Shown here: positions 1-64,000 of the stretch, piece after piece
Position numbering within the stretch: position 1 is the stretch's first letter
Layout of the letters: every line of letters starts with the position of its first letter
NCBI RefSeq assembly: GCF_000934725.1
Contig: NZ_JYNS01000010.1
Location: 1 to 64,000 of the forward strand
Source: Methyloterricola oryzae
GTDB taxonomy: Bacteria > Pseudomonadota > Gammaproteobacteria > Methylococcales > Methylococcaceae
Length of the DNA stretch: 64,000 bases
Reading direction: 5' to 3'
The notes under the pieces: generated by a model
What the model saw: only the letters and a program-made list of their open reading frames with translations
Told to the model about the DNA's origin: nothing
The model's database searches: none
Program-made: the position numbers and the translations under genes

Positions 1-153
1 TTCGCGCAGCCAACGCCGCGCCAGGTTGGCGTTGATGCCGTGTGCCAGCGCGACCGCGGCAATTGAGGCACCGGGCTGTCGGCAGGCGTCCACCACCTGC
101 CGCTTGAAATCAACGCTATGGAAGCGCCGGGTACGCTTGGGAGATGAGTCCAT
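1..153 (-). CDS. IS66-type transposase accessory protein (OrfA), 3' end outside the window
   Basis: The reverse strand starts with ATG at 153 and reads 51 codons to the window edge. The peptide (MDSSPKRTRRFHSVDF, then RQVVDACRQPGASIAAVA and HGINANLARRW) is the helix-turn-helix DNA-binding start of the small OrfA protein of IS66-family elements, which recognises the element ends with OrfB and the large OrfC transposase. Only this N-terminal part is visible, so whether the element is intact cannot be told. A perfect inverted repeat lies directly upstream of the start and may belong to the element end. Confidence 0.8.
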   Translation of the reverse strand, partial: MDSSPKRTRRFHSVDFKRQVVDACRQPGASIAAVALAHGINANLARRWLRE

Positions 154-157
154 GAAA

Positions 158-184
158 GTGTCCACTAAAAACTGAAGTGGACAC
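158..184. repeat. 9-bp perfect inverted repeat next to the IS66-type gene
   Basis: GTGTCCACT (158-166) and AGTGGACAC (176-184) are exact reverse complements separated by 9 bases. It lies 5 bases upstream of the transposase start, so it may be part of the element terminus or an operator for orfA. No target-site duplication can be tested because the other end of the element is outside the window. Confidence 0.5.
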
Positions 185-1132
185 TATCTTGCGCAATCCA
201 TCGGGCGCCTTACAGATGGGATTACCGGACGGATACGATACGCCGACTACTCCGCCGAATTAGAAAGCCGGTTGCGGCCTGCGCCGGAGGCCGCATCGCC
301 GAGGATGCCGGGATTAAAGTTATAGTGGCCGATGCTGTATTTTTAGGAGCGGCAATTTGCGCTAAGGCAAGATGGATTTGTTGTGTCCGCTTTTTCGAAA
401 CACCAACCTATCATGTACACCTCCTGACTCACAGGAATTGGGCGGTTCCACAAATTTCTCGAACCTTTTCGATTTCCGGTCGTTCACGCGAATTGGAAGC
501 CAATGTTGGTTGGCCGCAATGGACGAGAAAGAGACTGACGCGTCCCGTTCATGAATTTCAGCAGTTCGGCCAAAGAAGCCATTCGACCCCTCCGTGAAAT
601 TCACCTTGAGCGGCGGCTTTGCGGAACGACGGTGGATGCGTCTGATCGGCCAAGTCCGGCCGTCTGACTGTTCGATGAAAGTGTCAACGTCTGCTCCACT
701 CCGATACGAGGCATGTCTCCTTTAGTATGGATCTCCACAGTATATTGAGGGCAGCCGCCAGATTTTGTGGTTTCAAGCTTAGAATAGTTTCAAACTGCGG
801 CCGATTTTCTCCATGTCTTCACAGAACAGAAGCTGACTCGACGCGTAAATTCAATTAGCTAGCTTTCTAACCTTCATCATAAAGACTCTGGCACGAATTG
901 CGCGTAGTTAGCGACGCAGTTCATCGCCGCGTGGCGCCGTCTTAATCGCATCCTGATCCTGATTCCTGGAACAAGTTTAACTAGTCGGCTTTACACGGAA
1001 TGTGATGGTTGATCATCAAGCTTGCTTTTCCTAAGAACTGGTTGTCGGTGACAGTGATGCAGAAGACGTGATTCTAAGGTTCCCACGGGAAGCCCGAGGA
1101 CTGCATTTCACATCAGTCCTGGAGGTATACAA
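185..1132. other. Gene-free region of about 950 bp
   Basis: Only short overlapping open frames on both strands occur here (for example around 325-604), none with a recognisable product or ribosome binding site. A GC-rich inverted repeat, GCGGCCT (274-280) with AGGCCGC (288-294), could be a terminator-like hairpin. Base composition is more AT-rich than the flanking genes, as expected of a decayed or regulatory stretch beside an insertion element. A candidate sigma-54 promoter lies at 889-903. Confidence 0.6.
889..903 (+). promoter_or_regulatory. Candidate sigma-54 (-24/-12) promoter
   Basis: TGGCACG (889-895), four bases, then GCGC (900-903) gives the invariant GG-N10-GC spacing, with a full match to the -24 consensus TGGCACG and only the last GC matching the -12 element TTGC. 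It is about 230 bp upstream of the peroxidase gene, and a sigma-54 activator is encoded just beyond that gene. The long leader and the incomplete -12 box keep this tentative. Confidence 0.35.
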
Positions 1133-3388
1133 ATGCTCGCTCAACCCCACACTCATTTACCCAGTTCCCGCGGCGTCAGCTGCCATTCTAGAACGCGTTG
1201 GTATTCTTACCTTGCCGCTCTGGGTCTTGCGCTATTCGAAGGAAATGTGGCCGCCGATGTGGAACAGCATAACTCCGCATCGGCTCTGCGTCATTTCATC
1301 GATCATCAGGTCGGCGGCATCAAAAAGCTGCAGGTGCCGGAGACGTTTGACGCTATCCCGGTACCGCCAAGCCCTGCGGCGCAGCCAGGCCGTTACGAAA
1401 CGACGGAAGCCAAGCGCTATCTCGGCAAAATGCTGTTTCACGATCCCGTCCGGACCGCGCGGGTCAATATCAATGAAGGCCAACCGTTGAACCTGCCCTC
1501 CGGAACCGTGTTTGGCGGGACCTTAAATGCAGCTGATGAAAACATTCAAGCGATTGTCGACGCCACGAAACAAACCGGCTCCTGTGGGAGCTGTCATATT
1601 GGAGAGGCGGCGGGCAAGGCCGGCCAGTTGCTCAATTTCAACACCGGTGGCGAGGGCCGAGGTTACACTGATCAGGACGGAAACTTCATTCCCCGCCGCC
1701 GGCCCCAAGCCATTCTCACCAAAGTACGGGGCGAACCGATTTTTCCCGGTGACTTGATGGTCGATTCGTTGCCGACACTGACCGATATCTTCATCGATGC
1801 ACTCGGTCAGCGTTTAGTGACCACGCCAGCCTTGTTCTATCACGAACCGCCGCCCACCGCGTTGCTGGCTACAGGCCGGCTCGATCAAATCGACAGTGTG
1901 GGTCGCCTGTCCCCGTCCATGGTTGGGTTTGCGTTCAACAACCGACTGCTCTTCGGCGGTTTTGCCGGTGAACCGCAAGTGACCCCGGGCTCACTCAACC
2001 CATTCAATGATCCGGCCCATGAGAATTTGACCCTCCTGCTCCTCGATGCCCACCGGATGATTGGCTTCCAGTCGGCGGAACTGTCCAAGTTCGGCGCATA
2101 CCGGAAATTGTTCCGCGATGCCTTTCCCGAGGAAGCGGTTCAAGCACCAGGCTGCGTTCCCGAATCGCCACCTGCACCGACCGCTTGTGACAGTCTCATC
2201 AACGACCCAACCGTGTTCCGTGCAACCGCGACTTTTCTGCGCACGGTTGTCACCCGAAATACGCCATTCGACCGGTTCCTGGCTGGAGATAACCAGGCTT
2301 TGACGCCAGCACAAAGGCGTGGTGCCCGCTTATTTTTTACCCCTGCGACAGGCACCGCCGGCGGAGCGGGCTGCTTCGAATGCCACAGCGGACCGACGCT
2401 TAACAAGCAACCGGACGATCCGGATGTGGCTGGTGTCGGAGCCTTGGTCGAGGAGAATTTCTTCAATATCGGTATTGGCGACCACCCGGTTCAGGCGCTG
2501 AACGCCGCAGCTCGGGATCGCCTCGACCCAAACCGACTGGGATCTGACGGTTTCCCGTATCACGCTGAGGACACCGGGCGCCAGGAGGTCACCCACAATG
2601 CTGACGATGCGTTCAAGTTTCGCAGTTTGACCCTGCGGCAGTTGAAGGATGGACGGCAGTATTTTCATAACGGATCGTTCACTAAGATCCGTGACGTCGT
2701 GGACTACTTTAATGCCGGCATTCCACAGGACCCGACTGCTGGTGCGGCGCCCACGCTCACGGAGCGGTTTACTCATCCTCGTGGAGCGGGTTACCCCAGA
2801 GGCTTAGGGCTTTCGCAAAAGCAGATGGACGATTTGACCGAGTTCTTGGAGAACGCGCTCTACGACCCTACGCTCGTAAAGTACGATCCGAAGTCGACGA
2901 CCGATACGTTGCAGCCCAACGAACGCGATCTCACCTATTCCAAATACCGTCCAGACCTGGCCATACTCGGTGCAAAAGACGGTTTGATGCCCAGCGGGCT
3001 CGCAATCGACGACAACGATCCATTGGCTCGTCGCGATCAGGGATTAGAGTTTCTGGATGTCACCGATCAAGCCTTCATCGAGATGATGGCACCAAACCGG
3101 CAGAGCTCATTGGGACGCCGCGGCAAGGTTTTTAGAATCACCAACCGAGGCGAAACGGCAATCGACACTCATCTCCTAGTCGTCGTCAAGCAATTGCCGA
3201 AAACCGTCCGCCTGCGGAATGCCAGTGGCATGAGCCGCGACGGTGATCCCTACCTTCGGGTATTTCTGCCGAATGGCGAACTCTTGCCAGGGCAAAGTTT
3301 GCGAGTGGCGCTCCGATTCGAAAGTCGCGGTAGAAGTCTACCCACGGCATATTCCCTGACGCTGCTTTCAGGACAAGGAAATCCGTAA
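1133..3388 (+). CDS. Di-haem cytochrome c peroxidase family protein (MauG/SACCP-like)
   Basis: A 751-residue exported protein with two c-type haem motifs, CGSCH at residues 151-155 and CFECH at 414-418, the arrangement of bacterial di-haem cytochrome c peroxidases. It is about twice the length of classical CcpA (about 330 residues), as in the MauG-like and surface-associated peroxidases (SACCP) described in Methylococcus. The N-terminus has a basic stretch then a hydrophobic segment ending near AA-DVEQ, consistent with a signal peptide. The start is supported by GGAGG about 7 bases upstream. The gene stands alone, convergent with a sigma-54 activator. Substrate and cell location are inferred from the family; electron transfer or peroxide reduction outside the inner membrane is likely. 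Confidence 0.82.
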   Translation: MLAQPHTHLPSSRGVSCHSRTRWYSYLAALGLALFEGNVAADVEQHNSASALRHFIDHQVGGIKKLQVPETFDAIPVPPSPAAQPGRYETTEAKRYLGKMLFHDPVRTARVNINEGQPLNLPSGTVFGGTLNAADENIQAIVDATKQTGSCGSCHIGEAAGKAGQLLNFNTGGEGRGYTDQDGNFIPRRRPQAILTKVRGEPIFPGDLMVDSLPTLTDIFIDALGQRLVTTPALFYHEPPPTALLATGRLDQIDSVGRLSPSMVGFAFNNRLLFGGFAGEPQVTPGSLNPFNDPAHENLTLLLLDAHRMIGFQSAELSKFGAYRKLFRDAFPEEAVQAPGCVPESPPAPTACDSLINDPTVFRATATFLRTVVTRNTPFDRFLAGDNQALTPAQRRGARLFFTPATGTAGGAGCFECHSGPTLNKQPDDPDVAGVGALVEENFFNIGIGDHPVQALNAAARDRLDPNRLGSDGFPYHAEDTGRQEVTHNADDAFKFRSLTLRQLKDGRQYFHNGSFTKIRDVVDYFNAGIPQDPTAGAAPTLTERFTHPRGAGYPRGLGLSQKQMDDLTEFLENALYDPTLVKYDPKSTTDTLQPNERDLTYSKYRPDLAILGAKDGLMPSGLAIDDNDPLARRDQGLEFLDVTDQAFIEMMAPNRQSSLGRRGKVFRITNRGETAIDTHLLVVVKQLPKTVRLRNASGMSRDGDPYLRVFLPNGELLPGQSLRVALRFESRGRSLPTAYSLTLLSGQGNP

Positions 3389-3428
3389 GCGTCTCGTTTT
3401 CGGAGAGGCGGGATTGTAAATCAACCGG

Positions 3429-3459
3429 CACGCCGCCAAAGCATATAACTGGCGGCGTG
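3429..3459. terminator. Hairpin between convergent genes
   Basis: CACGCCGCCA (3429-3438) pairs perfectly with TGGCGGCGTG (3450-3459) across an 11-base AT-rich loop. It lies between the stop of the peroxidase gene and the stop of the convergent regulator and could terminate both. There is no clear poly-T tract on either side. Confidence 0.55.
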
Positions 3460-3504
3460 TCCTCGGCCAAATTCCGGCTGGGCTTTTCCCACTGACTCGA
3501 CGTC

Positions 3505-5445
3505 CTATCCCTCGCCGCTTGACGCAGTCCGATGGCCTGACAATATCCCCAGCTTTTTCATTCGAAACCTCAAGGTACTGGGGTTAAGCCCAAGGATTTT
3601 GGCTGCGCCCTGCGGACCCTCGATTACGCCGCGTGTCCGGGTCAAGACGGTTTCGATATGTTCCCGCTCCACCGCCTCCAGGCGATGCATTGAGGAGCTT
3701 TTGGAAATCCGCTCCGACTCCGATGAATCATGTGAGCCCGGCAACATGTCCGGGTCGATTTCCAACTCCGGACCATCGGCCAGAATAACCGCCCGCTCGA
3801 TGACATTTTCAAGTTCGCGGATGTTTCCAGGCCAACGATAGGCCTGCATACGCGCCAGGGATGCATCGCTCACCGAAGTTATCTTGCGGCCGATCCGTGA
3901 CGCGAACTTGGCAACCATATGGGTTGTCAGTGCCGGAATATCTTCCAGTCGCTCACGGAGCGGCGGAGTCCGGACCGGGAAGACGTTAAGCCGATAGTAG
4001 AGATCGTCCCGGAAGGCTTTGCCGGCGACAGCCTCCAGCAGGTTGCGATTGGTCGCCGCAATTACACGCACGTCGACCTTGATCGGCCGGGTGCCTCCGA
4101 TACGCTCGAACTCCCGTTCCTGCAGGACTCTTAGCAACTTGACCTGTACATCCAAGGGAATCTCGCCGATTTCGTCGAGAAAAATCGTACCGCCGTCGGC
4201 CAGCTCGAACCGTCCAATGCGCTTGGCAATGGCGCCAGTGAAGGCGCCTTTCTCATGTCCGAACAGCTCACTTTCCACTAGATTCGCGGGGAGCGCGGCG
4301 CAGTTGACCTTGATCAGAGGTCGATCCGCACGGCGACTACCCGAATGGACAGCACGGGCGACGAGTTCCTTGCCGGTACCCGACTCTCCCTGGATCAACA
4401 CGGTGGCGTCGGTCTCTGCAACTCGGCTGAGATGGCTGAGCAGCATCCGCAAAGCCACACTTTGGCCAACGATTTCGTCGAAGTTATGGTCCGCTCTGAT
4501 TTCTTCCAAAAGGTACGCATTCTGCGCTTTGAGCCGCGCCTGCTCTTGCTCCATCAATACCCGTTCGGTGATATCGATGAACATGGTCCGGGTAAACTGT
4601 CCGCCGGGATCGGGCCGCGACCACCACTGGATCCAGATCGGCTGGCCGTTGTCTTTTCGACGGAGTTCCAAAACCACGCCGCCCGTGTCGGTTCCCTTGC
4701 CGATCGATTCGAAAGCTTCCTTAACGCGCCGCTGCGCATCAGGCGTGTCGGGTATGAAGGACATGCCGACAGTCCCGGTCACCTGCTCGGGGGTTATGCC
4801 TAGAATCCGCATGGCGGTGCGGTTCGCTCGGATGAATCGCGATTCCAGATCCTCGTGAACGTAAGCGATGGGGGCCTCGTCGAAAAGGTCGCGGAAGCGT
4901 TCCTCGCTCTGGCGCAATTGCTCGAGCATGCGGATGCGCCCCAGTTCCGCGGCGGCGCGGGCCGCAAATATCTCGAAGGTATACAAGAGCCTCGGCTCCG
5001 GCGGCATGGCTCGGCGGTCGAACAGCGCCAGGTGCCCGAGGATGCAGCCGCCGCTGTCGCGAAGCGGCACACCGAGATAGCTTTCCACCCCGACTTCCTT
5101 GGGAAACAGCTTCTCCACCTCCGCAGGGTAGTGACACAGCGTTCCACTCAGCACTTCCTCGCAAGGCGTGCCAGCCAGATCCCATTCCTGGTTGGCAACG
5201 CATTCGCCGTCCACCCAAAACGCCAAGGTCCTAACGCGGGTTTTAGAATCTGCGAACTCGGCGATAAAGGCATTCTTCGCGCCAGTGGCAATGCTCAGAT
5301 TCCGGACCAGCGCGCGAAAAAAATCGTCGCCGGTGGTCTGCGCGGTCCCTTCAACGATGGCACGCAATACCGCAAGTTCGTCGGCGCCTACGGCGGGCTT
5401 GGTTGACCCGACTTTTGCGCCCATAGAGTTTGAATCGTCAACCAT
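3505..5445 (-). CDS. Sigma-54-dependent transcriptional activator (GAF-PAS-AAA+-HTH)
   Basis: A 646-residue enhancer-binding protein. The N-terminus (about 24-170) looks like a GAF sensor, followed by a PAS domain (about 181-297), the AAA+ ATPase with Walker A GESGTGKE at 353-360 and the sigma-54-contacting GAFTGA loop at 400-405, and a Fis-type helix-turn-helix near the C-terminus ([20 protein letters not shown]). The domain order resembles FhlA/NorR-type activators that sense a small molecule or redox state directly, with no phosphorylation receiver domain. Its neighbours are the peroxidase gene and the bufferin operon, so one of these may be its target; this is inferred from position only. 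Confidence 0.92.
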
Positions 5446-5840
5446 TTTTAGCCTGCTGGAGTCACTTTCATCCGCTCGTGCGCCTGGCCCCGGGGCGCCA
5501 AACCACCTTGCTTTCAGCCCTACGTGAACCTCGAACCTTGTGGCCGGCGCTTCTCAAATTATCGAGATATTGCAGGTTTGCCGGATCGAGAAAGGTCTTC
5601 CGCGGCATCCTGCCCATCAGCTCCCCGTCAATCATGCCCGCAACTATCCGTGGCGCGCCACAACTATTGGTGGGTGGCGGAATCCATAAGGTTCGTTGAT
5701 TTTACGCGCATACGATTCATCTTGTTGAATTCAATTGAGAAAGCTTGATTGTGGCGACCTGGCATGGAGATTGATTCCCATGTGATCGACGCGGCGTTCA
5801 TTCGCGCGGCAACCATTCATCAACTAACGGGAGACACTCC
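5446..5840. promoter_or_regulatory. Intergenic region between the sigma-54 activator and the bufferin operon
   Basis: About 395 bp without a convincing gene; it must hold the divergent promoters. A 12-bp palindrome GTGGCGCGCCAC lies at 5650-5661. At 5760-5774 there is a sigma-54-like TGGCATG-N4-TTGA, which matches the -24 element but has A instead of the nearly invariant C at -12. The bufA ribosome binding site ACGGGAGA lies just before 5841. Confidence 0.4.
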
Positions 5841-6122
5841 ATGAAAGACACAAATACCATCGTCATCACCGCTTTGGCTTCGATTATTAGTTTGGGAGCA
5901 CTCGGGACACAGTCGAGCGCATTGGCCGGTGAAAAGAAGAATGTCGAAAAGTGCTACGGCATTGCTAAAACCGGGCAAAACGATTGCAAGACCCTATCGA
6001 ATGCCTGTGCGGGACATTCGCTTCAGGACGGTCAGAAAGACGCCTTCATTGCCTTACCCAAGGGAACCTGCGAACGAATTGTTGGCGCCAGCCTCGAAGC
6101 CGCGGCGGCTGCCCCGAAATAA
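5841..6122 (+). CDS. bufA: Bufferin precursor (DUF2282), copper-binding RiPP
   Basis: A 93-residue exported peptide: signal peptide to about residue 29 (ALA-GEK), then a small core with four cysteines, C38, C49, C56 and C77, in the motifs KCYGIAKTGQNDC, CAGHS and LPKGTC that define the DUF2282/BufA1 family. Bufferins are ribosomally made peptides whose core cysteines are modified by the iron enzyme BufB with BufC; the mature peptide sequesters copper in the periplasm. BufB and BufC genes follow directly (10-bp gap), so this is a complete producer unit. Metal specificity here is inferred from the family. Confidence 0.93.
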   Translation: MKDTNTIVITALASIISLGALGTQSSALAGEKKNVEKCYGIAKTGQNDCKTLSNACAGHSLQDGQKDAFIALPKGTCERIVGASLEAAAAAPK

Positions 6123-6131
6123 GGCCTGACT

Positions 6132-7004
6132 ATGGCGCGTCTTCTTTCACAAACAGACGCCTTAGCGACGATTCCGGCCTTGGCCGGAATCGGGCTGCGG
6201 CCGCCGCACTACCAGGGGCTGGTCGATTCCCGTCCTCAGATTGGCTGGCTGGAGGTACACAGCGAAAACTACTTCGGCCGGGGCGGAGCGCCGCTTTTCT
6301 ACCTGGAAAAGCTGCGAGGCGATTATCCGGTCAGCTTGCACGGGGTAGGGCTCTCCCTTGGATCGACTGATCCGCTGGACCGGGTCCATCTGCAGCGACT
6401 CAAGTATTTGGCGGCGCGCATTGAGCCGATTCTGGTCTCCGAGCACCTTTCCTGGAGTTCAATGGAAGGAGCTTATCTCAATGATCTGATCCCGCTGCCT
6501 TACACGGAAGAGGCCTTGGATCATCTCGTCAGCCGCATCCGACAGACCCAGGATTTTCTGGGCCGGCGGATCCTGATCGAGAACCCCTCCAGCTACCTGG
6601 AGTTCACGCACTCCACTCTTTCGGAACCTGACTTCCTGGTGGAGACGTCGTACCGCGCCGATTGCGGAATTCTATTGGACGTCAACAATGTTTATGTCTC
6701 GTGTCGCAACCACGGTTGGGATACCGCGGAATACCTCAATTGCATCCCGGCCGAACGTGTGGAGGAAATTCACTTGGCCGGGCATTGCCTCAATCGGTTC
6801 GAGGGCGGGGAAATCCTGATCGACACCCATGACCGCCCAGTCTGTGAGGCAGTTTGGCACCTGTATGAACAGGCCCTGGATCGGTTTGGGCCCTGTCCGA
6901 CGCTGGTGGAATGGGATACGAATCTGCCGAGACTAGACACATTGGTTGGCGAGGCGAGAAGGGCCAACCTTCTAATGGAGGCCCATTGTGCCCAAGCTGC
7001 ATGA
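6132..7004 (+). CDS. bufB: MNIO-family bufferin-modifying enzyme (DUF692)
   Basis: A 290-residue TIM-barrel-type multinuclear non-haem iron oxidase (DUF692). Family motifs with likely metal ligands are visible in order: HSENYFG, SLHGVGLSLGS, SEHLSW, IENPSSYLEF, LLDVNNVYVS, EIHLAGH, DTHDRPV and LVEWDTN. Members of this family oxidise precursor-peptide cysteines, giving thiooxazole-type products in bufferins. The gene sits between bufA and bufC and overlaps bufC by 17 bp, indicating translational coupling. Confidence 0.93.
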   Translation: MARLLSQTDALATIPALAGIGLRPPHYQGLVDSRPQIGWLEVHSENYFGRGGAPLFYLEKLRGDYPVSLHGVGLSLGSTDPLDRVHLQRLKYLAARIEPILVSEHLSWSSMEGAYLNDLIPLPYTEEALDHLVSRIRQTQDFLGRRILIENPSSYLEFTHSTLSEPDFLVETSYRADCGILLDVNNVYVSCRNHGWDTAEYLNCIPAERVEEIHLAGHCLNRFEGGEILIDTHDRPVCEAVWHLYEQALDRFGPCPTLVEWDTNLPRLDTLVGEARRANLLMEAHCAQAA

Positions 7005-7770
7005 CTTACAGCGAGATTTCGCCCGTAGCGTTCTGCGTGGGGAGAATTTCCCTAGCGAGTGGCTTCGAGCCAATGGTATTCCATCGGCCAAAAGATTGGC
7101 CATCTACCGCAACAATTCGATTCTTGGTCTGACCGAGGCTTTGCGCGATGGCTTCCCGGTGGTGAACCGTCTGGTCGGTGAAGCGTTTTTCGATGCGATG
7201 GCGCGGCGGTATGTCTGTCTCAATCCACCCCGCTCACCCCGTTTGTTTGAGTATGGAACTGGATTTCCTGCCTTCCTTGCGAATTACCATCCAGCCAGGA
7301 GCCTGCCTTACTTGGCGGATGTAGCCAAGCTCGAATGGCTTCGGCAGGAGGCCTTTCAAGAGGGTCACGAGGAAGGACTGAAAATTTCAGCCCTCGATGC
7401 CGTTCCGCCGCAATCCCAGGGCGGAGTTCGGTTGGAGATGCAGCCTTCCGCACGCTTGATGGTTTCGGATTATCCGGTGCTTCGCATCTGGGAGTTCAAT
7501 CAGTCGGGCTTTACCGGGGACGACCGCGTCAACCTGCGCGAGGGCGGATGCCGGCTGCTCATCGTGCGGCCCAAATTGGAAGTCGAAATCCATTCACTGG
7601 ATGCCGGCGATTACGCCCTTCTGACTGCGCTTGCCAAGGGAGCCACGCTCATCGAAGCGGCCGACCTGGCCATCACTTCAGACGACTATTTCAATCTTTT
7701 TACCTCCCTCCTGGGCTGGCTTCAGCGCGGCCTGTTCACACATTTATCTCATTCGATTCAGGGAGATTGA
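6988..7770 (+). CDS. bufC: Bufferin maturation partner (DUF2063)
   Basis: A 260-residue cytosolic protein with a GTG start overlapping bufB. The N-terminal half (LHDLQRDFARSVL, RLAIYRNN, ALRDGFPVVNRLVGEAFF, YLADVAKLEWLRQEAF) is the DUF2063 DNA-binding-like domain, followed by a C-terminal domain. In MNIO systems this partner binds the precursor and presents it to the DUF692 enzyme. Its position in the operon supports that role. Confidence 0.92.
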   Translation: MPKLHDLQRDFARSVLRGENFPSEWLRANGIPSAKRLAIYRNNSILGLTEALRDGFPVVNRLVGEAFFDAMARRYVCLNPPRSPRLFEYGTGFPAFLANYHPARSLPYLADVAKLEWLRQEAFQEGHEEGLKISALDAVPPQSQGGVRLEMQPSARLMVSDYPVLRIWEFNQSGFTGDDRVNLREGGCRLLIVRPKLEVEIHSLDAGDYALLTALAKGATLIEAADLAITSDDYFNLFTSLLGWLQRGLFTHLSHSIQGD

Positions 7771-7772
7771 CC

Positions 7773-8258
7773 ATGAGCGTACAGATGACCAGCTCGTTAG
7801 GCCTTTCAAAGACCACTTTGAATAATTATTTGAACCTGATTTCCCGGCGTCTCGATCAGTTATCACCGGTAGGTGACTTGATATTAAGGCTCTGGGTTGC
7901 CTATGCCTTCTGGACTGCCGGCCTGACCAAGATCCAATCCTGGGACAGCACGCTTTATCTGTTCGATCAGGAGTATTCGGTGCCCTTCTTGCCGTCTGAA
8001 ATAGCGGCCTATCTAGGTACCAGTGTCGAGCTGGCTTTTCCGGTCCTTTTGGCCTTCGGCCTGTTTGGCCGGTGGGCGGCCGGCGTGCTGTTCCTGTTCA
8101 ACATCATCGCCGTGGTGTCCTATCCGGACCTGGGTGTGGCGGGACTGGAGCAGCATGAGATCTGGGGCATCATGTTGCTGGTTTGTTTGCTTCATGGGCC
8201 TGGCATGCTTTCCTTGGATCGCTTGATCCATCGAAACGGTTTGGCCACGGGGCGCTGA
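7773..8258 (+). CDS. DoxX-family membrane protein of the bufferin operon
   Basis: A 161-residue protein with about four hydrophobic segments (for example LRLWVAYAFWTAGLTKI, ELAFPVLLAFGLF, GVLFLFNIIAVVSY, IMLLVCLLHGPGML), typical of DoxX. It starts 3 bp after bufC with GGGAGA upstream. DoxX proteins are common fourth genes in bufferin operons; their role (redox or membrane function) is not settled. Confidence 0.87.
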   Translation: MSVQMTSSLGLSKTTLNNYLNLISRRLDQLSPVGDLILRLWVAYAFWTAGLTKIQSWDSTLYLFDQEYSVPFLPSEIAAYLGTSVELAFPVLLAFGLFGRWAAGVLFLFNIIAVVSYPDLGVAGLEQHEIWGIMLLVCLLHGPGMLSLDRLIHRNGLATGR

Positions 8259-8294
8259 ATGTCCCATCACGCGCGCTGTCACGGAATCGCTCTT

Positions 8295-8858
8295 ATGAAT
8301 GCAACAACATGCTTTCCCATGGTTTTGCTTCTCGGCTGCTTTGGCGCATCAAACCTGTCAGCATCCGAGCTCGCTGCGGAAACGTATCGTACCTATGTAA
8401 GTTCCACGGGCGAGATTCTGCTGCCCCAAGGCTTTCGCGAAGACTGGAGCCATTTAGGCTCCTGGTTGGTCGATGATCCCAAGGCGCCGGGTTTCGGCTT
8501 TCATGACGTCTATACCCAACCCGAAGCGGTCAAGGCATTTAAGAATACCGGGCGGTTTCCCGACGGGACGATATTGATCAAGGAGATTCGCAAGATCGGT
8601 TCCGCCAACTTGACCACCGGGTCCGTTCAGTGGGCTGCCGACAATTCCGTCTGGTTCATGATGGTCAAGGACACACAGCAGCGCTTCAAAGGTAGCTCCC
8701 ACTGGGGGGAAGGGTGGGGCTGGGCCCTGTTCGAAGCGAGCCATCCCAATATCAACGTCTCTAAGGGCTACGCCGACAGTTGCCTTGGTTGCCACACTTC
8801 GTCCCGAGAAAACGACTGGGTCTTTCTCCAGGGTTATCCAACTCTGAGAAAGCCTTGA
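8295..8858 (+). CDS. Cytochrome P460-family mono-haem protein
   Basis: A 187-residue exported cytochrome. The start at 8295 is preferred because it places a signal peptide (MNATTCFPMVLLLGCFGAS) at the N-terminus; an ATG directly after the doxX stop (8259) would add 12 residues. A single c-type haem site, SCLGCHT, lies near the C-terminus and is followed by WVFLQGY, as in cytochromes P460 and c'-beta. These bind hydroxylamine or NO; P460 has a lysine cross-linked to the haem, and FPDGTILIKEI carries a candidate lysine. It is the fifth gene of the bufferin operon, an unusual partner that may link copper handling to nitrogen-oxide stress. Confidence 0.82.
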   Translation: MNATTCFPMVLLLGCFGASNLSASELAAETYRTYVSSTGEILLPQGFREDWSHLGSWLVDDPKAPGFGFHDVYTQPEAVKAFKNTGRFPDGTILIKEIRKIGSANLTTGSVQWAADNSVWFMMVKDTQQRFKGSSHWGEGWGWALFEASHPNINVSKGYADSCLGCHTSSRENDWVFLQGYPTLRKP

Positions 8859-9097
8859 CAGACATCGGGCTTCCCGAAATCGCAGCAGCCTACTGAATTC
8901 GCATCGCAGCCGGATTTCCCGGTGGTACACGGGGGAGCCTGGTGCATTGCACTGACTCTTATGCTTTGCGAGGAGTTTCTGAGCTTTTCGTAGGCGTTCC
9001 AGTAACCATGCTGTCGATTCTGCAAGCAGAAATTGGCAGGACACTCGCAGTCTCCCACCGTGAGACGCTCACTATGCAGATCCATCAGGAGAACACC

Positions 9098-10114
9098 ATG
9101 ACCAAGCCATCTCAGATCAACAAGCAAACTGTTCTAGCCCTCGGCGCTTTACTCTCAATGACAGCGCTCGCAGATTCCTCAATCGAAACCAGGCGCCTCT
9201 TTGTGGAAAGCGCGGTAGAAAATTCTGCTGAACACACGGTCAGCTTGCCGCTGCATCGCGGCACCAGCGACGGAAAGTCCGTCTGGTACGTCATATTGGA
9301 TGCATCGAGCGACACCGCCGCGCGCCAATACAGGGTCAATCGCTCCGACAAACTGCTAAATGCGAAAGGAACGGTAGCCGTGCAGAAGGTGACCGTTACC
9401 GATGGCGTCATCCAGTTTCCTGCCACGGTGGACTTCAGCCCGGAGCGCATCGCCGTCCCCGGACCAGCGGGCTTTCCGCCTGCAGCGGTCCAGCCCGGCG
9501 CCACCGGAAATCCGGGATATAGTCCGCTCATCGAACTGCCGGACGGCACACTACTGAATGCGCCCCACATCGCCAATGAATCGGGCCAGGCAGACAAGGT
9601 CGTCAGCGTCGATACCTCCGTCGGTAGGGTCGTCTATAAGGAAACCGAAGGCTACGCCAACGGCAAGGAAGTCTATTATGTTTCCACGGATGCCTCGGAC
9701 TTCACCGCCGCAGCCCTGGAAGGCGTAACCTTCGCGCCCCAGTTGAACGCAGCGCCTTTCGCAGGCGGCGATGGCAGTAATTCCGCCCGTGCGACCTTGG
9801 TGGGATTCGTCAACGGCCAGACCGGAGCCGATAACCCGCAACGGCAGGGATTCAGTTCTGCCTTGCTGGACGGGCTAGCCCCCCTGAATGTATTGCGTTG
9901 GACACCTGATCAGGGACGTTACAGCCCGCTATGGGACGTTAATCTCGCCGAATGGACGGCTGCTGCAGTCGCCAAAGGAAAAAATCTGCTGCAAACGGAC
10001 GTCGGAAGTGCATTTGATCTGGCGAAGAGCCATCTGATCACCGCGCCAGGCGGCGGTGCATTCAAAGCATCGGGCTTTATCGTCAACTGCCCCATTATTA
10101 GTCAGGCTGATTAG
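9098..10114 (+). CDS. Secreted protein of unknown function
   Basis: A 338-residue protein. The start at 9098 is chosen over an in-frame start at 8942 because AGGAGA lies 9 bases upstream and the new N-terminus is a good signal peptide (KQTVLALGALLSMTALADS). The body has no recognised motif; it is rich in V/T/S/G, with two similar-looking segments around VWYVILDASSDTA and VYYVSTDASDFTA that suggest an internal duplication. No cysteine until near the C-terminus (VNCP). A strong hairpin follows the stop. Function is unknown; the place next to the bufferin/P460 operon is the only clue. Confidence 0.7.
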   Translation: MTKPSQINKQTVLALGALLSMTALADSSIETRRLFVESAVENSAEHTVSLPLHRGTSDGKSVWYVILDASSDTAARQYRVNRSDKLLNAKGTVAVQKVTVTDGVIQFPATVDFSPERIAVPGPAGFPPAAVQPGATGNPGYSPLIELPDGTLLNAPHIANESGQADKVVSVDTSVGRVVYKETEGYANGKEVYYVSTDASDFTAAALEGVTFAPQLNAAPFAGGDGSNSARATLVGFVNGQTGADNPQRQGFSSALLDGLAPLNVLRWTPDQGRYSPLWDVNLAEWTAAAVAKGKNLLQTDVGSAFDLAKSHLITAPGGGAFKASGFIVNCPIISQAD

Positions 10115-10135
10115 AGCGGCCAACGCGTCAATCGG

Positions 10136-10159
10136 GCCGATGGAACTCGTTCCATCGGC
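10136..10159 (+). terminator. Rho-independent-type terminator
   Basis: An 11-bp perfect stem, GCCGATGGAAC (10136-10146) with GTTCCATCGGC (10149-10159), separated by only 2 bases and followed by TATCGTGTTT. It lies 22 bp after the stop of the secreted unknown gene. Confidence 0.7.
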
Positions 10160-10543
10160 TATCGTGTTTCCGCCATGTCTGAGGCAAAGCGGCAAGCATC
10201 TCATTCCATAGATGTAGACGTCGCCAACACGATTTCTAAAACCGAGAAACCGACTCCCCACGGAGCGATTGGCGTCATTGGCTATTCTTCCTCCGGCCTC
10301 ACCGGAATCTGCAAGGCTTTGATGCGCGAAGCCAGCGTCGTTACCTTGACTCCAAGAAGTTCGGCCGCTCCCCCAGCACCGTTAATTCGGTAGTTGATCA
10401 TAAAGGATGATGGCTCTCTCGCTTCTCCGTGGCTACCTAAATAAACGTGTGGTCCTCCGCTGAGATTGGGGCTGCCCAGATTCCGCGATCATCCCCGCTC
10501 TTTCCGGGCGCCAAGTCCAAATAATTCAACGTGCCGTGCAAAG
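10160..10543. other. Intergenic stretch with no supported gene
   Basis: About 380 bp between the terminator and the stop of the LysR gene. A 72-codon open frame at 10175-10393 has no ribosome binding site or family resemblance. Nothing else was recognised. Confidence 0.5.
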
Positions 10544-11443
10544 TCAATTGAGCGACAGCTCCGCCCGCAAGCGCTCTGCCATCAAGTCGACGAAGGAGCG
10601 GATCTTCGCGGACGAATGGCGGCCTTCGCGATGCACGATGTGGACCGGGACCGATGCAACCTCGAACTTGCTAAGCAGGATCTTGAGTTGTCCGTTCTTC
10701 AGATAACCGGCAATCTGATAATTCAGCAAGCGGGTAATGCCCAGGCCAGCCAACGCGGCGCTGGCCGCGGAGTCGTTGTCGCTGACGCTCAGGATCGGCT
10801 GCAGCTTGATCGTCTGCGCAGTCCCATCGCGCTGAAAGCGGATTTCATTGGCGGGATTCAGCCCGCGTGCCAGGATGATGCGATGCCGGGTCAAATCCTC
10901 GGGAGATTGCGGAATGCCATGGGTCTCAAGGTACTCCGGTGATGCGCACAGGACCCGCCTGACCGTGCCGACGCGCAGCGCCCGGTAGGAGGAATCCGGC
11001 AGTTCGGCGATGCGGATCGCCACGTCCAGACCTTCCTCCAGCATATTGACCACCCGATCCACGAACAGCGCGTTGACTTCCACTTCCGGGTATCGCCGCA
11101 AATACTCAACGATGCCGGGCATCACGAACAAACGGCCGAACAGCACCGAGGCGGTCACCGCCAATTGGCCGCGCGGTTCCACGTTGATCCCCAGCACCGC
11201 ATCATCGGCCTCATCGGCCAGCGCGATGACGCGCTTGGCATCCTCGTAGTATTTCTGGCCGGCCTCGGTCATTCGCACATAGCGGGTGGTGCGATTCAGC
11301 AGTTTCACACCCAGGCGCTCCTCCAAGGCCGCCACCGCGCGCGTCACTGCCGGCGGCGACATCTGCAGCTTGCGGGCGCCCCCGGCGAAACCCTCCGCTT
11401 CCACCACCGCCACGTATACGCTCATGAGATGCAGACGATCCAT
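10544..11443 (-). CDS. LysR-family transcriptional regulator
   Basis: A 299-residue regulator with the N-terminal winged helix-turn-helix (MDRLHLMSVYVAVVEAEGF, MSPPAVTRAVAALEERLG, LLNRTTRYVRMTEAG) and a periplasmic-binding-protein-like effector domain. The ATG at 11443 is preferred to a GTG four codons upstream because it gives the usual LysR N-terminus. It is transcribed divergently from the redox cassette at 11578-14610, the standard arrangement for a LysR protein that controls its neighbours. The effector is unknown. Confidence 0.92.
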   Translation of the reverse strand: MDRLHLMSVYVAVVEAEGFAGGARKLQMSPPAVTRAVAALEERLGVKLLNRTTRYVRMTEAGQKYYEDAKRVIALADEADDAVLGINVEPRGQLAVTASVLFGRLFVMPGIVEYLRRYPEVEVNALFVDRVVNMLEEGLDVAIRIAELPDSSYRALRVGTVRRVLCASPEYLETHGIPQSPEDLTRHRIILARGLNPANEIRFQRDGTAQTIKLQPILSVSDNDSAASAALAGLGITRLLNYQIAGYLKNGQLKILLSKFEVASVPVHIVHREGRHSSAKIRSFVDLMAERLRAELSLN

Positions 11444-11492
11444 GAAGTATTCCACTTTTCGGAAGTATGAATTGATATTTTTGGTGATTCTT

Positions 11493-11505
11493 TATTGCGA
11501 TGCAA
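11493..11505. promoter_or_regulatory. Possible LysR operator (T-N11-A)
   Basis: TATTGCGATGCAA contains the inverted repeat TTGC-GAT-GCAA and fits the T-N11-A rule for LysR-type sites. It lies between the divergent LysR start and the AhpD-like gene start. Palindrome content is visible; binding is inferred. Confidence 0.4.
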
Positions 11506-11577
11506 CAAGGCACACTGCACCCGCCTGTTGAGTTTCACCAGGCCATTGACTCACCCTGCCCTTACAGGAGAACTGCC

Positions 11578-12123
11578 ATGAGCCGTATCAACACTGTCAG
11601 CAACGAAACCGCCACGATCGAGCAACGCGCCCTGTTCGAGGCCATCCAGAGCCAATTGGGCATGTTGCCCAATTTTCTGCGGGTGTTCGCCAACTCGCCG
11701 GATGCCTTGAGAGCCTTCCTGGGCCTGCATCACATCGCCTTCCACGGTTCACTGGACCCCGCCACACGGGAGCGCATCGCGCTTGCGCTGGCCCAGCAGA
11801 ACAGCTGCGAGTACTGCCTGTCGGCGCACACCGCCATTGGCAGCAAGGCCGGTTTGAACGGCGCGGAGATCGAAGCCAACCGCGCCGGTTCCAGCCAGGA
11901 TGCCAAGGCGGCGGTGGCGGTCCGTTTCGCCCGCGCCCTGGCCGAGCACAAGGGCGAAGTGACCAACGGGGAGTTGCAGGGGATGCGCGACGCCGGGTTT
12001 AGCGAGGCGGATATCGTCGAGGTTATCACCCACGTGGGCATGAATGTGCTGACCAATATCCTGGGCAAGGCCAGCCGGGTGGAGATCGATTTCCCGAAAG
12101 TGGCTCTGAGGCAAGCCGCCTAG
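11578..12123 (+). CDS. AhpD-like carboxymuconolactone decarboxylase family protein
   Basis: A 181-residue all-helical protein with the redox motif CEYCLSAH (C-x2-C-x3-H) of the AhpD/CMD peroxidase-related family. The start at 11578 is preceded by AGGAGA; a longer frame from 11500 has no such site. These proteins reduce peroxides or act on small substrates through the cysteine pair. It opens the LysR-linked cassette, so peroxide or electrophile stress is a plausible theme. Confidence 0.85.
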   Translation: MSRINTVSNETATIEQRALFEAIQSQLGMLPNFLRVFANSPDALRAFLGLHHIAFHGSLDPATRERIALALAQQNSCEYCLSAHTAIGSKAGLNGAEIEANRAGSSQDAKAAVAVRFARALAEHKGEVTNGELQGMRDAGFSEADIVEVITHVGMNVLTNILGKASRVEIDFPKVALRQAA

Positions 12124-12199
12124 TTGTGTGGCCCGAGCCATGGGGAGGGACGCCCTGACGCTCTTTCTCTTTCATGCCTTATCGAAGAGGAGCACAACC

Positions 12200-13483
12200 A
12201 TGGCACGCGCTTTTGCCAAGATCAGTTTTACGCCGGACGTACAGGTGGTGCAGAGCGAAATGGGCAGCCGCACGTCTTACCAGGGAGCCGAGTTCGGCGC
12301 GCTTGAGACGGTCGTTCTGGGCGAGGCCGAGCAAGCCTTCATCGCCGAGCGCGACAGCTTTTACCAGGCCACGGTGAGCCAGACCGGTTGGCCCTATGTG
12401 CAGCATCGCGGTGGACCCGCGGGTTTCTTGCGGGTGCTGGATGAGCGCACCATTGGCTATGCGGATTTCAGCGGCAACCGCCAATATATCTCGGTCGGCA
12501 ATCTGCGCGGTGACGACCGGGTGAGCCTGATCTTGATGGATTATCCGCGCCGGCTGCGCCTGAAGATCTGGGGCCGGGCGCGTGCGGTGGACGAACGTAC
12601 CGAGCCGGAGCTGCTCAGGAAAATGGAATTGCCGGACTCCCGCGCCCCGGTCGAGCGCGGCATCCTGATCCGGGTCGAGGCCTTCGACTGGAATTGCCCC
12701 AAATACATCACGCCGCGCTACAGTCAGCAGGAAGTTGCTGCGCTGATCGAACAAGTCCGCCGCCAACCCGAAGCGATGGAGAAATCCGTCCCGCGCGCCT
12801 TGGGCGCTGGCGCGATACCGCTGACTATCACCGGCATTCGCCAAGTGACGCCGAGCATCCGTGCCTATGAACTAAGCCATGCCGAAGGCGGCAGTCTGCC
12901 TGAATATCAAGCCGGCGCGCATCTGCGCGTGCCGGTCGAACTGCCCGATGGCAGCGTGACCTCGCGCGCCTATTCGCTGACCGACGCGCCGGATGATTCG
13001 GAGGTTTATCGCATCGCCGTGCTGCGGATGGATGACGGTGAAGGAGGCTCCCGGGCATTGCACCAGGGCTGGCAGTTGGGCACCCGTCTCCAGGTCGACC
13101 CGCCCGAAAACTATTTCCCATTGCATGAGGACGACTGTCCGACCGTTCTGATTGCCGGCGGCATCGGCATCACGCCGATCAAGGCCATGGCGGAATCCCT
13201 GGCCGCGTGGGGCGCGGACTTCCAACTGCACTACACTGGCCGAACGCTGCAGGACATGGCCTTCGCCCGGGAGTTGCAGCGACGGTTCCCCGAGCAATGC
13301 CGGCTCTACTTCAGCCAGGCGTCCGACTCGTCCCGGCTGGACGTGGCCGGCGTGCTGGCCAATGTCTCCGCCGATGCTCTCATCTATGTCTGCGGGCCCA
13401 CCCGTTTGATTGATGCCGTGCGCCAAACCGCCCGAAACCTCGGAATTCGCGCCGAACGGGTGCAATTTGAACGTTTCATATAA
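12200..13483 (+). CDS. Pyridoxamine-phosphate-oxidase-like / flavin reductase fusion
   Basis: A 427-residue two-domain protein. Residues about 30-200 are a split-barrel FMN-binding (PNPOx-like) domain (YVQHRGGPAGFLRVLD, YADFSGNRQYISVGNL, VSLILMDYPRR). Residues about 205-427 are a ferredoxin-reductase-type FAD/NAD(P) domain (SRAYSLTDAPDDSEVYRIAV, LIAGGIGITPIKAMA, IYVCGPTRLIDAV). Larger relatives carry a C-terminal 2Fe-2S ferredoxin domain; here the protein ends at VQFERFI without any Cys cluster, so electrons would have to pass to another partner. Start chosen at 12200 with GAGGAG upstream. Confidence 0.85.
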   Translation: MARAFAKISFTPDVQVVQSEMGSRTSYQGAEFGALETVVLGEAEQAFIAERDSFYQATVSQTGWPYVQHRGGPAGFLRVLDERTIGYADFSGNRQYISVGNLRGDDRVSLILMDYPRRLRLKIWGRARAVDERTEPELLRKMELPDSRAPVERGILIRVEAFDWNCPKYITPRYSQQEVAALIEQVRRQPEAMEKSVPRALGAGAIPLTITGIRQVTPSIRAYELSHAEGGSLPEYQAGAHLRVPVELPDGSVTSRAYSLTDAPDDSEVYRIAVLRMDDGEGGSRALHQGWQLGTRLQVDPPENYFPLHEDDCPTVLIAGGIGITPIKAMAESLAAWGADFQLHYTGRTLQDMAFARELQRRFPEQCRLYFSQASDSSRLDVAGVLANVSADALIYVCGPTRLIDAVRQTARNLGIRAERVQFERFI

Positions 13484-13497
13484 ATCAGGAGAACCCC

Positions 13498-14103
13498 ATG
13501 ATCACCCTTTACGACATGTCGCTGTCAGGCAATTGCCACAAGGTCCGGATGCTGCTGAATTTTCTGTCCCTGCCCTATCAACTCAGGCCCGTCGATCTCG
13601 CGGGTGGTGAGCAGCGCAGCGCGGAATATCTCCACCTCAATCCCTTTAGCCAGGTGCCGGTGCTGGATGATGACGGTCGGATCATCCGTGACAGTCAGGC
13701 CATTCTGGTATACCTGGCGAAACGCTATGGCGGCGTAGCCTGGTGGCCCGACGATGCCTACCAACTGGCGCAAATCGCTGCCTGGCTGTCAACCGCCGCC
13801 AACGAAATCTTCCACGGCCCGGCCCTGCTGCGCGTGCACCACAAGTTCGGAAGGGCAATCGATGTGGACAAGGCCCGACAGACCGCCGACAAGGTGCTGC
13901 GCATCATCGAAAGCCAGCTGGAAAGCCGCGATTGGCTGTTAGGCGAGCGCATTTCCATCGCCGATCTCGCCATCTATCCTTACCTGGCTTTGGCGCCGGA
14001 AGGTGGCATCGAGATTGACTCTTACCCCAATATCGTGGGCTGGTTTCAGAGACTCCGTGCCATGCCCAGTTACGTCGGCATGTCGGGCATGTGGCAGGCC
14101 TGA
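13498..14103 (+). CDS. Glutathione S-transferase family protein
   Basis: A 201-residue GST: N-terminal thioredoxin-fold domain (MITLYDMSLSGNCHKVRMLL, NPFSQVPVLDDDG with the cis-Pro glutathione site, DSQAILVYLA) and an all-helical C-terminal domain (LLGERISIADLAIYPYLAL). It begins 14 bp after the flavoprotein with AGGAGA. It probably conjugates glutathione to an electrophile; the substrate is not apparent. Confidence 0.92.
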   Translation: MITLYDMSLSGNCHKVRMLLNFLSLPYQLRPVDLAGGEQRSAEYLHLNPFSQVPVLDDDGRIIRDSQAILVYLAKRYGGVAWWPDDAYQLAQIAAWLSTAANEIFHGPALLRVHHKFGRAIDVDKARQTADKVLRIIESQLESRDWLLGERISIADLAIYPYLALAPEGGIEIDSYPNIVGWFQRLRAMPSYVGMSGMWQA

Positions 14104-14136
14104 GTCTGCTCATCCCATCACAACGGAGCAAAACCC

Positions 14137-14610
14137 ATGACTTCAGAAATCAAAGCCCCCGTTCCACCCTTCACCGCCGAGACCGCAGCGCAGAAAGTGC
14201 GCATGGCGGAGGACGCCTGGAATTCCCGCGATCCCGACCGGGTCGCATTGGTCTACACCGAAGATACCCTCTGGCGTAACCGCGCCGAATTTCCCCAGGG
14301 CCGCGAGCAAGTGCGGCAGTTTCTACAGCGCAAATGGGCCAGGGAACTGGACTATCGGTTGATCAAGGAACTGTGGGCGTTCACCGGCAACCGCATCGCC
14401 GTGCGCTTTGCCTACGAGTGGCACGACGACTCCGGGCAGTGGTTCCGCAGTTACGGCAACGAAAACTGGGAATTCAACCCGCAAGGCTTCATGCAACGGC
14501 GCTTCGCCAGCATCAACGACCTGCCGATCACACCGGAAGACCGCCTGTTCCACTGGCCACTGGGGGCACGCCCCGTGGATCACCCGAGCCTAAGTGATTT
14601 GGGATTGTGA
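14137..14610 (+). CDS. SnoaL/NTF2-like protein (DUF1348)
   Basis: A 157-residue single-domain cone-shaped alpha+beta barrel protein. The motifs [51 protein letters not shown] and [11 protein letters not shown] are those of DUF1348. Most members are small-molecule binding or isomerase-like proteins of unknown substrate. It closes the LysR-linked cassette. Confidence 0.88.
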
Positions 14611-14680
14611 CAGGCGGACTGGCAGCTAGCCGCTTTGGCTCTGTGCGGCTTGGGAGGAGCGGTGAAAACACAGTCGGCTT

Positions 14681-14715
14681 TGGTTTGGTTTGGTTTGGTT
14701 TGGTTTGGTTTGGTT
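14681..14715. repeat. (TGGTT)7 pentanucleotide tandem repeat
   Basis: Seven perfect copies of TGGTT in a row, directly after a partial unit. The array starts 70 bp downstream of the DUF1348 stop. A change in copy number would shift any reading frame crossing it, but no recognisable gene crosses it now. Confidence 0.95.
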
Positions 14716-15024
14716 TCTGCAGCCTGCGGCAAAAGAACCAGCAGCCGAATCGTAACCGCCCTGAACGGCTGCAATATCCAGGTAACTTGCCAAACGCTGA
14801 TCACTGAATTGGATGACAGCAAGGGGCACGTCGCGCTCAACCAAGGAAAGCAAAAGCTGACGTTAGAGAATGTCCGGTGTCAGGGTGGGTCTTTCTGACT
14901 TCGGCCAACAGGATGTCGTCGCCGGTCAAACGCTGGTGCATGCCCCGAATGTTGCTTTCCAACCCAGCCGCTTCCGCGATGGGAATCCCGCCGCAATCCA
15001 GGTGATACACCAGCAACACCAAGC

Positions 15025-15179
15025 TATTCGGCTTGAGTCTGAAGGATCTGCCGAAATTCCGGCCGGTAAGGCAACAGATAGAGGCCATCGCGCAGTACTC
15101 CGCAGGCCAATGCTTTCAGTGCAAGCCAGGCGGGCAGGCGTCCGTTGGCGTTCTGGGTTGACTAACTGATGGTCAGGAC
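15025..15179 (-). pseudogene. Possible remnant of a ChrB-type protein N-terminus
   Basis: In one minus-strand frame the translation reads VLTIS, a stop, then STQNANGRLPAWLALKALA and CGVLRDGLYLLPYR, then PEFRQILQTQAE and another stop. The stretch LKALACGVLRDGLYLLP resembles the start of ChrB (chromate-resistance regulator) proteins. Two in-frame stops show it is not a working gene. The match is short, so the identity is tentative. Confidence 0.3.
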
Positions 15180-15412
15180 TTGCCATGAGTGCGGCATTGG
15201 CTAAACATTCTGACTTCACAAAATTTTTCCGCTCTACCGCGCCAGCGGCGGACGTCGTCAACAAAATGTGTTTCGCCGCCCAACTTCAGTCCGCTGATCC
15301 ACCAACTGCGCGGCGATCTTGATTCTCCTCGGGTTTCCTGCGTGGGGATGGTCAGCCCGGCGAATCCCGACAAGAAATACCGCTGTTTTGGGCATGCTCA
15401 AATCTGACAGTG

Positions 15413-16483
15413 CTATTCCAGCAGAGCGACCGATTTAACCTGTACCCAGATCTGTTGGCCACTCGATACTTTTAGCTCGACCGCCGACCGCTTGGTCAGG
15501 CGCGCAATCAGTATGCACTCCCCCACTTTGACCCGAACGAGCGCCAGCCCTGGATGTTCATCATCCGCGATGGCATCGACCACACCTGGGAAAACATTTT
15601 GAATACTGCTCGGGCCGGGATGCAGTTGAGCCAGGCTGACATCTCTGGCCAGCACGCGCACCCTGACTTTACGCCCAAGCGGCACGCCGTGATCCCGCGT
15701 CCAAAGTTGGCCACCGGGAAAATCTGCGCGGGCCAGATGCCACTCATCGTCAATGGCGCCGACCGTCGCGTCGAGCACGGCGCCCACATCCTCTCCGAGC
15801 CGGATCGGCAGATCGAGCCGGGCCAGTGTTTCGGTCAATACGCCCTGAGCCAATACCCGGCCTTCTTCCAGAACGACCAGGTGGTCGGCCAACCGCGCCA
15901 CTTCATCGGGCGCGTGGCTCACATATAACACCGGAATATCCAACTCGTTATGCAGCCGCTCCAGGTAGGGCAGGATTTCCGCTTTGCGTCGGAGGTCCAG
16001 GGCGGCCAGTGGCTCGTCCATGAGCAGGATGCGCGGATTGACCGCAAGAGCCCGCGCGATGCCGACGCGCTGACGTTCGCCACCGGAAAGCCGGTCCGGT
16101 TTACGCTCCAGCAAGTGACCGATGCCCAACAGTTCGACTGCTTGGTCCAATCTGACCTGCTGCTCCGAGCCAATCCGCCTCGCGCCATAGCGCAAGTTAC
16201 CGAGCACGGTCAGGTGGGGAAACAAACTGGCTTCCTGGAACACATAACCGAGCGGTCGTTTATGGGGCGGAGTCCAGTGGTGAGCGTCCTGCCAGACGTC
16301 GCCATTCATTGCCAAGCGACCTTGTGGCGCACGTTCAAGTCCGGCGATGCAGCGCAGCAGCGTGGTCTTGCCGGAGCCGGAATGACCGAAAAGAGCAGTG
16401 ACTCCCCGGCCTGGCAAGGCCAGGTCCACATCGAGGAGAAAGCCCGGCCAATCGAGACGGAACCGTGCTTGGATGTCCGACAT
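15413..16483 (-). CDS. modC: Molybdate ABC transporter ATP-binding protein
   Basis: A 356-residue ABC ATPase with Walker A GHSGSGKTTLL, signature LSGGERQRVGIARAL and Walker B ILLMDEPLAALD, followed by a C-terminal TOBE/molybdate-binding domain (VRVRVLARDVSLA, QIWVQVKSVAL) that senses the oxyanion. Start placed at the ATG 2 bp beyond the modB stop, giving the usual N-terminus MSDIQARF; a much longer frame upstream is the antisense-like extension through modB. Third gene of modABC on the minus strand. Confidence 0.95.
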   Translation of the reverse strand: MSDIQARFRLDWPGFLLDVDLALPGRGVTALFGHSGSGKTTLLRCIAGLERAPQGRLAMNGDVWQDAHHWTPPHKRPLGYVFQEASLFPHLTVLGNLRYGARRIGSEQQVRLDQAVELLGIGHLLERKPDRLSGGERQRVGIARALAVNPRILLMDEPLAALDLRRKAEILPYLERLHNELDIPVLYVSHAPDEVARLADHLVVLEEGRVLAQGVLTETLARLDLPIRLGEDVGAVLDATVGAIDDEWHLARADFPGGQLWTRDHGVPLGRKVRVRVLARDVSLAQLHPGPSSIQNVFPGVVDAIADDEHPGLALVRVKVGECILIARLTKRSAVELKVSSGQQIWVQVKSVALLE

Positions 16484-16485
16484 GA

Positions 16486-17163
16486 CTACCCCTTCTTGGC
16501 CTTGGGCCGCCAAAGGTAGAGACCCAGCAGGACCACGAAGGAGAAGATCAGCATGGCCGCCGCCAGGCGGTGGGCTTGGGCATATTCGAGCGCTTCCACA
16601 TGATCGTAAATCTGCACCGAGGCGACGCGGGTCGCGCCGGGCAGGTTGCCGCCGATCATCAGCACGACGCCGAACTCTCCAACCGTGTGGGCGAAGGTCA
16701 GGATGCAAGCGGTCAGGAAACCCGGTAGTGACAGGGGCACGGCGACGGTGAAGAAGGCATCCAGGGGAGACGCCCGCAGGGTAGCCGCGACCTCCAACGG
16801 CCGGTCGCCGATCGCTTCGAAGGCGGTTTGCAGGGGTTGAACCATAAACGGCATTGAATACAGCACCGACGCCACCACCAGCCCCCAGAAGGTGAAGGGC
16901 AACAGCCCCATGCCCAGCGATTGGGTGATCCGCCCAATCAAGCCATCCGGTCCCATGGCCAGCAACAGGTAGAAGCCCAGCACCGAGGGTGGAAGCACCA
17001 AAGGCAAGGCCACGACCGCGCCGAGCGGTCCTTTCCAACGGGATTGAGTTCGCGCTAACCACCAAGCAATGGGTGTACCCAAGACCAGCAAAATCAAGGT
17101 CACGATGCTCGCCAAACGGATGGTTAATCCAATGGCTTGCAGGTCATTGTCGGCCAGCAACAT
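16486..17163 (-). CDS. modB: Molybdate ABC transporter permease
   Basis: A 225-residue inner-membrane permease with about five hydrophobic segments and the cytoplasmic EAA loop region ([21 protein letters not shown]) that contacts Mod[16 protein letters not shown] and [16 protein letters not shown]-type segments ([17 protein letters not shown]) are characteristic of ModB. It lies 159 bp after modA and 2 bp before modC. Confidence 0.95.
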
Positions 17164-17322
17164 CAGCCCTCCGTCAGCACGTGTGCTGTAAGGTCAATCT
17201 GGCGGAAATTAGCAGGATCGTGCCCAGCAGGGCCATCAGCCATTGGGTCGGCATCAGTCCCCGAAATAATCCGCCTGACACCGCAACGAGGATGGAGCCT
17301 TGCCCACTCCGCCGGCCGGCGC

Positions 17323-18111
17323 TCAGGGCTTCTTCGATTTGAGATTACCCTTCACTTCACCCGGCAGCGCAAAGCCGTACTTGGTCATCACGGCCCGCAC
17401 CGGCTTGCTGCCCATGTAGTCGGCGAACGTCTTGGCCAAAGCATTCCCCTCGGCGCGCTTGGTGATGACGAAGCCCTGCTCCAGGGGCTCATGCAGATTT
17501 TCTGGGATCAGCCAGTAGCCCCCCTTGCTGGACAGTTCCGGATTGCTGACCAGAGATAGGGCGATGATGCCGACCTGGGCATTGCCGGTCTGGACGAACT
17601 GGGCGGCCTGGACAATGGTTTCGCCGAAGACCAGCTTGGGCTCGACCTTTTGCCAAAGTCCGGATGCCCGCAAGGCTTCTTCCGCCCGCTTGCCATAAGG
17701 TGCGTGCTTCGGGTTGGCGATGGCGACACGCGTGATCTTGGGATCGGTCAGATTTTTCAATGTCATCTTGGAGGCATCCAGCGTCGCGCTCCAAAGCACG
17801 ATGCGGCCAATGGCATAAGGCTTGACTTCGGATGCCGCCAAGCCCTCTTTCACCAGGTTCTGGGGAAAGGCAATGTCGGCGGAGAAAAACAAATCGAAAG
17901 GCGCACCCTGCTGGATCTGGGTATTGAAGTTACCGGAGGAACCGTAGGCCACCTCCACTTCATTCCCCGGATGCTCCTTCTTGAACTTAGTCACGATCTC
18001 GTCCATGGCAAACTTGAGGTCGGAGGCTGCGGCGATTGTGATCTTTTCGGCATGGACCGCTGTTGCAAACAGCAGCGGACAAGCAAGCAGCAACGAGCGC
18101 AGTACCTTCAT
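17323..18111 (-). CDS. modA: Periplasmic molybdate-binding protein
   Basis: A 262-residue solute-binding protein with signal peptide (LLLACPLLFATAVHA-EKI) and ModA motifs: AAASDLKFAMDEI, VAYGSSGNF, GAPFDLFFSADIAFP, IANPKHAPYGKRAEEAL, FVQTGNAQVGIIALSL. It captures molybdate or tungstate for ModB/ModC. First gene of the modABC operon; a palindromic candidate operator lies upstream at 18185-18208. Confidence 0.96.
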   Translation of the reverse strand: MKVLRSLLLACPLLFATAVHAEKITIAAASDLKFAMDEIVTKFKKEHPGNEVEVAYGSSGNFNTQIQQGAPFDLFFSADIAFPQNLVKEGLAASEVKPYAIGRIVLWSATLDASKMTLKNLTDPKITRVAIANPKHAPYGKRAEEALRASGLWQKVEPKLVFGETIVQAAQFVQTGNAQVGIIALSLVSNPELSSKGGYWLIPENLHEPLEQGFVITKRAEGNALAKTFADYMGSKPVRAVMTKYGFALPGEVKGNLKSKKP

Positions 18112-18184
18112 GGGCGGTTCTCCTTCATGTCAGGACGAGTTGTAAATGGAACCCGCTGCACGCGCCTTTTCGGGTTCGTCACAT

Positions 18185-18208
18185 CGTTAAGTAACAAATA
18201 ATATAACG
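18185..18208. promoter_or_regulatory. Possible ModE-type operator upstream of modA
   Basis: CGTTA (18185-18189) and TAACG (18204-18208) form an inverted repeat with a 14-base, very AT-rich spacer. ModE operators are AT-rich palindromes with CGTTA/TAACG half sites, so this is a reasonable candidate 74 bp upstream of modA. No modE gene lies in the window. Confidence 0.45.
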
Positions 18209-18580
18209 CTAAGCATAAGGGATTTTTCGCGCCAATCCAACGACAGTTCCCCGGCGGGTCACTCTGCCGACCGTAGCGGATCAATTTCATAGATCGCCGG
18301 GGCTGCAATCATCGCCCAGGACTGAAATCACCCTGCGCAGGGCGAAGGACGGGGCGCGTGATTTAGCTCTTCAACTCCGGCGTGAGGCCGGAACGCAACT
18401 TGATGTTTTCCGCGCCCTCCGGGGCGAGGCCATCGCGGTGCTTTGCGATATGAACAGCGACATCGCAGACGTGCAAGCTTCCGCGCCGGCGTCACCAAAC
18501 TGCAAAGCTCCAGTCATACCCCTGTCGCAAAAACGGAGCAGATTAGAGCGAATGCTGACGACCACGACGAACGCGATCGC
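18209..18580. other. Intergenic region before the fused sugar gene
   Basis: About 370 bp. One plus-strand frame without a start runs through it and stops at 18582-18584, overlapping the next ATG; its translation (for example ALRGEAIAVLCDMNSDIADV) was not recognised. It may be noncoding or a truncated gene. Confidence 0.35.
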
Positions 18581-19783
18581 ATGAAGGCCTTGTTTATCTG
18601 CGGTTCCCTGAACCAGACCCGGATGATGTATCAGATATCCCTTCATCTTCCGCAATTCCACGCCAATTTCACCCCCTATTTCTGTGACGGGCCGGGGCGT
18701 CTGGTGCAACGCACCGGGGCCTTGGACTTCACCGTGCTGGGGGGAGAGTTCCACCGCCAGACCGCGAAGTTTCTCACCGAATGCGGCGTGAATTTCGACT
18801 TCGAGGACGTCAACGGACCCTATGACCTGGTGCTTACCTGCATTGACCTGATCGTACCGAAGCGCATCCGTAACAGCCGCCTGGTGCTCGTGCAGGAAGG
18901 GATGACCGACCCGGAGACCCCGGCTTATCACCTGGTGCGCGCCCCGCGGCTGCCGCGCTGGCTTGCGCAGACGTCCGCCAAGGGGTTGTCGAATGCCTAT
19001 GACCTCTTCCGCGTTGCCTCCGAGGGCTATCGGAGCCTGTTCGAGCGCAAAGGCGTTCGTCCGGAAAAAATCCGGGTGACCGGCATTCCCACTTTCGACC
19101 ACTGTGCGGCGTACCTGGATAACGATGTCCCCCACCGGGACCACGTCCTGGTGGCTACTTCGGACATGCGCGAAACATTCAAATTCGAGAACCGCCCCAA
19201 GTTCATCGAGAAAGCGCGGCGCATCGCCGCAGGCGCGGAAGCCGATGCCAAGATTCCCTCGGACTGCCCGCTGATCGACCCGGACGTCATCGACCAGGTG
19301 CTTGATCGCGTCATGCAATCCGATTGCGATTACGTCAGCAATCTTCATCTGGCCAGTTGGCCCGACGGCAACGACGTCGAGGTTATGCGGCTGGATGCGT
19401 TGGAAACGGCATGGCGCGAAGCCATGCTACCCATGGAACGGGAGCACACGCCGCCTTATCTGTGGGAACGTCCGGAACGCTTCAAGCTCGCCAATGTTCG
19501 CTGGGACGAGGAGGCTGCCGTGACGCGCGACGGCTCACTCAGCCACCGCTGGACCCTCGACTACGCCGAGGACTGCGCGTTCATCCGGCAGGTTTTCGAA
19601 ACCTTGTACCCGGAGAACCCCGTATTTGGAGTCGAGGACATCCTCGATCTGCTGGCCAGCCGCCCGCAGCTGGCAGACATCAATGAGCGTTACCTCGGGG
19701 TCAACTGGTATCGCCATCACCTGCATCAGCTCAAGACCGTCGACTCGCGCGATACCGCCCACCTCTCATCACTCAAGGTTTAA
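18581..19783 (+). CDS. Glycosyltransferase-like / cytidylyltransferase C-terminal-half fusion
   Basis: A 400-residue chimera; start at 18581 (MKALFICGSLNQTR) chosen over an upstream frame with no homology. Residues 1 to about 218 resemble the CDP-glycerol-glycerophosphotransferase/UDP-GlcNAc-epimerase-like fold (LVLVQEGMTDPETPAYH, RVTGIPTFDH). From about residue 225 the sequence switches to the second half of SpsF-type cytidylyltransferases (PSDCPLIDPDVIDQV, DYVSNLHLASWPDGNDVEV, REHTPPYLW, RWTLDYAEDCAFIRQVFE, DILDLL). The nucleotide-binding first half of the cytidylyltransferase is absent. This looks like an in-frame deletion joining two adjacent genes at about 19235-19255. The second domain is probably inactive as a cytidylyltransferase. 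Confidence 0.65.
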   Translation: MKALFICGSLNQTRMMYQISLHLPQFHANFTPYFCDGPGRLVQRTGALDFTVLGGEFHRQTAKFLTECGVNFDFEDVNGPYDLVLTCIDLIVPKRIRNSRLVLVQEGMTDPETPAYHLVRAPRLPRWLAQTSAKGLSNAYDLFRVASEGYRSLFERKGVRPEKIRVTGIPTFDHCAAYLDNDVPHRDHVLVATSDMRETFKFENRPKFIEKARRIAAGAEADAKIPSDCPLIDPDVIDQVLDRVMQSDCDYVSNLHLASWPDGNDVEVMRLDALETAWREAMLPMEREHTPPYLWERPERFKLANVRWDEEAAVTRDGSLSHRWTLDYAEDCAFIRQVFETLYPENPVFGVEDILDLLASRPQLADINERYLGVNWYRHHLHQLKTVDSRDTAHLSSLKV

Positions 19784-19786
19784 GCC

Positions 19787-21148
19787 ATGCCCAATCATGT
19801 CGCGTTCAACCCGGAGTTTCCGGACATCACCGAATCCAACCGCCTCTGGGAACGGGCGAGCGGCCTCATCCCGGCCGGCACCCAAACCCTGGCGAAAGGC
19901 CCGACGCAGTACTCCAATGGCATCGCCCCCAAGTGCCTGCGGCGTGGGCGCGGCGCCCGCGTCTGGGACGTGGATGGCAATGAGTACCTGGATTACAGCA
20001 TGGGCGTGGGCCCGGTCATACTCGGTTACTGCCACCCGGCTGTGGATGAGGCGATCCAGCGGCAATTGCAGGACGGCATTACCTTTTCCCTGATGCATCC
20101 CCTGGAGGTGGAACTGGCCGAGCGTATGCGCGATTGCATTCCCAACGCCGAGGCGGTGCGCTTTTGCAAGACCGGCTGCGACATCACGACCGCCGCCATG
20201 CGCCTGGCGCGCGCCTACACCGGCCGCGAGCGGGTGCTGTGCTGCGGTTACCATAGCTGGCACGACTGGTATATCGGCATCACCGATCGCGCCGCGGGCA
20301 TCCCGGCCGCGACCCGCGACCTGACCCATACGATCCAGTACAACGATATCGCTTCTGTGTTGGATGCCATCGACGACGGCACGGCGTGTGTGATCCTCGA
20401 ACCACTCGTGTTCGAGCAGGAGGACGGCAGCTTTCTGAAGACCCTGCGCGAGGTCTGCGAACAATTCGGCGCTCTGCTCGTCTTCGATGAGATGTGGACC
20501 GGCTTCCGGTGTGCCCTGGGCGGCGCCCAGGAGTTTTTGGGCGTGCGCGCCGACCTGAGCCTGTTTTCCAAGGCGATGGCCAATGGCATGCCCATAGCAG
20601 CCATCACCGGGCGCCGGGATGTCATGTCCCTGCTGGAGAAAGATGTCTTCTTCTTTACCACCTTCGGCGGCGAGACCCTGTCCCTGGCTGCAGCCATCGC
20701 CTGCATCGATTTCATGGAAAAGCACCACGTACAGGCGGAAATTGCGCGGACCGGACAACGGCTAACGGACGGGCTACGTAAGCTCATCAGGAAGCTGAAG
20801 ATGGACTACGTGTCAGTTTCAGGCTATCCGTTCCGCAGCTTGCTTAACCTGGCGCCAATGGACGGCGATCCGCTGGCGATGAAAACCTTGCTGCAGCAGG
20901 AACTGTTGCGGCGCGGCATCCTCTGGTCCGGGACCCATGCCCTGTCATACAGCCACCTTCCGGAGGACATCGAATACACCCTTGCCGCCTATGAAAAATC
21001 ACTGATTGCGCTGAATGATGCCGTCGAACGCGGTGAGGTCCTGCAGCGACTTCGTGGTGATCTGGTGCAAGCGGTATTCCGCAAGACCAGTCATTTCCAT
21101 GTCAAGCCACGTCTCGATGCCGGCCGGTTGAACAGGCAGTTGGCATGA
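19787..21148 (+). CDS. Class III aminotransferase, glutamate-1-semialdehyde aminomutase-like
   Basis: A 453-residue PLP enzyme. Family motifs: WDVDGNEYLDYSMGVGP, VRFCKTGCDITTAAMRLAR (cofactor phosphate region), HSWHDWY, LLVFDEMWTGFR and the cofactor lysine in LFSKAMANGMPIAAITG. Starts 3 bp after the fused gene and overlaps the SDR by 4 bp, so the three are one operon. The context of a cytidylyltransferase part and an SDR suggests transamination of a keto-sugar for a surface polysaccharide, rather than haem synthesis. Confidence 0.85.
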   Translation: MPNHVAFNPEFPDITESNRLWERASGLIPAGTQTLAKGPTQYSNGIAPKCLRRGRGARVWDVDGNEYLDYSMGVGPVILGYCHPAVDEAIQRQLQDGITFSLMHPLEVELAERMRDCIPNAEAVRFCKTGCDITTAAMRLARAYTGRERVLCCGYHSWHDWYIGITDRAAGIPAATRDLTHTIQYNDIASVLDAIDDGTACVILEPLVFEQEDGSFLKTLREVCEQFGALLVFDEMWTGFRCALGGAQEFLGVRADLSLFSKAMANGMPIAAITGRRDVMSLLEKDVFFFTTFGGETLSLAAAIACIDFMEKHHVQAEIARTGQRLTDGLRKLIRKLKMDYVSVSGYPFRSLLNLAPMDGDPLAMKTLLQQELLRRGILWSGTHALSYSHLPEDIEYTLAAYEKSLIALNDAVERGEVLQRLRGDLVQAVFRKTSHFHVKPRLDAGRLNRQLA

Positions 21149-21975
21149 CGGTCTCGCAAAGCTTCTCTCTGGCAGGTCGGACCGCCATCGTCACGGGCGC
21201 CGCGGGCTTGCTGGGGCGCCGCCACTGCCAAGCCGTGGCGCAAGCCGGGGCGAGGGTGGTGGCGACCGATCTGGATCTCGCCGGGTGCCAGTACCTTGTC
21301 GCCGAACTGGGCGGTGATGCTTTCGCGGTAGAGGCGGACTTGTGCTGCCGCGACTCTTTGCGCAAGCTGGCCGATACCGTTCTGGAGCGCTGCGGTCGCA
21401 TCGACGTGCTGGTCAATAACGCCGCCATCAACGACAAGGTGGAGGCTCCGGGAACCGGGCTGGAGACTTCCCGCTTCGAGAATTATCCCCTGGATCATTG
21501 GCAACGCGCCCTGGATGCGAACCTGACGGCCCCCTTTCTCTGTTGCCAGGTCATCGGAGCGGAAATGGCGCGCTTGGGCGCCGGCAGCATCATCAATCTG
21601 GGCTCCACCTATGGCCTGGTAGCACCGGATCAGTCCCTGTATCGGGATCTCGACGGAGACCAGCGCTTTTACAAATCGCCCGTCTATCCGGCCACCAAAT
21701 CAGCACTCCTAGGGCTTACCCGATTTCTGGCCGCTTACTCGGGCGCCGCGGGGGTGCGGGTCAACGCCCTCAGTCCCGGGGGTGTCAAAAACGCTCAGGA
21801 CGACTGCTTCGTAGCGGAGTACTCCCGGCGCACGCCCCTGGGGCGGATGGCCCAACCCACCGATTTCATGGGGGCCTTGGTTTTTCTTGCCTCGGATGCA
21901 TCCCTCTATGTGACGGGCGCCAATCAGGAATCGGACTTCCCGGCACGGAACTGTGCCCTCGTGACTGCCGCCTAG
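21145..21975 (+). CDS. Short-chain dehydrogenase/reductase
   Basis: A 276-residue SDR: nucleotide-binding TGAAGLLG, VLVNNAAIND, serine in NLGSTYG, and catalytic YPATK. An inserted loop (DQSLYRDLDGDQRFYKSP) is typical of the SDRs found beside SpsF-type sugar genes. ATGA overlap with the aminotransferase. The C-terminus after TGAN diverges from the usual VDGG ending, which may reflect late drift or a small frameshift. Likely oxidises or reduces a sugar intermediate. Confidence 0.85.
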   Translation: MTVSQSFSLAGRTAIVTGAAGLLGRRHCQAVAQAGARVVATDLDLAGCQYLVAELGGDAFAVEADLCCRDSLRKLADTVLERCGRIDVLVNNAAINDKVEAPGTGLETSRFENYPLDHWQRALDANLTAPFLCCQVIGAEMARLGAGSIINLGSTYGLVAPDQSLYRDLDGDQRFYKSPVYPATKSALLGLTRFLAAYSGAAGVRVNALSPGGVKNAQDDCFVAEYSRRTPLGRMAQPTDFMGALVFLASDASLYVTGANQESDFPARNCALVTAA

Positions 21976-22011
21976 CCCGACCCTTTTCTCTCACCACGAT
22001 GGCCCCATAAC

Positions 22012-23292
22012 GTGCACTCGAGTCCTGCCGAAACCAGCAGCCGACCGGCCGCGAACGAAGCCGCGCTCCAACGCGGCTTTCCTGTCATACTGGCCTCTCA
22101 GTTCTTTTCCTCCCTGGCGGACAATGCCCTGCTTTTTGCGGCCATCGCCCTGTTGCGCAGCCTAGCGGCCCCGTCCTGGCAAACGCCGGTGCTGCAGCAG
22201 GGCTTCGTGGTGGCCTTTATCGTCCTGGCCCCTTTTGCCGGTCCCTTCGCCGATGCCCTGCCCAAGGGCCGCGTCATGCTCATCAGCAATACGGTGAAAA
22301 TGCTGGGTTGCCTCGCCATGCTGCTCGGAGTGCATCCGCTCCTGGCCTATGGCTTGGTGGGCGTCGGCGCCGCCGCCTACTCACCGGCCAAGTACGGCAT
22401 CCTGACGGAATGCCTGCCGCCGGAACGCCTGGTCTGGGCCAATGCCTGGCTGGAGGGCCTCACGGTGGCGGCCATCATCCTGGGCGCCATTGTCGGTGGA
22501 ATCCTGATCGGCCCCCGCGCTGAAGGATTGGTGCTGCAACTGACGCAGCAGGCGATACTCCCCGCGAGTCTGGACTCGGCAGCGGAATGCGCCATCGCCA
22601 TCGTCCTGTGCCTTTATCTGATCGCCGCCTTGTTCAATTTATACATACCCAAGCTGCCCATCGACCATACCCTGCCACGGAGAACCATCGGCTACATCGT
22701 CAGGGATTTTGCGGCTTCCTTCATGCAACTCTGGAAGGACCCCCTCGGCCAGGTCTCCCTGGCAGTCACCACCCTGTTCTGGGGAGCCGGAAGCACCCTG
22801 CGCCTGATCATCATCCTGTGGTCCGCGGCCGCCTTGAATTTCGATTTGGAGCAGGCGACGCAACTGACCGCCGTAGTGGCGATCGGAATCGGCATAGGCG
22901 CCGCCGTGGCGGGTCACGCTGTACCCCTTAACCATGCAGTCAAGGTGCTGCGGGTTGGCATCGCCATGGGACTCACCGTCGCAGCGATGGTGCTGGTGCA
23001 CGACTGGCGCATTGCGATACCGATGCTGATCCTGATCGGCGCCATGGGCGGCTATTTCGTGGTGCCGATGAATGCCCTGCTTCAGCACCGCGGCCATCTG
23101 ATCATGGGTGCGGGACATTCGATCGCCGTGCAAAACCTGAACGAGAACTCCAGTATCCTGCTCATGCTGGGCGCCTACAGCCTCATGCTCAAGGCGGAAT
23201 TCCCCATCGAAACCATCGTGGTGGCGTTCGGTTTGTTTGTGGCGGCCACCATGGGCTGGCTCGCCAGGATTCACGGGCATGATCAGGACTGA
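22012..23292 (+). CDS. lplT: Lysophospholipid transporter LplT
   Basis: A 426-residue major-facilitator-type membrane protein with about twelve hydrophobic segments. FFSSLADNALLFAAIALL, VLAPFAGPFADALPKG, AAYSPAKYGILTECLPP and LVWANAWLEGLTVAAIILG are hallmark LplT motifs. It flips lysophospholipids inward across the inner membrane for re-acylation. The start is GTG. No Aas acyltransferase follows, unlike in enterobacteria. Its end faces the DUF47 gene. Confidence 0.93.
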   Translation: MHSSPAETSSRPAANEAALQRGFPVILASQFFSSLADNALLFAAIALLRSLAAPSWQTPVLQQGFVVAFIVLAPFAGPFADALPKGRVMLISNTVKMLGCLAMLLGVHPLLAYGLVGVGAAAYSPAKYGILTECLPPERLVWANAWLEGLTVAAIILGAIVGGILIGPRAEGLVLQLTQQAILPASLDSAAECAIAIVLCLYLIAALFNLYIPKLPIDHTLPRRTIGYIVRDFAASFMQLWKDPLGQVSLAVTTLFWGAGSTLRLIIILWSAAALNFDLEQATQLTAVVAIGIGIGAAVAGHAVPLNHAVKVLRVGIAMGLTVAAMVLVHDWRIAIPMLILIGAMGGYFVVPMNALLQHRGHLIMGAGHSIAVQNLNENSSILLMLGAYSLMLKAEFPIETIVVAFGLFVAATMGWLARIHGHDQD

Positions 23293-23372
23293 TTCAGGCA
23301 CAACGACCCCTGGCTTGTGCCGTGAGTAGCAGCATCCCTGCCCGCGCAGGTCAACTGGCCGCGCGCCCCGGC

Positions 23373-23393
23373 GAGCGGGAAATGGGCCCGCTC
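23373..23393. terminator. Hairpin between convergent lplT and DUF47 genes
   Basis: GAGCGGG (23373-23379) pairs with CCCGCTC (23387-23393) across a 7-base loop. It lies in the 240-bp gap between the two convergent genes; there is no T-run. Confidence 0.45.
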
Positions 23394-23533
23394 ACCGCTG
23401 GCAAGGAGCCGCATGGGCCGGCTGCCGCGTGCCTCTGGGCCAAGCCTTCGGGGTGGTCTAGTACCGCAGTCTGATGGGGCTGGCGGTCGTGGCCATGGCG
23501 TGGATCAAGGACTGGAGTAGCGGCCCGACCCGC

Positions 23534-24169
23534 CTATTGCCGCTGCCGGTAGCGCACGAAGCGTTCCAACAGGACGGCCGCATGGTAGGCGGAATCGGTA
23601 GTCTGTTCCAGTACGCCCAGTATCTCCGTCCAATTGAACTCATCCACCAGCGGCAGCACCAGGATGCGATACTGCTTCTTGCGCCAGTCGTGATAAATGA
23701 GATCGGCTGCTTCCTCACTGCGCTTCAGGTTCTCCCGCAGTGCCTTCACGCTCTCCAGCTCGTTGTCGGGGTAGCGGGTCATTTCCTCGCGCAGCTGGGA
23801 AATCATGCTGGTCAACACGGACAGTATGCTGTGGGCCTCATCCTCTATCTTGTGCGGATGGCAGATGTCGATCAGGCGCGCGGTATCGTTGAGTCCGTCC
23901 ACGATGTCATCCAGGCGTTTGACGAACTGTTCGGTGATATGGATGAACTCCGAGTAGTCGAGCAGTTCCAGGGCGTGATACGCCTCCGCCGTGAGACGAT
24001 CACCTTTCTCTTCCAGCTGCTTGACGCGAACAATGTAAGCGTCGGGATCCTGCAACTGCGAAAACAGCTGATTCAAGGCCTCGCCACAGGCCATGGTGTT
24101 GTCGAGGTGCTCCTTGAAGATGGCTTCCAGGGCTCTCGAGGATTGAAGATCGAGCGTTTCGGCATTCAT
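23534..24169 (-). CDS. PhoU-like DUF47 protein
   Basis: A 211-residue all-helical protein of the DUF47/TIGR00153 family, related to PhoU (KEHLDNTMACGEALNQLF, EEKGDRLTAEAYHALEL, FVKRLDDIVDGLNDTARLID, SEEAADLIYHDWRKKQYRIL). Family members are usually coded beside a low-affinity Pit phosphate transporter and modulate it; no pit gene lies here. It is 168 bp downstream of the GH1 gene on the same strand, so may end the Pho operon. Confidence 0.88.
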   Translation of the reverse strand: MNAETLDLQSSRALEAIFKEHLDNTMACGEALNQLFSQLQDPDAYIVRVKQLEEKGDRLTAEAYHALELLDYSEFIHITEQFVKRLDDIVDGLNDTARLIDICHPHKIEDEAHSILSVLTSMISQLREEMTRYPDNELESVKALRENLKRSEEAADLIYHDWRKKQYRILVLPLVDEFNWTEILGVLEQTTDSAYHAAVLLERFVRYRQRQ

Positions 24170-24337
24170 CGCACTTGTGTCTTCCGGTGAGGTAAGGGTT
24201 GACGCCCATGCGCAGCGGGGCGCTGGGACACAGCACCCGCAGCAATCCGCTGCGCGCCGGGTACAAAGCTAGCCTGCCAATGTTTCAGTTCGACGAAGCT
24301 GCTTGCCGATTCCGATTCCTTTAAACACCATGCGCCT

Positions 24338-25888
24338 TCAATAAGACACCCGCCGGGCTTCGGGCAGCCATTCTTCGACCGAGCGTATCAGCCTGCGGTA
24401 GGTGACACTGGGGCTGTCGCCCTGATGGTCTTTGTGAAGGCGCGCGGTTCCCCGCCCGTAATCAAGGCTGAACAGCCCGAAGCGCGGTGTAAAGGTTCCC
24501 CATTCATAGTTATCGAACAGCGACCAGTGCAGATAGCCCAGCAAGGGGATTGCCCTGCGTCGAAGTTCCGCCACCTCGGCCATATGGCGTTGCAGAAAGG
24601 CGCTGCGTGTCAGCTTGTCGCGCCGCGGAATGGAGGCATTGTCGGTTCGCCGGTGCAGGGCCATGCCATTCTCGGCAATCAGCACGGGGCGCGCATACTC
24701 GTTAGCGTAAAACGAACAGAAAAAGCCCAAACCACCGGTAACACTGCGCCAGTCCCACCATTTGCTGGTAAAGCTGCCCCATAAGAGGCTCAGACGGCTG
24801 GGGTCGGGAGCATCGTGATCCAGGAGTGATGGGGCCCTGAGCGCATGCGCCGTAAACGGATCGTAATAATCGATTGCCACATAATCGATAACGCAAGGAT
24901 CGGGACCTTCGAACAACGTTTCCCAGAATGGATCGAATTCAGTCGCATGGAATGCGAAGCGCCCGGCCTGCTGAACAGCCAGCCTGAGCACGGATCCCAG
25001 GCGAAATGCCAGATCCTTGTCGTAAGGCAGCCCGGCTTCGGCCAAAGCCGCCTCAAAGCCGCGAAAGCGGTCGAGGGCATAGTGCTGCGCAATCGAAGGC
25101 GAGATCCCGCGCTCACGGGCCAGCAGGAGATCGAGCAGAAGTTTATCCAGCCAGTAAATGTCGCTGCAGTAAAGATTGCAACTCACCCAGGGCCGGTGCC
25201 AGCACTGCTCGCGGTAAAGCGCGTGGATGGCCCGATAGGCCAGGACGTGGGCACGCAGCAAGTGACTCAGGCTTTGGGAGACAGCCTTGAGGCCGAAGCT
25301 CTCGGCACCGGGAAACTGGCGTCCCAGATGGGTGTTCAGCGCCAACATATTGGGTTCGTTGACGGTGAGGTAAAGGCGGACCGGGGCCTGATTCAGGCTG
25401 GCCAGTTTGCTGTTCAGGTAGCGCACCGAGGTGCTCACGTACCGCTCGAAGTGTTCAACCGTTTCCGGCTTCAGCCAGACATCCGCGCCCAGCCAGGCCG
25501 GATGCACGAAATGGTGCAGGCTGAGCACCGGCTCCATGCCAGACCGTCGGCAGACCGCGAGCATTTCCGCATAGTGGTCCAGCGCCGCATAGTCGAAATC
25601 GGGCGGCGGACCTTCGGCATCCTGAAAGGTCGGCTGTATGCGGCTCCACTCGATGCCTAAGCGAAATGCCGATAGGCCGAGCGTCCCGCAGGTCTCGAAG
25701 TCCTCCGGATAGCGGTTCCAGAAATCGGCAGACCTGCCGGTCAGGGCCACGCGCCCTGCCCGCTCCGCGTGCGCCCAGTTGGTCTGCGGCTGGCCGGGCC
25801 CATTGTAGCCGCCTTCAGTCTGATATGCTGAGGTCGCGACTCCCCATAAGAACGGCAAAGGGGTGCCCGATCCGGGCTCCTCGCTCAT
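24338..25888 (-). CDS. Glycoside hydrolase family 1 protein
   Basis: A 516-residue cytosolic (no signal peptide) GH1 enzyme: N-terminal FLWGVATSAYQTEGGYNG, acid/base glutamate in LTVNEPNMLAL, nucleophile in VLIAENGMALH, and C-terminal HWSLFDNYEWGTFTPRFGLF. GH1 enzymes cleave or transfer beta-glucosyl or beta-galactosyl groups. ATGA overlap with the lipid glycosyltransferase suggests it acts on the same glycolipid product, possibly as a transglycosylase as in the plant GH1 enzyme SFR2; that is inference. Part of the pstB-phoU-glycosyltransferase operon. Confidence 0.92.
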   Translation of the reverse strand: MSEEPGSGTPLPFLWGVATSAYQTEGGYNGPGQPQTNWAHAERAGRVALTGRSADFWNRYPEDFETCGTLGLSAFRLGIEWSRIQPTFQDAEGPPPDFDYAALDHYAEMLAVCRRSGMEPVLSLHHFVHPAWLGADVWLKPETVEHFERYVSTSVRYLNSKLASLNQAPVRLYLTVNEPNMLALNTHLGRQFPGAESFGLKAVSQSLSHLLRAHVLAYRAIHALYREQCWHRPWVSCNLYCSDIYWLDKLLLDLLLARERGISPSIAQHYALDRFRGFEAALAEAGLPYDKDLAFRLGSVLRLAVQQAGRFAFHATEFDPFWETLFEGPDPCVIDYVAIDYYDPFTAHALRAPSLLDHDAPDPSRLSLLWGSFTSKWWDWRSVTGGLGFFCSFYANEYARPVLIAENGMALHRRTDNASIPRRDKLTRSAFLQRHMAEVAELRRRAIPLLGYLHWSLFDNYEWGTFTPRFGLFSLDYGRGTARLHKDHQGDSPSVTYRRLIRSVEEWLPEARRVSY

Positions 25889-27078
25889 TCGATCAAGGCG
25901 GCCTCGGCAATGGCGGCGCGCTGCTTGCGATTGAACGACAAAGGCGGCATCCGGTCCTCGAGCAGCGTATCAACCACCACCCGGGCGGCCTCCGGCCGCG
26001 CGTAGCGCAAGGCGTTGGCCCGCATCGACGCGAGCCGCTGCGGGTTGGCAAGCAGTTGCTCTATTTTGAAACCCAAGACTGTAAGGTCATTGCATTTCAC
26101 AGCGACGCCCTCTTCCAGCAAATGGTCGCTGTTGCGCTCCTCCTGGCCTGGAATCGGATTGACGATGCACAGGGGCAGCCCCCGGGCCAGCGCTTCGGCG
26201 GCGGTGAGTCCGCCCGGCTTGCCGATGAAAAGGTCAGCTGCATCCATCAAGCTGTGCATGGCGTTGGAATAACCCAAGACCCGGAACCTGGGATTATCCC
26301 CGCCCACCCGCCTTTGTATCCGCTCCCGCAAGGCCTCGTTACGGCCGCATACGACGATGGTCTGCGCATCGTTGCGAAGGCTCGCAAGACGCTCCACCAT
26401 GAACTCGGTCGGCCCCGTTCCCAGCGCGCCCGCCGACAGCAGCAGCACCGGTCGTTCGGAATCAAGGCCCAGCTGTCCCCGCTCAGCCAACCGGTCAACC
26501 GGTTGTTGGAACAACGGGTCGATGGGAATCCCGGAGACGGTGATCCGGTTGCCCGGCAGGCCCAGCATTTCCAGATGCGCCCTGGTTTCGTCGATGGCCA
26601 CGAAATAGCGGTGGAATGCCCGCGACAGCCACATGGCGTGAAAGTCGAAATCCGTCACCACGATGGAAAGGTGTGCCTGGAGGCGTCCCGTGGCGATCAG
26701 ATGGGAGATGATGCCCGCCGGCATGAAATGGGTGCAGACGATGATATGCGGGTCGAACGCCCGGATGAATCGGACCAGCGGTTTGGTATTCAGGCGATCG
26801 ATCATGTGCCGCATGGCGTCGGTACGCCAGGGCTCGTCGCTGGCCTTGTACCACCAACCGAGAAAGTTCGGCGCCGACGCCACCAGGGACTGGTAGAACT
26901 TGGAATAGAAGTCCCGAAACAGCCGGTTGGTGTACTGGAGGGCATCGTTATTCACGACCTCGGCAACCCCGTCGTCCGCGGCAAAAGTCTTTTCCAGCGC
27001 CTCGGCGGCCCGAATGTGACCCGATCCTGCGCTGGCGGACATGATCAGGACACGGGTGCCAGAACGGCTATTCGTCAT
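25885..27078 (-). CDS. Lipid glycosyltransferase of the MGDG synthase / GT28 type
   Basis: A 397-residue enzyme with the MGDG-synthase N-terminal domain (MSASAGSGHIRAAEALEKTF, VCTHFMPAGIISHLI, VVTDFDFHAMW) and a MurG/GT28 C-terminal domain (LLLSAGALGTGPTEFMVERL, IGKPGGLTAAEALARGLPLCI, NPIPGQEERNSDHL). It would transfer a sugar from a nucleotide sugar to diacylglycerol at the inner membrane. It overlaps phoU by 11 bp and GH1 by 4 bp, so production is tied to phosphate control, as expected for phospholipid-sparing glycolipids. Confidence 0.9.
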   Translation of the reverse strand: MTNSRSGTRVLIMSASAGSGHIRAAEALEKTFAADDGVAEVVNNDALQYTNRLFRDFYSKFYQSLVASAPNFLGWWYKASDEPWRTDAMRHMIDRLNTKPLVRFIRAFDPHIIVCTHFMPAGIISHLIATGRLQAHLSIVVTDFDFHAMWLSRAFHRYFVAIDETRAHLEMLGLPGNRITVSGIPIDPLFQQPVDRLAERGQLGLDSERPVLLLSAGALGTGPTEFMVERLASLRNDAQTIVVCGRNEALRERIQRRVGGDNPRFRVLGYSNAMHSLMDAADLFIGKPGGLTAAEALARGLPLCIVNPIPGQEERNSDHLLEEGVAVKCNDLTVLGFKIEQLLANPQRLASMRANALRYARPEAARVVVDTLLEDRMPPLSFNRKQRAAIAEAALIE

Positions 27079-27781
27079 GGCCAGGTTTGCCCTGGACGTG
27101 TCGGATATCTTTACCCATCACTTGAAATACAACGTATTCGGCAAGATTCTGCGCGTGATGACCGATGCGTTCCAGTGACTTGATGGCGAGCACCACATTG
27201 ATGGCAAAGCCAATGAGCCGGGCATCTTCCATGACATAGGTGAGCAGGCGCCGCAGTTCCGACTGGAACTCCAGGTCCAGTTCCCGGTGTTTCTCGATCA
27301 CCGAAAGCGCCTTGCGCTCATCCCATATGTCGAAGACTTCGACGGCGCATTGCAGGCTGCTCAGAGCCAGCCCTCCGATGCGGTCCACGTCGCGGACCAA
27401 TTGTCCGTTGGGATCACCGCTCTCGTGTCCGAACAACTGGATCACCAAGCCGGCGATACGCACCGCCTCGTCACCGATCCGCTCCAGATCGCTGACGCTC
27501 TTGGACACCGCAATCACCATCCGCAGATCATTGCCCACTGGACTATGCCGGGCGATGAGCTTGGCTATCTCATCATCCGCCTCGACCTCGAGCCGGTCCA
27601 CGGCACCATCCTTGGTCACAACCCTTTGCGCCTGCAAGACATCGCGGGTTCTGAACGCGGCCAGAGCATCCCGCACCTGCGCCAGCACCAAACCGCCCAT
27701 TTCCAGCACCAGGAAATGCAGGTGATTGAGCTCGCCGTCATAACGGCGGTAGGTATGACCTTCGGTCGGGAACTCAGACAT
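27068..27781 (-). CDS. phoU: Phosphate signalling protein PhoU
   Basis: A 237-residue two-repeat three-helix-bundle protein. Metal/contact motifs EVEADDEI, SVSDLERIGDEAVRIAG and IKSLERIGHHAQNLAEYVVF are typical of PhoU. It links Pst transport to PhoR, keeping the Pho regulon off at high phosphate. Lies 17 bp after pstB, the usual order. Confidence 0.96.
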   Translation of the reverse strand: MSEFPTEGHTYRRYDGELNHLHFLVLEMGGLVLAQVRDALAAFRTRDVLQAQRVVTKDGAVDRLEVEADDEIAKLIARHSPVGNDLRMVIAVSKSVSDLERIGDEAVRIAGLVIQLFGHESGDPNGQLVRDVDRIGGLALSSLQCAVEVFDIWDERKALSVIEKHRELDLEFQSELRRLLTYVMEDARLIGFAINVVLAIKSLERIGHHAQNLAEYVVFQVMGKDIRHVQGKPGHDE

Positions 27782-27798
27782 GAGACGATCTCCAGACC

Positions 27799-28695
27799 TC
27801 AGCCGAAACGGCCGCTGATGTAGTCGTTGGTTAAGGGATGGCGAGGATTGGTAAACATCTGCGCGGTATCACCCACCTCCACCAGCCTGCCCAGATGGAA
27901 ATAGGCGGTACGCTGCGACACACGGGCCGCCTGCTGCATGGAGTGGGTCACGATGACGATGGTGAACTGGTTGCGCAGTTCATCAATCAATTGCTCGATC
28001 TTGGCGGTAGCCACCGGATCCAGCGCGGAGCAAGGCTCGTCCATCAGGATGACTTCCGGGTTCACCGCTATGGTGCGCGCAATGCAGAGGCGCTGCTGCT
28101 GCCCCCCCGACAAGCTGGTTCCCGGATGATCCAGATAATCCTTGACCTCGTTCCAGAGCCCGGCCTTGTGCAAGGCGTTTTCCACGATCGCCCGCTCTGC
28201 GTCCTTACCCGAGCAGAGACCGTGTATACGCGGGCCATAGGCGATGTTCTCATAGATGCTCTTGGGAAACGGATTGGGCTTTTGGAAGACCATCCCGACC
28301 TTTCTGCGCAGACGCACCGGATCAAGCTGGGGGTCAAAGATGTCCTGCCCATCGATCTCTATCCTGCCGCTGACTCGGCAGCCGGCGACGGCATCGTTCA
28401 TCCGGTTAAGGCAGCGCAGGAAAGTGGACTTTCCACAACCGGAAGGCCCGATCAAGGCGATGACCTCCTCGTGGCCGATATCGAGAAAGACCTCTTGGAG
28501 CGCCAGCTTGCTCCCGTAGTGAACCTCGACGCCACGACAGGAAACGCGCGGACGGGAGCATGACCACTGCCCCAAGGTCGGGCCGGTGCGGTCGGGCCTT
28601 CGCTCGTGAGCCTCACTCACAGGAACTTCAAGCCAATGCGCGCGATCCCTGCCCTTGGACTGTACTCCCGTTTTGAGCTGAATAAGGCTGTTCAT
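27799..28695 (-). CDS. pstB: Phosphate ABC transporter ATP-binding protein
   Basis: A 298-residue ABC ATPase with Walker [16 protein letters not shown]-loop [20 protein letters not shown], signature [13 protein letters not shown] and Walker [13 protein letters not shown], all diagnostic of PstB. The start at 28695 is preferred to 28803; even so there is an N-terminal extension of roughly 50 residues before [12 protein letters not shown]. pstS, pstC and pstA are not upstream, so the permease must be elsewhere. Pho-box-like repeats lie upstream at 28910-28938 in the correct orientation. Confidence 0.95.
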
Positions 28696-28909
28696 GACCT
28701 GATGCGCGTGAGTTGGGCGGTGAAAAACGGCCTGGAAAAAGTTGTCCTCGCAAGCAACGAGACGGCAGCAGACCCGGGCGCGCCTTAAGCGGCTCGCATC
28801 CACGGTCCTTGCAGTCCAGGAAAAAATTGAGAGTGTGCCGCCTCGACCGGAAGCACCCTGACTATGAGCGGGACAAACGCCTTCTAGGATTGCAGAGTAC
28901 CAAGACTAT

Positions 28910-28938
28910 GTGACAGGACCGTTACAGTCAGGTGACGC
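28910..28938 (-). promoter_or_regulatory. Pho-box-like direct repeats upstream of pstB
   Basis: Read on the minus strand, CTGTAAC-N4-CTGTCAC fits the PhoB box CTGTCAT-N4-CTGTCAT (7+4+7 spacing); on the plus strand it is GTGACAG (28910-28916), GACC, GTTACAG (28921-28927). A third 11-bp-spaced unit, GTGACGC, follows at 28932-28938. The orientation suits activation of pstB-phoU and the glycolipid genes. Confidence 0.65.
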
Positions 28939-29056
28939 ATACCCTGCAACGCGCTGTTTCAGCGGGGCAAGATGCTCGACCTTGACCTGCCCACTATGCT
29001 GACAAGGCACATTGCTTGGGCTGGACTCCAAACGTCGTAGGGCACGATTGCGCGGG

Positions 29057-29070
29057 GGATTGCGCAATCC
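29057..29070. repeat. 14-bp perfect palindrome in the pstB/phoD intergenic region
   Basis: GGATTGCGCAATCC is a perfect palindrome lying midway between the divergent Pho-box-like repeats. It could be a second regulator's operator. No known factor is assigned. Confidence 0.5.
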
Positions 29071-29093
29071 GCCGACCATGCTAAGCGTGGCTC

Positions 29094-29111
29094 GTGACAG
29101 GCGCTTGACGT
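29094..29111 (-). promoter_or_regulatory. Second Pho-box-like element
   Basis: On the plus strand GTGACAG (29094-29100), GCGC, TTGACGT (29105-29111), i.e. ACGTCAA-N4-CTGTCAC on the minus strand. Only one half is close to consensus, so this is weaker than the pstB-proximal site. Confidence 0.35.
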
Positions 29112-29147
29112 TCAGAACATAGCCTCGTGCTCGGGGCAGATCCCTCT

Positions 29148-29165
29148 CTGTCACTGAACTTTAAC
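29148..29165 (+). promoter_or_regulatory. Pho-box-like element upstream of phoD
   Basis: CTGTCAC (29148-29154), TGAA, CTTTAAC (29159-29165) matches the 7+4+7 PhoB layout in the phoD direction, 71 bp before the phoD start. The second half-site is less well conserved. Confidence 0.55.
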
Positions 29166-29236
29166 CGGATTGCCACGGGGCTGACCTGCCAGCCTACTAA
29201 GGTGCTGCCGCCTGCATAAACCAAAGGAGGCTGGCC

Positions 29237-30820
29237 GTGAATTTCCCCCATTCAAATCCTAAGTTCAAAAAATCGAGTCAAAACCTGCTCGTCGCTGCGA
29301 TGGCCTCTGTGTTACTCGCCACCGCGAGCGGCTGTGCCATGGCAGCAGTCAATGCTCCGCAGTTGGAACAGGGCATCCAGATTGGCGATCTGGCGCCGGG
29401 CCGCGCTGTCATCTGGAGCCGGAGCGACCGCCCCGCGACGCTTTTTGTGGAATACGCCTACCGGTCCGACTTCAGGAATTCAAAGGTCATCCGAGGACCT
29501 AATGCCCTGGAAGGCACCGACTTCACCGCGCGCCAGGACCTCGTCGGCCTGCCGGAGGGAAGGGATATTTATGTTCGCGTCTGGTTCGAGGACCTCACCA
29601 ACGCCCGCAACAAAAGTGAACTCGTGGAAGGCCGCTTTCATACCATCGGAAAGCGGGACGATATCCGCTTTGTGTGGGGCGGGGACACCGCAGGCCAGGG
29701 CTGGGGCATTAATCCCGAATTCGGTGGCATGAAGATCTACGAAACCATGCGCCAGGAGCAACCGCAATTCTTCATCCACAGCGGCGACAACGTCTATTCC
29801 GACGGTCCCATATTGCCGGAAGTTAAGGACGCCAACGGACAGGTGATCTGGAAGAACATCGTTACGGACGAAGTTTCCAAGGTCGCCGAGACCCTGGCGG
29901 AATTCCGCGGCCGCTACAAGTACAACCTGCTGGATGACAATGTCCGCGCCTTCAACGCGGAAGTGCCGCAGATCTGGCAATGGGACGATCATGAAGTGGT
30001 GAACAACTGGTCCGATTCCAAGGATCTGGCAAACGACACGCGCTACAGCGAAAAGAATATTCCCACCCTGGTCGCGCGGGCCGAGGAAGCTTTCCATGAG
30101 TTTGCGCCCATGCGACCTTACGGCGCCGAAGAATACCGGCGTATCTATCGCCAGTTGTCCTACGGTCCGCTGCTCGACGTGTTTGTGCTGGACATGCGCA
30201 ATTACCGTGGTCCCAATACCGCCAACCTGCAGGCGCAGGAAGGCCCGGACACCGCGTTCCTGGGCAAGTCACAACTGGAGTGGCTTGAGGAGGGTTTGAA
30301 AAAATCCGAAGCCAAGTGGAAGGTGGTCGCGGCGGACATGCCCATCGGCCTCAATATCGGCGATGGCACCGATGCCCAGGGTAACGCGCGCTGGGAAGCG
30401 GTCGCCAATGGCGACGGCGGTCCGGCCTTGGGGCGCGAACTGGAAATCGCACGCCTGCTCAGCTTCATCAAGAAGCAGCGCATCAAGAATATCGTCTGGC
30501 TGACAGCCGACGTCCACTATGCCGCGGCGCACTACTATGATCCCCAGAAAGCCGCCACGAAAGACTTCCTGCCGTTCTGGGAGTTCGTCACCGGTCCTCT
30601 CAACGCCGGATCCTTCGGCCCGAATACCACCGATGGCACCTTTGGCCCGCAAGTCGTGTTCTACAAGGCCCCGCCCGCGGGTCAGGTGAACCTGCCGCCT
30701 TCGGCGGGCCTTCAGTTCTTCGGTGAGGTCAACATCGATGGCAGGAACGGCAGCCTGACCGTCGATCTCAAGGACCTGTTCGGAACCTCTGTTTTCAGCA
30801 AGACGCTGCTGCCGGAATAA
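29237..30820 (+). CDS. phoD: PhoD-type alkaline phosphatase / phosphodiesterase
   Basis: A 527-residue exported metallophosphatase. GTG start with AAAGGAGG upstream. N-terminal hydrophobic segment (LLVAAMASVLLATASGCAMA) then a fibronectin-like domain and the catalytic domain with metal-binding motifs WGGDTAG, IHSGDNVYSDG, WQWDDHEVVNNW and LTADVHYAAAHYY. PhoD enzymes release phosphate from mono- and diesters, including phospholipid head groups, in the periplasm. Divergent from pstB with its own Pho-box-like site, and followed by glpQ. Confidence 0.93.
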   Translation: MNFPHSNPKFKKSSQNLLVAAMASVLLATASGCAMAAVNAPQLEQGIQIGDLAPGRAVIWSRSDRPATLFVEYAYRSDFRNSKVIRGPNALEGTDFTARQDLVGLPEGRDIYVRVWFEDLTNARNKSELVEGRFHTIGKRDDIRFVWGGDTAGQGWGINPEFGGMKIYETMRQEQPQFFIHSGDNVYSDGPILPEVKDANGQVIWKNIVTDEVSKVAETLAEFRGRYKYNLLDDNVRAFNAEVPQIWQWDDHEVVNNWSDSKDLANDTRYSEKNIPTLVARAEEAFHEFAPMRPYGAEEYRRIYRQLSYGPLLDVFVLDMRNYRGPNTANLQAQEGPDTAFLGKSQLEWLEEGLKKSEAKWKVVAADMPIGLNIGDGTDAQGNARWEAVANGDGGPALGRELEIARLLSFIKKQRIKNIVWLTADVHYAAAHYYDPQKAATKDFLPFWEFVTGPLNAGSFGPNTTDGTFGPQVVFYKAPPAGQVNLPPSAGLQFFGEVNIDGRNGSLTVDLKDLFGTSVFSKTLLPE

Positions 30821-30828
30821 GTGGCAGG

Positions 30829-30855
30829 GAGGGCTGGCCTGCCGGGCCGGCCCTC
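30829..30855 (+). terminator. Strong hairpin between phoD and glpQ
   Basis: GAGGGCTGGCC (30829-30839) pairs with GGCCGGCCCTC (30845-30855), an 11-bp GC stem with one G-T pair and a 5-base loop, in the 78-bp gap. It may partly terminate or protect the phoD transcript, lowering glpQ expression. Confidence 0.55.
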
Positions 30856-30898
30856 ACCCGATTGCTGAGCCCCAATTCCAAACACAACAAGGACACCT

Positions 30899-32122
30899 AT
30901 GACTGCTTATACGAAGCACATCCCGCTGGCGGGTATACTGCTTGCTGTACTCGCCAATCCCGCCTGCGCCGACATGCAGAGACACGAATCGGACGCGCCC
31001 CCCATTGTGATCGGACACCGCGGCGCGGCGGGCTACAGACCCGAACATACCCTGGCCGGTTATGAACTGGCCATCGAAATGGGCGCGGACTTCATCGAAC
31101 CCGACCTGGTACTGACCAAGGACGGCCACTTGCTGGCCCGTCACGAACCCATGATCGGCGGCACCACGGACGTGGCGGATCATCCCGAGTTCGCCTCCCG
31201 CAAGACCACCCGGAAAGTGGACGGCGTGGCATACACGGACTGGTTCGCTAGCGACTTTACCCTGGCCGAAATCAAGACACTGCGCTCAAAGGAACGCATC
31301 CCGGATCTGCGTCCGGGCAACACGGCCTACGACGGACAGTTTGAAATACCAACGCTGGACGAGGTCATCGCCCTGGCAAAAGACAAGAGTCGGGAGACCG
31401 GCCGGGTCATCGGCATCTATCCGGAGATCAAGCATTCCACGTTTCACGCCGGACTTTTCGGCCAGCATGTCTTCGAGGACAAGCTGCTCAAGACGCTGCA
31501 TGCCGCCTATGGCAACAGCGCATGCGCGCCGGTCTTCATCCAGTCCTTCGAGGTCTCCAACCTACGCTATTTGAGCAAGCGTACGCGAATCAAGCTGGTA
31601 CAGTTGGTGGATGCGGACGATGTGAAGCCCGATGGTTCTGTGTCTCTGGTGGCGCCCTACCGTCAGCCCTATGACTTTGTGGTTTCCGGCGATCCGCGCA
31701 ACTTCGCCGACCTGGTCACGGAGAAAGGCCTGGACTTCGTCAAGAGCTACGCTGATGGCATCGGCCCCTGGAAACCCTACCTGGTCAGGACGGTCGATGA
31801 CGGCGTAGACCGTGACGGCGACGGAGTCCTGAGCATCAATGACCGCCGCGTCGATGGAAGCACCGGCGTTATCGAACTGGCGCATCGCAAGGGTTTGCTG
31901 GTCCATACCTGGACGTTCCGCAACGACTCCAGCGGCTATGGCTTCAAGGACCCCGAGGCGGAGATGGCCTATTACTTCGAACTGGGCGTGGACGGCCTGT
32001 TCACCGACTTCGCCGATACCGGCGTCAGCGCGCGCGGTCAGGTGTTCGGCGCCGGCAGTCCTGCGTCCCGTTCCAGGAAGTGCGCCGGAGGCCGTTCAAC
32101 TCGGTTTGAAAGCCACCGATAA
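30899..32122 (+). CDS. glpQ: Periplasmic glycerophosphodiester phosphodiesterase
   Basis: A 407-residue exported GDPD: signal peptide (LAGILLAVLANPACA-DMQ), catalytic GHRGAAGYRPEHTLAGY, metal site FIEPDLVLTKDGHLLARH, YPEIKHST, and FTDFADTG. An aspartate-rich loop DDGVDRDGDGVLSINDR could bind calcium. It hydrolyses glycerophosphodiesters, the deacylated phospholipid products, to glycerol-3-phosphate. The C-terminal 20 residues (GAGSPASRSRKCAGG) are unlike the family and may be an extension. Co-directional with phoD. Confidence 0.93.
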   Translation: MTAYTKHIPLAGILLAVLANPACADMQRHESDAPPIVIGHRGAAGYRPEHTLAGYELAIEMGADFIEPDLVLTKDGHLLARHEPMIGGTTDVADHPEFASRKTTRKVDGVAYTDWFASDFTLAEIKTLRSKERIPDLRPGNTAYDGQFEIPTLDEVIALAKDKSRETGRVIGIYPEIKHSTFHAGLFGQHVFEDKLLKTLHAAYGNSACAPVFIQSFEVSNLRYLSKRTRIKLVQLVDADDVKPDGSVSLVAPYRQPYDFVVSGDPRNFADLVTEKGLDFVKSYADGIGPWKPYLVRTVDDGVDRDGDGVLSINDRRVDGSTGVIELAHRKGLLVHTWTFRNDSSGYGFKDPEAEMAYYFELGVDGLFTDFADTGVSARGQVFGAGSPASRSRKCAGGRSTRFESHR

Positions 32123-32430
32123 GAAACGGCCGCGGTTTGCGATCCTAGGCCGGGCAGACCGTTTCCGCCGAATCCGGGCGGAGCGGTTCTGCTCCCCGGG
32201 CATGAAGATATTCCCTCAGGCCTGTCATCAAATCGACATGTGGGGATGGGACCCTTGCCTATTTGACCCCAGGCGAAGGCGAAGCATCGGCGCTCTCTTG
32301 ATCAGCAGAATCGGCGCTTAGCCTGAAACCGGACAGGATTAAACAGCTTGCATTTCCACAGGGTGAATGCTCCAAGCATTTAACCGAACCGTTTGCGGCC
32401 CCCCACCTTCCTTACAATTAGAACGAAGCG
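32123..32430. other. Intergenic region with no recognised element
   Basis: About 308 bp between glpQ and the M14-like gene. No open frame with a recognisable product and no clear Pho box were seen. Confidence 0.5.
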
Positions 32431-33504
32431 GTGAGCGATTCACTCCCTCTCAGTCTGAGCCGTCCGGTGCGGCGCCACTTGCCCGAGATGGCGGAACTCC
32501 TGATCGTCGCTGAGCATATCGCACAAGCCTCCCGGCCCTGGTTCAACATCGAAGTGCTCACCGAACTGCGGGACGGCCGCGAGACCTTTCCACTGATCGC
32601 CTTTCGCTTCGGCCCGAAGGACCCCTCGCTTCCGGTCATCGGGCTGTTTGCCGGCGTCCACGGATTGGAACGTATCGGCACGCGGGTTGTGCTGGCCTAT
32701 CTGCGCACCCTGGTCGAACTGGATCGCTGGGACCAGGTCACCCAGGAGATGCTCAAATCGACCCGCCTCGTGGTGATGCCTTTGGTCAATCCCGTTGGCA
32801 TGTTTCACCAATTGCGCGCCAACGGCAATCGCGTCGATCTCATGCGCAACGCGCCGGTGCGCGCCGAGGGACTGGCCGCCTGGCACCTGTTCGGCGGCCA
32901 GCGTATTTCCCCTCTTCTCCCCTGGTACCAGGGAAAGGAAGGCGCGCCGATGGAGGAAGAGGCACGCGCCCTCTGTGACTTCGTCCGCAGGGAGATCTTC
33001 CCTGCCGAGACGGCGATCAGCGTGGACGTGCATTCCGGATACGGTCAGGTCGACCGGCTGTGGTTTCCCTACGCCAGAACCCGCGCGCCTGTTCCCGACC
33101 TGCCGGAAATCCTCGCGCTCAAACATCTGCTGGACCGTTCCTTTCCCAACCATGTCTACCAGGTCGAGCCGCAGTCGCGGCATTACCTGGCGCATGGTGA
33201 CCTGTGGGACTATCTCTACGACGCGTATCGGGCAGAGAGGCCCGAAGGTCATTACCTGCCCTTCACACTCGAAATGGGGTCCTGGCTGTGGGTCAAGAAG
33301 AACTGGATACAGGCCTTCTCGGCCCTCGGCTACTTCAATCCGCGCATGCCCCACCGAGTGCGAAGGACGCTGCGGCGGCACCTGTTCCTGTTCGATCTCA
33401 TGCACCGCGCGATTCGCTCGCCCTCGCCCTGGTGTGATCTCGAGCCACTTGAACGCGAGCGACTGCGGCAGCAAGGCCTCGAACTCTGGTATGGCGGAAA
33501 TTGA
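32431..33504 (+). CDS. M14-like zinc carboxypeptidase / deacylase family protein
   Basis: A 357-residue cytosolic protein with a GTG start. GLFAGVHGLERIGTRVVLAYL carries the H-x2-E zinc-binding pair, MPLVNPVGMFHQLRANG and DLMRNAP match the substrate-binding arginine/asparagine region, and SVDVHSGYGQ supplies the third zinc histidine. This is the succinylglutamate desuccinylase/aspartoacylase-like branch of M14 enzymes. The substrate is not evident. It is coupled to the alpha/beta hydrolase that follows, and both precede the ornithine-lipid genes. Confidence 0.78.
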   Translation: MSDSLPLSLSRPVRRHLPEMAELLIVAEHIAQASRPWFNIEVLTELRDGRETFPLIAFRFGPKDPSLPVIGLFAGVHGLERIGTRVVLAYLRTLVELDRWDQVTQEMLKSTRLVVMPLVNPVGMFHQLRANGNRVDLMRNAPVRAEGLAAWHLFGGQRISPLLPWYQGKEGAPMEEEARALCDFVRREIFPAETAISVDVHSGYGQVDRLWFPYARTRAPVPDLPEILALKHLLDRSFPNHVYQVEPQSRHYLAHGDLWDYLYDAYRAERPEGHYLPFTLEMGSWLWVKKNWIQAFSALGYFNPRMPHRVRRTLRRHLFLFDLMHRAIRSPSPWCDLEPLERERLRQQGLELWYGGN

Positions 33505-33505
33505 G

Positions 33506-34312
33506 ATGCACCGGGACTGGGTATTCCTGCGCGGACTGGCCAGGGAAAGCGCACACTGGGCCGACTTCCCCGAAACCTTCACGGCAAAAGTGAGGGAGAG
33601 CCGGATATTCTTGGCCGATCTGCCCGGCAACGGCCGCCATTTCGCCAGTCGGTCGCCGAGTTCTATCACCAGCATGATGGAGCTTATCCGGCACAGCAGC
33701 CTGTCGGCGCTTCCCGCCACGGGCGGGTCGTCCGTCGAGGCACCACGCTACCTGCTCGCCATTTCCCTCGGTGCCATGGTGGCGGTCGAGTGGATGTCAC
33801 GCTACCCGGAGGAAATCGCCGGCGCAGTGCTGATCAATACCAGCCTCAGAGGCATCAACCCAATTCATCAGCGGCTGCAGTGGCGCGCCTGGCCGGAACT
33901 GGCCCGCATCGTTTTGACCCACGATCCCGTCCTCCGGGAACAGCGGATCCTGCAACTGACCAGCCGAGAGCGGTCCCAGGACTCGGCGCTGGCTCTGGCC
34001 TTTGCCAGCGCCTTCCGCCTGCGCCCCATGCGCCGGATCAACTTGATGCGCCAATTGTGGGCCGCCGCGACCTACCAAGCGCCGCCGTCACCGCCCCTGG
34101 CACCTGTGCTGCTGCTTTCGTCCCATGCCGACCAAATGGTCAGCCCCGCCTGTTCCGCAGCCATCGCCAACGCCTGGCACGCGCCGCTGGCCTGCCACCC
34201 CTGGGCCGGGCACGACCTGCCGCTGGATGATCCCGACTGGGTCGCCGACCGCGTCAATACCTGGCTCAGTCAGTCACCCAGTGTTTGTAACCAAGTCGTC
34301 ACCGACCGGTAA
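33506..34312 (+). CDS. Alpha/beta-hydrolase fold protein
   Basis: A 268-residue hydrolase: FLRGLARESAHWADF (oxyanion region), ILADLPGNGRHF, nucleophile elbow LAISLGAMVAVEW (G-x-S-x-G variant AISLGA), ALVINTSLRG-type strand (GAVLINTSLRGI), acid LLSSHADQMVSP and histidine WAGHDLPLDDP. The start at 33506 lies 1 bp after the M14 stop with GCGGAA upstream; an ATG at 33491 in the same frame is an alternative overlapping the upstream gene. Possibly an esterase or lipase. Confidence 0.8.
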   Translation: MHRDWVFLRGLARESAHWADFPETFTAKVRESRIFLADLPGNGRHFASRSPSSITSMMELIRHSSLSALPATGGSSVEAPRYLLAISLGAMVAVEWMSRYPEEIAGAVLINTSLRGINPIHQRLQWRAWPELARIVLTHDPVLREQRILQLTSRERSQDSALALAFASAFRLRPMRRINLMRQLWAAATYQAPPSPPLAPVLLLSSHADQMVSPACSAAIANAWHAPLACHPWAGHDLPLDDPDWVADRVNTWLSQSPSVCNQVVTDR

Positions 34313-34313
34313 C
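34296..34313 (+). promoter_or_regulatory. Weak Pho-box-like element before olsB
   Basis: TCGTCAC (34296-34302), CGAC, CGGTAAC (34307-34313) shares the GTCAC-N7-TAAC pattern with the site upstream of phoD and sits 58 bp before the olsB start. Half-sites are imperfect. Confidence 0.35.
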
Positions 34314-34371
34314 AGTCTGATCACGTAAGCGCCTTAAGCTGCTGCGAGTCCTTAACCTGAATGGAGCTCGC

Positions 34372-35160
34372 ATGTCCGTATCCAGCCTCGATCCGACTCC
34401 CTTGCGCTCACGCCGCTACGTCGCCGAACTCGCGCAAGGACCGGACGAAATCCGTGAAAGCCAGGCCCTGCGCTACCGCGTGTTTGCCGGAGAAATGGGG
34501 GCGCGCCTCCACTCCCTGGCCGACGGCCTGGATTACGAGCACATCGACGACTACTGCGATCATCTCCTGGTGCGCGACAGCAGCAGCGGAAAGGTCGTGG
34601 CCTGCACCCGGCTCCTCAGCGATACGCAAGCCGCAAGGCTCGGGACATTCTACTCGGAGGGCGAGTTCCAGTTGGACAAGGTGCTGGCTCTTCCCGGGCG
34701 GTTCCTGGAGATCGGCCGCACCTGCGTGGACCCCGACCACCGCGGTAGCCTGGTGCTGGGCACCTTGTGGAACGGATTGGCGGAGTATGTGTACAAGGGC
34801 AACTTCAACTATCTGATGGGATGCGCCAGCATTTCGCCGGGGCCGAGCGGATTCGCGGTCGACGCCGTCTACCGTCAGATCGAGCCGAACCAGTTCGGGC
34901 CAGCCGAATTCGACGTTCGCCCGCTGAAGCCGGTGCCGGCCTGGCGGCGCTGCGTCACGGACGAAAGCGGAATCCCGCCCCTGCTGCAGGCCTACCTGCG
35001 GCTGGGCTGCTGGGTCCTGGGCGAGCCTTACTGGGACGAGGACTTCAACGTCATGGACGTATTCATCCTGCTGGATCTGACGCGGCTTCAGGACCGCTAC
35101 GAAAGACGTTTCATCGCCACGAAAACGGCAGCCACCTATTCCGAACATTCCCGATGCTGA
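34372..35160 (+). CDS. olsB: Ornithine-acyl-ACP N-acyltransferase (OlsB)
   Basis: A 262-residue GNAT-fold acyltransferase of the OlsB/hemolysin-like family: ESQALRYRVFAGEMGA, DDYCDHLLVRD, VVACTRLLSD, GRFLEIGRTCVDPDHRGS, YLMGCASI. OlsB attaches a 3-hydroxyacyl chain from ACP to ornithine, the first step of phosphorus-free ornithine lipid. It overlaps olsA by 7 bp, the classic olsBA pair, within a phosphate-response island. Confidence 0.88.
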   Translation: MSVSSLDPTPLRSRRYVAELAQGPDEIRESQALRYRVFAGEMGARLHSLADGLDYEHIDDYCDHLLVRDSSSGKVVACTRLLSDTQAARLGTFYSEGEFQLDKVLALPGRFLEIGRTCVDPDHRGSLVLGTLWNGLAEYVYKGNFNYLMGCASISPGPSGFAVDAVYRQIEPNQFGPAEFDVRPLKPVPAWRRCVTDESGIPPLLQAYLRLGCWVLGEPYWDEDFNVMDVFILLDLTRLQDRYERRFIATKTAATYSEHSRC

Positions 35161-35915
35161 ACCGCCGCCGAGTCCTCAAGGCAGCCCTGGTAGCGCTACT
35201 GTTCGTATGGGGCCTTGTGGCAGTGACCGTGGTGATGCCCATTTCCCGGCGCGTCAGTCCGCGCGGCGCGCAGATCAATGACCGCATCCGCCAGCACTGG
35301 TGCCACGCCGTGTGCCGCGTCCTCGGCGTCCGCATCACCTCGCATGGCTCCCCGTCGGACCTGCCGGGGCTCAAGGTCGCCAACCACATTTCCTGGCTGG
35401 ATATCATCGTACTGGGCTCGCTGCTGCCGCTGGCCTTCGTTGCCAAGCTGGAAGTGGCGGCCTGGCCGGTGCTGGGGTATCTGGCAAAACGGACGGGCAC
35501 CCTGTTCATCCGGCGTGGCGATGCCGAACACACGGCGGCGGCCTGTGAGCAGATGGCCTGGCAGTTACGCCAGGGCAGGCGCGTGATGTTGTTTCCCGAA
35601 GGCACCACCACGCGCGGGGAGCGCGTGCTGCGTTTCCACGCGAAACTCCTGCAGCCCGCGCAACGGGCCCAGGTTCCAGTTCAGGCGGTGGCGCTGCGCT
35701 ATCGAAATGAAGCGGCCACGGTGGCGCCTTTCGTGGACGACGACGCCTTTCTGCCCCATTTGATCGACGTGCTGAAGCTCCAGAACATCGATGTCGAGGT
35801 CCACTTCTGCCCCGTCCTGCCCGCCGGACAGCACCGCGACACACTCGCCCGCACAACCCGAAATCAGGTCCTCGCCGCCCTGGGAGAAACCGCGGCAACC
35901 GCGACGGGGTATTGA
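35154..35915 (+). CDS. olsA: Lyso-ornithine-lipid O-acyltransferase (OlsA/PlsC family)
   Basis: A 253-residue membrane-anchored PlsC-type acyltransferase with an N-terminal hydrophobic segment (ALVALLFVWGLVAVTVVM), the H-x4-D catalytic motif in VANHISWLDIIVLG, FIRRGD, and substrate motif LFPEGTTTRGERVL. Coupled to olsB by overlap, so it most likely acylates lyso-ornithine lipid, though 1-acylglycerol-3-phosphate could also be a substrate. The start at 35154 lies inside the olsB end. Confidence 0.87.
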   Translation: MLNRRRVLKAALVALLFVWGLVAVTVVMPISRRVSPRGAQINDRIRQHWCHAVCRVLGVRITSHGSPSDLPGLKVANHISWLDIIVLGSLLPLAFVAKLEVAAWPVLGYLAKRTGTLFIRRGDAEHTAAACEQMAWQLRQGRRVMLFPEGTTTRGERVLRFHAKLLQPAQRAQVPVQAVALRYRNEAATVAPFVDDDAFLPHLIDVLKLQNIDVEVHFCPVLPAGQHRDTLARTTRNQVLAALGETAATATGY

Positions 35916-35941
35916 ATCCCGGCTCCAGGCACGGCCGGCTT

Positions 35942-36652
35942 TCATGACCCCTTCGACTTGGGCTGCACCCAATGCCCGCCGCCATCGCTGCGAATGGCGA
36001 GATCAGGGTAGGTCTGGACCATCTCCAGGAGTCCGGAATGGCCGTACCTCTTCGGTGAAAAGCCCGGATCGCTACGCTTCATATATTGGCCCAGCTCGCC
36101 CAAGCCAACCCAACCCTCGGACGAATCGGCGGCCAGCAAGGAAACCGCTGCCGTAACGGATTTTGGCCGCTTCTTCGCGGACGCCTGAGTCTGCTTCTTG
36201 ACCGCTTCGGACTCGGACGGCTGGTACTCGAAAAACTGATCGCTGGCATTGCGCAAGGCATCCGGCGTCTTCTCCTCGCCCACTATGCAGACCATGGCGC
36301 CGCGCTCCCTGAGCTTCCGGCAGAGATAGGCAAAGTCCGAGTCGCTGGTGACCAGGCAATACGTGTCGGCGCGCTCATCGAACAGGTCCTCCAGCGCATC
36401 CAGGGCCAAGGCGATGTCCGAGGTATTCTTACCCGAGGCGTACTGATATTGCAGGCACGGCGTGAAGGCCAGGCGGACCAGTGCCTCCTGCCATTTGTTG
36501 GCAAGGGTGGAATGATTGCCATAGCCGCGCCGGACCACCACCCGGCCGAACTGCGCCACCACTCGAAGCGCATACTCGAGAATATCCGGGGATGTATTGT
36601 CGCAATCCACGAGAACCGCGACCCTATCCTCCAATGTGCTGGTTTCCGCCAT
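35942..36652 (-). CDS. NYN-domain RNase-like protein with C-terminal OST-HTH/LOTUS domain
   Basis: A 236-residue protein: a PIN-like NYN domain (VAVLVDCDNTSPDILEYAL, KNTSDIALALDALEDLF, YCLVTSDSDFAYLCRKLRERG) with the acidic residues expected at a metal-dependent nuclease site, a low-complexity lysine/glutamine linker (about 148-165), and a C-terminal OST-HTH fold (GWVGLGELGQYMKRSDPGF, HSGLLEMVQTYPDLAI). Proteins of this type (LabA/DUF88) are thought to process or bind RNA. Convergent with olsA. Confidence 0.85.
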   Translation of the reverse strand: MAETSTLEDRVAVLVDCDNTSPDILEYALRVVAQFGRVVVRRGYGNHSTLANKWQEALVRLAFTPCLQYQYASGKNTSDIALALDALEDLFDERADTYCLVTSDSDFAYLCRKLRERGAMVCIVGEEKTPDALRNASDQFFEYQPSESEAVKKQTQASAKKRPKSVTAAVSLLAADSSEGWVGLGELGQYMKRSDPGFSPKRYGHSGLLEMVQTYPDLAIRSDGGGHWVQPKSKGS

Positions 36653-36874
36653 GAATCTCCTCCCGACAAATCCCGAACCGCGACGCGCCGCCGCAACGGG
36701 ACGCCTTCGCTGACAGTCTAAGGGAAAACAGGGGTTCAGTGGGCCGCTTATTCCTGCTGCCTCGCCCCGAGCGCGGACTGTCGTGCATGCCCACCTGGCG
36801 GTAGACTGCGGCCCTGGAACCTCCGCCAGTTTAGTTTTACTCGCCGCACCGAGTGATCAAGGCATAGAAGCCCC

Positions 36875-37573
36875 ATGAATCGACGCTTCGCTTACCGGCT
36901 GATACTGCCTGACGGCCAGCAAGCCGAACTTGCCATCGAACTCGATGGCGACAGCCTCGACTGCCGCCTTCCGGCTCCGGTGGCGCGGGAATGGACCGCG
37001 TTGGACACCCACCGCTGCCCCCATTGTCCATTGAATCCGACGACCACGCCCCTGTGCCCGCTGGCAGCGCGGCTGGAACCCCTGGTCGACCTGCTTGGCT
37101 CGCTGCTTTCCTACGACCGCGTCACCGTCGCCATGCAAAGCGGCGAGCGCACCGTTACGGCCGCGACTTCAGCGCAAGCCGCCGCCAGTTCGATCATGGG
37201 CCTGATCTCTGCCACCAGCGGCTGCCCGCACACGGCCTTCCTGAAACCGCTCGCCTGGTTCCACCAGCCCTTCGCCACCGAGGAGGAGACCACGTTTCGC
37301 GCCGCCGCCGCCTACCTGCTAACCCAGTATTTCCGGCAGGACAGCGAATCCGGGGTTCAACCCGACTGGCGCTTGACCGGCATGATGCGACGCTACGAGG
37401 CTCTGCACGCGGTGAATGTCGGCATCGCCAAACGGCTGCGCATGGCCTGTCCCAAAGACGCGGCGGTCAACGCCATCATCCGCCTGGACATGTTCGCCAA
37501 GTCCGTGCTGCTGGACCAGACCCTGGACGAATTGCGGCCGCTGTTCGCACCCACGCCGAAGAACGCGCCTTAG
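36875..37573 (+). CDS. Conserved protein of unknown function with a CPHC motif
   Basis: A 232-residue cytosolic protein. An N-terminal beta-rich part (FAYRLILPDGQQAELAIELDG) is followed by HRCPHCPLN and CPLAARL, which could form a metal or redox site, and a helical C-terminal half. No function was recognised. It stands between a NYN gene and a lipoprotein. Confidence 0.7.
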   Translation: MNRRFAYRLILPDGQQAELAIELDGDSLDCRLPAPVAREWTALDTHRCPHCPLNPTTTPLCPLAARLEPLVDLLGSLLSYDRVTVAMQSGERTVTAATSAQAAASSIMGLISATSGCPHTAFLKPLAWFHQPFATEEETTFRAAAAYLLTQYFRQDSESGVQPDWRLTGMMRRYEALHAVNVGIAKRLRMACPKDAAVNAIIRLDMFAKSVLLDQTLDELRPLFAPTPKNAP

Positions 37574-37641
37574 CGTCCCAAAAGGCGCGACAGATCGATC
37601 CGCTTAGGATAGGCTGCCGAACCAAACAAGGAGATCGTCCC

Positions 37642-38343
37642 ATGCGAACCACCCACGCTTTCGCCAGCGTCCTTGCCATGACCACGGCCGTGCTGCTGGG
37701 CGGCTGTTCCACGGTGGGCGCTCCTTCATCGGCTGTGACCTATGCAGCCCCCTCTGCGCCGGGCGCAGCCGCGGCCTGGCCCGCGAGCCTGAAGGTCGTC
37801 GGCAACGGCTTTCCCAATCCGGGCGACCCGTGCCGCGTGATCGGCGAGAGCGCCGCCACCGTCGACTTGCTCGACGACAGCGCGCGCTTGGTGGGCTGTC
37901 TCGATAAGACCGACGCGGCGAAACTGGCGGGCAGGCAACTGGGACCCATCGACGGTGTGGCGCTGGTTTCCGTGCCGAACACGGCGGCCGCGGCGCGAGC
38001 CGGTGACGGCGACGGCCAGGGCGATGCCCTGGTGGCGGGCACCGGCTACAACGCCACGGCTCAGATTCGCTGCGAAGGCCTGCGCGGAGCGCCCGCCGGC
38101 CTGTGCGATGCAGGCGTAAAGCGCAACGCCGAGTTGGGCAGCGCGGTGGACGTGAATTTCCCCAATGGCGGGCAGCGCACTATCTTCTTCGACAAGCAGG
38201 GCAAGTTCCTGACGGTCAACGCGAACCAAGCCGACGGCTCGGCGGCCTTGACGCCGGTCGCCCAGCGCGTTGGCGACACCACCATCGTGAGGCTGGGCAA
38301 GGAGCGCTACGAGATCCCCGATGCCTTCGTGCTGGGCGATTGA
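37642..38343 (+). CDS. Lipoprotein of unknown function
   Basis: A 233-residue protein with a lipoprotein signal (MTTAVLLGGCSTVG; lipobox LGGC) and AAGGAGA before the ATG. The rest has no recognised domain; it holds several short motifs with paired cysteines (DPCRVIGE, LVGCLDK, IRCEGLRG, GLCDAG) that could form disulfides. Probably anchored in the outer membrane. Confidence 0.75.
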   Translation: MRTTHAFASVLAMTTAVLLGGCSTVGAPSSAVTYAAPSAPGAAAAWPASLKVVGNGFPNPGDPCRVIGESAATVDLLDDSARLVGCLDKTDAAKLAGRQLGPIDGVALVSVPNTAAAARAGDGDGQGDALVAGTGYNATAQIRCEGLRGAPAGLCDAGVKRNAELGSAVDVNFPNGGQRTIFFDKQGKFLTVNANQADGSAALTPVAQRVGDTTIVRLGKERYEIPDAFVLGD

Positions 38344-38568
38344 ACGCGACAACGTCGTGAGGGAGCCGCCTCTTTCCGGCATCGCCGCAATTAGAACGGA
38401 CTCACCAAGGCCTGCCCTGTCAACGCGGATATCGAAATTATTTGTTCGATGTCTCGGCCTCAGCGAGCACTCGCGTGCCCCCCGGCGAGAGGCCTAAAAT
38501 CGAATACTCATTGCAAACACCAACGCGCGAAGGGAAATGATCGCTCCAGTCACTTTTTGCCCCACCCT

Positions 38569-39372
38569 ATGAACTCAAGAACAGAAATCCCGCTCGCCAA
38601 ATCCCCATCGCGCAGCCGTCACTGGTTCGTAATCACCTTGCTCGCAGTCAGCGGTCTCTGTTTGTACTTGGAGCAGATCACCGGCTACGCGTTCTTCCTC
38701 AGCCTCGCTACCGTTCCGCTTGAAGTGATTGCCGGCGCGATCCTCGTGGATGCTTACGTGGCGCGCAAGGAGCGCGAAAAACGGGCGCGCGAGCTGATGT
38801 TCATAAAGAGCGTCATATTTCGCTCCGAACTTCGCGACCTGTACCTAAGCAATTTCGCGGCCCTCGATCAGCCTCATATCACCATGAGCATGATACGAGC
38901 CGCGGATCTCGGTCAGCTTCGGGCCATGCGCCAGTCCGCGGCGACGATCCACTACCGCTCGCCGGAAGCCATGGAGTCTGTCGCACTGGAATACGTGGAG
39001 GCCTACCCGGTGTTCTACCGCTTCATGGAATGGGCCATCGCCAACAACTTCGAGCGGATCTTCGAGGAGATGGTGTTCGTGCTGCATGTTATCCACGACA
39101 TCAAGGCATTCAAACAGGCCAATCCCCAACAGTTGTACGTCCACCACGCCCAGCAAAGCGGTCAACTGATGGAGAATGTCACCCGCATGGTGGGAACCGG
39201 CATCGTCAAGTTCCTGGACTATGTCATCGAGCTCAAGCTCAACCAGCCCATGACCTTTGAAGCCCTGATGTCGGACTATGAGGCCGCCGCCTCCTCTCCG
39301 CGGCCGGACCGCTCTGTGGCGGCGCGCCAGGACAAGCGCTTCACGCTCCTCAACGCCTTCAAATGGAAGTAA
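38569..39372 (+). CDS. Membrane protein of unknown function
   Basis: A 267-residue protein. Start at 38569 chosen because it begins the membrane region (WFVITLLAVSGLCLYL, FFLSLATVPLEVIAGAILVDAYV); an upstream in-frame ATG at 38449 gives an unlikely N-terminus. The remaining 200 residues are soluble and mostly helical, starting with a charged coiled-coil-like stretch (RKEREKRARELMF). Function unknown. Confidence 0.7.
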   Translation: MNSRTEIPLAKSPSRSRHWFVITLLAVSGLCLYLEQITGYAFFLSLATVPLEVIAGAILVDAYVARKEREKRARELMFIKSVIFRSELRDLYLSNFAALDQPHITMSMIRAADLGQLRAMRQSAATIHYRSPEAMESVALEYVEAYPVFYRFMEWAIANNFERIFEEMVFVLHVIHDIKAFKQANPQQLYVHHAQQSGQLMENVTRMVGTGIVKFLDYVIELKLNQPMTFEALMSDYEAAASSPRPDRSVAARQDKRFTLLNAFKWK

Positions 39373-39444
39373 TGAAGCGTCAGATCTGCGGTCAGCGAAT
39401 CCTGCCGGCCGGTCATCGAACTTCGCGGCGGCGCTCGCCCCGGC

Positions 39445-40440
39445 TCACAGGTACCCCAGCAAGGGTTCATCCATGGCGGCTATCTGCTCGCGCAGTTCCA
39501 GGATACGGTCCTGCCAATAGCGCGGCGAGGCGAACCAGGGGAATCCGGCCGGAAACGCCGGATCATCCCAGCGCCGCGCGATCCAGGCGCTGTAATGAAT
39601 CAGCCGGAGCGTGCGCAAGGCTTCGACCAGATGCAATTCACGCCGGTCGAACTCGAAGAAGGTCTCATACCCGGCCAGCAGATGGTTGATCTGGACGCCC
39701 ATTTCCACCGGACTTCCCGACAGCAGCATCCACAGATCCTGCATGGCGGGCCCCATGCGGGAATCGTCGAAATCCACCAGATAGGGGCCTGTGTCGGTCC
39801 ACAGCACATTGCCCGCGTAGCAGTCGCCGTGCAGGCGCAGTGAAAACACCTCCCCAGCGCGTTCGAAACAGCGGCGGACCCGGTCGAGGGCGAGCGCGGA
39901 CACATCGCGATAGGCGTCGCGCAAATCCGCCGGAATCAGATCCTGGCTCATCAGGTACTCACGCGGTTCCTCGCCGAAGCTGTGAATATCCAGCGCCGGC
40001 CGCTCCCGGTAAGGCCTGAGGGCGCCCAAGGCATGCAGGCGGCCGATGAGCGAACCCATGCGCCTGAGGGTGTCGGCGTGATCGAACTCCGGCGCATAGC
40101 CGCCCTGCCGGGGAAAAACCGCGAAGCGGAATCCGCCATGCTCGTGCAAAGTGGCCCCGTTCGCGTCGGCCAGAGGCGGCACCACAGGCAACTCGGCTTC
40201 CGACAGTTCCCGCATGAAGCCATGTTCCTCAAGGATCGCCTGATTGCTCCAGCGCCCTGGACGGTAGAACTTGGCCACACGCATGGGGCCGTCATCCATG
40301 CCGACCTGATAAACGCGGTTTTCGTAGCTGTTCAGGGCCATCAAGCGGCCGTCGCAAGGGAAACCGGCGCTTTCCAGCGCCTCCAGAATCCGGTCCGGCG
40401 ACAGGTCGGCGAAGGGTGCGGAGCAGGCTTTAGGGCTCAT
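39445..40440 (-). CDS. srkA: Stress response kinase A (YihE/SrkA)
   Basis: A 331-residue aminoglycoside-phosphotransferase-fold protein kinase: LMALNSYENRVYQVGMDDG (nucleotide-binding loop), VAKFYRPGRWSNQAILEEH (Lys/Glu pair), catalytic LHGDCYAGNVLW and metal-binding YLVDFDDSRMGP. SrkA counters stress-induced cell death, for example by antagonising toxin signalling. Start at 40440 (MSPKACSAPFADL) matches the family; a longer frame extends 35 codons with no support. Divergent from the gluconokinase. Confidence 0.92.
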   Translation of the reverse strand: MSPKACSAPFADLSPDRILEALESAGFPCDGRLMALNSYENRVYQVGMDDGPMRVAKFYRPGRWSNQAILEEHGFMRELSEAELPVVPPLADANGATLHEHGGFRFAVFPRQGGYAPEFDHADTLRRMGSLIGRLHALGALRPYRERPALDIHSFGEEPREYLMSQDLIPADLRDAYRDVSALALDRVRRCFERAGEVFSLRLHGDCYAGNVLWTDTGPYLVDFDDSRMGPAMQDLWMLLSGSPVEMGVQINHLLAGYETFFEFDRRELHLVEALRTLRLIHYSAWIARRWDDPAFPAGFPWFASPRYWQDRILELREQIAAMDEPLLGYL

Positions 40441-40538
40441 GGTAGGGTCGGCGCGCCTTGATTCGGTCGGATGGATCGGCTGGCAAGCAGGCATGCCCGG
40501 TCCCGGTGCCCCTCGCATACGACAATCAGGGTCCGGCC

Positions 40539-41093
40539 TTGGCACAAGGGGCGTATTCTAGCAAGCTGGAACCGGTCACGGAGTGCAGTCTGATAAGCAA
40601 GGTCATCGTCATCGGCGGCGTCGCCGGCAGCGGCAAGTCCACCCTGGGCAAGCGGCTGGCGGAGCGGCTGGGCTGGCGCTTTCTGGAGGGCGACGATTTT
40701 CATCCCCCAGGCAATGTGGAAAAGATGCGGCGAGGTTCGCCTCTTTCCGATGCCGACCGCGCGCCCTGGATCGGCGCGATCGCCGGCGCGTTGCGAAGCT
40801 CAGGCGATGCGAGTGAGGCCGTCGTGCTGGCCTGTTCGGCCTTGAAGCGCACCCATCGGGATCTTCTGCGCGCCGCTGGCGGGGACCTGTTCACCGTGTT
40901 GCTCACCGTGGACCGCGAAACCCTGCGGCACCGGCTAGCCAGTCGCAGCGGGCATTTCTTCGGACCCGGCTTGCTGGAAAGCCAGTTCCTGGCGCTGGAA
41001 CCCCTCTTGCCCGATGAGGCCGGCATCACGGTCGACGGCAATCTACCCTGCGATGCCGTGATCGCCGAAATCCTCGCGCGCCATCACCTCTGA
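40539..41093 (+). CDS. gntK: Gluconokinase
   Basis: A kinase of about 184 residues with P-loop VIGGVAGSGKSTLGKRLAE, FLEGDDFHPPGNVEKMRRG, LSDADRAPWI, VLACSALKRTHRDLLR and ASRSGHFFGPGLLESQF, all hallmarks of GntK. It phosphorylates gluconate to 6-phosphogluconate. The start is uncertain: TTG at 40539 with AGGG upstream is used here; in-frame ATG 40458 and GTG 40506 add residues without homology, and a CTG at 40590 with GGAG upstream would also fit. Confidence 0.9.
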   Translation: MAQGAYSSKLEPVTECSLISKVIVIGGVAGSGKSTLGKRLAERLGWRFLEGDDFHPPGNVEKMRRGSPLSDADRAPWIGAIAGALRSSGDASEAVVLACSALKRTHRDLLRAAGGDLFTVLLTVDRETLRHRLASRSGHFFGPGLLESQFLALEPLLPDEAGITVDGNLPCDAVIAEILARHHL

Positions 41094-41176
41094 CAGCGGA
41101 CAGGACGCCGGCTCGACTGCATTAAGCCGCGGCTTTCGGTATCCTATCAGCCTGCCCAACTCCCCAAGAGCACACC

Positions 41177-41560
41177 ATGACCTTCAAGGCGCGACTGATC
41201 CGGATTGCCATCAACCTGACCCCGGAATGGCTCATCAAGCGGGTTTCCAACTTCATCCTCAAGGAAATCGCCGAACTGAAGTTTTTCCATTTCGACCTGG
41301 AAGCGCGCAAGCTTTACGTGGAGGTTCAGTTACTGGGTGAATCGGAAACCATACAGGTGTGGGTGGAGGATTTTTCTCTCATCAACGAAAACGGCAGTTG
41401 CACGCTAGTCATCGACCAGGCGCGCTCCAACCGTCTGTGGCTCACCAATCTTCTATCCAAGATTGCCGGCAGAGCCTGGAGATTCCCGGCTCCGGCCCAG
41501 TTCGGCCCCTATGTCAGCCTGGTGTCGGAGCTCCTGCCGCCCAAGGCCCCCGCCTCCTAG
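41177..41560 (+). CDS. Conserved small protein of unknown function
   Basis: A 127-residue soluble protein with an amphipathic N-terminal helix (IRIAINLTPEWLIKRVSNFI) and a beta-rich centre (KLYVEVQLLGESETIQVWVEDFSL). No family recognised. It precedes the ABC exporter genes by 29 bp and could be co-transcribed. Confidence 0.7.
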   Translation: MTFKARLIRIAINLTPEWLIKRVSNFILKEIAELKFFHFDLEARKLYVEVQLLGESETIQVWVEDFSLINENGSCTLVIDQARSNRLWLTNLLSKIAGRAWRFPAPAQFGPYVSLVSELLPPKAPAS

Positions 41561-41589
41561 AAAACTGCCAGGGCTCCGGAGCAGCCGCG

Positions 41590-42324
41590 ATGAGCGCTCC
41601 CGCCGTGGCGGTGCGAGACCTTTGCAAGCGCTATGACGCGGCCCTGGCGCTGGACCACGTGTCCTTCGAGGTGCCGCGCGGCGCCGCCGTCGCCCTGCTC
41701 GGCGGCAATGGCGCGGGCAAGACCACCACCCTGTCGATCCTGCTAGGTCTGCTGTTGCCCACCTCGGGCGAGGTGCGCGTGCTGGGCGTCGACATGCTGA
41801 AGCAGCGCTATTCCGCCCTGCCCCGCATGAATTTCACCTCGCCCTATGTGGACTTGCCCCATCGCCTGAGCGTCGGCCAGAATCTGGATGTCTACGCCCG
41901 CTTGTACGGTATCCGCAGGCGCCGGGAGCGGATCGGGGAACTGGCGGAAACCTTCGGGATCACGCAACTGCTGAAGCGCAGTTACGGGTCCCTGTCCGCG
42001 GGCCAGCGCACCCGCGTCTCCCTGGCCAAGGCCATCCTCAATGAGCCGGAACTCCTGCTCATGGACGAGCCCACCGCCTCCCTGGACCCCGCTTCCGCGG
42101 ACCGCATCCGGTCCTACCTGGACGACTATCGCCGCCGCACCGGCGCCACCTTGCTGCTGGCGTCTCACAACATGCAGGAAGTGGAACGCCTGTGCCAGAC
42201 GGTGCTGATGCTTAAGCAGGGCCGCATCGTCGACCAGGGCCCGCCCGCCGAGCTGACCGCCCGCTATGGCCGCGAGAACCTGGAGCAGGTCTTCATCGCC
42301 ATAGCCCGGGGCGAAGCGGTTTAG
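41590..42324 (+). CDS. ABC-2 type exporter ATP-binding protein
   Basis: A 244-residue ATPase: Walker A LLGGNGAGKTTTLSILLG, signature YGSLSAGQRTRVSLAKA, Walker B LLLMDEPTASLDP, H-loop LLASHNM. The pattern is of ABC-2 exporters for lipids, polysaccharide or drugs. Start at 41590 (MSAPAVAVRDL). The permease follows 5 bp later. Substrate unknown. Confidence 0.92.
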   Translation: MSAPAVAVRDLCKRYDAALALDHVSFEVPRGAAVALLGGNGAGKTTTLSILLGLLLPTSGEVRVLGVDMLKQRYSALPRMNFTSPYVDLPHRLSVGQNLDVYARLYGIRRRRERIGELAETFGITQLLKRSYGSLSAGQRTRVSLAKAILNEPELLLMDEPTASLDPASADRIRSYLDDYRRRTGATLLLASHNMQEVERLCQTVLMLKQGRIVDQGPPAELTARYGRENLEQVFIAIARGEAV

Positions 42325-42329
42325 CCAAT

Positions 42330-43127
42330 ATGTGCGCCAGCCTGAACCGAATCCTGGCTATGGTGGTGCGCTATCTGTATCTGATGCGCGCTTCCTGGCC
42401 GCGCCTGTTCGAACTAGCCTACTGGCCCACGGTGCAGATGATCCTGTGGGGCCTCATCAACCGCTTTCTCGCCGAGCAGAGCGCCTGGGTGGCGCAGGCC
42501 TCCGGCCTGCTGATCGCCGCCGTGCTACTGTGGGACGTGCTGTTTCGCGCCCAACTCGGCGTTTCCATCGTCTTTTTTGAGGAAATGTACTCGCGCAACC
42601 TGGGCAACCTGTTCGTCAGCCCGCTGCGTCCCCTGGAACTGGCGTGGTCGCTGCTGGCGGTGAGCTTGCTGCGCACCCTGATTGGCGTCGGCGTCGCCGC
42701 CGGCCTGGCGATCGTCCTCTACCACTATTCCATCTTTGACATGGGACTGGCCTTGCTGGCCTTCTTCGCCAACCTCCTGGTCATGGGCTGGGCCATCGGC
42801 CTGATGATCGTGGCCCTGGTGATGCGGTACGGGCTGGGGGTGGAAGGCCTGGCCTGGGCCATCATCTTCGCCTTCGCGCCACTCAGCGGGATCTACTACC
42901 CGGTGGCCGTCCTGCCGGACTGGGCGCAGTCCGTGGCCTGGTTCCTGCCCTCCAGCCACGTGTTCGAGGGCATGCGCGCCGTCATGCGCGACCACGCCTT
43001 CCCCAGGGAGCACTTCCACGCCGCCCTGTTCCTGAACCTGGCTTATATTGCCCTTGGCCTCTTGCTCTATCGGCTCGCCTTCCATGTGGCGCGCCAGCGT
43101 GGGCTGCTGTTGCAGATGGGGGAGTGA
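42330..43127 (+). CDS. ABC-2 type exporter permease
   Basis: A 265-residue membrane protein with about six hydrophobic segments (for example LLIAAVLLWDVLFRAQL, LLRTLIGVGVAAGLAIVLY, LLAFFANLLVMGWAIGLMIV, LAWAIIFAFAPLSGIYYPV) and the PLSGIYYPVAVLPDW motif common to ABC-2 permeases. Pairs with the upstream ATPase. Confidence 0.9.
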   Translation: MCASLNRILAMVVRYLYLMRASWPRLFELAYWPTVQMILWGLINRFLAEQSAWVAQASGLLIAAVLLWDVLFRAQLGVSIVFFEEMYSRNLGNLFVSPLRPLELAWSLLAVSLLRTLIGVGVAAGLAIVLYHYSIFDMGLALLAFFANLLVMGWAIGLMIVALVMRYGLGVEGLAWAIIFAFAPLSGIYYPVAVLPDWAQSVAWFLPSSHVFEGMRAVMRDHAFPREHFHAALFLNLAYIALGLLLYRLAFHVARQRGLLLQMGE

Positions 43128-43142
43128 CGTCCGGACGCGGCC

Positions 43143-43460
43143 TCATTCCGTCAGCAGCAGGCTCCCGATATCGAGCAGCGTCACCCGCGAGCCCAAAAGG
43201 TGAACCGATCCGCGCAGGCGGTTGTTGCCGGTATCGCTGTATTCGAAGGCGTAGACGCGGTTCAGCATCAAAGTGCCGCGCTCGTTGCGGCCGAACCGCA
43301 CCCGCTCCAACGCGATGGTTTCATCCAGCAGTTGCAGCCCCTCCGACTGGCAGGCCTTGCGTGCCGCCGCCACGCCCGCTTCCCGCGCGGCGAGGCTGTC
43401 GAACCAGAACCAGACCAGGGCCGCCGCCGTGGCGGCGAGGGTAAAATCAAAAAATGTCAT
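43143..43460 (-). CDS. DUF3301 family protein
   Basis: A 105-residue protein with an N-terminal membrane segment (FTLAATAAALVWFWF) and the DUF3301 core (AREAGVAAARKACQSEGLQLLDETIAL, YAFEYSDTGNNRLRGSVHLLG). A small gammaproteobacterial family of unknown function. Convergent with the ABC permease. Confidence 0.85.
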   Translation of the reverse strand: MTFFDFTLAATAAALVWFWFDSLAAREAGVAAARKACQSEGLQLLDETIALERVRFGRNERGTLMLNRVYAFEYSDTGNNRLRGSVHLLGSRVTLLDIGSLLLTE

Positions 43461-43562
43461 ATTGCTTCGTGTGTTCGGTTCAATCTGGGCCTGGACGAGC
43501 GGTCAAGCGCGCAGCCCCGCAATCTTCGGATGATACACCAGGGTCTCAGGATGCGGGGACGG

Positions 43563-45188
43563 TCAGACAGCGGCAGGGCGTGAAGACGATTGCCGAAGCA
43601 GGTCCGCCGCTTTTTCCGCGATCATGATGACGGGCGCGCTGGTGTTACCGCTGACGATGGTGGGCATGATCGAGGCATCCACGACTCGCAGTCCGTCCAC
43701 GCCATGCACCTTGAGCTCGGCGTCGACCACCGCCGCTTCATCCTGGCCCATCCTGCAGGTGCCCGCCGGATGCCAGGTAGTCGAGGCGCTGCGCCGCACG
43801 AAGGCTTCCAGTTCCGCGTCGCTGCGCTGTCCGGCACCCGGCGCGACCTCCTCGCCGCGGATGTCGTCGAATGCACTGGCGTTCAGTATCTTCAGGTTCC
43901 AACGCACCCCGGCCACCGCACAGCGCAGATCGTCCGCCGTCTGCAGGTAATTCGGGTCTACGATGGGGCGGTCCAGGGGATTTGCCGACGCCAGGCGGAT
44001 CTCACCACGGCTCTGCGGGCGGTTGATGTAGGACGTGAGCGTGATGCCATGACGTAGGGGCGGGCCTGCCTCCGGATAGTCGGGCGACAGCAGGGTCAGG
44101 AAAAAGTGCTGCAGGCCGGGCACCGCCTCACCCGGCCGGCTGGGGAGGAAAGCCCCGGCTTCCAGGCAATTCGAGGCGAATGGCCCCGTACCTTCCTGCT
44201 CATAACCATGACGCAGCGCCGCCTTGGCCTCCTGTGGCAGCGGGGGAAATGTCAGCGGACTGCGGATAGCGCAGCGCACCCGGGTATGCAGATGATCCTG
44301 GAGGTTGCGGCCGACACCGCGCAGGTTCACGCGAACCCGGAGGCCGTGGCGCTCCAGTTGCGCCGCCGGGCCGATCCCGGAGAGCATGAGCAACTGCGGC
44401 GAGCGCAAGGATCCGGCACACAGCAGCACCTCGCAGCCCGCCTCCGCCCGTTCGCTGACACCCAGGCGCACGTATTCCACCCCCCGCGCCCGCGAGCCCC
44501 GGAACAGTACCCGTGTCGCCAACGCATGGGTGAAGACCGTCAGATTGGGCCGCGCCCGAGCGGGCTCCAGATAGGCGTCGGCGGCACTGCAGCGGCGGCC
44601 GGTGGCGATGGTGGCCTGCAACGGACCCACGCCCATCTGTTCAGACCCATTGAAATCAGGATTGTAGGCGATACCCGCTTCCCGGGCGGCGGCGAAATAG
44701 CGCTCGACCAGAGGATTACCGGAAGCATGGCTGCTCACCACCAGGGGCCCTTCCCGGCCGTGATAGGCATCGGCGAGGTCGCGGTTGCATTCCGCCCTGA
44801 GGAAATAGGGCAGCACCGACTCGTAGCCCCAGCCGCGGTTGCCTGCCGCTTCCCAGCCGTCGTAATCGGCCCGGTTGCCGCGGATGTAGATCATGTAGTT
44901 GATGGCGCTGGAGCCGCCCAGTCCGCGTCCCTGGGGCATGAAGATGCGCCGTCCCAGGAGGTGCGGCTGCGGCGCCGTGCGGTCACCCCAATCCCAGGGG
45001 CTGTCCTGCAACTGGGCATAAAGAGCCGGCGTGCGGATCAGGTCCGAGTCCGCCTCGCCACCGGCTTCCAGCAGCAGGACACGGCAGCGCGGGTCTTCCG
45101 TCAGCCGCCCGGCCAGCACGCAGCCGGCGGAACCTGCGCCAACGATGACATAATCGAAGGCGTGATCGGTTTTGGCTTCGACGCTCAT
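43563..45188 (-). CDS. GMC-family FAD oxidoreductase, last gene of the CoM/epoxide operon
   Basis: A 541-residue choline-dehydrogenase-like flavoenzyme: FAD-binding VIVGAGSAGCVLAGRLTED, GRGLGGSSAINYMIYIRGN, internal LLCAGSLRSPQLLMLSGIG, and C-terminal TTWHPAGTCRMG with the catalytic histidine region. It oxidises a primary or secondary alcohol, usually passing electrons to a quinone or oxygen. The start codon overlaps the PLP-enzyme stop (ATGA), so it is translationally tied to the operon. Its substrate could be an alcohol formed from the epoxide pathway; this is inference. Confidence 0.88.
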   Translation of the reverse strand: MSVEAKTDHAFDYVIVGAGSAGCVLAGRLTEDPRCRVLLLEAGGEADSDLIRTPALYAQLQDSPWDWGDRTAPQPHLLGRRIFMPQGRGLGGSSAINYMIYIRGNRADYDGWEAAGNRGWGYESVLPYFLRAECNRDLADAYHGREGPLVVSSHASGNPLVERYFAAAREAGIAYNPDFNGSEQMGVGPLQATIATGRRCSAADAYLEPARARPNLTVFTHALATRVLFRGSRARGVEYVRLGVSERAEAGCEVLLCAGSLRSPQLLMLSGIGPAAQLERHGLRVRVNLRGVGRNLQDHLHTRVRCAIRSPLTFPPLPQEAKAALRHGYEQEGTGPFASNCLEAGAFLPSRPGEAVPGLQHFFLTLLSPDYPEAGPPLRHGITLTSYINRPQSRGEIRLASANPLDRPIVDPNYLQTADDLRCAVAGVRWNLKILNASAFDDIRGEEVAPGAGQRSDAELEAFVRRSASTTWHPAGTCRMGQDEAAVVDAELKVHGVDGLRVVDASIMPTIVSGNTSAPVIMIAEKAADLLRQSSSRPAAV

Positions 45189-46216
45189 AAGGGCAGCAGC
45201 CAGCTTCCATCGCCGGCGAAGAAGGCCGGCTCTCCGCCGGTGTGGAGGAATACGATGCAGTCGCCGTCCAGCATCCCGCGTTTGCGGTGGTGCAGCAGGC
45301 CCGCCATGGCCTTACCGGTGTAGACCGGATCCAGCAGGACGCCCTCGCTGCGCGCTACCCGCTGGATGGCTGCCGCCGCCTCCGGGCTGGGGACACCGTA
45401 GCCGGGACCTATGAAGCCGCCATGCACCAGGGCTTCGTCGGGCGAGAACTGCAAGGACAGGCCGAGCAGGCCAGCGGCCTCGCTAGCCAACCTCGCCACC
45501 TGCAGGCGGGCCGCCTCGACTTCGCGGCTGACGGTAAAGCTCTCCACCCGCCAGCCCGCCCCCAGCAGGCGGCTGCCCAACAACCAGCCGGCGTGAGTGC
45601 CGCCGGAGCCGGTCGCCATGACCACCGCATCCGGCGCGATGCCCAGGGCGCGGCATTGCGCGTCCAGTTCCTTCGCCGCCAGGACATGACCCAAGGCGCC
45701 CAGTGCACAGGCGCCGCCCCGGGGAATGGCATAGGGAATTTCTCCGCGCCTGCGTACATGGGCGCAGGCATGCTCGATGCCGGCATCCACCGAGGCACGG
45801 TCTTCATCGCCGGTAAAGCAGGGCTGCACGCCCAGCAGCCGGGTGAGCCGGTAATTGCCATCGAATTCAGCGGGCGACTCGCCCCAAAAAACCGTCAGGC
45901 AGCGCAGCCCGGCATGGGCCGCCACCGCAGCCGTCGCCCGGACATGGTTGGACTGCGGGCCCGCGCCTGTCACCAGGGTATCGGCGCCTTGCGCCTGCGC
46001 GTCTGCCAGCAGGAACTCCAGGCCCCGCAGCTTATTGCCACCCAGTCCGAAATCGATCAGGTCGTCGCGCTTGCACCACAGTTCCGCGAGGCCGAGTTCC
46101 GCGCCCAGGCGTCGCCAAGGCCTTAAGGGTGTCGGAAATTCCGCCAGGCGGGCGCGCGGTAAGCGATCCAAGGCCGCCAAAGCAGCGTCGGTGTCCGGGG
46201 TCGAATGGCCGGTCAC
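45185..46216 (-). CDS. D-cysteine desulfhydrase/ACC-deaminase-like PLP enzyme, probable CoM biosynthesis
   Basis: A 343-residue fold-type II PLP enzyme: WCKRDDLIDFGLGGNKLRGL with the cofactor lysine, VTGAGPQSNHVRATAAVAA, VVMATGSGGTHAGWLLG (phosphate loop), and VLLDPVYTGKAMAGLL. The GTG start overlaps the lyase stop (GTGA). In Xanthobacter autotrophicus Py2, a homologue of this family (XcbE1) performs the thiol-forming step of bacterial CoM synthesis. Next to a ComA-like enzyme and two fumarase-type lyases, that role is the most likely here. Confidence 0.85.
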   Translation of the reverse strand: MTGHSTPDTDAALAALDRLPRARLAEFPTPLRPWRRLGAELGLAELWCKRDDLIDFGLGGNKLRGLEFLLADAQAQGADTLVTGAGPQSNHVRATAAVAAHAGLRCLTVFWGESPAEFDGNYRLTRLLGVQPCFTGDEDRASVDAGIEHACAHVRRRGEIPYAIPRGGACALGALGHVLAAKELDAQCRALGIAPDAVVMATGSGGTHAGWLLGSRLLGAGWRVESFTVSREVEAARLQVARLASEAAGLLGLSLQFSPDEALVHGGFIGPGYGVPSPEAAAAIQRVARSEGVLLDPVYTGKAMAGLLHHRKRGMLDGDCIVFLHTGGEPAFFAGDGSWLLPL

Positions 46217-47583
46217 TGCGGTGCCTCCACCGTCATGGCCGCCAGCACGCGGTCCACCATCTCCGCGCAACGCCCCGTACTGTCGGCCGGATCGAAAAGC
46301 CGCCGCAGCCGCTCCGCGCCGAGAGGCTCGCGCACCTCCGGCTCGGCAAGCAGCGCCTCCAGCAGGCCCTCGCCGCGCTCCGTCGCCGCCATGGCCACCC
46401 GGTACACCAGGGCATGCGCGCTCTGCTTGCCCAGGTGCGGGGCCAGCGCCAGCATGACCCGTTCCGCATAGACGAAGCCGCGGGTGGCGGCGAGGTTGTG
46501 TAGCATGCGCTCCTCACACACATTCAGGCCCTCGAGCAGGTGCCGCAGCAGATGCAGCGCCTTGCCGGTTGCGAGGCAAGCTGGAGGCAGGATGGCCCAC
46601 TCCCCTTTCCAGGAACGCCCATCGCGCTCGTGATCATGCACCAGGCTCTCCAGCATGAAGGCCGCCTGATGGCGCACGCTGCGCGCCAGGGTGCCCAGGT
46701 GTTCGGAGATTTCCGGATTGCGCTTCTGCGGCATGGTGATGCTGCCCACCGTCCCCGCAACGAAGCCTTCCGACAGCTCGCCGATCTCCGGCCGCTGCAG
46801 GTTGTACACTTCGTGGCCGATGCGGTCGGCGGTGGCGGTCATCAGGGCCAGTAGGTTAAGCCAATCCGCCAGGCGATCGCGGCTGGCGGTCCAGGAGATT
46901 GCGGGCGGCATCAGCCCCAGGCGCTGACAGAACCGCGCCTGCAAGGCGATGGCTTCATCCCCGAAGGACGACAGACTGCCGACACCGCCCGCCAGCTGCG
47001 CCGTGCCCAAGACCGGGATGACCCGCTCCAGGCGGGCCTGATGCCGCAGAATCTCGTCCAGCCAGCCGGCGGCCTTGAACCCAAAGGTAATGGGCAGACC
47101 CGGCTGCCCGTGGGTGCGGCCGCACAGAGGGGTATTCCGGTGAAGGCGGGCCAGGCCGGCGAGGGCTTCCGCGATTGCCCGCAGTTGCGCGCGCAGGATT
47201 TCGGCGGTGCGCAACAGCACGCGGGCCGTGTGCGAGTCGGTGATGTCCTGCACCGTCGCGCCATAGCACAGCCATTCCCCGCTGTCGCCGGGGCAGCGCC
47301 GCTGCAAGGCGCGGATGAGCCCCAGCAGCGAGTGATTGCTGCGCTGAAAATCCTCGCGCACTTCCTGCAGTAAGGCCTCGTCCGGCGCCACGCCCCGGCA
47401 GGCGGCTGACAGCGCCTCGGCGGCCGCCTCGGGAATCAGCCCGAACTCCGCCTCGGTTTCCGCCAGTACCGCCATCACCTCGATCCAGCCGGCGATCTGC
47501 GCGCGGTCGTCGAACAGGGCCCGCAGTTCCGGGATGGACCAGGCGTCCGCGAAAATGCCATGATCGACGATGCCTACGGTCAC
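46213..47583 (-). CDS. Aspartase/fumarase-superfamily lyase 2, probable CoM biosynthesis
   Basis: A 456-residue lyase resembling adenylosuccinate lyase/carboxymuconate cycloisomerase: TVQDITDSHTARVLL, LCGRTHGQPGLPITFGFKA and signature GSITMPQKRNPEISEHL. The GTG start overlaps the previous stop (GTGA). The superfamily adds or removes groups across a C=C bond. In the Py2 pathway two such enzymes (XcbC1, XcbD1) act between phosphosulfolactate and the thiolation step; this is one of the pair. Which step it performs cannot be read from sequence. Confidence 0.83.
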   Translation of the reverse strand: MTVGIVDHGIFADAWSIPELRALFDDRAQIAGWIEVMAVLAETEAEFGLIPEAAAEALSAACRGVAPDEALLQEVREDFQRSNHSLLGLIRALQRRCPGDSGEWLCYGATVQDITDSHTARVLLRTAEILRAQLRAIAEALAGLARLHRNTPLCGRTHGQPGLPITFGFKAAGWLDEILRHQARLERVIPVLGTAQLAGGVGSLSSFGDEAIALQARFCQRLGLMPPAISWTASRDRLADWLNLLALMTATADRIGHEVYNLQRPEIGELSEGFVAGTVGSITMPQKRNPEISEHLGTLARSVRHQAAFMLESLVHDHERDGRSWKGEWAILPPACLATGKALHLLRHLLEGLNVCEERMLHNLAATRGFVYAERVMLALAPHLGKQSAHALVYRVAMAATERGEGLLEALLAEPEVREPLGAERLRRLFDPADSTGRCAEMVDRVLAAMTVEAPQ

Positions 47584-49139
47584 GGCCCCGAATCTCCTGC
47601 CGCGAAGGCCCGCGCCCGTTCCAGCAGACGCGCGCCAGCGCCCAAAAGCTGCTGCCGGCGCGCGCCCTGCCACGCCGCTGCTTCCCTAAGGCGCTGCTCG
47701 CAGTCTGCCAGCATGTCCGCCATGGGTCCGGCGGCGGCACCGCCGGGTTGGGAACGGGCCTCCAGCGCACTTCGCACATTCAAGGCATCCCGGAGGCCGG
47801 CCTCGCTCAACTCGATGCGCCGCTGCAACAGATCTTCGGCGGCCTCGGCGATGGCGCCGGCGGTCAGGCCATCGAAGTTGCCGACCGCCAGGTGTTCGCG
47901 CACCAGCGAGCCCACCAATCGGTGAGCTTCGCGGAAATCGAGTCCGCACTCCCCGACCAATACTTCCGCCAGATCGGTGGCGAGGGCAAAGCCCTGCTCC
48001 AGTCCGCGCGCGGCATGTTCTTCGCGAAACACCAGGCGTTGCAGCACCTCGGCCATGAGCGACGCGGCATCGGCGGCATCGCCCAGGGCCTTCGGCACCG
48101 CGCCATACAGCATCAGCCGGTTGTCCGGCTGGCCGGAGGCGGTGCGCCCGGCGGCGACAGCTCCGGCCAGTTCGCCGATCAGGCCGTTGGCCAGACCGCG
48201 CACATGCGTCAGGGCGAAGGGATTCTTTTTCTGGGGCATGATCTTGCTGGCCCGGGCATGGCTATCATCCAGCTCCACCAAGGCGAATTCCGAAGTCGCG
48301 AAGACCTGCAGGTCCTCGGCCAGCCGGTTGAGGTTGACCATGGCGGTTGCGGCCAGGGACAGGGACTCGATGGGCAGGTCCGCCTCCCACATGGCGTCGC
48401 GGGCGTGGGCCACAAGACCCTCGAAGCCGAGCCAATCCGCCAGTTGCTGCCGGTCCTGGAACAGCCGCGAGCCGTTGCTGCTGCCGCAGCCCGCGGGACA
48501 GAGATTGACGCGGCCATAAAGCGCCCGCAAACGGTCCAGATCGCGCAGCAGCGGATGGACGAAGCCCAGCAGGTAATGGCCGAAGCTGGTGGGCTGGGCA
48601 GACTGCCAGTAGGTGTAATCCGACATCGGCGACCCTTGAAAGTGCCGCGCACGTTCCACCAGCGCGCTGCCTGCCTCGACCAGGGCGCCGCCCAGGTCGA
48701 GCAGCCGCTCCCGCACGCGCATGAGAAAGGCGGTGGTCGTCGCATCCCGCCGCGCCCGGCCGGCGCCCAGCCAGCCTACGGATGGCGTGCGCCTGGCAAG
48801 CCAGGCCTCGCGGTTGGTGTACAAATCGCCCAGGTCCGGGACCGGCGAAAAATCAGCAGGCCCCTCATGCAGATCCAGCAAGGCCGCCAGCAGTTCCCGG
48901 CCCGGCGTCGGCGGGATGAGGCCCGAATCCGCCAGCATCAGGGTATGGGCCAGGTCCGCCTGGCTCATGGCTTCGAACAGGTCCAGCTGCGCCTCCAGTT
49001 CCTTGCGGAAGGCGGCCTGGACCAACCGGGGCGAAGGGCCCTCGCGCAGCCTCGCTCCGATTTCCAACACCTGTCCGTCCGTGTGTCCCATCGAATTTTC
49101 CACTCCTGAACCTTTCGGCACGCGCGGCATCCCGGTCAC
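47580..49139 (-). CDS. Aspartase/fumarase-superfamily lyase 1 (argininosuccinate-lyase-like), probable CoM biosynthesis
   Basis: A 519-residue lyase with the superfamily signature ASKIMPQKKNPFALTHVRG and an argininosuccinate-lyase-like N-terminal half (LADSGLIPPTPGRELLAAL, TATTTAFLMR-like DATTTAFLMRVRERL, GSRLFQDRQQLADWLGF). GTG at 49139 gives the GTGA overlap seen throughout this operon; ATG at 49091 (AGGAG upstream) would remove 16 residues. Probably the phosphate-eliminating or decarboxylating lyase of CoM synthesis, by analogy with XcbC1/XcbD1 of Py2. Confidence 0.83.
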   Translation of the reverse strand: MTGMPRVPKGSGVENSMGHTDGQVLEIGARLREGPSPRLVQAAFRKELEAQLDLFEAMSQADLAHTLMLADSGLIPPTPGRELLAALLDLHEGPADFSPVPDLGDLYTNREAWLARRTPSVGWLGAGRARRDATTTAFLMRVRERLLDLGGALVEAGSALVERARHFQGSPMSDYTYWQSAQPTSFGHYLLGFVHPLLRDLDRLRALYGRVNLCPAGCGSSNGSRLFQDRQQLADWLGFEGLVAHARDAMWEADLPIESLSLAATAMVNLNRLAEDLQVFATSEFALVELDDSHARASKIMPQKKNPFALTHVRGLANGLIGELAGAVAAGRTASGQPDNRLMLYGAVPKALGDAADAASLMAEVLQRLVFREEHAARGLEQGFALATDLAEVLVGECGLDFREAHRLVGSLVREHLAVGNFDGLTAGAIAEAAEDLLQRRIELSEAGLRDALNVRSALEARSQPGGAAAGPMADMLADCEQRLREAAAWQGARRQQLLGAGARLLERARAFAAGDSGP

Positions 49140-50011
49140 GACGATTTCTTGATCAAGGGCCACTCCCCCAGCGGCGGCTCCACCGCCAGGGGATCCCAGG
49201 CGCCGGAGCGGACCAGTTCGCCGGTGACCCAGCGCATGGTGTCGAAGCGCAGCCGGTTGCGCAGGGCCTCCACCGCCAGCACCTGATCGGGTTGGATGTT
49301 ACCCAGGCCGACATTGGTGCCGAAGTGCTGCACCAGATAGGCCTGCTGGTCCTTCAGGGGCGCCTCCCAGATGAGGCGGCCGACCGCCTCGCCCATCCGG
49401 GCGCGGATGATGGCCACCGCCTCGTCGATCACTTGCCCGTGCTGGTCGTAGATGCCCACGGCCTTGCCCGACTCGCGGCTTTCCACCACCACCCATTCCG
49501 CGCCCGCCGCCAGGTCCTCCAACGCCTGCTCGGCCAGTTCGTCGGCGCTGGGCTGCTGGCGCGGGTCCTTCTTGCCCACCTCGGTGATGGGCACCAAGCC
49601 CGCTTCGCGGGCGCAGCGAATCAGATTGCGGCGGCGGAAAGCCGGCAGGGGAATGGTGCCGTCGGAAATCTCCACGCCGGCAAAGCCCAGCTCCCGCGCG
49701 TGCCGCATGTAGACGCGGCAATGATGCTCCACCAGGGCCACTTCCAGCAGGGTACCGCCGGGCAAGCTCAGCACACTGTGCTCCGCCAGCAAGGCCAGCT
49801 TGGCCGCCAGCAGCTTGCGGGTATGAAACACCGAGGTGCCGAAGCCGAATTTCCAGTGATCGATGCAGTGGCCGGCGAGCTCCAGCACGTCCTCCAGTTG
49901 GCGCAGTCCGACGCCTGTGTCGATCACCATGGTAATGCCGCAGGCGCGGGGCTTTTGCACGCGGTCGCCGATGAGCGAGCCGACGATGCTGTCCCAGGCC
50001 AGTTCAGGCAT
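49136..50011 (-). CDS. comA: Phosphosulfolactate synthase (ComA-like)
   Basis: A 291-residue TIM-barrel enzyme with clear ComA motifs: KPRACGITMVIDTGVGL, KFGFGTSVFHTRKLL, LSLPGGTLLEVAL, GFAGVEISDGTIPLP, PITEVGKKDP, VVVESRESGKAVGIYD, LIWEAPLKDQQAYLVQHFG and NVGLGNIQPDQVLAVEALR. It adds sulfite to phosphoenolpyruvate to give (2R)-phospho-3-sulfolactate, the committed first step of CoM synthesis (XcbB1 in Py2). It overlaps the unknown gene upstream by 8 bp and the lyase downstream by 4 bp. Confidence 0.93.
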   Translation of the reverse strand: MPELAWDSIVGSLIGDRVQKPRACGITMVIDTGVGLRQLEDVLELAGHCIDHWKFGFGTSVFHTRKLLAAKLALLAEHSVLSLPGGTLLEVALVEHHCRVYMRHARELGFAGVEISDGTIPLPAFRRRNLIRCAREAGLVPITEVGKKDPRQQPSADELAEQALEDLAAGAEWVVVESRESGKAVGIYDQHGQVIDEAVAIIRARMGEAVGRLIWEAPLKDQQAYLVQHFGTNVGLGNIQPDQVLAVEALRNRLRFDTMRWVTGELVRSGAWDPLAVEPPLGEWPLIKKSS

Positions 50012-50918
50012 GAGCGACGTCCCCCGCCAGCAGCCTGAGCGCCTGTTCCACCATGGCCAGGTCCGCGCCCCAGGGCACGATCACGGTGTGGCCGTCCCGC
50101 TCGATATCGAACTCCAGCAGGCAGCACTTGAGCAGGGTGGGACGATCTGCGCCGACCGCGAGCCGGCGCGGACACATCTCGATACGGGGCGGCTCATCAC
50201 CATAGTAGTGCCGGTGGAACTGAAGGCTGCGCTCGCAGCCGATCAGGGTCCAGGGCTCGCGTTTTGGAGGGCGCTCGTCGAGGAAATGCACGGGAGCGCC
50301 CAGATCGTCCAGCCCGCCCGAGCGGCATGGCACCAGAAACGACTCCGCCGCGACGCCCGCGCTGAGGGCGCGCAGGTCGATGGCTTCCAGTTCCAGGCAG
50401 ATGGGCGGGAGCGGCGCGTAGCTCAGCACATGCTCTGCCATGGCATAGAGCTTGGGCGGCGCGGGCGGAGTGACCTCCACCACCCGCACGATGCACGGAT
50501 CGGGGCGGTGGATGAAGTTGATATGATCGAAAGCGCCCTGCACCACGAGGGTCTGCTCGCGGCCCACGCCCTGATTCCTGGCCAGTTTCGCCAGGGCCGA
50601 GGGGTTTGCCGGATCGGTTTGAGGCGACACGCAGAACACGCAGTCCTCGGGCAAGGCCAGCACCTCCACCGCTTCGAGGCGGGTGAACAAGCCATCGCAC
50701 GGCGCGCGCTGCACCGCCGCCACCGCCAGTTCCCCGGCGGAATTGTGGAGGATGACCGCATCGGTGCGCCGGTACACCTCGCGGCTCAGCAGATGCTGTT
50801 CGACCGCGGCGGCGGTCATGGCCCCGGCGTAGGGCTGGTAGCTGACCCGGCGGTAGGGCAGCGGGACGAAGTTGCCCCGGTTCCTGAGGCACCCGACCTC
50901 CAGCACTTCGCCGCCCAT
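50004..50918 (-). CDS. Unrecognised 304-residue protein in the CoM/epoxide operon
   Basis: A soluble protein (MGGEVLEVGCLRNRGN) with no family I can name. It has many cysteines (for example EDCVFCVSP, DPCIVRVVEV, PPICLELEAI, VPCRSGG, IGCERS, EMCPRR, LKCCLLEF) but no CxxC-type cluster pattern that fixes a cofactor. The C-terminus (EFDIERDGHTVIVPWGADLAMVEQALRLL) looks like a small regulatory or binding domain. It begins 3 bp after the CoA-transferase beta gene and overlaps comA by 8 bp, so it is clearly part of the operon. It may supply a step not covered by the other genes. Confidence 0.8.
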   Translation of the reverse strand: MGGEVLEVGCLRNRGNFVPLPYRRVSYQPYAGAMTAAAVEQHLLSREVYRRTDAVILHNSAGELAVAAVQRAPCDGLFTRLEAVEVLALPEDCVFCVSPQTDPANPSALAKLARNQGVGREQTLVVQGAFDHINFIHRPDPCIVRVVEVTPPAPPKLYAMAEHVLSYAPLPPICLELEAIDLRALSAGVAAESFLVPCRSGGLDDLGAPVHFLDERPPKREPWTLIGCERSLQFHRHYYGDEPPRIEMCPRRLAVGADRPTLLKCCLLEFDIERDGHTVIVPWGADLAMVEQALRLLAGDVAHA

Positions 50919-50921
50919 GGG

Positions 50922-51773
50922 TCAGGCCTCCAGCTCGAAGCGGCGCGCCCGGTCCTCGGGCCGCAGTTCCCTTTCGTGGATGCGGAGCGGGTCCAGGGCA
51001 CGGATGCAGGCCGCCATCTCCGCAGTGGGCAGCGGGATCGACGCCAGATCGTCGCGCGCCACCAGTTCGAATCCGGTGCTTGCGCGCAGCTCGTCCAGGC
51101 CCACATCCGGGTAGAGCGCCGCCAGGCGCGCCTGCCCGTTTTCGTCGAAATCGAACACGCCCAGTTCGGTGATCAGCCAGTCCGGGCCCTGGCCGATGTG
51201 ACCCAACCGGCCGCGCTGCGCCCCGCCGGGTACGCCGTGCCCAAGACTGGTGATGAAATCGCAGCGCTCCACCAGGCGAAAACGGCGCCGGCCGCTCTGA
51301 TCGGGCGGCGCGCGATGGGCCGCCGTCCACAGGGTAATGCGGCGCGCGTCGCAGGAGAGGTTGCCTCCCCCGCCGCCGCCCGGCAGCTTGAGGGACATGC
51401 GCTCGCGGCCCAGGCGCGTGACATTCAGGTTGCCGCGCCGGTCGATCTGCAGGCCCGAGAGGAACATGCGGCCCAGCCGGCCGGCGGCGGCCAGGTCGAA
51501 CAGCTCGTCGATGGACAGATGGCATTCCGCGCCGCGGTTCATCGCCCAATCGTTGCTGGTCGGCGTCAGGAAGGGCGGAGCCGGATTGACGCCATAGGTA
51601 GCCCCCGCCACCAGCACCAGATTGGGTGCGTGGGTGCGTTTGGCCAGGTGCAAGGCCAGTTGCACCAGGGGCGAGCCGAAGCCGTGGAAGGCCAGGATGC
51701 CGTCCTCGATGGTGCGGGCGATCTGGTAGATCAGGGCCTCGCCCAAGGTGCAGTCGCCGGGCCGCTCAGTCAT
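50922..51773 (-). CDS. CoA-transferase family subunit B
   Basis: A 283-residue family I CoA-transferase-type beta subunit (GILAFHGFGSPLVQLALHLAK, LVLVAGATYGVNPAPP, FLSGLQIDRRGNLNVTRLG, LPGGGGGGNLSCDARR, WLITELGVFDFDENGQARLA), of the glutaconate/IpdB-like branch. Start at 51773 overlaps the alpha subunit by 8 bp. In this operon it could activate acetoacetate or another keto acid formed from the epoxide; substrate inferred. Confidence 0.88.
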   Translation of the reverse strand: MTERPGDCTLGEALIYQIARTIEDGILAFHGFGSPLVQLALHLAKRTHAPNLVLVAGATYGVNPAPPFLTPTSNDWAMNRGAECHLSIDELFDLAAAGRLGRMFLSGLQIDRRGNLNVTRLGRERMSLKLPGGGGGGNLSCDARRITLWTAAHRAPPDQSGRRRFRLVERCDFITSLGHGVPGGAQRGRLGHIGQGPDWLITELGVFDFDENGQARLAALYPDVGLDELRASTGFELVARDDLASIPLPTAEMAACIRALDPLRIHERELRPEDRARRFELEA

Positions 51774-52698
51774 ACAGCGCCCTCCAGCTTTCCGGGCTTT
51801 CCTGCCAGGAAGCCAGCCGCTCCAGGCTGGCCGGTCCACCGATGGCGCGCAGGTAGTCGGCTTCAGTGGGGCAGTCGTGCACATAGGTTTGCAAATAGCC
51901 CTCGCGGAAGGCCTCCGCGCCCTGAGCCGCGAGCCGGTAGTACTCGGCGGTGTGCCGCCGGTCGTAGGCATAGAAGGGATAGCAGGCGGTGGGATGGGCG
52001 CCGTGCGGAACCTCCGCCAGGGCCGTCACGTAGAAGTACGGGATGCTCACGCCCATCTCCGCCAGCCGGTCGGTGGGCAGGATCTGCTCCACCGTGGCAA
52101 TTACCCTGCGCGAGGCCTTGGCGAACAGGACGTCGGCCACCGGCGGCCCCTCGATGCGGAGATTTCCGTGGGCATCCCCGTACTGGGCGTGCAGGATGGC
52201 GACATCCGGCCTGAGCGCCGGCACCAGGACCAGTTCCTCTCCGGTGTAAGGGCAGCGCAGGGTCTTGAATTCCGGGTGCAGATCCATGAACCCCGTGCCG
52301 CGCATGGAGCGCATGGGCATGAACGGCAGGCCGGCGATGGCGGCCCGCAGCTGCTGCACCAGGGTGTAGCAGCAGTTGTCCTCGACCGCCACGGCGCCAG
52401 ACTCGCAGGCGCGGCGGTAATTGGGCGCCATGCCGAAGTCCTGCTCGAAGCCGACATAGGATTCGCCGCTCGCAGCCACCAGCCCGGCCCCGCACAAGAG
52501 ATCCACATCGATGCCGTGGGCCGAGCCGATCAGCCTCAGCCCCCCTACCCGCCGCCGCACCAGTTCCCGCAGCACCGCCATGGGCTCGCGCCAGGACAGG
52601 CCGCCGCCGACGGCCACGCAGTCGCCGGCGCTCACATGGGCCGCGAGCCCCGGCAGGTCGGTCAGTTTGTCGGGCTGGGTGTGCAGCGGAACATTCAT
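51766..52698 (-). CDS. CoA-transferase family subunit A
   Basis: A 310-residue alpha subunit (GDCVAVGGGLSWREPMAVLREL, LIGSAHGIDVDLLCGAG, DFGMAPNYRRACESG, ELVLVPALRPDVAILHAQYGD, ANV-type VLFAKASRRVIATVEQI) of the glutaconate/IpdA-like CoA-transferase family. Starts with an ATGA overlap at the SDR stop. Forms a heterodimer or heterotetramer with the next gene product. Confidence 0.88.
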   Translation of the reverse strand: MNVPLHTQPDKLTDLPGLAAHVSAGDCVAVGGGLSWREPMAVLRELVRRRVGGLRLIGSAHGIDVDLLCGAGLVAASGESYVGFEQDFGMAPNYRRACESGAVAVEDNCCYTLVQQLRAAIAGLPFMPMRSMRGTGFMDLHPEFKTLRCPYTGEELVLVPALRPDVAILHAQYGDAHGNLRIEGPPVADVLFAKASRRVIATVEQILPTDRLAEMGVSIPYFYVTALAEVPHGAHPTACYPFYAYDRRHTAEYYRLAAQGAEAFREGYLQTYVHDCPTEADYLRAIGGPASLERLASWQESPESWRALYD

Positions 52699-53462
52699 AA
52701 GGCGGACAGGCCTCCATCGACGGTGAGGGCAATGCCGGACACGAAGGCGGAGGCATCCGAGGCCAGGTAAAGGGCCGCCTGCGCCACCTCCTCGGGCAGC
52801 CCGAAACGGCCCATGGGGTATTTCGCCATCTTGCCGGCGGTGGCCGCCTCGGTGTCGACGCTGCGTATCCAGCGGTCCAGCTCAGTGCCGGCGATGCGCC
52901 CGGGACAGATACAGTTGACCCGGATTCCGCGGGGCGTGTAGTCCACCGCCATCTGCCGGGTCAGGGCGATGATGCCGCCCTTCGAGGCGCAGTAGGCCGC
53001 CAGCCTCGGAAAACCGATCTGCCCCGCCACCGAGGCCATATTGACGATAGCGCCGCCACCTTCCCGCATGGCGGGCAGCACCGCCTGCGAACAGAGGAAA
53101 GTGCCGCTCAGGTTGGTGTCGATGATGCGCCGCCAGGCGTCCAGCTCCGTGTCTTCCACCGCGCCGAAGTCCACGATGCCGGCGTTGTTGACCAGCACGT
53201 GCACGTTGTCTCCGAAATGCTGACGGATGGCCGCGAACGCGCCCTCCACCGCCTTGCCATCGGCCACGTCCGCCTGGAACGCGGCGCTGTCTATCCCGGC
53301 ATCCCGCAGAGCCCGCCGGGCTTCATCCAAGCGCGCGGGGTCGCAGTCCACGATCGCCACGCGGGCGCCTTCCCGGCCAAAGGCCCGGGCTATGGCCAGG
53401 CCGATGCCAGCGCCGCCGCCGGTGATCACGGCATGCTTGCGCGCCAGGCGTTTGCCCATCAC
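52695..53462 (-). CDS. SDR dehydrogenase, probable hydroxyalkyl-CoM dehydrogenase
   Basis: A 255-residue SDR: TGGGAGIGLAIARAFG, VLVNNAGIVDFG, catalytic S144, Y157, K161 (YCASKGG), and C-terminal VSGIALTVDGGLSAL. In the Xanthobacter Py2 epoxide pathway, two SDRs (XecD, XecE) oxidise R- and S-2-hydroxypropyl-CoM to 2-ketopropyl-CoM. Only one such gene is present here. Arginines at 153, 189, 197 and 200 could contact the CoM sulfonate, but the R/S type cannot be assigned. ATGA overlap with the carboxylase gene. Confidence 0.82.
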   Translation of the reverse strand: MMGKRLARKHAVITGGGAGIGLAIARAFGREGARVAIVDCDPARLDEARRALRDAGIDSAAFQADVADGKAVEGAFAAIRQHFGDNVHVLVNNAGIVDFGAVEDTELDAWRRIIDTNLSGTFLCSQAVLPAMREGGGAIVNMASVAGQIGFPRLAAYCASKGGIIALTRQMAVDYTPRGIRVNCICPGRIAGTELDRWIRSVDTEAATAGKMAKYPMGRFGLPEEVAQAALYLASDASAFVSGIALTVDGGLSAL

Positions 53463-55015
53463 ATCCCCCTCAGTACCCGGCTGCCCGCCCGCAGACGGCA
53501 GAGTTGAATGAAATAGGACGGGTTGAGAAACAGCTCGTTCATGTCCCCCAACTCGTCCACGGTCAGTCCCTTGCGTACTAGCGGGGCCAGATACTGGAAA
53601 CCGTCCTTGGCGCCGGCTCCCACGTGGAAGGCGCCGACGATGCGGCGCGTATCGCCGTCGATTACCAGCTTCTGGAACCCCGACAGCTCGGGCCTGAGCA
53701 GGGCGTAGAGCATCATCCGGTCGCCGGCCGGCAGCGATACGGAGTCCCCGTCGGGATTATCGGGCGGCAGCTTGAGGACGATCACGTTGCGGAGGCGGGC
53801 GCGCGCCTGTTCCTCCCCCAGGCCCAGCCAGCAGACCTCATAATGGGTATGCAGGAAATCCGGAAAGTCCTCGACCCGGTAATGGGCCTCGTCCCCCATG
53901 ATGTTGCGAGCCGCGCACACGCCGCCCTTGCGGGCCTTGAACATCTCCATGGGAGCGCCCACCACGTCGCCCACCGCATAGACATCCGCCACCGAGGTGC
54001 GCATGCGGCTGTCCACTTGCACAAAGCCATTCGCGTCGGTGGCAACTCCCAGAGCGGCTAAGGCCTCCGCGGAATTGGGCTGCTGTCCCAGCCCCAGGAA
54101 CAGGAAGTCGGTGCTTACCTCATGGCTGCCTTCTCGGGTCTGGATCGTCACCGCCGCCAGTTTTCCCTCCCCATCGCCCTCCAAAGCGACGACGTGTGCG
54201 CCGCTCCAGAATTCCATGCCCTGCTCCCGCATGCGGGTCATCAAAAAGGCGCGAGTTTCCGCGTCCTGAATTAGCGCCAAGGGCTCCTCGCGGGAGACGA
54301 CGAGGGTGCGGCGGCCCGTCGCGTTGAAGAAACAGGCGTATTCGATGGCGGTCTTGCCGCCGCCCGCCACCACGGCGGTCGGCCCGGGCTCGTAATCCAG
54401 GCGGTCGACCAGACTGGCATAATCGAAAACGCCGGTGAGCGACTCGCCTTCAAGGCCCAGCGCCCTGGCCCGGGAGCCGGTGGCGAGCACCAGGGACCGG
54501 GCGCGATAAATGGATTCCGCGACTTCCACGCTGTGGGCATCGACGATGCGCCCCGGGGCACCGAGCACGAACTCCAAGTCCAGTTGCTCCTGGCTCTGGT
54601 AATTCATGAAGGCATGGGGGCCGGTGCGTCCCTGCCGGAACGCCTCGACCAGTTCCAGGATGGAAACCTGCTTGCCGCGCAGATCCTGGAACCACAAACG
54701 GCCCGAAAAACTGCGCTCCAGCATGAGCTGCGCCGCCGCGTCCGAGAACAGATGATGGGGTACGCAGGCATGGTGGGGACAGGAGCCGCCCAGGAAGGGC
54801 CAGCGATCGATGATGAGGGGGCGGCCGCCCATGGCGCGGAGATACGCGGCGCCGAAGCGGCCACCGGCCCCGCCTCCCAGGAAGATAGCATCGAAAGGAC
54901 GACGGTCGCCGCGGTCGATATTCACCAGCGGCTCGCCGCCGCCCGCGGCCAGACGATCCTCGATCTCGCGGCGCCAGCGCGTCGTGGTCCATTGGGCCCC
55001 GCTTACGTCAGTCAT
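53459..55015 (-). CDS. xecC: 2-ketopropyl-CoM carboxylase/oxidoreductase-like flavoenzyme
   Basis: A 518-residue disulfide oxidoreductase of the 2-KPCC type. FAD site AIFLGGGAGGRFGAAYLR, redox pair C79-C84 (GGSCPHHACVPHHLFSD), HAFMNYQSQEQLDLE, VFDYASLVDRLDYEPGP, KTAIEYACFFNATGRRTL, AVGDVVGAPMEMFKARKGG and FPDFLHTHYEVCWLGLGEE follow the Py2 enzyme closely. 2-KPCC cleaves 2-ketopropyl-CoM and carboxylates the product to acetoacetate. The C-terminal active-site motif is FLNPSYFIQL (F496, Y501), where Py2 has Phe-501 and His-506; Tyr replaces His by a single-base change. Activity as a carboxylase is therefore uncertain. Confidence 0.88.
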   Translation of the reverse strand: MTDVSGAQWTTTRWRREIEDRLAAGGGEPLVNIDRGDRRPFDAIFLGGGAGGRFGAAYLRAMGGRPLIIDRWPFLGGSCPHHACVPHHLFSDAAAQLMLERSFSGRLWFQDLRGKQVSILELVEAFRQGRTGPHAFMNYQSQEQLDLEFVLGAPGRIVDAHSVEVAESIYRARSLVLATGSRARALGLEGESLTGVFDYASLVDRLDYEPGPTAVVAGGGKTAIEYACFFNATGRRTLVVSREEPLALIQDAETRAFLMTRMREQGMEFWSGAHVVALEGDGEGKLAAVTIQTREGSHEVSTDFLFLGLGQQPNSAEALAALGVATDANGFVQVDSRMRTSVADVYAVGDVVGAPMEMFKARKGGVCAARNIMGDEAHYRVEDFPDFLHTHYEVCWLGLGEEQARARLRNVIVLKLPPDNPDGDSVSLPAGDRMMLYALLRPELSGFQKLVIDGDTRRIVGAFHVGAGAKDGFQYLAPLVRKGLTVDELGDMNELFLNPSYFIQLCRLRAGSRVLRGM

Positions 55016-55027
55016 GTCCGGGCCGGC

Positions 55028-55258
55028 TCAGCCGGGCGGCTCGCGGCCTGCAGTCGGAGCGGCGCCGCCGCAGCAGGGGCAGCCGGAGCCGTGGGCCGAC
55101 TCCAATGGGTGGGGAAGCGGCGGGCTATCCGCATCGGGCCGGGCGTGGTCGCTGCCGCACCGGGAACAGACCCAGCACTCCGGCTCGCGGGTTCCGGCAA
55201 ACACCATGCCGCTGAAGCGATGCCCGCAGTCGGGGCAGACAATCTGATAGATGGGCAT
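55028..55258 (-). CDS. Small zinc-ribbon (FmdB-like) protein
   Basis: A 76-residue protein starting MPIYQIVCPDCGHRF, with cysteine pairs CPDC, CSRC and CPCC that fit one or two zinc ribbons of the FmdB regulatory family. It lies between the epoxyalkane:CoM transferase and the carboxylase genes, 12 bp before the latter. A metal-delivery or regulatory role is possible but unproven. The tail is rich in Pro and Gly. Confidence 0.7.
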   Translation of the reverse strand: MPIYQIVCPDCGHRFSGMVFAGTREPECWVCSRCGSDHARPDADSPPLPHPLESAHGSGCPCCGGAAPTAGREPPG

Positions 55259-55354
55259 GGCCTCGGTCCAAATCACGCCGACGACTGCGCGTCGGCGTGT
55301 CCGCCAGGTGGTTATTGTTTTAGTGCATCCGGAGCCGCTTGAACCTTGCCCGGA

Positions 55355-56482
55355 TCAGGCCGCCGCGGCCCGCTTAGCCGCCAGTTCCCGCCGCACCAGC
55401 TCGGTTCCTTGCACCAGGGCATGCAGTTTGTCGATGGCGATATAGCGTTGCAACAAAATCAGCCCGCAGTCCGTGGTCACCCCGAGCCGCTCCGCCGGGA
55501 TCACCTGCAGCAGCCTGCGGATGCGATCCGCGACCTGCTCGGCGGTTTCGGTGATGGTGCTCTTGACGTCGATCACCCCCGCCCAGAAGCTGATGTTGTC
55601 CGGCAAGGCATTCGATTTGAGGACGTCCAGCCCGCTCATGTCGTCACTGCGGCGTCCGCAGCTCTCCAGGTTGAGCACGTCGATGTGTGCCCGGTAGGCG
55701 GCTGGAACCACCGTGGCGGTGGCTTCCGGCTGCTTTCCTCGCCGCTTGGTCAGATCGTAGACTTCGCCGGCGCTGGCGGTTTCGTCGGGCAGGTAGGCGG
55801 GCGTCCCGCCCCAGTTGCCCCAGCACACGTGCACGATGATCTTGGCGTTCTTCACGCCCTCCACCGCCCGGTTGAAGGCCTCGATGGCCCAATCCTCGAA
55901 GCCGTAGGGCCAGGTGAACTCGTCCAGTTGGATGAAGTCGACACCCAGGGCGTCCACTTCCAGCAGATCCTCGTTGATGGCGGCCGCGATGGCCATGGCC
56001 CGGTCCCGGGAGGATTTGTAATGCAGGTCGTTGCTGGCCTGGGCCAGCACCTGGATGCCGGTGTACTGGATCTTGACCGGCTTGCGCGTGGCGCGTTTCA
56101 GCGCCTTCGCCTGCTCGACCATGATGGCGCCGCGCCGTTTGATTTCCTGATCCACCGTGCCGGCGTGCAAACGGCTGTAGATAGGGAAGCCGAGGTGCCC
56201 GCCCTTGAGATTGTAGCCGAGGCGGCGGAAGTAGTAATACAGGGCCTGGTCGGCATAGTTGTCGCCATGCACGCGCCCATCAGCGATGATGTCCAGGCCG
56301 GCATTTTCCTGGTCCCGGGCGATCGCGCCGATCACATCCTCCAGCGCCTCGCGCCACATGGAATCCGGCGGCTCCTGATCGCCTCTGAAGTGGCGGGCAA
56401 ATTCCGCGTCCCACCAGCGCGGGTTGGGATAGTTGCCGACCATGCTGGTCGGGATGAGTACCTCGCTGCCACGAATCTTCAT
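55355..56482 (-). CDS. xecA: Epoxyalkane:coenzyme M transferase
   Basis: A 375-residue MetE-like zinc enzyme, first gene of the operon, with AAAAAGGAGG upstream of the ATG at 56482. N-terminal LIPTSMVGNYPNPRWWDAEF, DIIADGRVHGDNYADQALYYYF, FIQLDEFTWPYG. Zinc ligands appear to be H218 and C220 (VHVCWGNWGG) and C339 (VTTDCGLILLQRY), as in EaCoMT. It opens an epoxide ring with the CoM thiolate, giving a hydroxyalkyl-CoM thioether. The CoM synthesis genes in the same operon support this over a methionine synthase role. Confidence 0.9.
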   Translation of the reverse strand: MKIRGSEVLIPTSMVGNYPNPRWWDAEFARHFRGDQEPPDSMWREALEDVIGAIARDQENAGLDIIADGRVHGDNYADQALYYYFRRLGYNLKGGHLGFPIYSRLHAGTVDQEIKRRGAIMVEQAKALKRATRKPVKIQYTGIQVLAQASNDLHYKSSRDRAMAIAAAINEDLLEVDALGVDFIQLDEFTWPYGFEDWAIEAFNRAVEGVKNAKIIVHVCWGNWGGTPAYLPDETASAGEVYDLTKRRGKQPEATATVVPAAYRAHIDVLNLESCGRRSDDMSGLDVLKSNALPDNISFWAGVIDVKSTITETAEQVADRIRRLLQVIPAERLGVTTDCGLILLQRYIAIDKLHALVQGTELVRRELAAKRAAAA

Positions 56483-56766
56483 TGCTCCACCCTCCTTTTT
56501 CAACGGCCGATTAATTCTTGCCTTCCCTGAACCCGCCTCCCCACCGCATTGGGCAAACACGCGCTCGCCGGCGGGCACGCACTCCCCGCTCCGGGCCTTG
56601 CTCACCCGCTAGTCAAATGCCTTTGGTTGTGCGACATTGCGCCGCATCCGGCGTATTTTGTCAACAGGCTATTTCTGTCACTTGCCTTGACCTCAAAAAT
56701 CCGTTCTGATTCGCGCGCACCCAGCGCAACGACGCTTGCTAAATCCCCATTTCGACGAGGCCTAGC

Positions 56767-58179
56767 ATGAACAACCCAATAGGCGAACACGCCGCCGAAA
56801 TCGGCGCATTGGTAGCGCGTGCCCGCAAGGCGCAAGCGGGCATCGAGCACTACTCCCAGGAGCAGGTGGACGCGCTCACCACGGCCATCGCCTGGTCCGT
56901 CGTGCGGCAGGACCGCGCCGAGACTCTGGCGCGACTGGCTGTGGACGAGGGGGGATTCGGGAACTACCCGGACAAGGTGCTCAAGATCCGCAACCGCATC
57001 ATGGGCACCTTGGCGGACATGGCGGACGTCAGGACCGTGGGCGTGGTCGAAGAAAGCCCCGACAAGGGCTTGATCAAGATCGCCAAGCCGGTGGGCGTGG
57101 TGGCCGCCCTGATCCCCACCACCGGCCCCGATGCCACTCCGCCATTGAAAGCACTTCTGGCCCTGAAGGGACGCAACGCCATCATCGTCGCCGCCCATCC
57201 GCGCACCCAGAAGACATCGGCCCTGGTGGTGGATTTCATGCGAGCCGCATGCGAACAGGTGGGCGCTCCGGCGGACCTGATCCAGTTGATCGAAAAACCC
57301 TCCCTGGCCAAGACCCAGGAACTGATGCGGCAGGTGGACCTGATCGTCGCCACCGGCGGCGAAGCCATGGTGAAGGCGGCCTACAGTTCGGGCACACCGG
57401 CCTATGGGGTGGGCGTAGGGAATTCCGTGCATGTGGTCGACGAGACGGCGGACCTGCAGGATGCGGCCAGATGCATCGCCGTGGCAAAAACCTTCGACTA
57501 CGCCACCAGTTGCCTCGCCGACAACGCGGTGGTAGCGGCCGCGGCCGTGTACGATGCGCTCAAGAACCTGCTCATGGAACAGGGCGGCCATGTCTGCAAT
57601 CCCGAGGAAAAACGCAGGCTGCAGACCGTGATGTGGCCAAAGCCCGGCGTGCCCATACCGGCCTTGGAAGTGATCGCCCGGTCGGCCGGCGAAATCGCGG
57701 CGCTGGCCGGAATACCTGTTAGCGAGGCCTGCCGGTTCCTCGTGGTGGAAGAATCCGGGACGGGCCCCGAGCACCCGTTTTCAGGCGAAAAGCTCTCGGT
57801 GGTGCTGGCCCTGTACCGCTACGAAGGTGGCATCGGGCAAGCGGTGGAGCAAGTCAACCGCATCACCGACTACCAGGGGCACGGCCATACCTGCGGCATC
57901 CACACCTGCAACGACGACCATGTGATGGCCTTGGCCATGGGCACGCGCACCGCGCGGGTGATGGTGAACCAGAACCTCAACGAGGGCGCGGGCAGCCCCC
58001 GCAATAGCCTGCCCTACACCCTGAGCCTGAGCTGCGGCACCTGGGGCGGCAACATCACCACGGAAAATGTCAACGCGCGCCACTTCGTCAACCTCACCTG
58101 GGTGTCCCGGCCGGTAAAACCGCGCGTGATAAACGAGGAAGCGTTATTTCGCGAGCACTGGCAGAAACATGGGCAATAG
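56767..58179 (+). CDS. Acylating aldehyde dehydrogenase, sulfoacetaldehyde-dehydrogenase-like (SauS type)
   Basis: A 470-residue CoA-acylating-type aldehyde dehydrogenase with catalytic C249 (FDYATSCLADNAVV), GVVAALIPTTGPDATPPLKAL, HPRTQKTSALVVDFMRAA, LIVATGGEAMVKAAYSSGTP and TCGIHTCND. Its sequence pattern fits the SauS/SafD branch that converts sulfoacetaldehyde to sulfoacetyl-CoA, but alternatives such as other short aldehydes cannot be excluded. Divergent from xecA with a 284-bp shared upstream region, so co-regulation is plausible, and a sulfonated C2 substrate would fit CoM turnover. Confidence 0.8.
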   Translation: MNNPIGEHAAEIGALVARARKAQAGIEHYSQEQVDALTTAIAWSVVRQDRAETLARLAVDEGGFGNYPDKVLKIRNRIMGTLADMADVRTVGVVEESPDKGLIKIAKPVGVVAALIPTTGPDATPPLKALLALKGRNAIIVAAHPRTQKTSALVVDFMRAACEQVGAPADLIQLIEKPSLAKTQELMRQVDLIVATGGEAMVKAAYSSGTPAYGVGVGNSVHVVDETADLQDAARCIAVAKTFDYATSCLADNAVVAAAAVYDALKNLLMEQGGHVCNPEEKRRLQTVMWPKPGVPIPALEVIARSAGEIAALAGIPVSEACRFLVVEESGTGPEHPFSGEKLSVVLALYRYEGGIGQAVEQVNRITDYQGHGHTCGIHTCNDDHVMALAMGTRTARVMVNQNLNEGAGSPRNSLPYTLSLSCGTWGGNITTENVNARHFVNLTWVSRPVKPRVINEEALFREHWQKHGQ

Positions 58180-58198
58180 CCTTCGGTGGCTGCCGGAG

Positions 58199-58234
58199 CT
58201 AAGGGGCTTTCAATACGATTAACCCGCCCCTTAG
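58199..58234 (+). terminator. Inverted repeat after the aldehyde dehydrogenase gene
   Basis: CTAAGGGGC (58199-58207) pairs with GCCCCTTAG (58226-58234) around an 18-base loop, 20 bp after the stop. A second GC-rich inverted repeat, GCCGGGC near 58237 with GCCCGGC near 58262, follows. There is no T-run; it may act as a terminator or RNA-stabilising structure. Confidence 0.5.
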
Positions 58235-58433
58235 TGGCCGGGCTAATGCGGGGCACGGATGGCCCGGCGCGGCCAGAAGCCGCGTCAGCCAAGGTCGAGC
58301 GCGCACCGACCTTGGCGTCGGCCCGAAATAACAGGAGGGCATTTTGGGGCCTGATCAATATTGGCGGAACGGGTGATATGATGCCCTGAAAAAACCTTAG
58401 CCTGAAATCCCCTCGCATAAGAGCCGACACTGC

Positions 58434-60077
58434 GTGCCCCGGACCAAGCCCCCCCGATTGAATAGACGTTTTCGCCGGCCCCGGCGGCTCCTGGCGAAGC
58501 ACGAAATTTCCCTCGTCGTCCTGCTCGCGCTCGTCCCGGTTTTCCTCACACTCACCCTTTCCTTCCTCTGGACGGTGCGGCACATCGAACATCAGATGGC
58601 CTTCCTGGCGGACGCGACGGCGCGGCGCTCGGAAAAGATACTGAAGGTCACGGAAACCAATTTGCGCCAACTGGCCGAGCATACCTCGGCGCGCTGCGAC
58701 CTGAACGCCCTCGCCTTCATGCGCGAAAAGGTGTTCAGCGTGCTGTATATCCGCGAGATGGGCATCATCAACGACAACCGGCTTACCTGCAACGATATCC
58801 AGCGATTTACACCGCCGGTACTCATCACCGACCGGGAGTCGAGCAAGATCTCCGAGAGCGACGGGGAAATCACCATCGTGCCGCCGGTTGCGACCCTGCA
58901 GGGCGGCAAATCAATGCTGGTCAATTACCGCGTCGATGCGCGCAACTACGTGAACGCGCTGATCGATCCCGACCTGTTTCAGGAGTTTCATGAATACGTG
59001 CGGCTGGGCGAAGTCAGCAGCGTGTTCCTGGTGCGCGGCGACGGCAAAGCCGTCATCAGCTTCGGCACCATGTCCGAGGGCGATCTGCCGCCCCTGATGG
59101 AGAGCATCCCGCACCAGCTGCAGCATCGCGGCAAGCTGTTCTCCGTCTACAAGTCCGGCGCCTTCCCCCTGTATGCGGTAGTGGCCAGTTCGCCCGCCTT
59201 CATACTGCGACAATGGCGGGACCAGTCGCTGCCCCTCGGGTTTAGCGGACTGTTCATCTCCGTCGCCCTGATCGCCCTGCTCAAGTCCAACCGGCGCCGG
59301 CGCAGCCTGCTGCAGGGGGAGTTATGGCAGGCCCTGGAAAACGACGAACTGGTGCTGCATTACCAGCCGGTGATCGACATGCACAGCCAGCGCTGCGTGG
59401 GCGCGGAAACCCTGGTGCGCTGGCAGCATCCGGAGCAAGGCCTGCTGATGCCGCTGATCTTCCTGCCGGCCGCGGAGCAGACCGGGGTCATCCGCGCACT
59501 GACCCACTGGGTGGTGCGGCGCGTGGAGTGGGAACTTGGCGCCTTTCTCAAGAACAATCCGGATATCTATGTCAGCATCAATCTCAGCCCATCCGACTTG
59601 GGCTGTGACGGCCACAAGGTAGGCTTCGAGGATCTCGTGATCGACCTGGTTCCCAACGGCCAGATTGTCTACGAAGTCACCGAGCAAAGCCTGATCCCCG
59701 ACCATGTCACTAGCGCCAACGACATCATGCAGTCCCTGCGCCGGCGCGGCGCCAAGGTCGCCCTGGACGACTTCGGCACCGGCTATTCCAGCCTCAGCTA
59801 CCTGCACCGTTTTCCAGTGGATTACCTGAAGATCGACAAAGCCTTCGTGGATGGCATCGAAGACGAGGCCGAGAGTGCCAGCCTGGTGGACCACATCATC
59901 GGCATCGGGCACAGCCTGCAGTTCCAACTCATCGCCGAAGGCATCGAGCACCTCTATCAGATGCGCTATCTGCTCAAGAGCGGCGTGCAGTTCGGCCAGG
60001 GCTTCTTCTTCTCCCGGCCGCTGGCGGTGGATGAATTCCTCGTGTTCGTGCGCGAGCGCAACAAGGAAGTCATGTGA
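58434..60077 (+). CDS. CSS-domain-like EAL cyclic-di-GMP phosphodiesterase
   Basis: A 547-residue membrane protein with a GTG start. Transmembrane segments flank a periplasmic sensor (VVLLALVPVFLTLTLSFLW; about 38-280; GLFISVALIALL), followed by a cytosolic EAL domain (VGAETLVRWQHPEQG, VYEVTEQSLI, VALDDFGTGYSSLSYLHRFP, YLKIDKAFVDG, IAEGIEH, QGFFFSRPL). The EAL signature is AETLVRW, with catalytic residues kept, so c-di-GMP hydrolysis is likely. The sensor resembles CSS domains but has RCD in place of the CSS motif; a second cysteine is kept (LTCND). Confidence 0.85.
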   Translation: MPRTKPPRLNRRFRRPRRLLAKHEISLVVLLALVPVFLTLTLSFLWTVRHIEHQMAFLADATARRSEKILKVTETNLRQLAEHTSARCDLNALAFMREKVFSVLYIREMGIINDNRLTCNDIQRFTPPVLITDRESSKISESDGEITIVPPVATLQGGKSMLVNYRVDARNYVNALIDPDLFQEFHEYVRLGEVSSVFLVRGDGKAVISFGTMSEGDLPPLMESIPHQLQHRGKLFSVYKSGAFPLYAVVASSPAFILRQWRDQSLPLGFSGLFISVALIALLKSNRRRRSLLQGELWQALENDELVLHYQPVIDMHSQRCVGAETLVRWQHPEQGLLMPLIFLPAAEQTGVIRALTHWVVRRVEWELGAFLKNNPDIYVSINLSPSDLGCDGHKVGFEDLVIDLVPNGQIVYEVTEQSLIPDHVTSANDIMQSLRRRGAKVALDDFGTGYSSLSYLHRFPVDYLKIDKAFVDGIEDEAESASLVDHIIGIGHSLQFQLIAEGIEHLYQMRYLLKSGVQFGQGFFFSRPLAVDEFLVFVRERNKEVM

Positions 60078-60148
60078 CTGGGCGACAGTGGAAGGCTACT
60101 GAAAAAGGCAAGCTCCGCTCGTTGAAGACGGCTTAAAGGGACAACGAC

Positions 60149-60904
60149 ATGGCGAGGACCATTTCGATCCATTCGTTTCGCGGCGGCACCGGCAAGACCA
60201 ACACCACGGCGAATCTAGCCGCGCTTCTGGGCCGCGCGGGCAAGCGCGTGGCCGTGGTCGACACGGATATCCAGTCTCCGGGCATACACGTGCTGTTCGG
60301 GCTGGATGAGTCGGCGGTGCGGCATACCCTGAACGACTTCCTGTGGGGCGCCTGCGACATCCGCGAGGCGGCCCACGATGTCTCGGCGGTGGCTGGCGCC
60401 GCCGGGCCCGGCGCGGTTTATCTGGTGCCGTCCAGCACGCGCAGCGGCGATATCGCCCGCGTGCTGCGCGAGGGGTATAGCGTCGAAATGCTGACCGATG
60501 GTTTCCAGGCGATGATCGGCGATCTTGCCCTGGATGTGCTGCTCATCGACACCCACCCCGGCCTCAATGAGGAAACCCTGCTCGCCATCGCCATCTCGGA
60601 CGTGCTGCTGGTCATCATGCGCCCTGATCAGCAGGACTACCTGGGCACCGGCGTCACCGTGGAAGTGGCGCGCCGCCTGGAAGTCCCACGCATGCTGATG
60701 GTGGTCAACAAGACCCCTGAGATCTTTGCGCCCACCGAGGTGAAGGCCAAGGTCGAGGATGCCTACGGCTGCCCCGTCGTCGGCGTACTTCCGCATTCCG
60801 AAACGATGATGCAACTGGCGAGTGGCGGCATTTTCGCCGTGCATCATCCCGATCATCCCCTGAGCGCGATCTACGCGAAGATCAGCAAGGCACTGCTGGA
60901 TTGA
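60149..60904 (+). CDS. MinD/ParA-family ATPase
   Basis: A 251-residue P-loop ATPase with deviant Walker A SFRGGTGKTNTTANLAALL, RVAVVDTDIQSPGIHVLFGL and DVLLIDTHPGLNEETLLAIA. Such proteins position complexes such as flagella, pili or plasmid partition machinery, or drive septation. It starts 71 bp after the EAL gene. No partner ParB/MinC-like gene is adjacent. ATG preceded by AAAGGGAC. Confidence 0.85.
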   Translation: MARTISIHSFRGGTGKTNTTANLAALLGRAGKRVAVVDTDIQSPGIHVLFGLDESAVRHTLNDFLWGACDIREAAHDVSAVAGAAGPGAVYLVPSSTRSGDIARVLREGYSVEMLTDGFQAMIGDLALDVLLIDTHPGLNEETLLAIAISDVLLVIMRPDQQDYLGTGVTVEVARRLEVPRMLMVVNKTPEIFAPTEVKAKVEDAYGCPVVGVLPHSETMMQLASGGIFAVHHPDHPLSAIYAKISKALLD

Positions 60905-60923
60905 ACGGGTGCGACGCTCCGGA

Positions 60924-61685
60924 TCATTCGCCTGATTCGCCAGACAGCTTGCCGCGCAGCGAACGCGCCTTGGCCCGCAACTCGCGGAAGCTGTCGGTTT
61001 CGGTGATCGCCGCCACGTGCCGGTGCTTCTTGCTTTCATCGATCTCGATGCGCAAGCGCCGCAGTTCATCCCTCAACTGCGCTTCACGCCGGCTCACATC
61101 CTCGGCCATGGCAAAAAAGGCAGCGATCAAAGACTCAATCCGGATCTCACGACCTTCCGCTGCATCCTGTCCGTGGTTCCTCTCGATCTCCAGATCGGAC
61201 AGCGCTGAACCGTAATCGCCGCCCGCAATGCGCCGGCTCCAGGCGATGGACTTTTCGATATAGCCGGTCGCGAAGCGCAACTTGGCCGAGAGCCCACGGA
61301 TGATCTCCAGCGCCAATTGCGGATGCTCGCCCAAGACCTTCAACCAATCCGGGCGCGTCAGCAGCAGGAGCACGGCGGGCGATTGCGTGACCGCGCCGGC
61401 CGAGCGCGGCGCGTCATCCAGCAGTGCCATTTCGCCGAAAACGTCCCCAGGCCCGAGCTGATTGACCACCAGTTCCGCCGCCTCATCGGCTTGCGACACG
61501 ATCCTGACCTGACCCGATTGAACGATGTAAAGCACGTCCCCGGCATCTCCCTGCCGGAACAGCACGTGCTCGGCATCGAAGTGCCGGGCCTGTAGATGAG
61601 CGGCCAGCATGTCCAGGCTCTCCGCGTCGAATTCGCGGAACAGGGGAATGCGCTTGAGGAATCCCGAGTGGCTAGTTGTATTCAG
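60924..61685 (-). CDS. Cyclic-nucleotide-binding-domain protein
   Basis: A 253-residue protein with a cNMP-binding domain (IPLFREFDAESLDMLAAHL, VLFRQGDAGDVLYIVQSGQV, GPGDVFGEMALLDDAPRSA) and a C-terminal helical, charged region likely to form a coiled coil (SRREAQLRDELRRLRIEIDESKK). There is no DNA-binding HTH. The start is uncertain: a CTG at 61685 within the arginase 3' end gives the family-like N-terminus; a longer frame to 61826 is mostly arginase antiframe. It overlaps the arginase stop by 14 bp, so the two are coupled. Confidence 0.75.
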   Translation of the reverse strand: MNTTSHSGFLKRIPLFREFDAESLDMLAAHLQARHFDAEHVLFRQGDAGDVLYIVQSGQVRIVSQADEAAELVVNQLGPGDVFGEMALLDDAPRSAGAVTQSPAVLLLLTRPDWLKVLGEHPQLALEIIRGLSAKLRFATGYIEKSIAWSRRIAGGDYGSALSDLEIERNHGQDAAEGREIRIESLIAAFFAMAEDVSRREAQLRDELRRLRIEIDESKKHRHVAAITETDSFRELRAKARSLRGKLSGESGE

Positions 61686-62961
61686 CTGAAACCCGCCCCT
61701 TGACCCTGGATACCACGTCCAAGGCGTTCTCCACCGTTCGGTTGTCCTCCGCCAGGGTCGGATTGATCTCGCAGATTTCGAAACAGCAGATGCGTCGGTC
61801 CTGCAGCAGCGACGCGATGAGATCACCGGCTTCGAGCTCGGTCAGGCCGCCGGCCACCGGCGTTCCCGTGGCGTTCGCGACGGACGGGTCCATGCTGTCC
61901 ACGTCAAAGGAGACATAAATGCGCTCGCAGGCATCGAGCAAGGCCAGGGCCTCGCGGGCGATACGGGCCGCACCCCGGCTCCTCAGTTCGGTGGTGGTGA
62001 AGTTTCGTATCCGGTGCTGCTCGATCAGGCGGTCTTCCGCGGGCTCGGTATCTCGCACCGCCACGTAGACCAGATCCTCGAACCGGATCTTGGGCTCAAT
62101 CCCGCCGAGCCGCTTGACCGCATTCCAGCCCGCCGCCGTCTCCGCCGAAAGCGCGTTGATACGGGCCGGAAGATTGTCCTCCCCCAATGCGGCGGCCAGG
62201 GGCATCCCGTGCATGTTTCCGGAAGGGGTCGTGTAGGGTGAATGAATGTCGGCATGGGCATCGATCCAGACCACGCCAAGGCGCGTCTCCGGCAGCGCCT
62301 GCTTGAGCCCGGCCAGGGTACCGGTCGCCGTGCTGTGATCGCCCGAGACCACGATGGGAAAACGGCCGGCCTCGACCGTGGCGGCGACGGCGGTTGCGAC
62401 CGCTTGGAAGAGCACGAGCAGCCCGGCCAGGTTCTTGGCGAAAGGCGAGTCGTCGCATGAAGTCTGCTTTGAATCGGCTTCAACGACTTCGGCGGGACCA
62501 CTGGAGACGGCGAAACGGTCCAGCTGAAAAGCCGCCGCCTGGAGGGCTGCCGGACCGAGATCGGCGCCACGGGTTCCAGCCCCGAGATCCGAGCGAACTT
62601 CGATGAGCTGTACCGCCTTGCTTTGGATCAGCGCAGTTCTGAGGGCCTCTGGCCATTCCGCGCCGGGTTTGTGTCCGAACCGAATGCGGTAGTCCGCGTC
62701 ACCGGTTTCGGCCGAGGGAGCGTACAGAAACCCCTTCTCCGCGAGCAGTTCGATCAAGGCCTGTGCTTGGCCTTCGACGAACCCAAAGTGCGCCGCGAGT
62801 TCGCTGGCCGCAATGGCACCTCCCCGCCCTTGCCGCATCAAACGCGTCATGAGGCCGGGCAAGGGCTCAGGCAGCGCGAGCATATGCGCAAGCACGAAGC
62901 CTCGGACTTTGGGCAAGGCGGAAACGGCCGCGTAAAGCTGATCGAAGGAGACCTGATTCAT
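61672..62961 (-). CDS. Arginase-family protein with N-terminal extension
   Basis: A 429-residue protein. Residues about 115-425 are ureohydrolase-like with the metal-binding motifs GDHSTATGTL, VVWIDAHADIHSP and VSFDVDSMDPSVANATGTP, so Mn-dependent hydrolysis of arginine, agmatine or a related guanidino compound is likely. The first 110 residues are an extra domain (RQGRGGAIAASELAAHFGF, AQALIELLAEKGFLY) resembling a winged helix; this is unusual for the family. Followed by a cNMP-binding protein with a short overlap. Confidence 0.85.
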   Translation of the reverse strand: MNQVSFDQLYAAVSALPKVRGFVLAHMLALPEPLPGLMTRLMRQGRGGAIAASELAAHFGFVEGQAQALIELLAEKGFLYAPSAETGDADYRIRFGHKPGAEWPEALRTALIQSKAVQLIEVRSDLGAGTRGADLGPAALQAAAFQLDRFAVSSGPAEVVEADSKQTSCDDSPFAKNLAGLLVLFQAVATAVAATVEAGRFPIVVSGDHSTATGTLAGLKQALPETRLGVVWIDAHADIHSPYTTPSGNMHGMPLAAALGEDNLPARINALSAETAAGWNAVKRLGGIEPKIRFEDLVYVAVRDTEPAEDRLIEQHRIRNFTTTELRSRGAARIAREALALLDACERIYVSFDVDSMDPSVANATGTPVAGGLTELEAGDLIASLLQDRRICCFEICEINPTLAEDNRTVENALDVVSRVKGRVSAEYN

Positions 62962-63055
62962 CCATTTGACCTGTTGGCATGACTTCGGGATAGTTTTGGC
63001 CTTCGAGGCCGGGATTACGCCCGGCTTGACGAAAACCCCACCGCAGACCCGAGGA

Positions 63056-63529
63056 ATGAATCACACGCCTGAAATACCTGCCCCAGGGGGCCATTACGGA
63101 ACCGCCGAGCGCGGCGAACTGGTCATTTCCGCCCGGCTGAGCGAGGTTTCCCGTGCGTCGCATTGGTTGCGGGCGTTTGCGGAACGCCTTGAACTGCCGG
63201 AAAGCCACTGCCTCCGGCTGGCGCTGCTGCTCGACGAAGCCCTGTCCAACACCATCCAGCATGGCTTTGACGATGACGGCCAGCACCCCGTCACGGTCCG
63301 GATAATCGCCGAACCCGGGGCGGTTCACCTGGAAATTGAAGATGCGGGGCGATCGTTCAATCCGCTGGAAGCGCCTCCGCCCGCGGATCTGCTCAACCTT
63401 GAGGAAGCGGAAATCGGCGGCCTGGGAATTCATTTCATACGCCATTACAGCGACGAATGCCGATATGAACGAGCCGGGGGCAGGAACCACCTCCGCCTCA
63501 CCATATTCGTGTCGTCTCCTGCAGTGTGA
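63056..63529 (+). CDS. Anti-sigma factor/RsbW-like ATP-binding protein
   Basis: A 157-residue GHKL-type ATPase/kinase domain of the serine-protein-kinase class: RLALLLDEALSNTIQHGF (N-box), LEIEDAGRSFNPL (G1), LGGLGIHFI-like IGGLGIHFIRHY (G2). ATG at 63056 with GAGGA upstream. It would bind and phosphorylate a STAS antagonist such as the product of the neighbouring convergent gene, in a partner-switching system. The target (sigma factor or other) is not in the window. Confidence 0.85.
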   Translation: MNHTPEIPAPGGHYGTAERGELVISARLSEVSRASHWLRAFAERLELPESHCLRLALLLDEALSNTIQHGFDDDGQHPVTVRIIAEPGAVHLEIEDAGRSFNPLEAPPPADLLNLEEAEIGGLGIHFIRHYSDECRYERAGGRNHLRLTIFVSSPAV

Positions 63530-63559
63530 ACCGAAAGGCGCGGTGGCAAGACCGGCTGC

Positions 63560-63895
63560 CTAGTTGAACGCCTTCATGGCCTCGGCTTCGGTGGGGTAGA
63601 GTGAAATCAGGCTGGCGAATCCACTGGTGGCCAAGACGTCGTTGACGAAGGCATTGGCTTCGCAAAGTTTCATCTGCCCGCCGGCCCCTTGCAACAGCTT
63701 GGCACCCAGCAGCAATACCCGCAAGCCGGCGCTGGAGATGAATTCCAGCTTGCCCAAGTTGACCAGGATCTTCTTGTGCTCGCCCTTGACGATTTTGACC
63801 ATCTCGTCGTTTCCATACCCTGCCGCCATGGAATCCAGCCGACCTTCCATATCGACTACTAACACTTCATAAACCGGGCGCGTCGAAATCTTCAT
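63560..63895 (-). CDS. STAS-domain anti-sigma factor antagonist
   Basis: A 111-residue STAS protein (ILVNLGKLEFISSAGLRVLLL) with the conserved serine pair in FISSAGL that is the usual phosphorylation site. It is convergent with the RsbW-like kinase gene, a pairing typical of partner-switching regulation. Confidence 0.92.
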   Translation of the reverse strand: MKISTRPVYEVLVVDMEGRLDSMAAGYGNDEMVKIVKGEHKKILVNLGKLEFISSAGLRVLLLGAKLLQGAGGQMKLCEANAFVNDVLATSGFASLISLYPTEAEAMKAFN

Positions 63896-64000
63896 GGGTA
63901 TTTTCGCGAGGTTGTACGATCGTTATCGAGAATCTTTGCCAGAAAGTTTATGGCCCAGGCGAATGCAGTGTCAATTCAGACCGGACGCCGGTTTTAGCAA

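Follow-up and report, generated by a model that had tools for sequence, protein, structure and literature searches.

Which epoxide is handled, and by what chemistry, in a gene cluster of Methyloterricola oryzae where coenzyme M (CoM) synthesis stands beside CoM-dependent epoxide metabolism? The window, that is, the whole stretch of 64,000 nucleotides that was analysed, contains an operon of 12 genes running from 56482 to 43563 on the minus strand. The open frames were located at the positions given by a first-pass annotation of the same DNA, and its count of twelve minus-strand genes is borne out if a 76-aa FmdB-type zinc ribbon is included. The coupling that it described was also seen, as a GTGA overlap joining the end of XcbD to XcbE and an ATGA overlap joining the end of XcbE to the GMC gene. 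The operon genes and a divergent neighbour are the following.

55355..56482, minus: EaCoMT (XecA/EtnE), epoxyalkane:CoM transferase; 78% identity to Xaut_5047, 46% to NBB4 EtnE
55028..55258, minus: FmdB-type zinc-ribbon small protein, no assigned role; TIGR02605 25.6 bits, below the cut-off of 31.3
53459..55015, minus: 2-KPCC (XecC) homologue; 681.8 bits to 1mo9, 57% identity to Py2
52695..53462, minus: S-type hydroxyalkyl-CoM dehydrogenase-like SDR; 227 bits to 4gh5 versus 150 to 2cfc, S clade
51766..52698, minus: CoA-transferase subunit A; PF01144 82.2 bits
50922..51773, minus: CoA-transferase subunit B, placed by synteny; PF01144 19.8 bits, below the cut-off of 23; start presumed
50004..50918, minus: XcbA (DUF7714), CoM synthesis; NF052538 490.6 bits, cut-off 150
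49136..50011, minus: XcbB/ComA phosphosulfolactate synthase; TIGR03849 293.9 bits, cut-off 280; PF02679 270.7 bits
47580..49091, minus: XcbC, argininosuccinate-lyase-like; NF052535 807.9 bits, cut-off 575; start presumed
46213..47583, minus: XcbD, adenylosuccinate-lyase-like; NF052536 702.8 bits, cut-off 600; start presumed
45185..46216, minus: XcbE, PLP enzyme, D-cysteine-desulfhydrase-like; NF052537 534.3 bits, cut-off 450; GTG start at the GTGA overlap
43563..45188, minus: GMC oxidoreductase, choline-dehydrogenase-like; PF00732/PF05199, betA-type models below cut-off
56767..58179, plus: SauS-like CoA-acylating aldehyde dehydrogenase, divergent from the operon; NF047625 530.9 bits, cut-off 600

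The aldehyde dehydrogenase is called SauS-like only, because its score lies under the model's cut-off. Subunit B of the CoA-transferase owes its placement to the fact that it follows subunit A in many loci, and many of the loci mapped have a relative of the zinc ribbon next to EaCoMT. The first-pass annotation did not list XcbA (DUF7714), either subunit of the CoA-transferase, or the SauS-like gene that is transcribed divergently. A scan of 42900-58700 returned no sigma-70-like sites (1.6 expected) and 7 terminator-like sites versus 8.1 expected. Base composition does not establish recent lateral transfer: GC content is higher in the operon than in the window's left part, but GC3 of the operon is like that of the near neighbours.

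The assignment of a ComA-like protein, two lyases and a PLP enzyme to CoM synthesis was confirmed by profile searches against NCBIfam cut-offs, which all five of XcbA-E exceed; bacterial CoM synthesis is recognised here by XcbB, XcbC, XcbD and XcbE all passing their curated thresholds. The MetE-like protein was likewise correctly read as an EaCoMT with an HxC...C motif. In a three-sequence alignment it keeps H218-x-C220 and C339, which we take to be the zinc ligands, together with its high identity to XecA. Its ATG start at 56482 is preceded by a purine-rich stretch resembling a ribosome site, and elsewhere in the genome it matches only two segments of a single MetE-like frame (26 and 33%). 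As matters of sequence, the gene-family matches in the operon are not due to chance, and it is very probable that the operon combines CoM synthesis with EaCoMT-type epoxide removal. The union of both gene sets in a single operon had been thought notable. It cannot count as new, since plasmid pXAUT01 carries both in one run of closely similar order and methanotroph clusters of this type have been published (PMC11507031).

The host genome is that of a methanotroph, with three genes of the particulate methane monooxygenase (pMMO) family. PF02332 had no match in the genome, a weak point in favour of co-oxidation as the source of the epoxides because the control genomes gave none either. These pMMO-family genes support the proposal of CoM-dependent metabolism of epoxides formed by co-oxidation. 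Clusters of this type occur in 14 of 150 methanotroph genomes, and their lateral movement is thought likely (Toppings et al. 2024, PMC11507031). A methanotroph epoxyethane cluster in the sense of that study is recognised by an EtnE of over 65% identity to that of Methylohalobius crimeensis, by CoM genes and by a methanotroph genome. All three are found in M. oryzae, whose EaCoMT is 79% identical to that of genome G296, taken as M. crimeensis.

The flavoenzyme had been described as 2-KPCC-like, and rightly so: its three PDB matches at E <= 1e-30, the best at 681.8 bits, are all named 2-oxopropyl-CoM reductase. C82, C87, R56, R365, H84, M140 and F501 are conserved relative to Py2. Among them are the C-x4-C pair C82/C87, which we take to be the redox pair, and the arginines 56 and 365, presumably binding the sulfonate of CoM; with Phe501 and the sequence family these place the protein among 2-KPCC relatives. 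Py2 His506, however, is aligned with Tyr501 of the operon enzyme, and Py2 Met419 with Leu416. Because the histidine is missing, the protein is filed as a 2-KPCC homologue and not as a proven carboxylase.

Position 506 is Tyr in 22 of 57 homologues, the operon enzyme included, and His in the other 35. Only one further column of the 57 rows separates the two sets, namely, 419 (Met versus Leu/Ile), and none of the 35 His proteins shows Tyr506 or Leu/Ile419. On a tree built without column 506, Tyr506 has four independent origins, and its placement in one clade is rejected (p 1e-50). The Tyr/Leu pair and its convergence are thus established from the aligned proteins. A Tyr506 change arisen several times seems to be a novelty: no mention of Tyr at this position was found in the main-text literature consulted, where 2-KPCC enzymology is only thinly covered. 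The words "tyrosine," "histidine," and "ketopropyl" are absent from the main text of PMC11507031, and "tyrosine" is absent from that of PMC6440738.

A second trait goes with the first. The sole SDR of the operon is of the S type, both by score and by its place in the S clade of the SDR tree, and it carries Lys/Lys where Py2 has Arg/Lys (R211/K214), so that the basic residues are retained. The roles of R211/K214 in S-HPCDH, and the identity of entry 4gh5/4itu as S-HPCDH, are our assumptions. Neither the operon nor the genome as a whole yielded an R-HPCDH (XecD) ortholog; the only genomic match at E <= 1e-40 is the S-type SDR itself (39%). A propylene-type system has both R- and S-2-hydroxypropyl-CoM dehydrogenases, and these act on the two enantiomers in propylene metabolism (PMC6440738); the operon and genome carry only the S type. 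Of the XecA, XecC and XecD/E set claimed for this locus, EaCoMT, a 2-KPCC homologue and an S-type SDR therefore stand, but XecD and His506 do not, and for this reason neither "propene" nor "carboxylation" can be assumed. The GMC oxidoreductase, which has relatives in other methanotroph clusters, is a possible second hydroxyalkyl-CoM dehydrogenase; it falls short of the choline dehydrogenase BetA, scoring 507.1 bits on TIGR01810 (cut-off 732.1).

Of a chosen set of 34 genomes, all 15 with His506 have an R-HPCDH ortholog, whereas none of the 19 with Tyr506 does, M. oryzae being one of these 19. An R-type SDR of >= 45% identity is missing from 4 of 35 His loci (L039, L044, L068, L136) within the stretch of locus sequence examined. 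The two residues could be tolerated drift or a compositional effect that influences neither substrate nor product, and their tie to R-HPCDH could stem from common descent of clusters that methanotrophs have exchanged. The likely lateral movement of clusters (PMC11507031) fits such a view, as does the number of independent events: a sign test on the four contrasts, all agreeing, gives p 0.125, since four are too few for significance. Against this, the same letter appears each time in distant clades, accompanied by column 419 and in none of the 35 His proteins, and the L014 protein is 86% identical to that of M. crimeensis, yet both traits differ. Drift is regarded as distinctly improbable. Tyr506 as a mere marker of methanotrophs was ruled out, as two Methylocystis-family genomes with pmoA carry His506 and a genome of the Rhodoferax order has Tyr506 with no pMMO-family match.

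The operon is best read as a CoM-dependent system for clearing epoxide, most likely epoxyethane made from ethylene by pMMO; a rough probability of 0.6 is given to this reading. Specialisation of the cluster on a C2 substrate is given slightly better than even odds. We infer that Tyr506 clusters serve achiral epoxyethane and not both epoxypropane enantiomers. M. crimeensis, which has Tyr506 and an SDR of the S type only, counts in support: ethylene raises the levels of its etnE mRNA and of 11 of the 13 proteins of the cluster (Results; EtnE and nine others in the abstract), including an opposite-strand "pyruvate/2-oxoglutarate dehydrogenase" (PMC11507031), taken to be the 2-KPCC homologue because strand and place fit. 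Conversely, two strains linked with ethene or vinyl chloride (PMC8727900, PMC6440738), Nocardioides JS614 and Mycolicibacterium NBB4, keep His506 and an R-type SDR; C2 use therefore does not require Tyr506.

What follows is a proposed scheme, and this applies equally to its C2 substrate, to the sequence of its reactions and to the tuning of the Tyr enzyme to a smaller aldehyde. pMMO would turn ethylene into epoxyethane, and XcbA-E would supply CoM. EaCoMT would use it to open the epoxide to 2-hydroxyethyl-CoM, whose oxidation to 2-oxoethyl-CoM would fall to the S-type SDR, possibly along with the GMC enzyme. The 2-KPCC variant (Tyr506, Leu419) would then cleave the C-S bond with NADPH, releasing CoM, and the C2 product may be converted to acetyl-CoA by the SauS-like acylating aldehyde dehydrogenase, by the CoA-transferase pair or by both.

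Two rival readings differ on whether the enzyme carboxylates. If the pathway were the usual epoxide carboxylation known from Xanthobacter Py2, 2-oxopropyl-CoM or 2-oxoethyl-CoM would yield acetoacetate or malonate semialdehyde, a CoA-transferase would activate the acid, and Tyr506 would matter little. The gene order is near that of pXAUT01, and the vinyl chloride route is drawn with a carboxylase, malonate semialdehyde and a CoA-transferase (PMC8727900). Of the 22 loci tabulated, all but L055, whose examined stretch shows none, retain the CoA-transferase pair, which still points to acid formation. However, 35 proteins retain His506, each of its four losses goes together with that of R-HPCDH, and crystal structures exist of Py2 mutants altered at 501 and 506 (7mgo, 7mgn), so that others evidently deem these sites worth probing. 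Overall, this route is considered unlikely.

An equally doubtful proposal is that the Tyr506 enzyme does not carboxylate: 2-oxoethyl-CoM would be cleaved and the enolate protonated to acetaldehyde, which the SauS-like enzyme would convert to acetyl-CoA. The changed residue belongs to the catalytic pair, and the aldehyde dehydrogenase adjoins the operon, with a relative in 15 of 16 loci titled as Methylococcales members (the exception, L059, is a 5.2-kb contig). Phe501 is nevertheless unaltered, the CoA-transferase pair would have nothing to do, and Methylocystis clusters (L025, L027) and M. crimeensis (L123) have no SauS relative in the stretch examined, although a sulfoacetaldehyde dehydrogenase listed for M. 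crimeensis (PMC11507031) qualifies its absence there. A CoA-disulfide-reductase-like enzyme (FADox of NBB4) is a weak candidate for replacing the 2-KPCC homologue. Its relatives (32-40%) follow XcbE in loci with that homologue (L129, L131, L139) and also in loci without it (e.g., L012, L056, L065, L067); matches in the M. oryzae genome reach 27-34%, the only one inside the operon being the 2-KPCC homologue itself.

Within the epoxyethane reading, a wider claim is put forward tentatively, at somewhat less than even odds: clusters without R-HPCDH may have a second, convergent class of 2-KPCC-type enzyme (Tyr506, Leu/Ile419), a C2-specific C-S lyase on 2-oxoethyl-CoM, possibly non-carboxylating, which clears ethylene oxide in methanotrophs and at least one other bacterium. 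Accidentally made ethylene oxide is a threat to methanotrophs of wetland soils. If the claim is true, sites 506 and 419, a signature that tracks R-HPCDH absence in four lineages, would provide a sequence rule helping to separate C2 from C3 epoxide pathways in genomes and could be of use in telling ethylene clusters from propylene clusters when genomes are surveyed. This natural replacement of the catalytic-pair histidine makes its effect on CO2 fixation by 2-KPCC directly testable.

Among known systems, X. autotrophicus Py2 pXAUT01 (Xaut_5047-5055) has the run EaCoMT, 2-KPCC, R-HPCDH, S-HPCDH, XcbA, B, C, D, E, and the genes shared with the operon have the same order and direction. The M. oryzae operon differs in including the CoA-transferase pair and the GMC gene and in having no R-HPCDH ortholog. 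The flavoenzyme resembles Py2 2-KPCC (1mo9) in overall identity, redox cysteines, sulfonate-site arginines and Phe501 and departs from it at 506 and 419. M. crimeensis (PMC11507031) is likewise a methanotroph without alkene monooxygenase, with EaCoMT, one SDR, the CoA-transferase pair, Xcb genes and a Tyr506 homologue 58% identical to the operon flavoenzyme. Unlike in M. oryzae, its 2-KPCC homologue is encoded on the other strand and a single fused protein combines XcbA with XcbB, and its cluster has a MEDS regulator, whereas 38001-64000 of the window holds no relative of the reference MEDS regulator. In the cluster of Methylolobus aquaticus FWC3, all thirteen gene types are present at 57-86% identity, but SauS and GMC genes lie upstream of EaCoMT and codirectional with it.

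The single operon in which the first-pass annotation had placed both coenzyme M (CoM) synthesis and CoM-dependent epoxide metabolism is confirmed, and its layout is the following:

56482 to 43563, minus strand: twelve-gene run from the epoxyalkane:CoM transferase (EaCoMT) to a GMC oxidoreductase
Gene order: EaCoMT, FmdB-type zinc ribbon, 2-KPCC homologue (XecC-type flavoenzyme), one SDR, CoA-transferase A, CoA-transferase B, XcbA, XcbB/ComA, XcbC, XcbD, XcbE, GMC oxidoreductase

Where the DNA was read, GTGA or ATGA overlaps join neighbouring genes, and all five CoM synthesis proteins, XcbA-E, pass their NCBIfam cut-offs in the profile search. A CoA-acylating aldehyde dehydrogenase lies divergently on the plus strand; the gap between the two starts is 284 bases. 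It is close to SauS (530.9 bits versus a cut-off of 600) and is adjoined by a CSS-motif EAL phosphodiesterase (58434-60077). The zinc ribbon (55028-55258) adjoins EaCoMT, as it does in many mapped loci. The GMC oxidoreductase (43563-45188) recurs in methanotroph CoM clusters of other genomes (loci L025, L027, L041, L043, L056, L065, L067, L126, and L127). It may be the oxidiser of hydroxyalkyl-CoM, because the stretches examined at L056, L065, and L067 contain it but neither an SDR nor a 2-KPCC homologue.

The host is taken as a gammaproteobacterial methanotroph of Methylococcales, in the same family as Methylolobus aquaticus (G041, locus L011) and Ca. Methylumidiphilus (G044, locus L016). Its genome (4.90 Mb in 73 contigs) carries three pMMO/AMO-family genes; PF02332 had no match there, and control genomes gave none either. 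The window also contains a bufferin-type copper RiPP cluster (5841-8258), in which the MNIO maturase BufB passes its cut-off (395.5/310), while the small precursor (NF050166, 32 bits, cut-off 60) and the HvfC-like and HvfX-like partners fall under theirs.

2-KPCC entries are the sole PDB matches of the window flavoenzyme (E up to 1e-30). R56, C82, H84, C87, M140, R365, and F501, in the numbering of the Xanthobacter autotrophicus Py2 enzyme, are invariant in all 57 homologues compared, a set that omits identical duplicates and the loci L026, L035, and L048, which have no C-terminus. Position 506 is Tyr in 22 of these and His in 35; the window homologue has Tyr. No description of a Tyr506 variant was found in the searchable literature. 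An order-wide search recovered the gene in 17/311 genomes, with Tyr506 in 17/17. It is present in 8/397 genomes of the family to which a Methylocystis genome belongs (taken as Beijerinckiaceae; Tyr 4, His 4), in 2/399 sampled from the order that includes a Rhodoferax genome (taken as Burkholderiales; Tyr 1, His 1), and in 3/397 sampled from the order of an Amycolatopsis genome (His in 3/3). Locus L128 (G159:C22:327000-346900) has a Tyr506 homologue (75%) together with an S-type SDR, but EaCoMT and xcb genes are both absent from its 19.9 kb.

The maximum-likelihood tree of the 57 rows, with column 506 removed, needs four His/Tyr changes, all forced by starred branches (5-95% range 4 to 4 over 200 bootstrap trees). 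A single Tyr clade is rejected (p-AU 1e-50; some rows are long-branched). The Tyr groups comprise Methylococcales (16 rows, window included), the Methylocystis family (four rows), M. crimeensis (one row; genome G296, taken as this species), and G866 of the Rhodoferax order (one row). Bar two Py2 insert columns, the Tyr and His sets have no letter in common at only 506 and 419 among 521 Py2-numbered columns. Column 506 served to define the sets, which leaves 419 as the informative one: Met in 35/35 His rows, Leu in 21/22 and Ile in 1/22 Tyr rows.

The distribution of Tyr506 is not simply that of methanotrophy. pMMO-family genes occur in 18/22 Tyr genomes, the others being G043 (estimated 72% complete), G085 (93%), G111 (76%), and G866, and in 7/27 His genomes tested, among which G537 and G570 have strong pmoA matches. 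G866 combines the Tyr enzyme with relatives of SauS and FADox and with an S-type SDR.

The residue is coupled to the presence or absence of the R-2-hydroxypropyl-CoM dehydrogenase (R-HPCDH). An R-type SDR, called when the best match was the Py2 reference Xaut_5049 at an identity of at least 45%, is found at the examined loci of 31/35 His rows versus 0/22 Tyr rows; an S-type SDR is found in 22/22 Tyr rows. The remaining His loci (L039, L044, L068, and L136) have neither type at the 45% threshold, with the SDRs of L044 at 33 and 37%. Whole-genome searches with Py2 R-HPCDH were run on a selection of 34 genomes, which stand for 19/22 Tyr rows and 15/35 His rows: orthologs of 49-67% identity are present in 15/15 His genomes, and nothing exceeds 42% in 19/19 Tyr genomes. 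A tree of 63 SDR rows from chosen loci separates an R clade (25 rows, with Py2 R-HPCDH) from an S clade (38 rows, with the window gene). L014 and M. crimeensis, whose flavoenzymes share 86% identity, differ in both traits. The four independent contrasts all go in the same direction, and a sign test with four cannot go under 0.125.

The epoxide of propylene has two enantiomers, which lead to R- and S-2-hydroxypropyl-CoM, and a separate dehydrogenase handles each of these (accessible text of PMC6440738). Ethylene yields a single hydroxyethyl-CoM, which is achiral. Absence of R-HPCDH from a cluster therefore agrees with ethylene; M. crimeensis has the same enzyme type, and there ethylene induces etnE and 11/13 cluster proteins (accessible text of PMC11507031). 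We infer an adaptation of the Tyr506/Leu419 enzyme to 2-oxoethyl-CoM. The enzyme may carboxylate, and the CoA-transferase pair agrees with the malonate route (published route, accessible part of PMC8727900); or it may release acetaldehyde, with which the acylating aldehyde dehydrogenase agrees. Crystal structures are available for Py2 2-KPCC mutants altered at 501 and at both 501 and 506 (7mgo, 7mgn, from the sequence letters of the PDB entries). Changes at these sites are reported to affect carboxylation.

In M. crimeensis (L123:3215-5011), XcbA and XcbB/ComA are fused in a single 599-aa open frame (63.9% and 48.3% identity to the window proteins, respectively); this fusion hints that XcbA acts together with XcbB. 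A sulfoacetaldehyde dehydrogenase is treated as the XcbA functional analogue of this species in the accessible text of PMC11507031, which reports similar clusters in 14/150 methanotroph genomes (Toppings et al. 2024) and reads the cluster as detoxification of pMMO-made epoxyethane. A scan with the EaCoMT alignment, one genome per species, confirmed 101 relatives, the best 80 of which were retained; gene maps reveal much the same sets of genes across many methanotrophs. Given the published clusters and these maps, the operon as such belongs to a known kind and is not new. The first-pass interpretation is supported in part. On the Py2 plasmid pXAUT01, one run likewise holds EaCoMT, 2-KPCC, R-HPCDH, S-HPCDH (the second SDR, identified through a PDB entry), and XcbA, B, C, D, and E.
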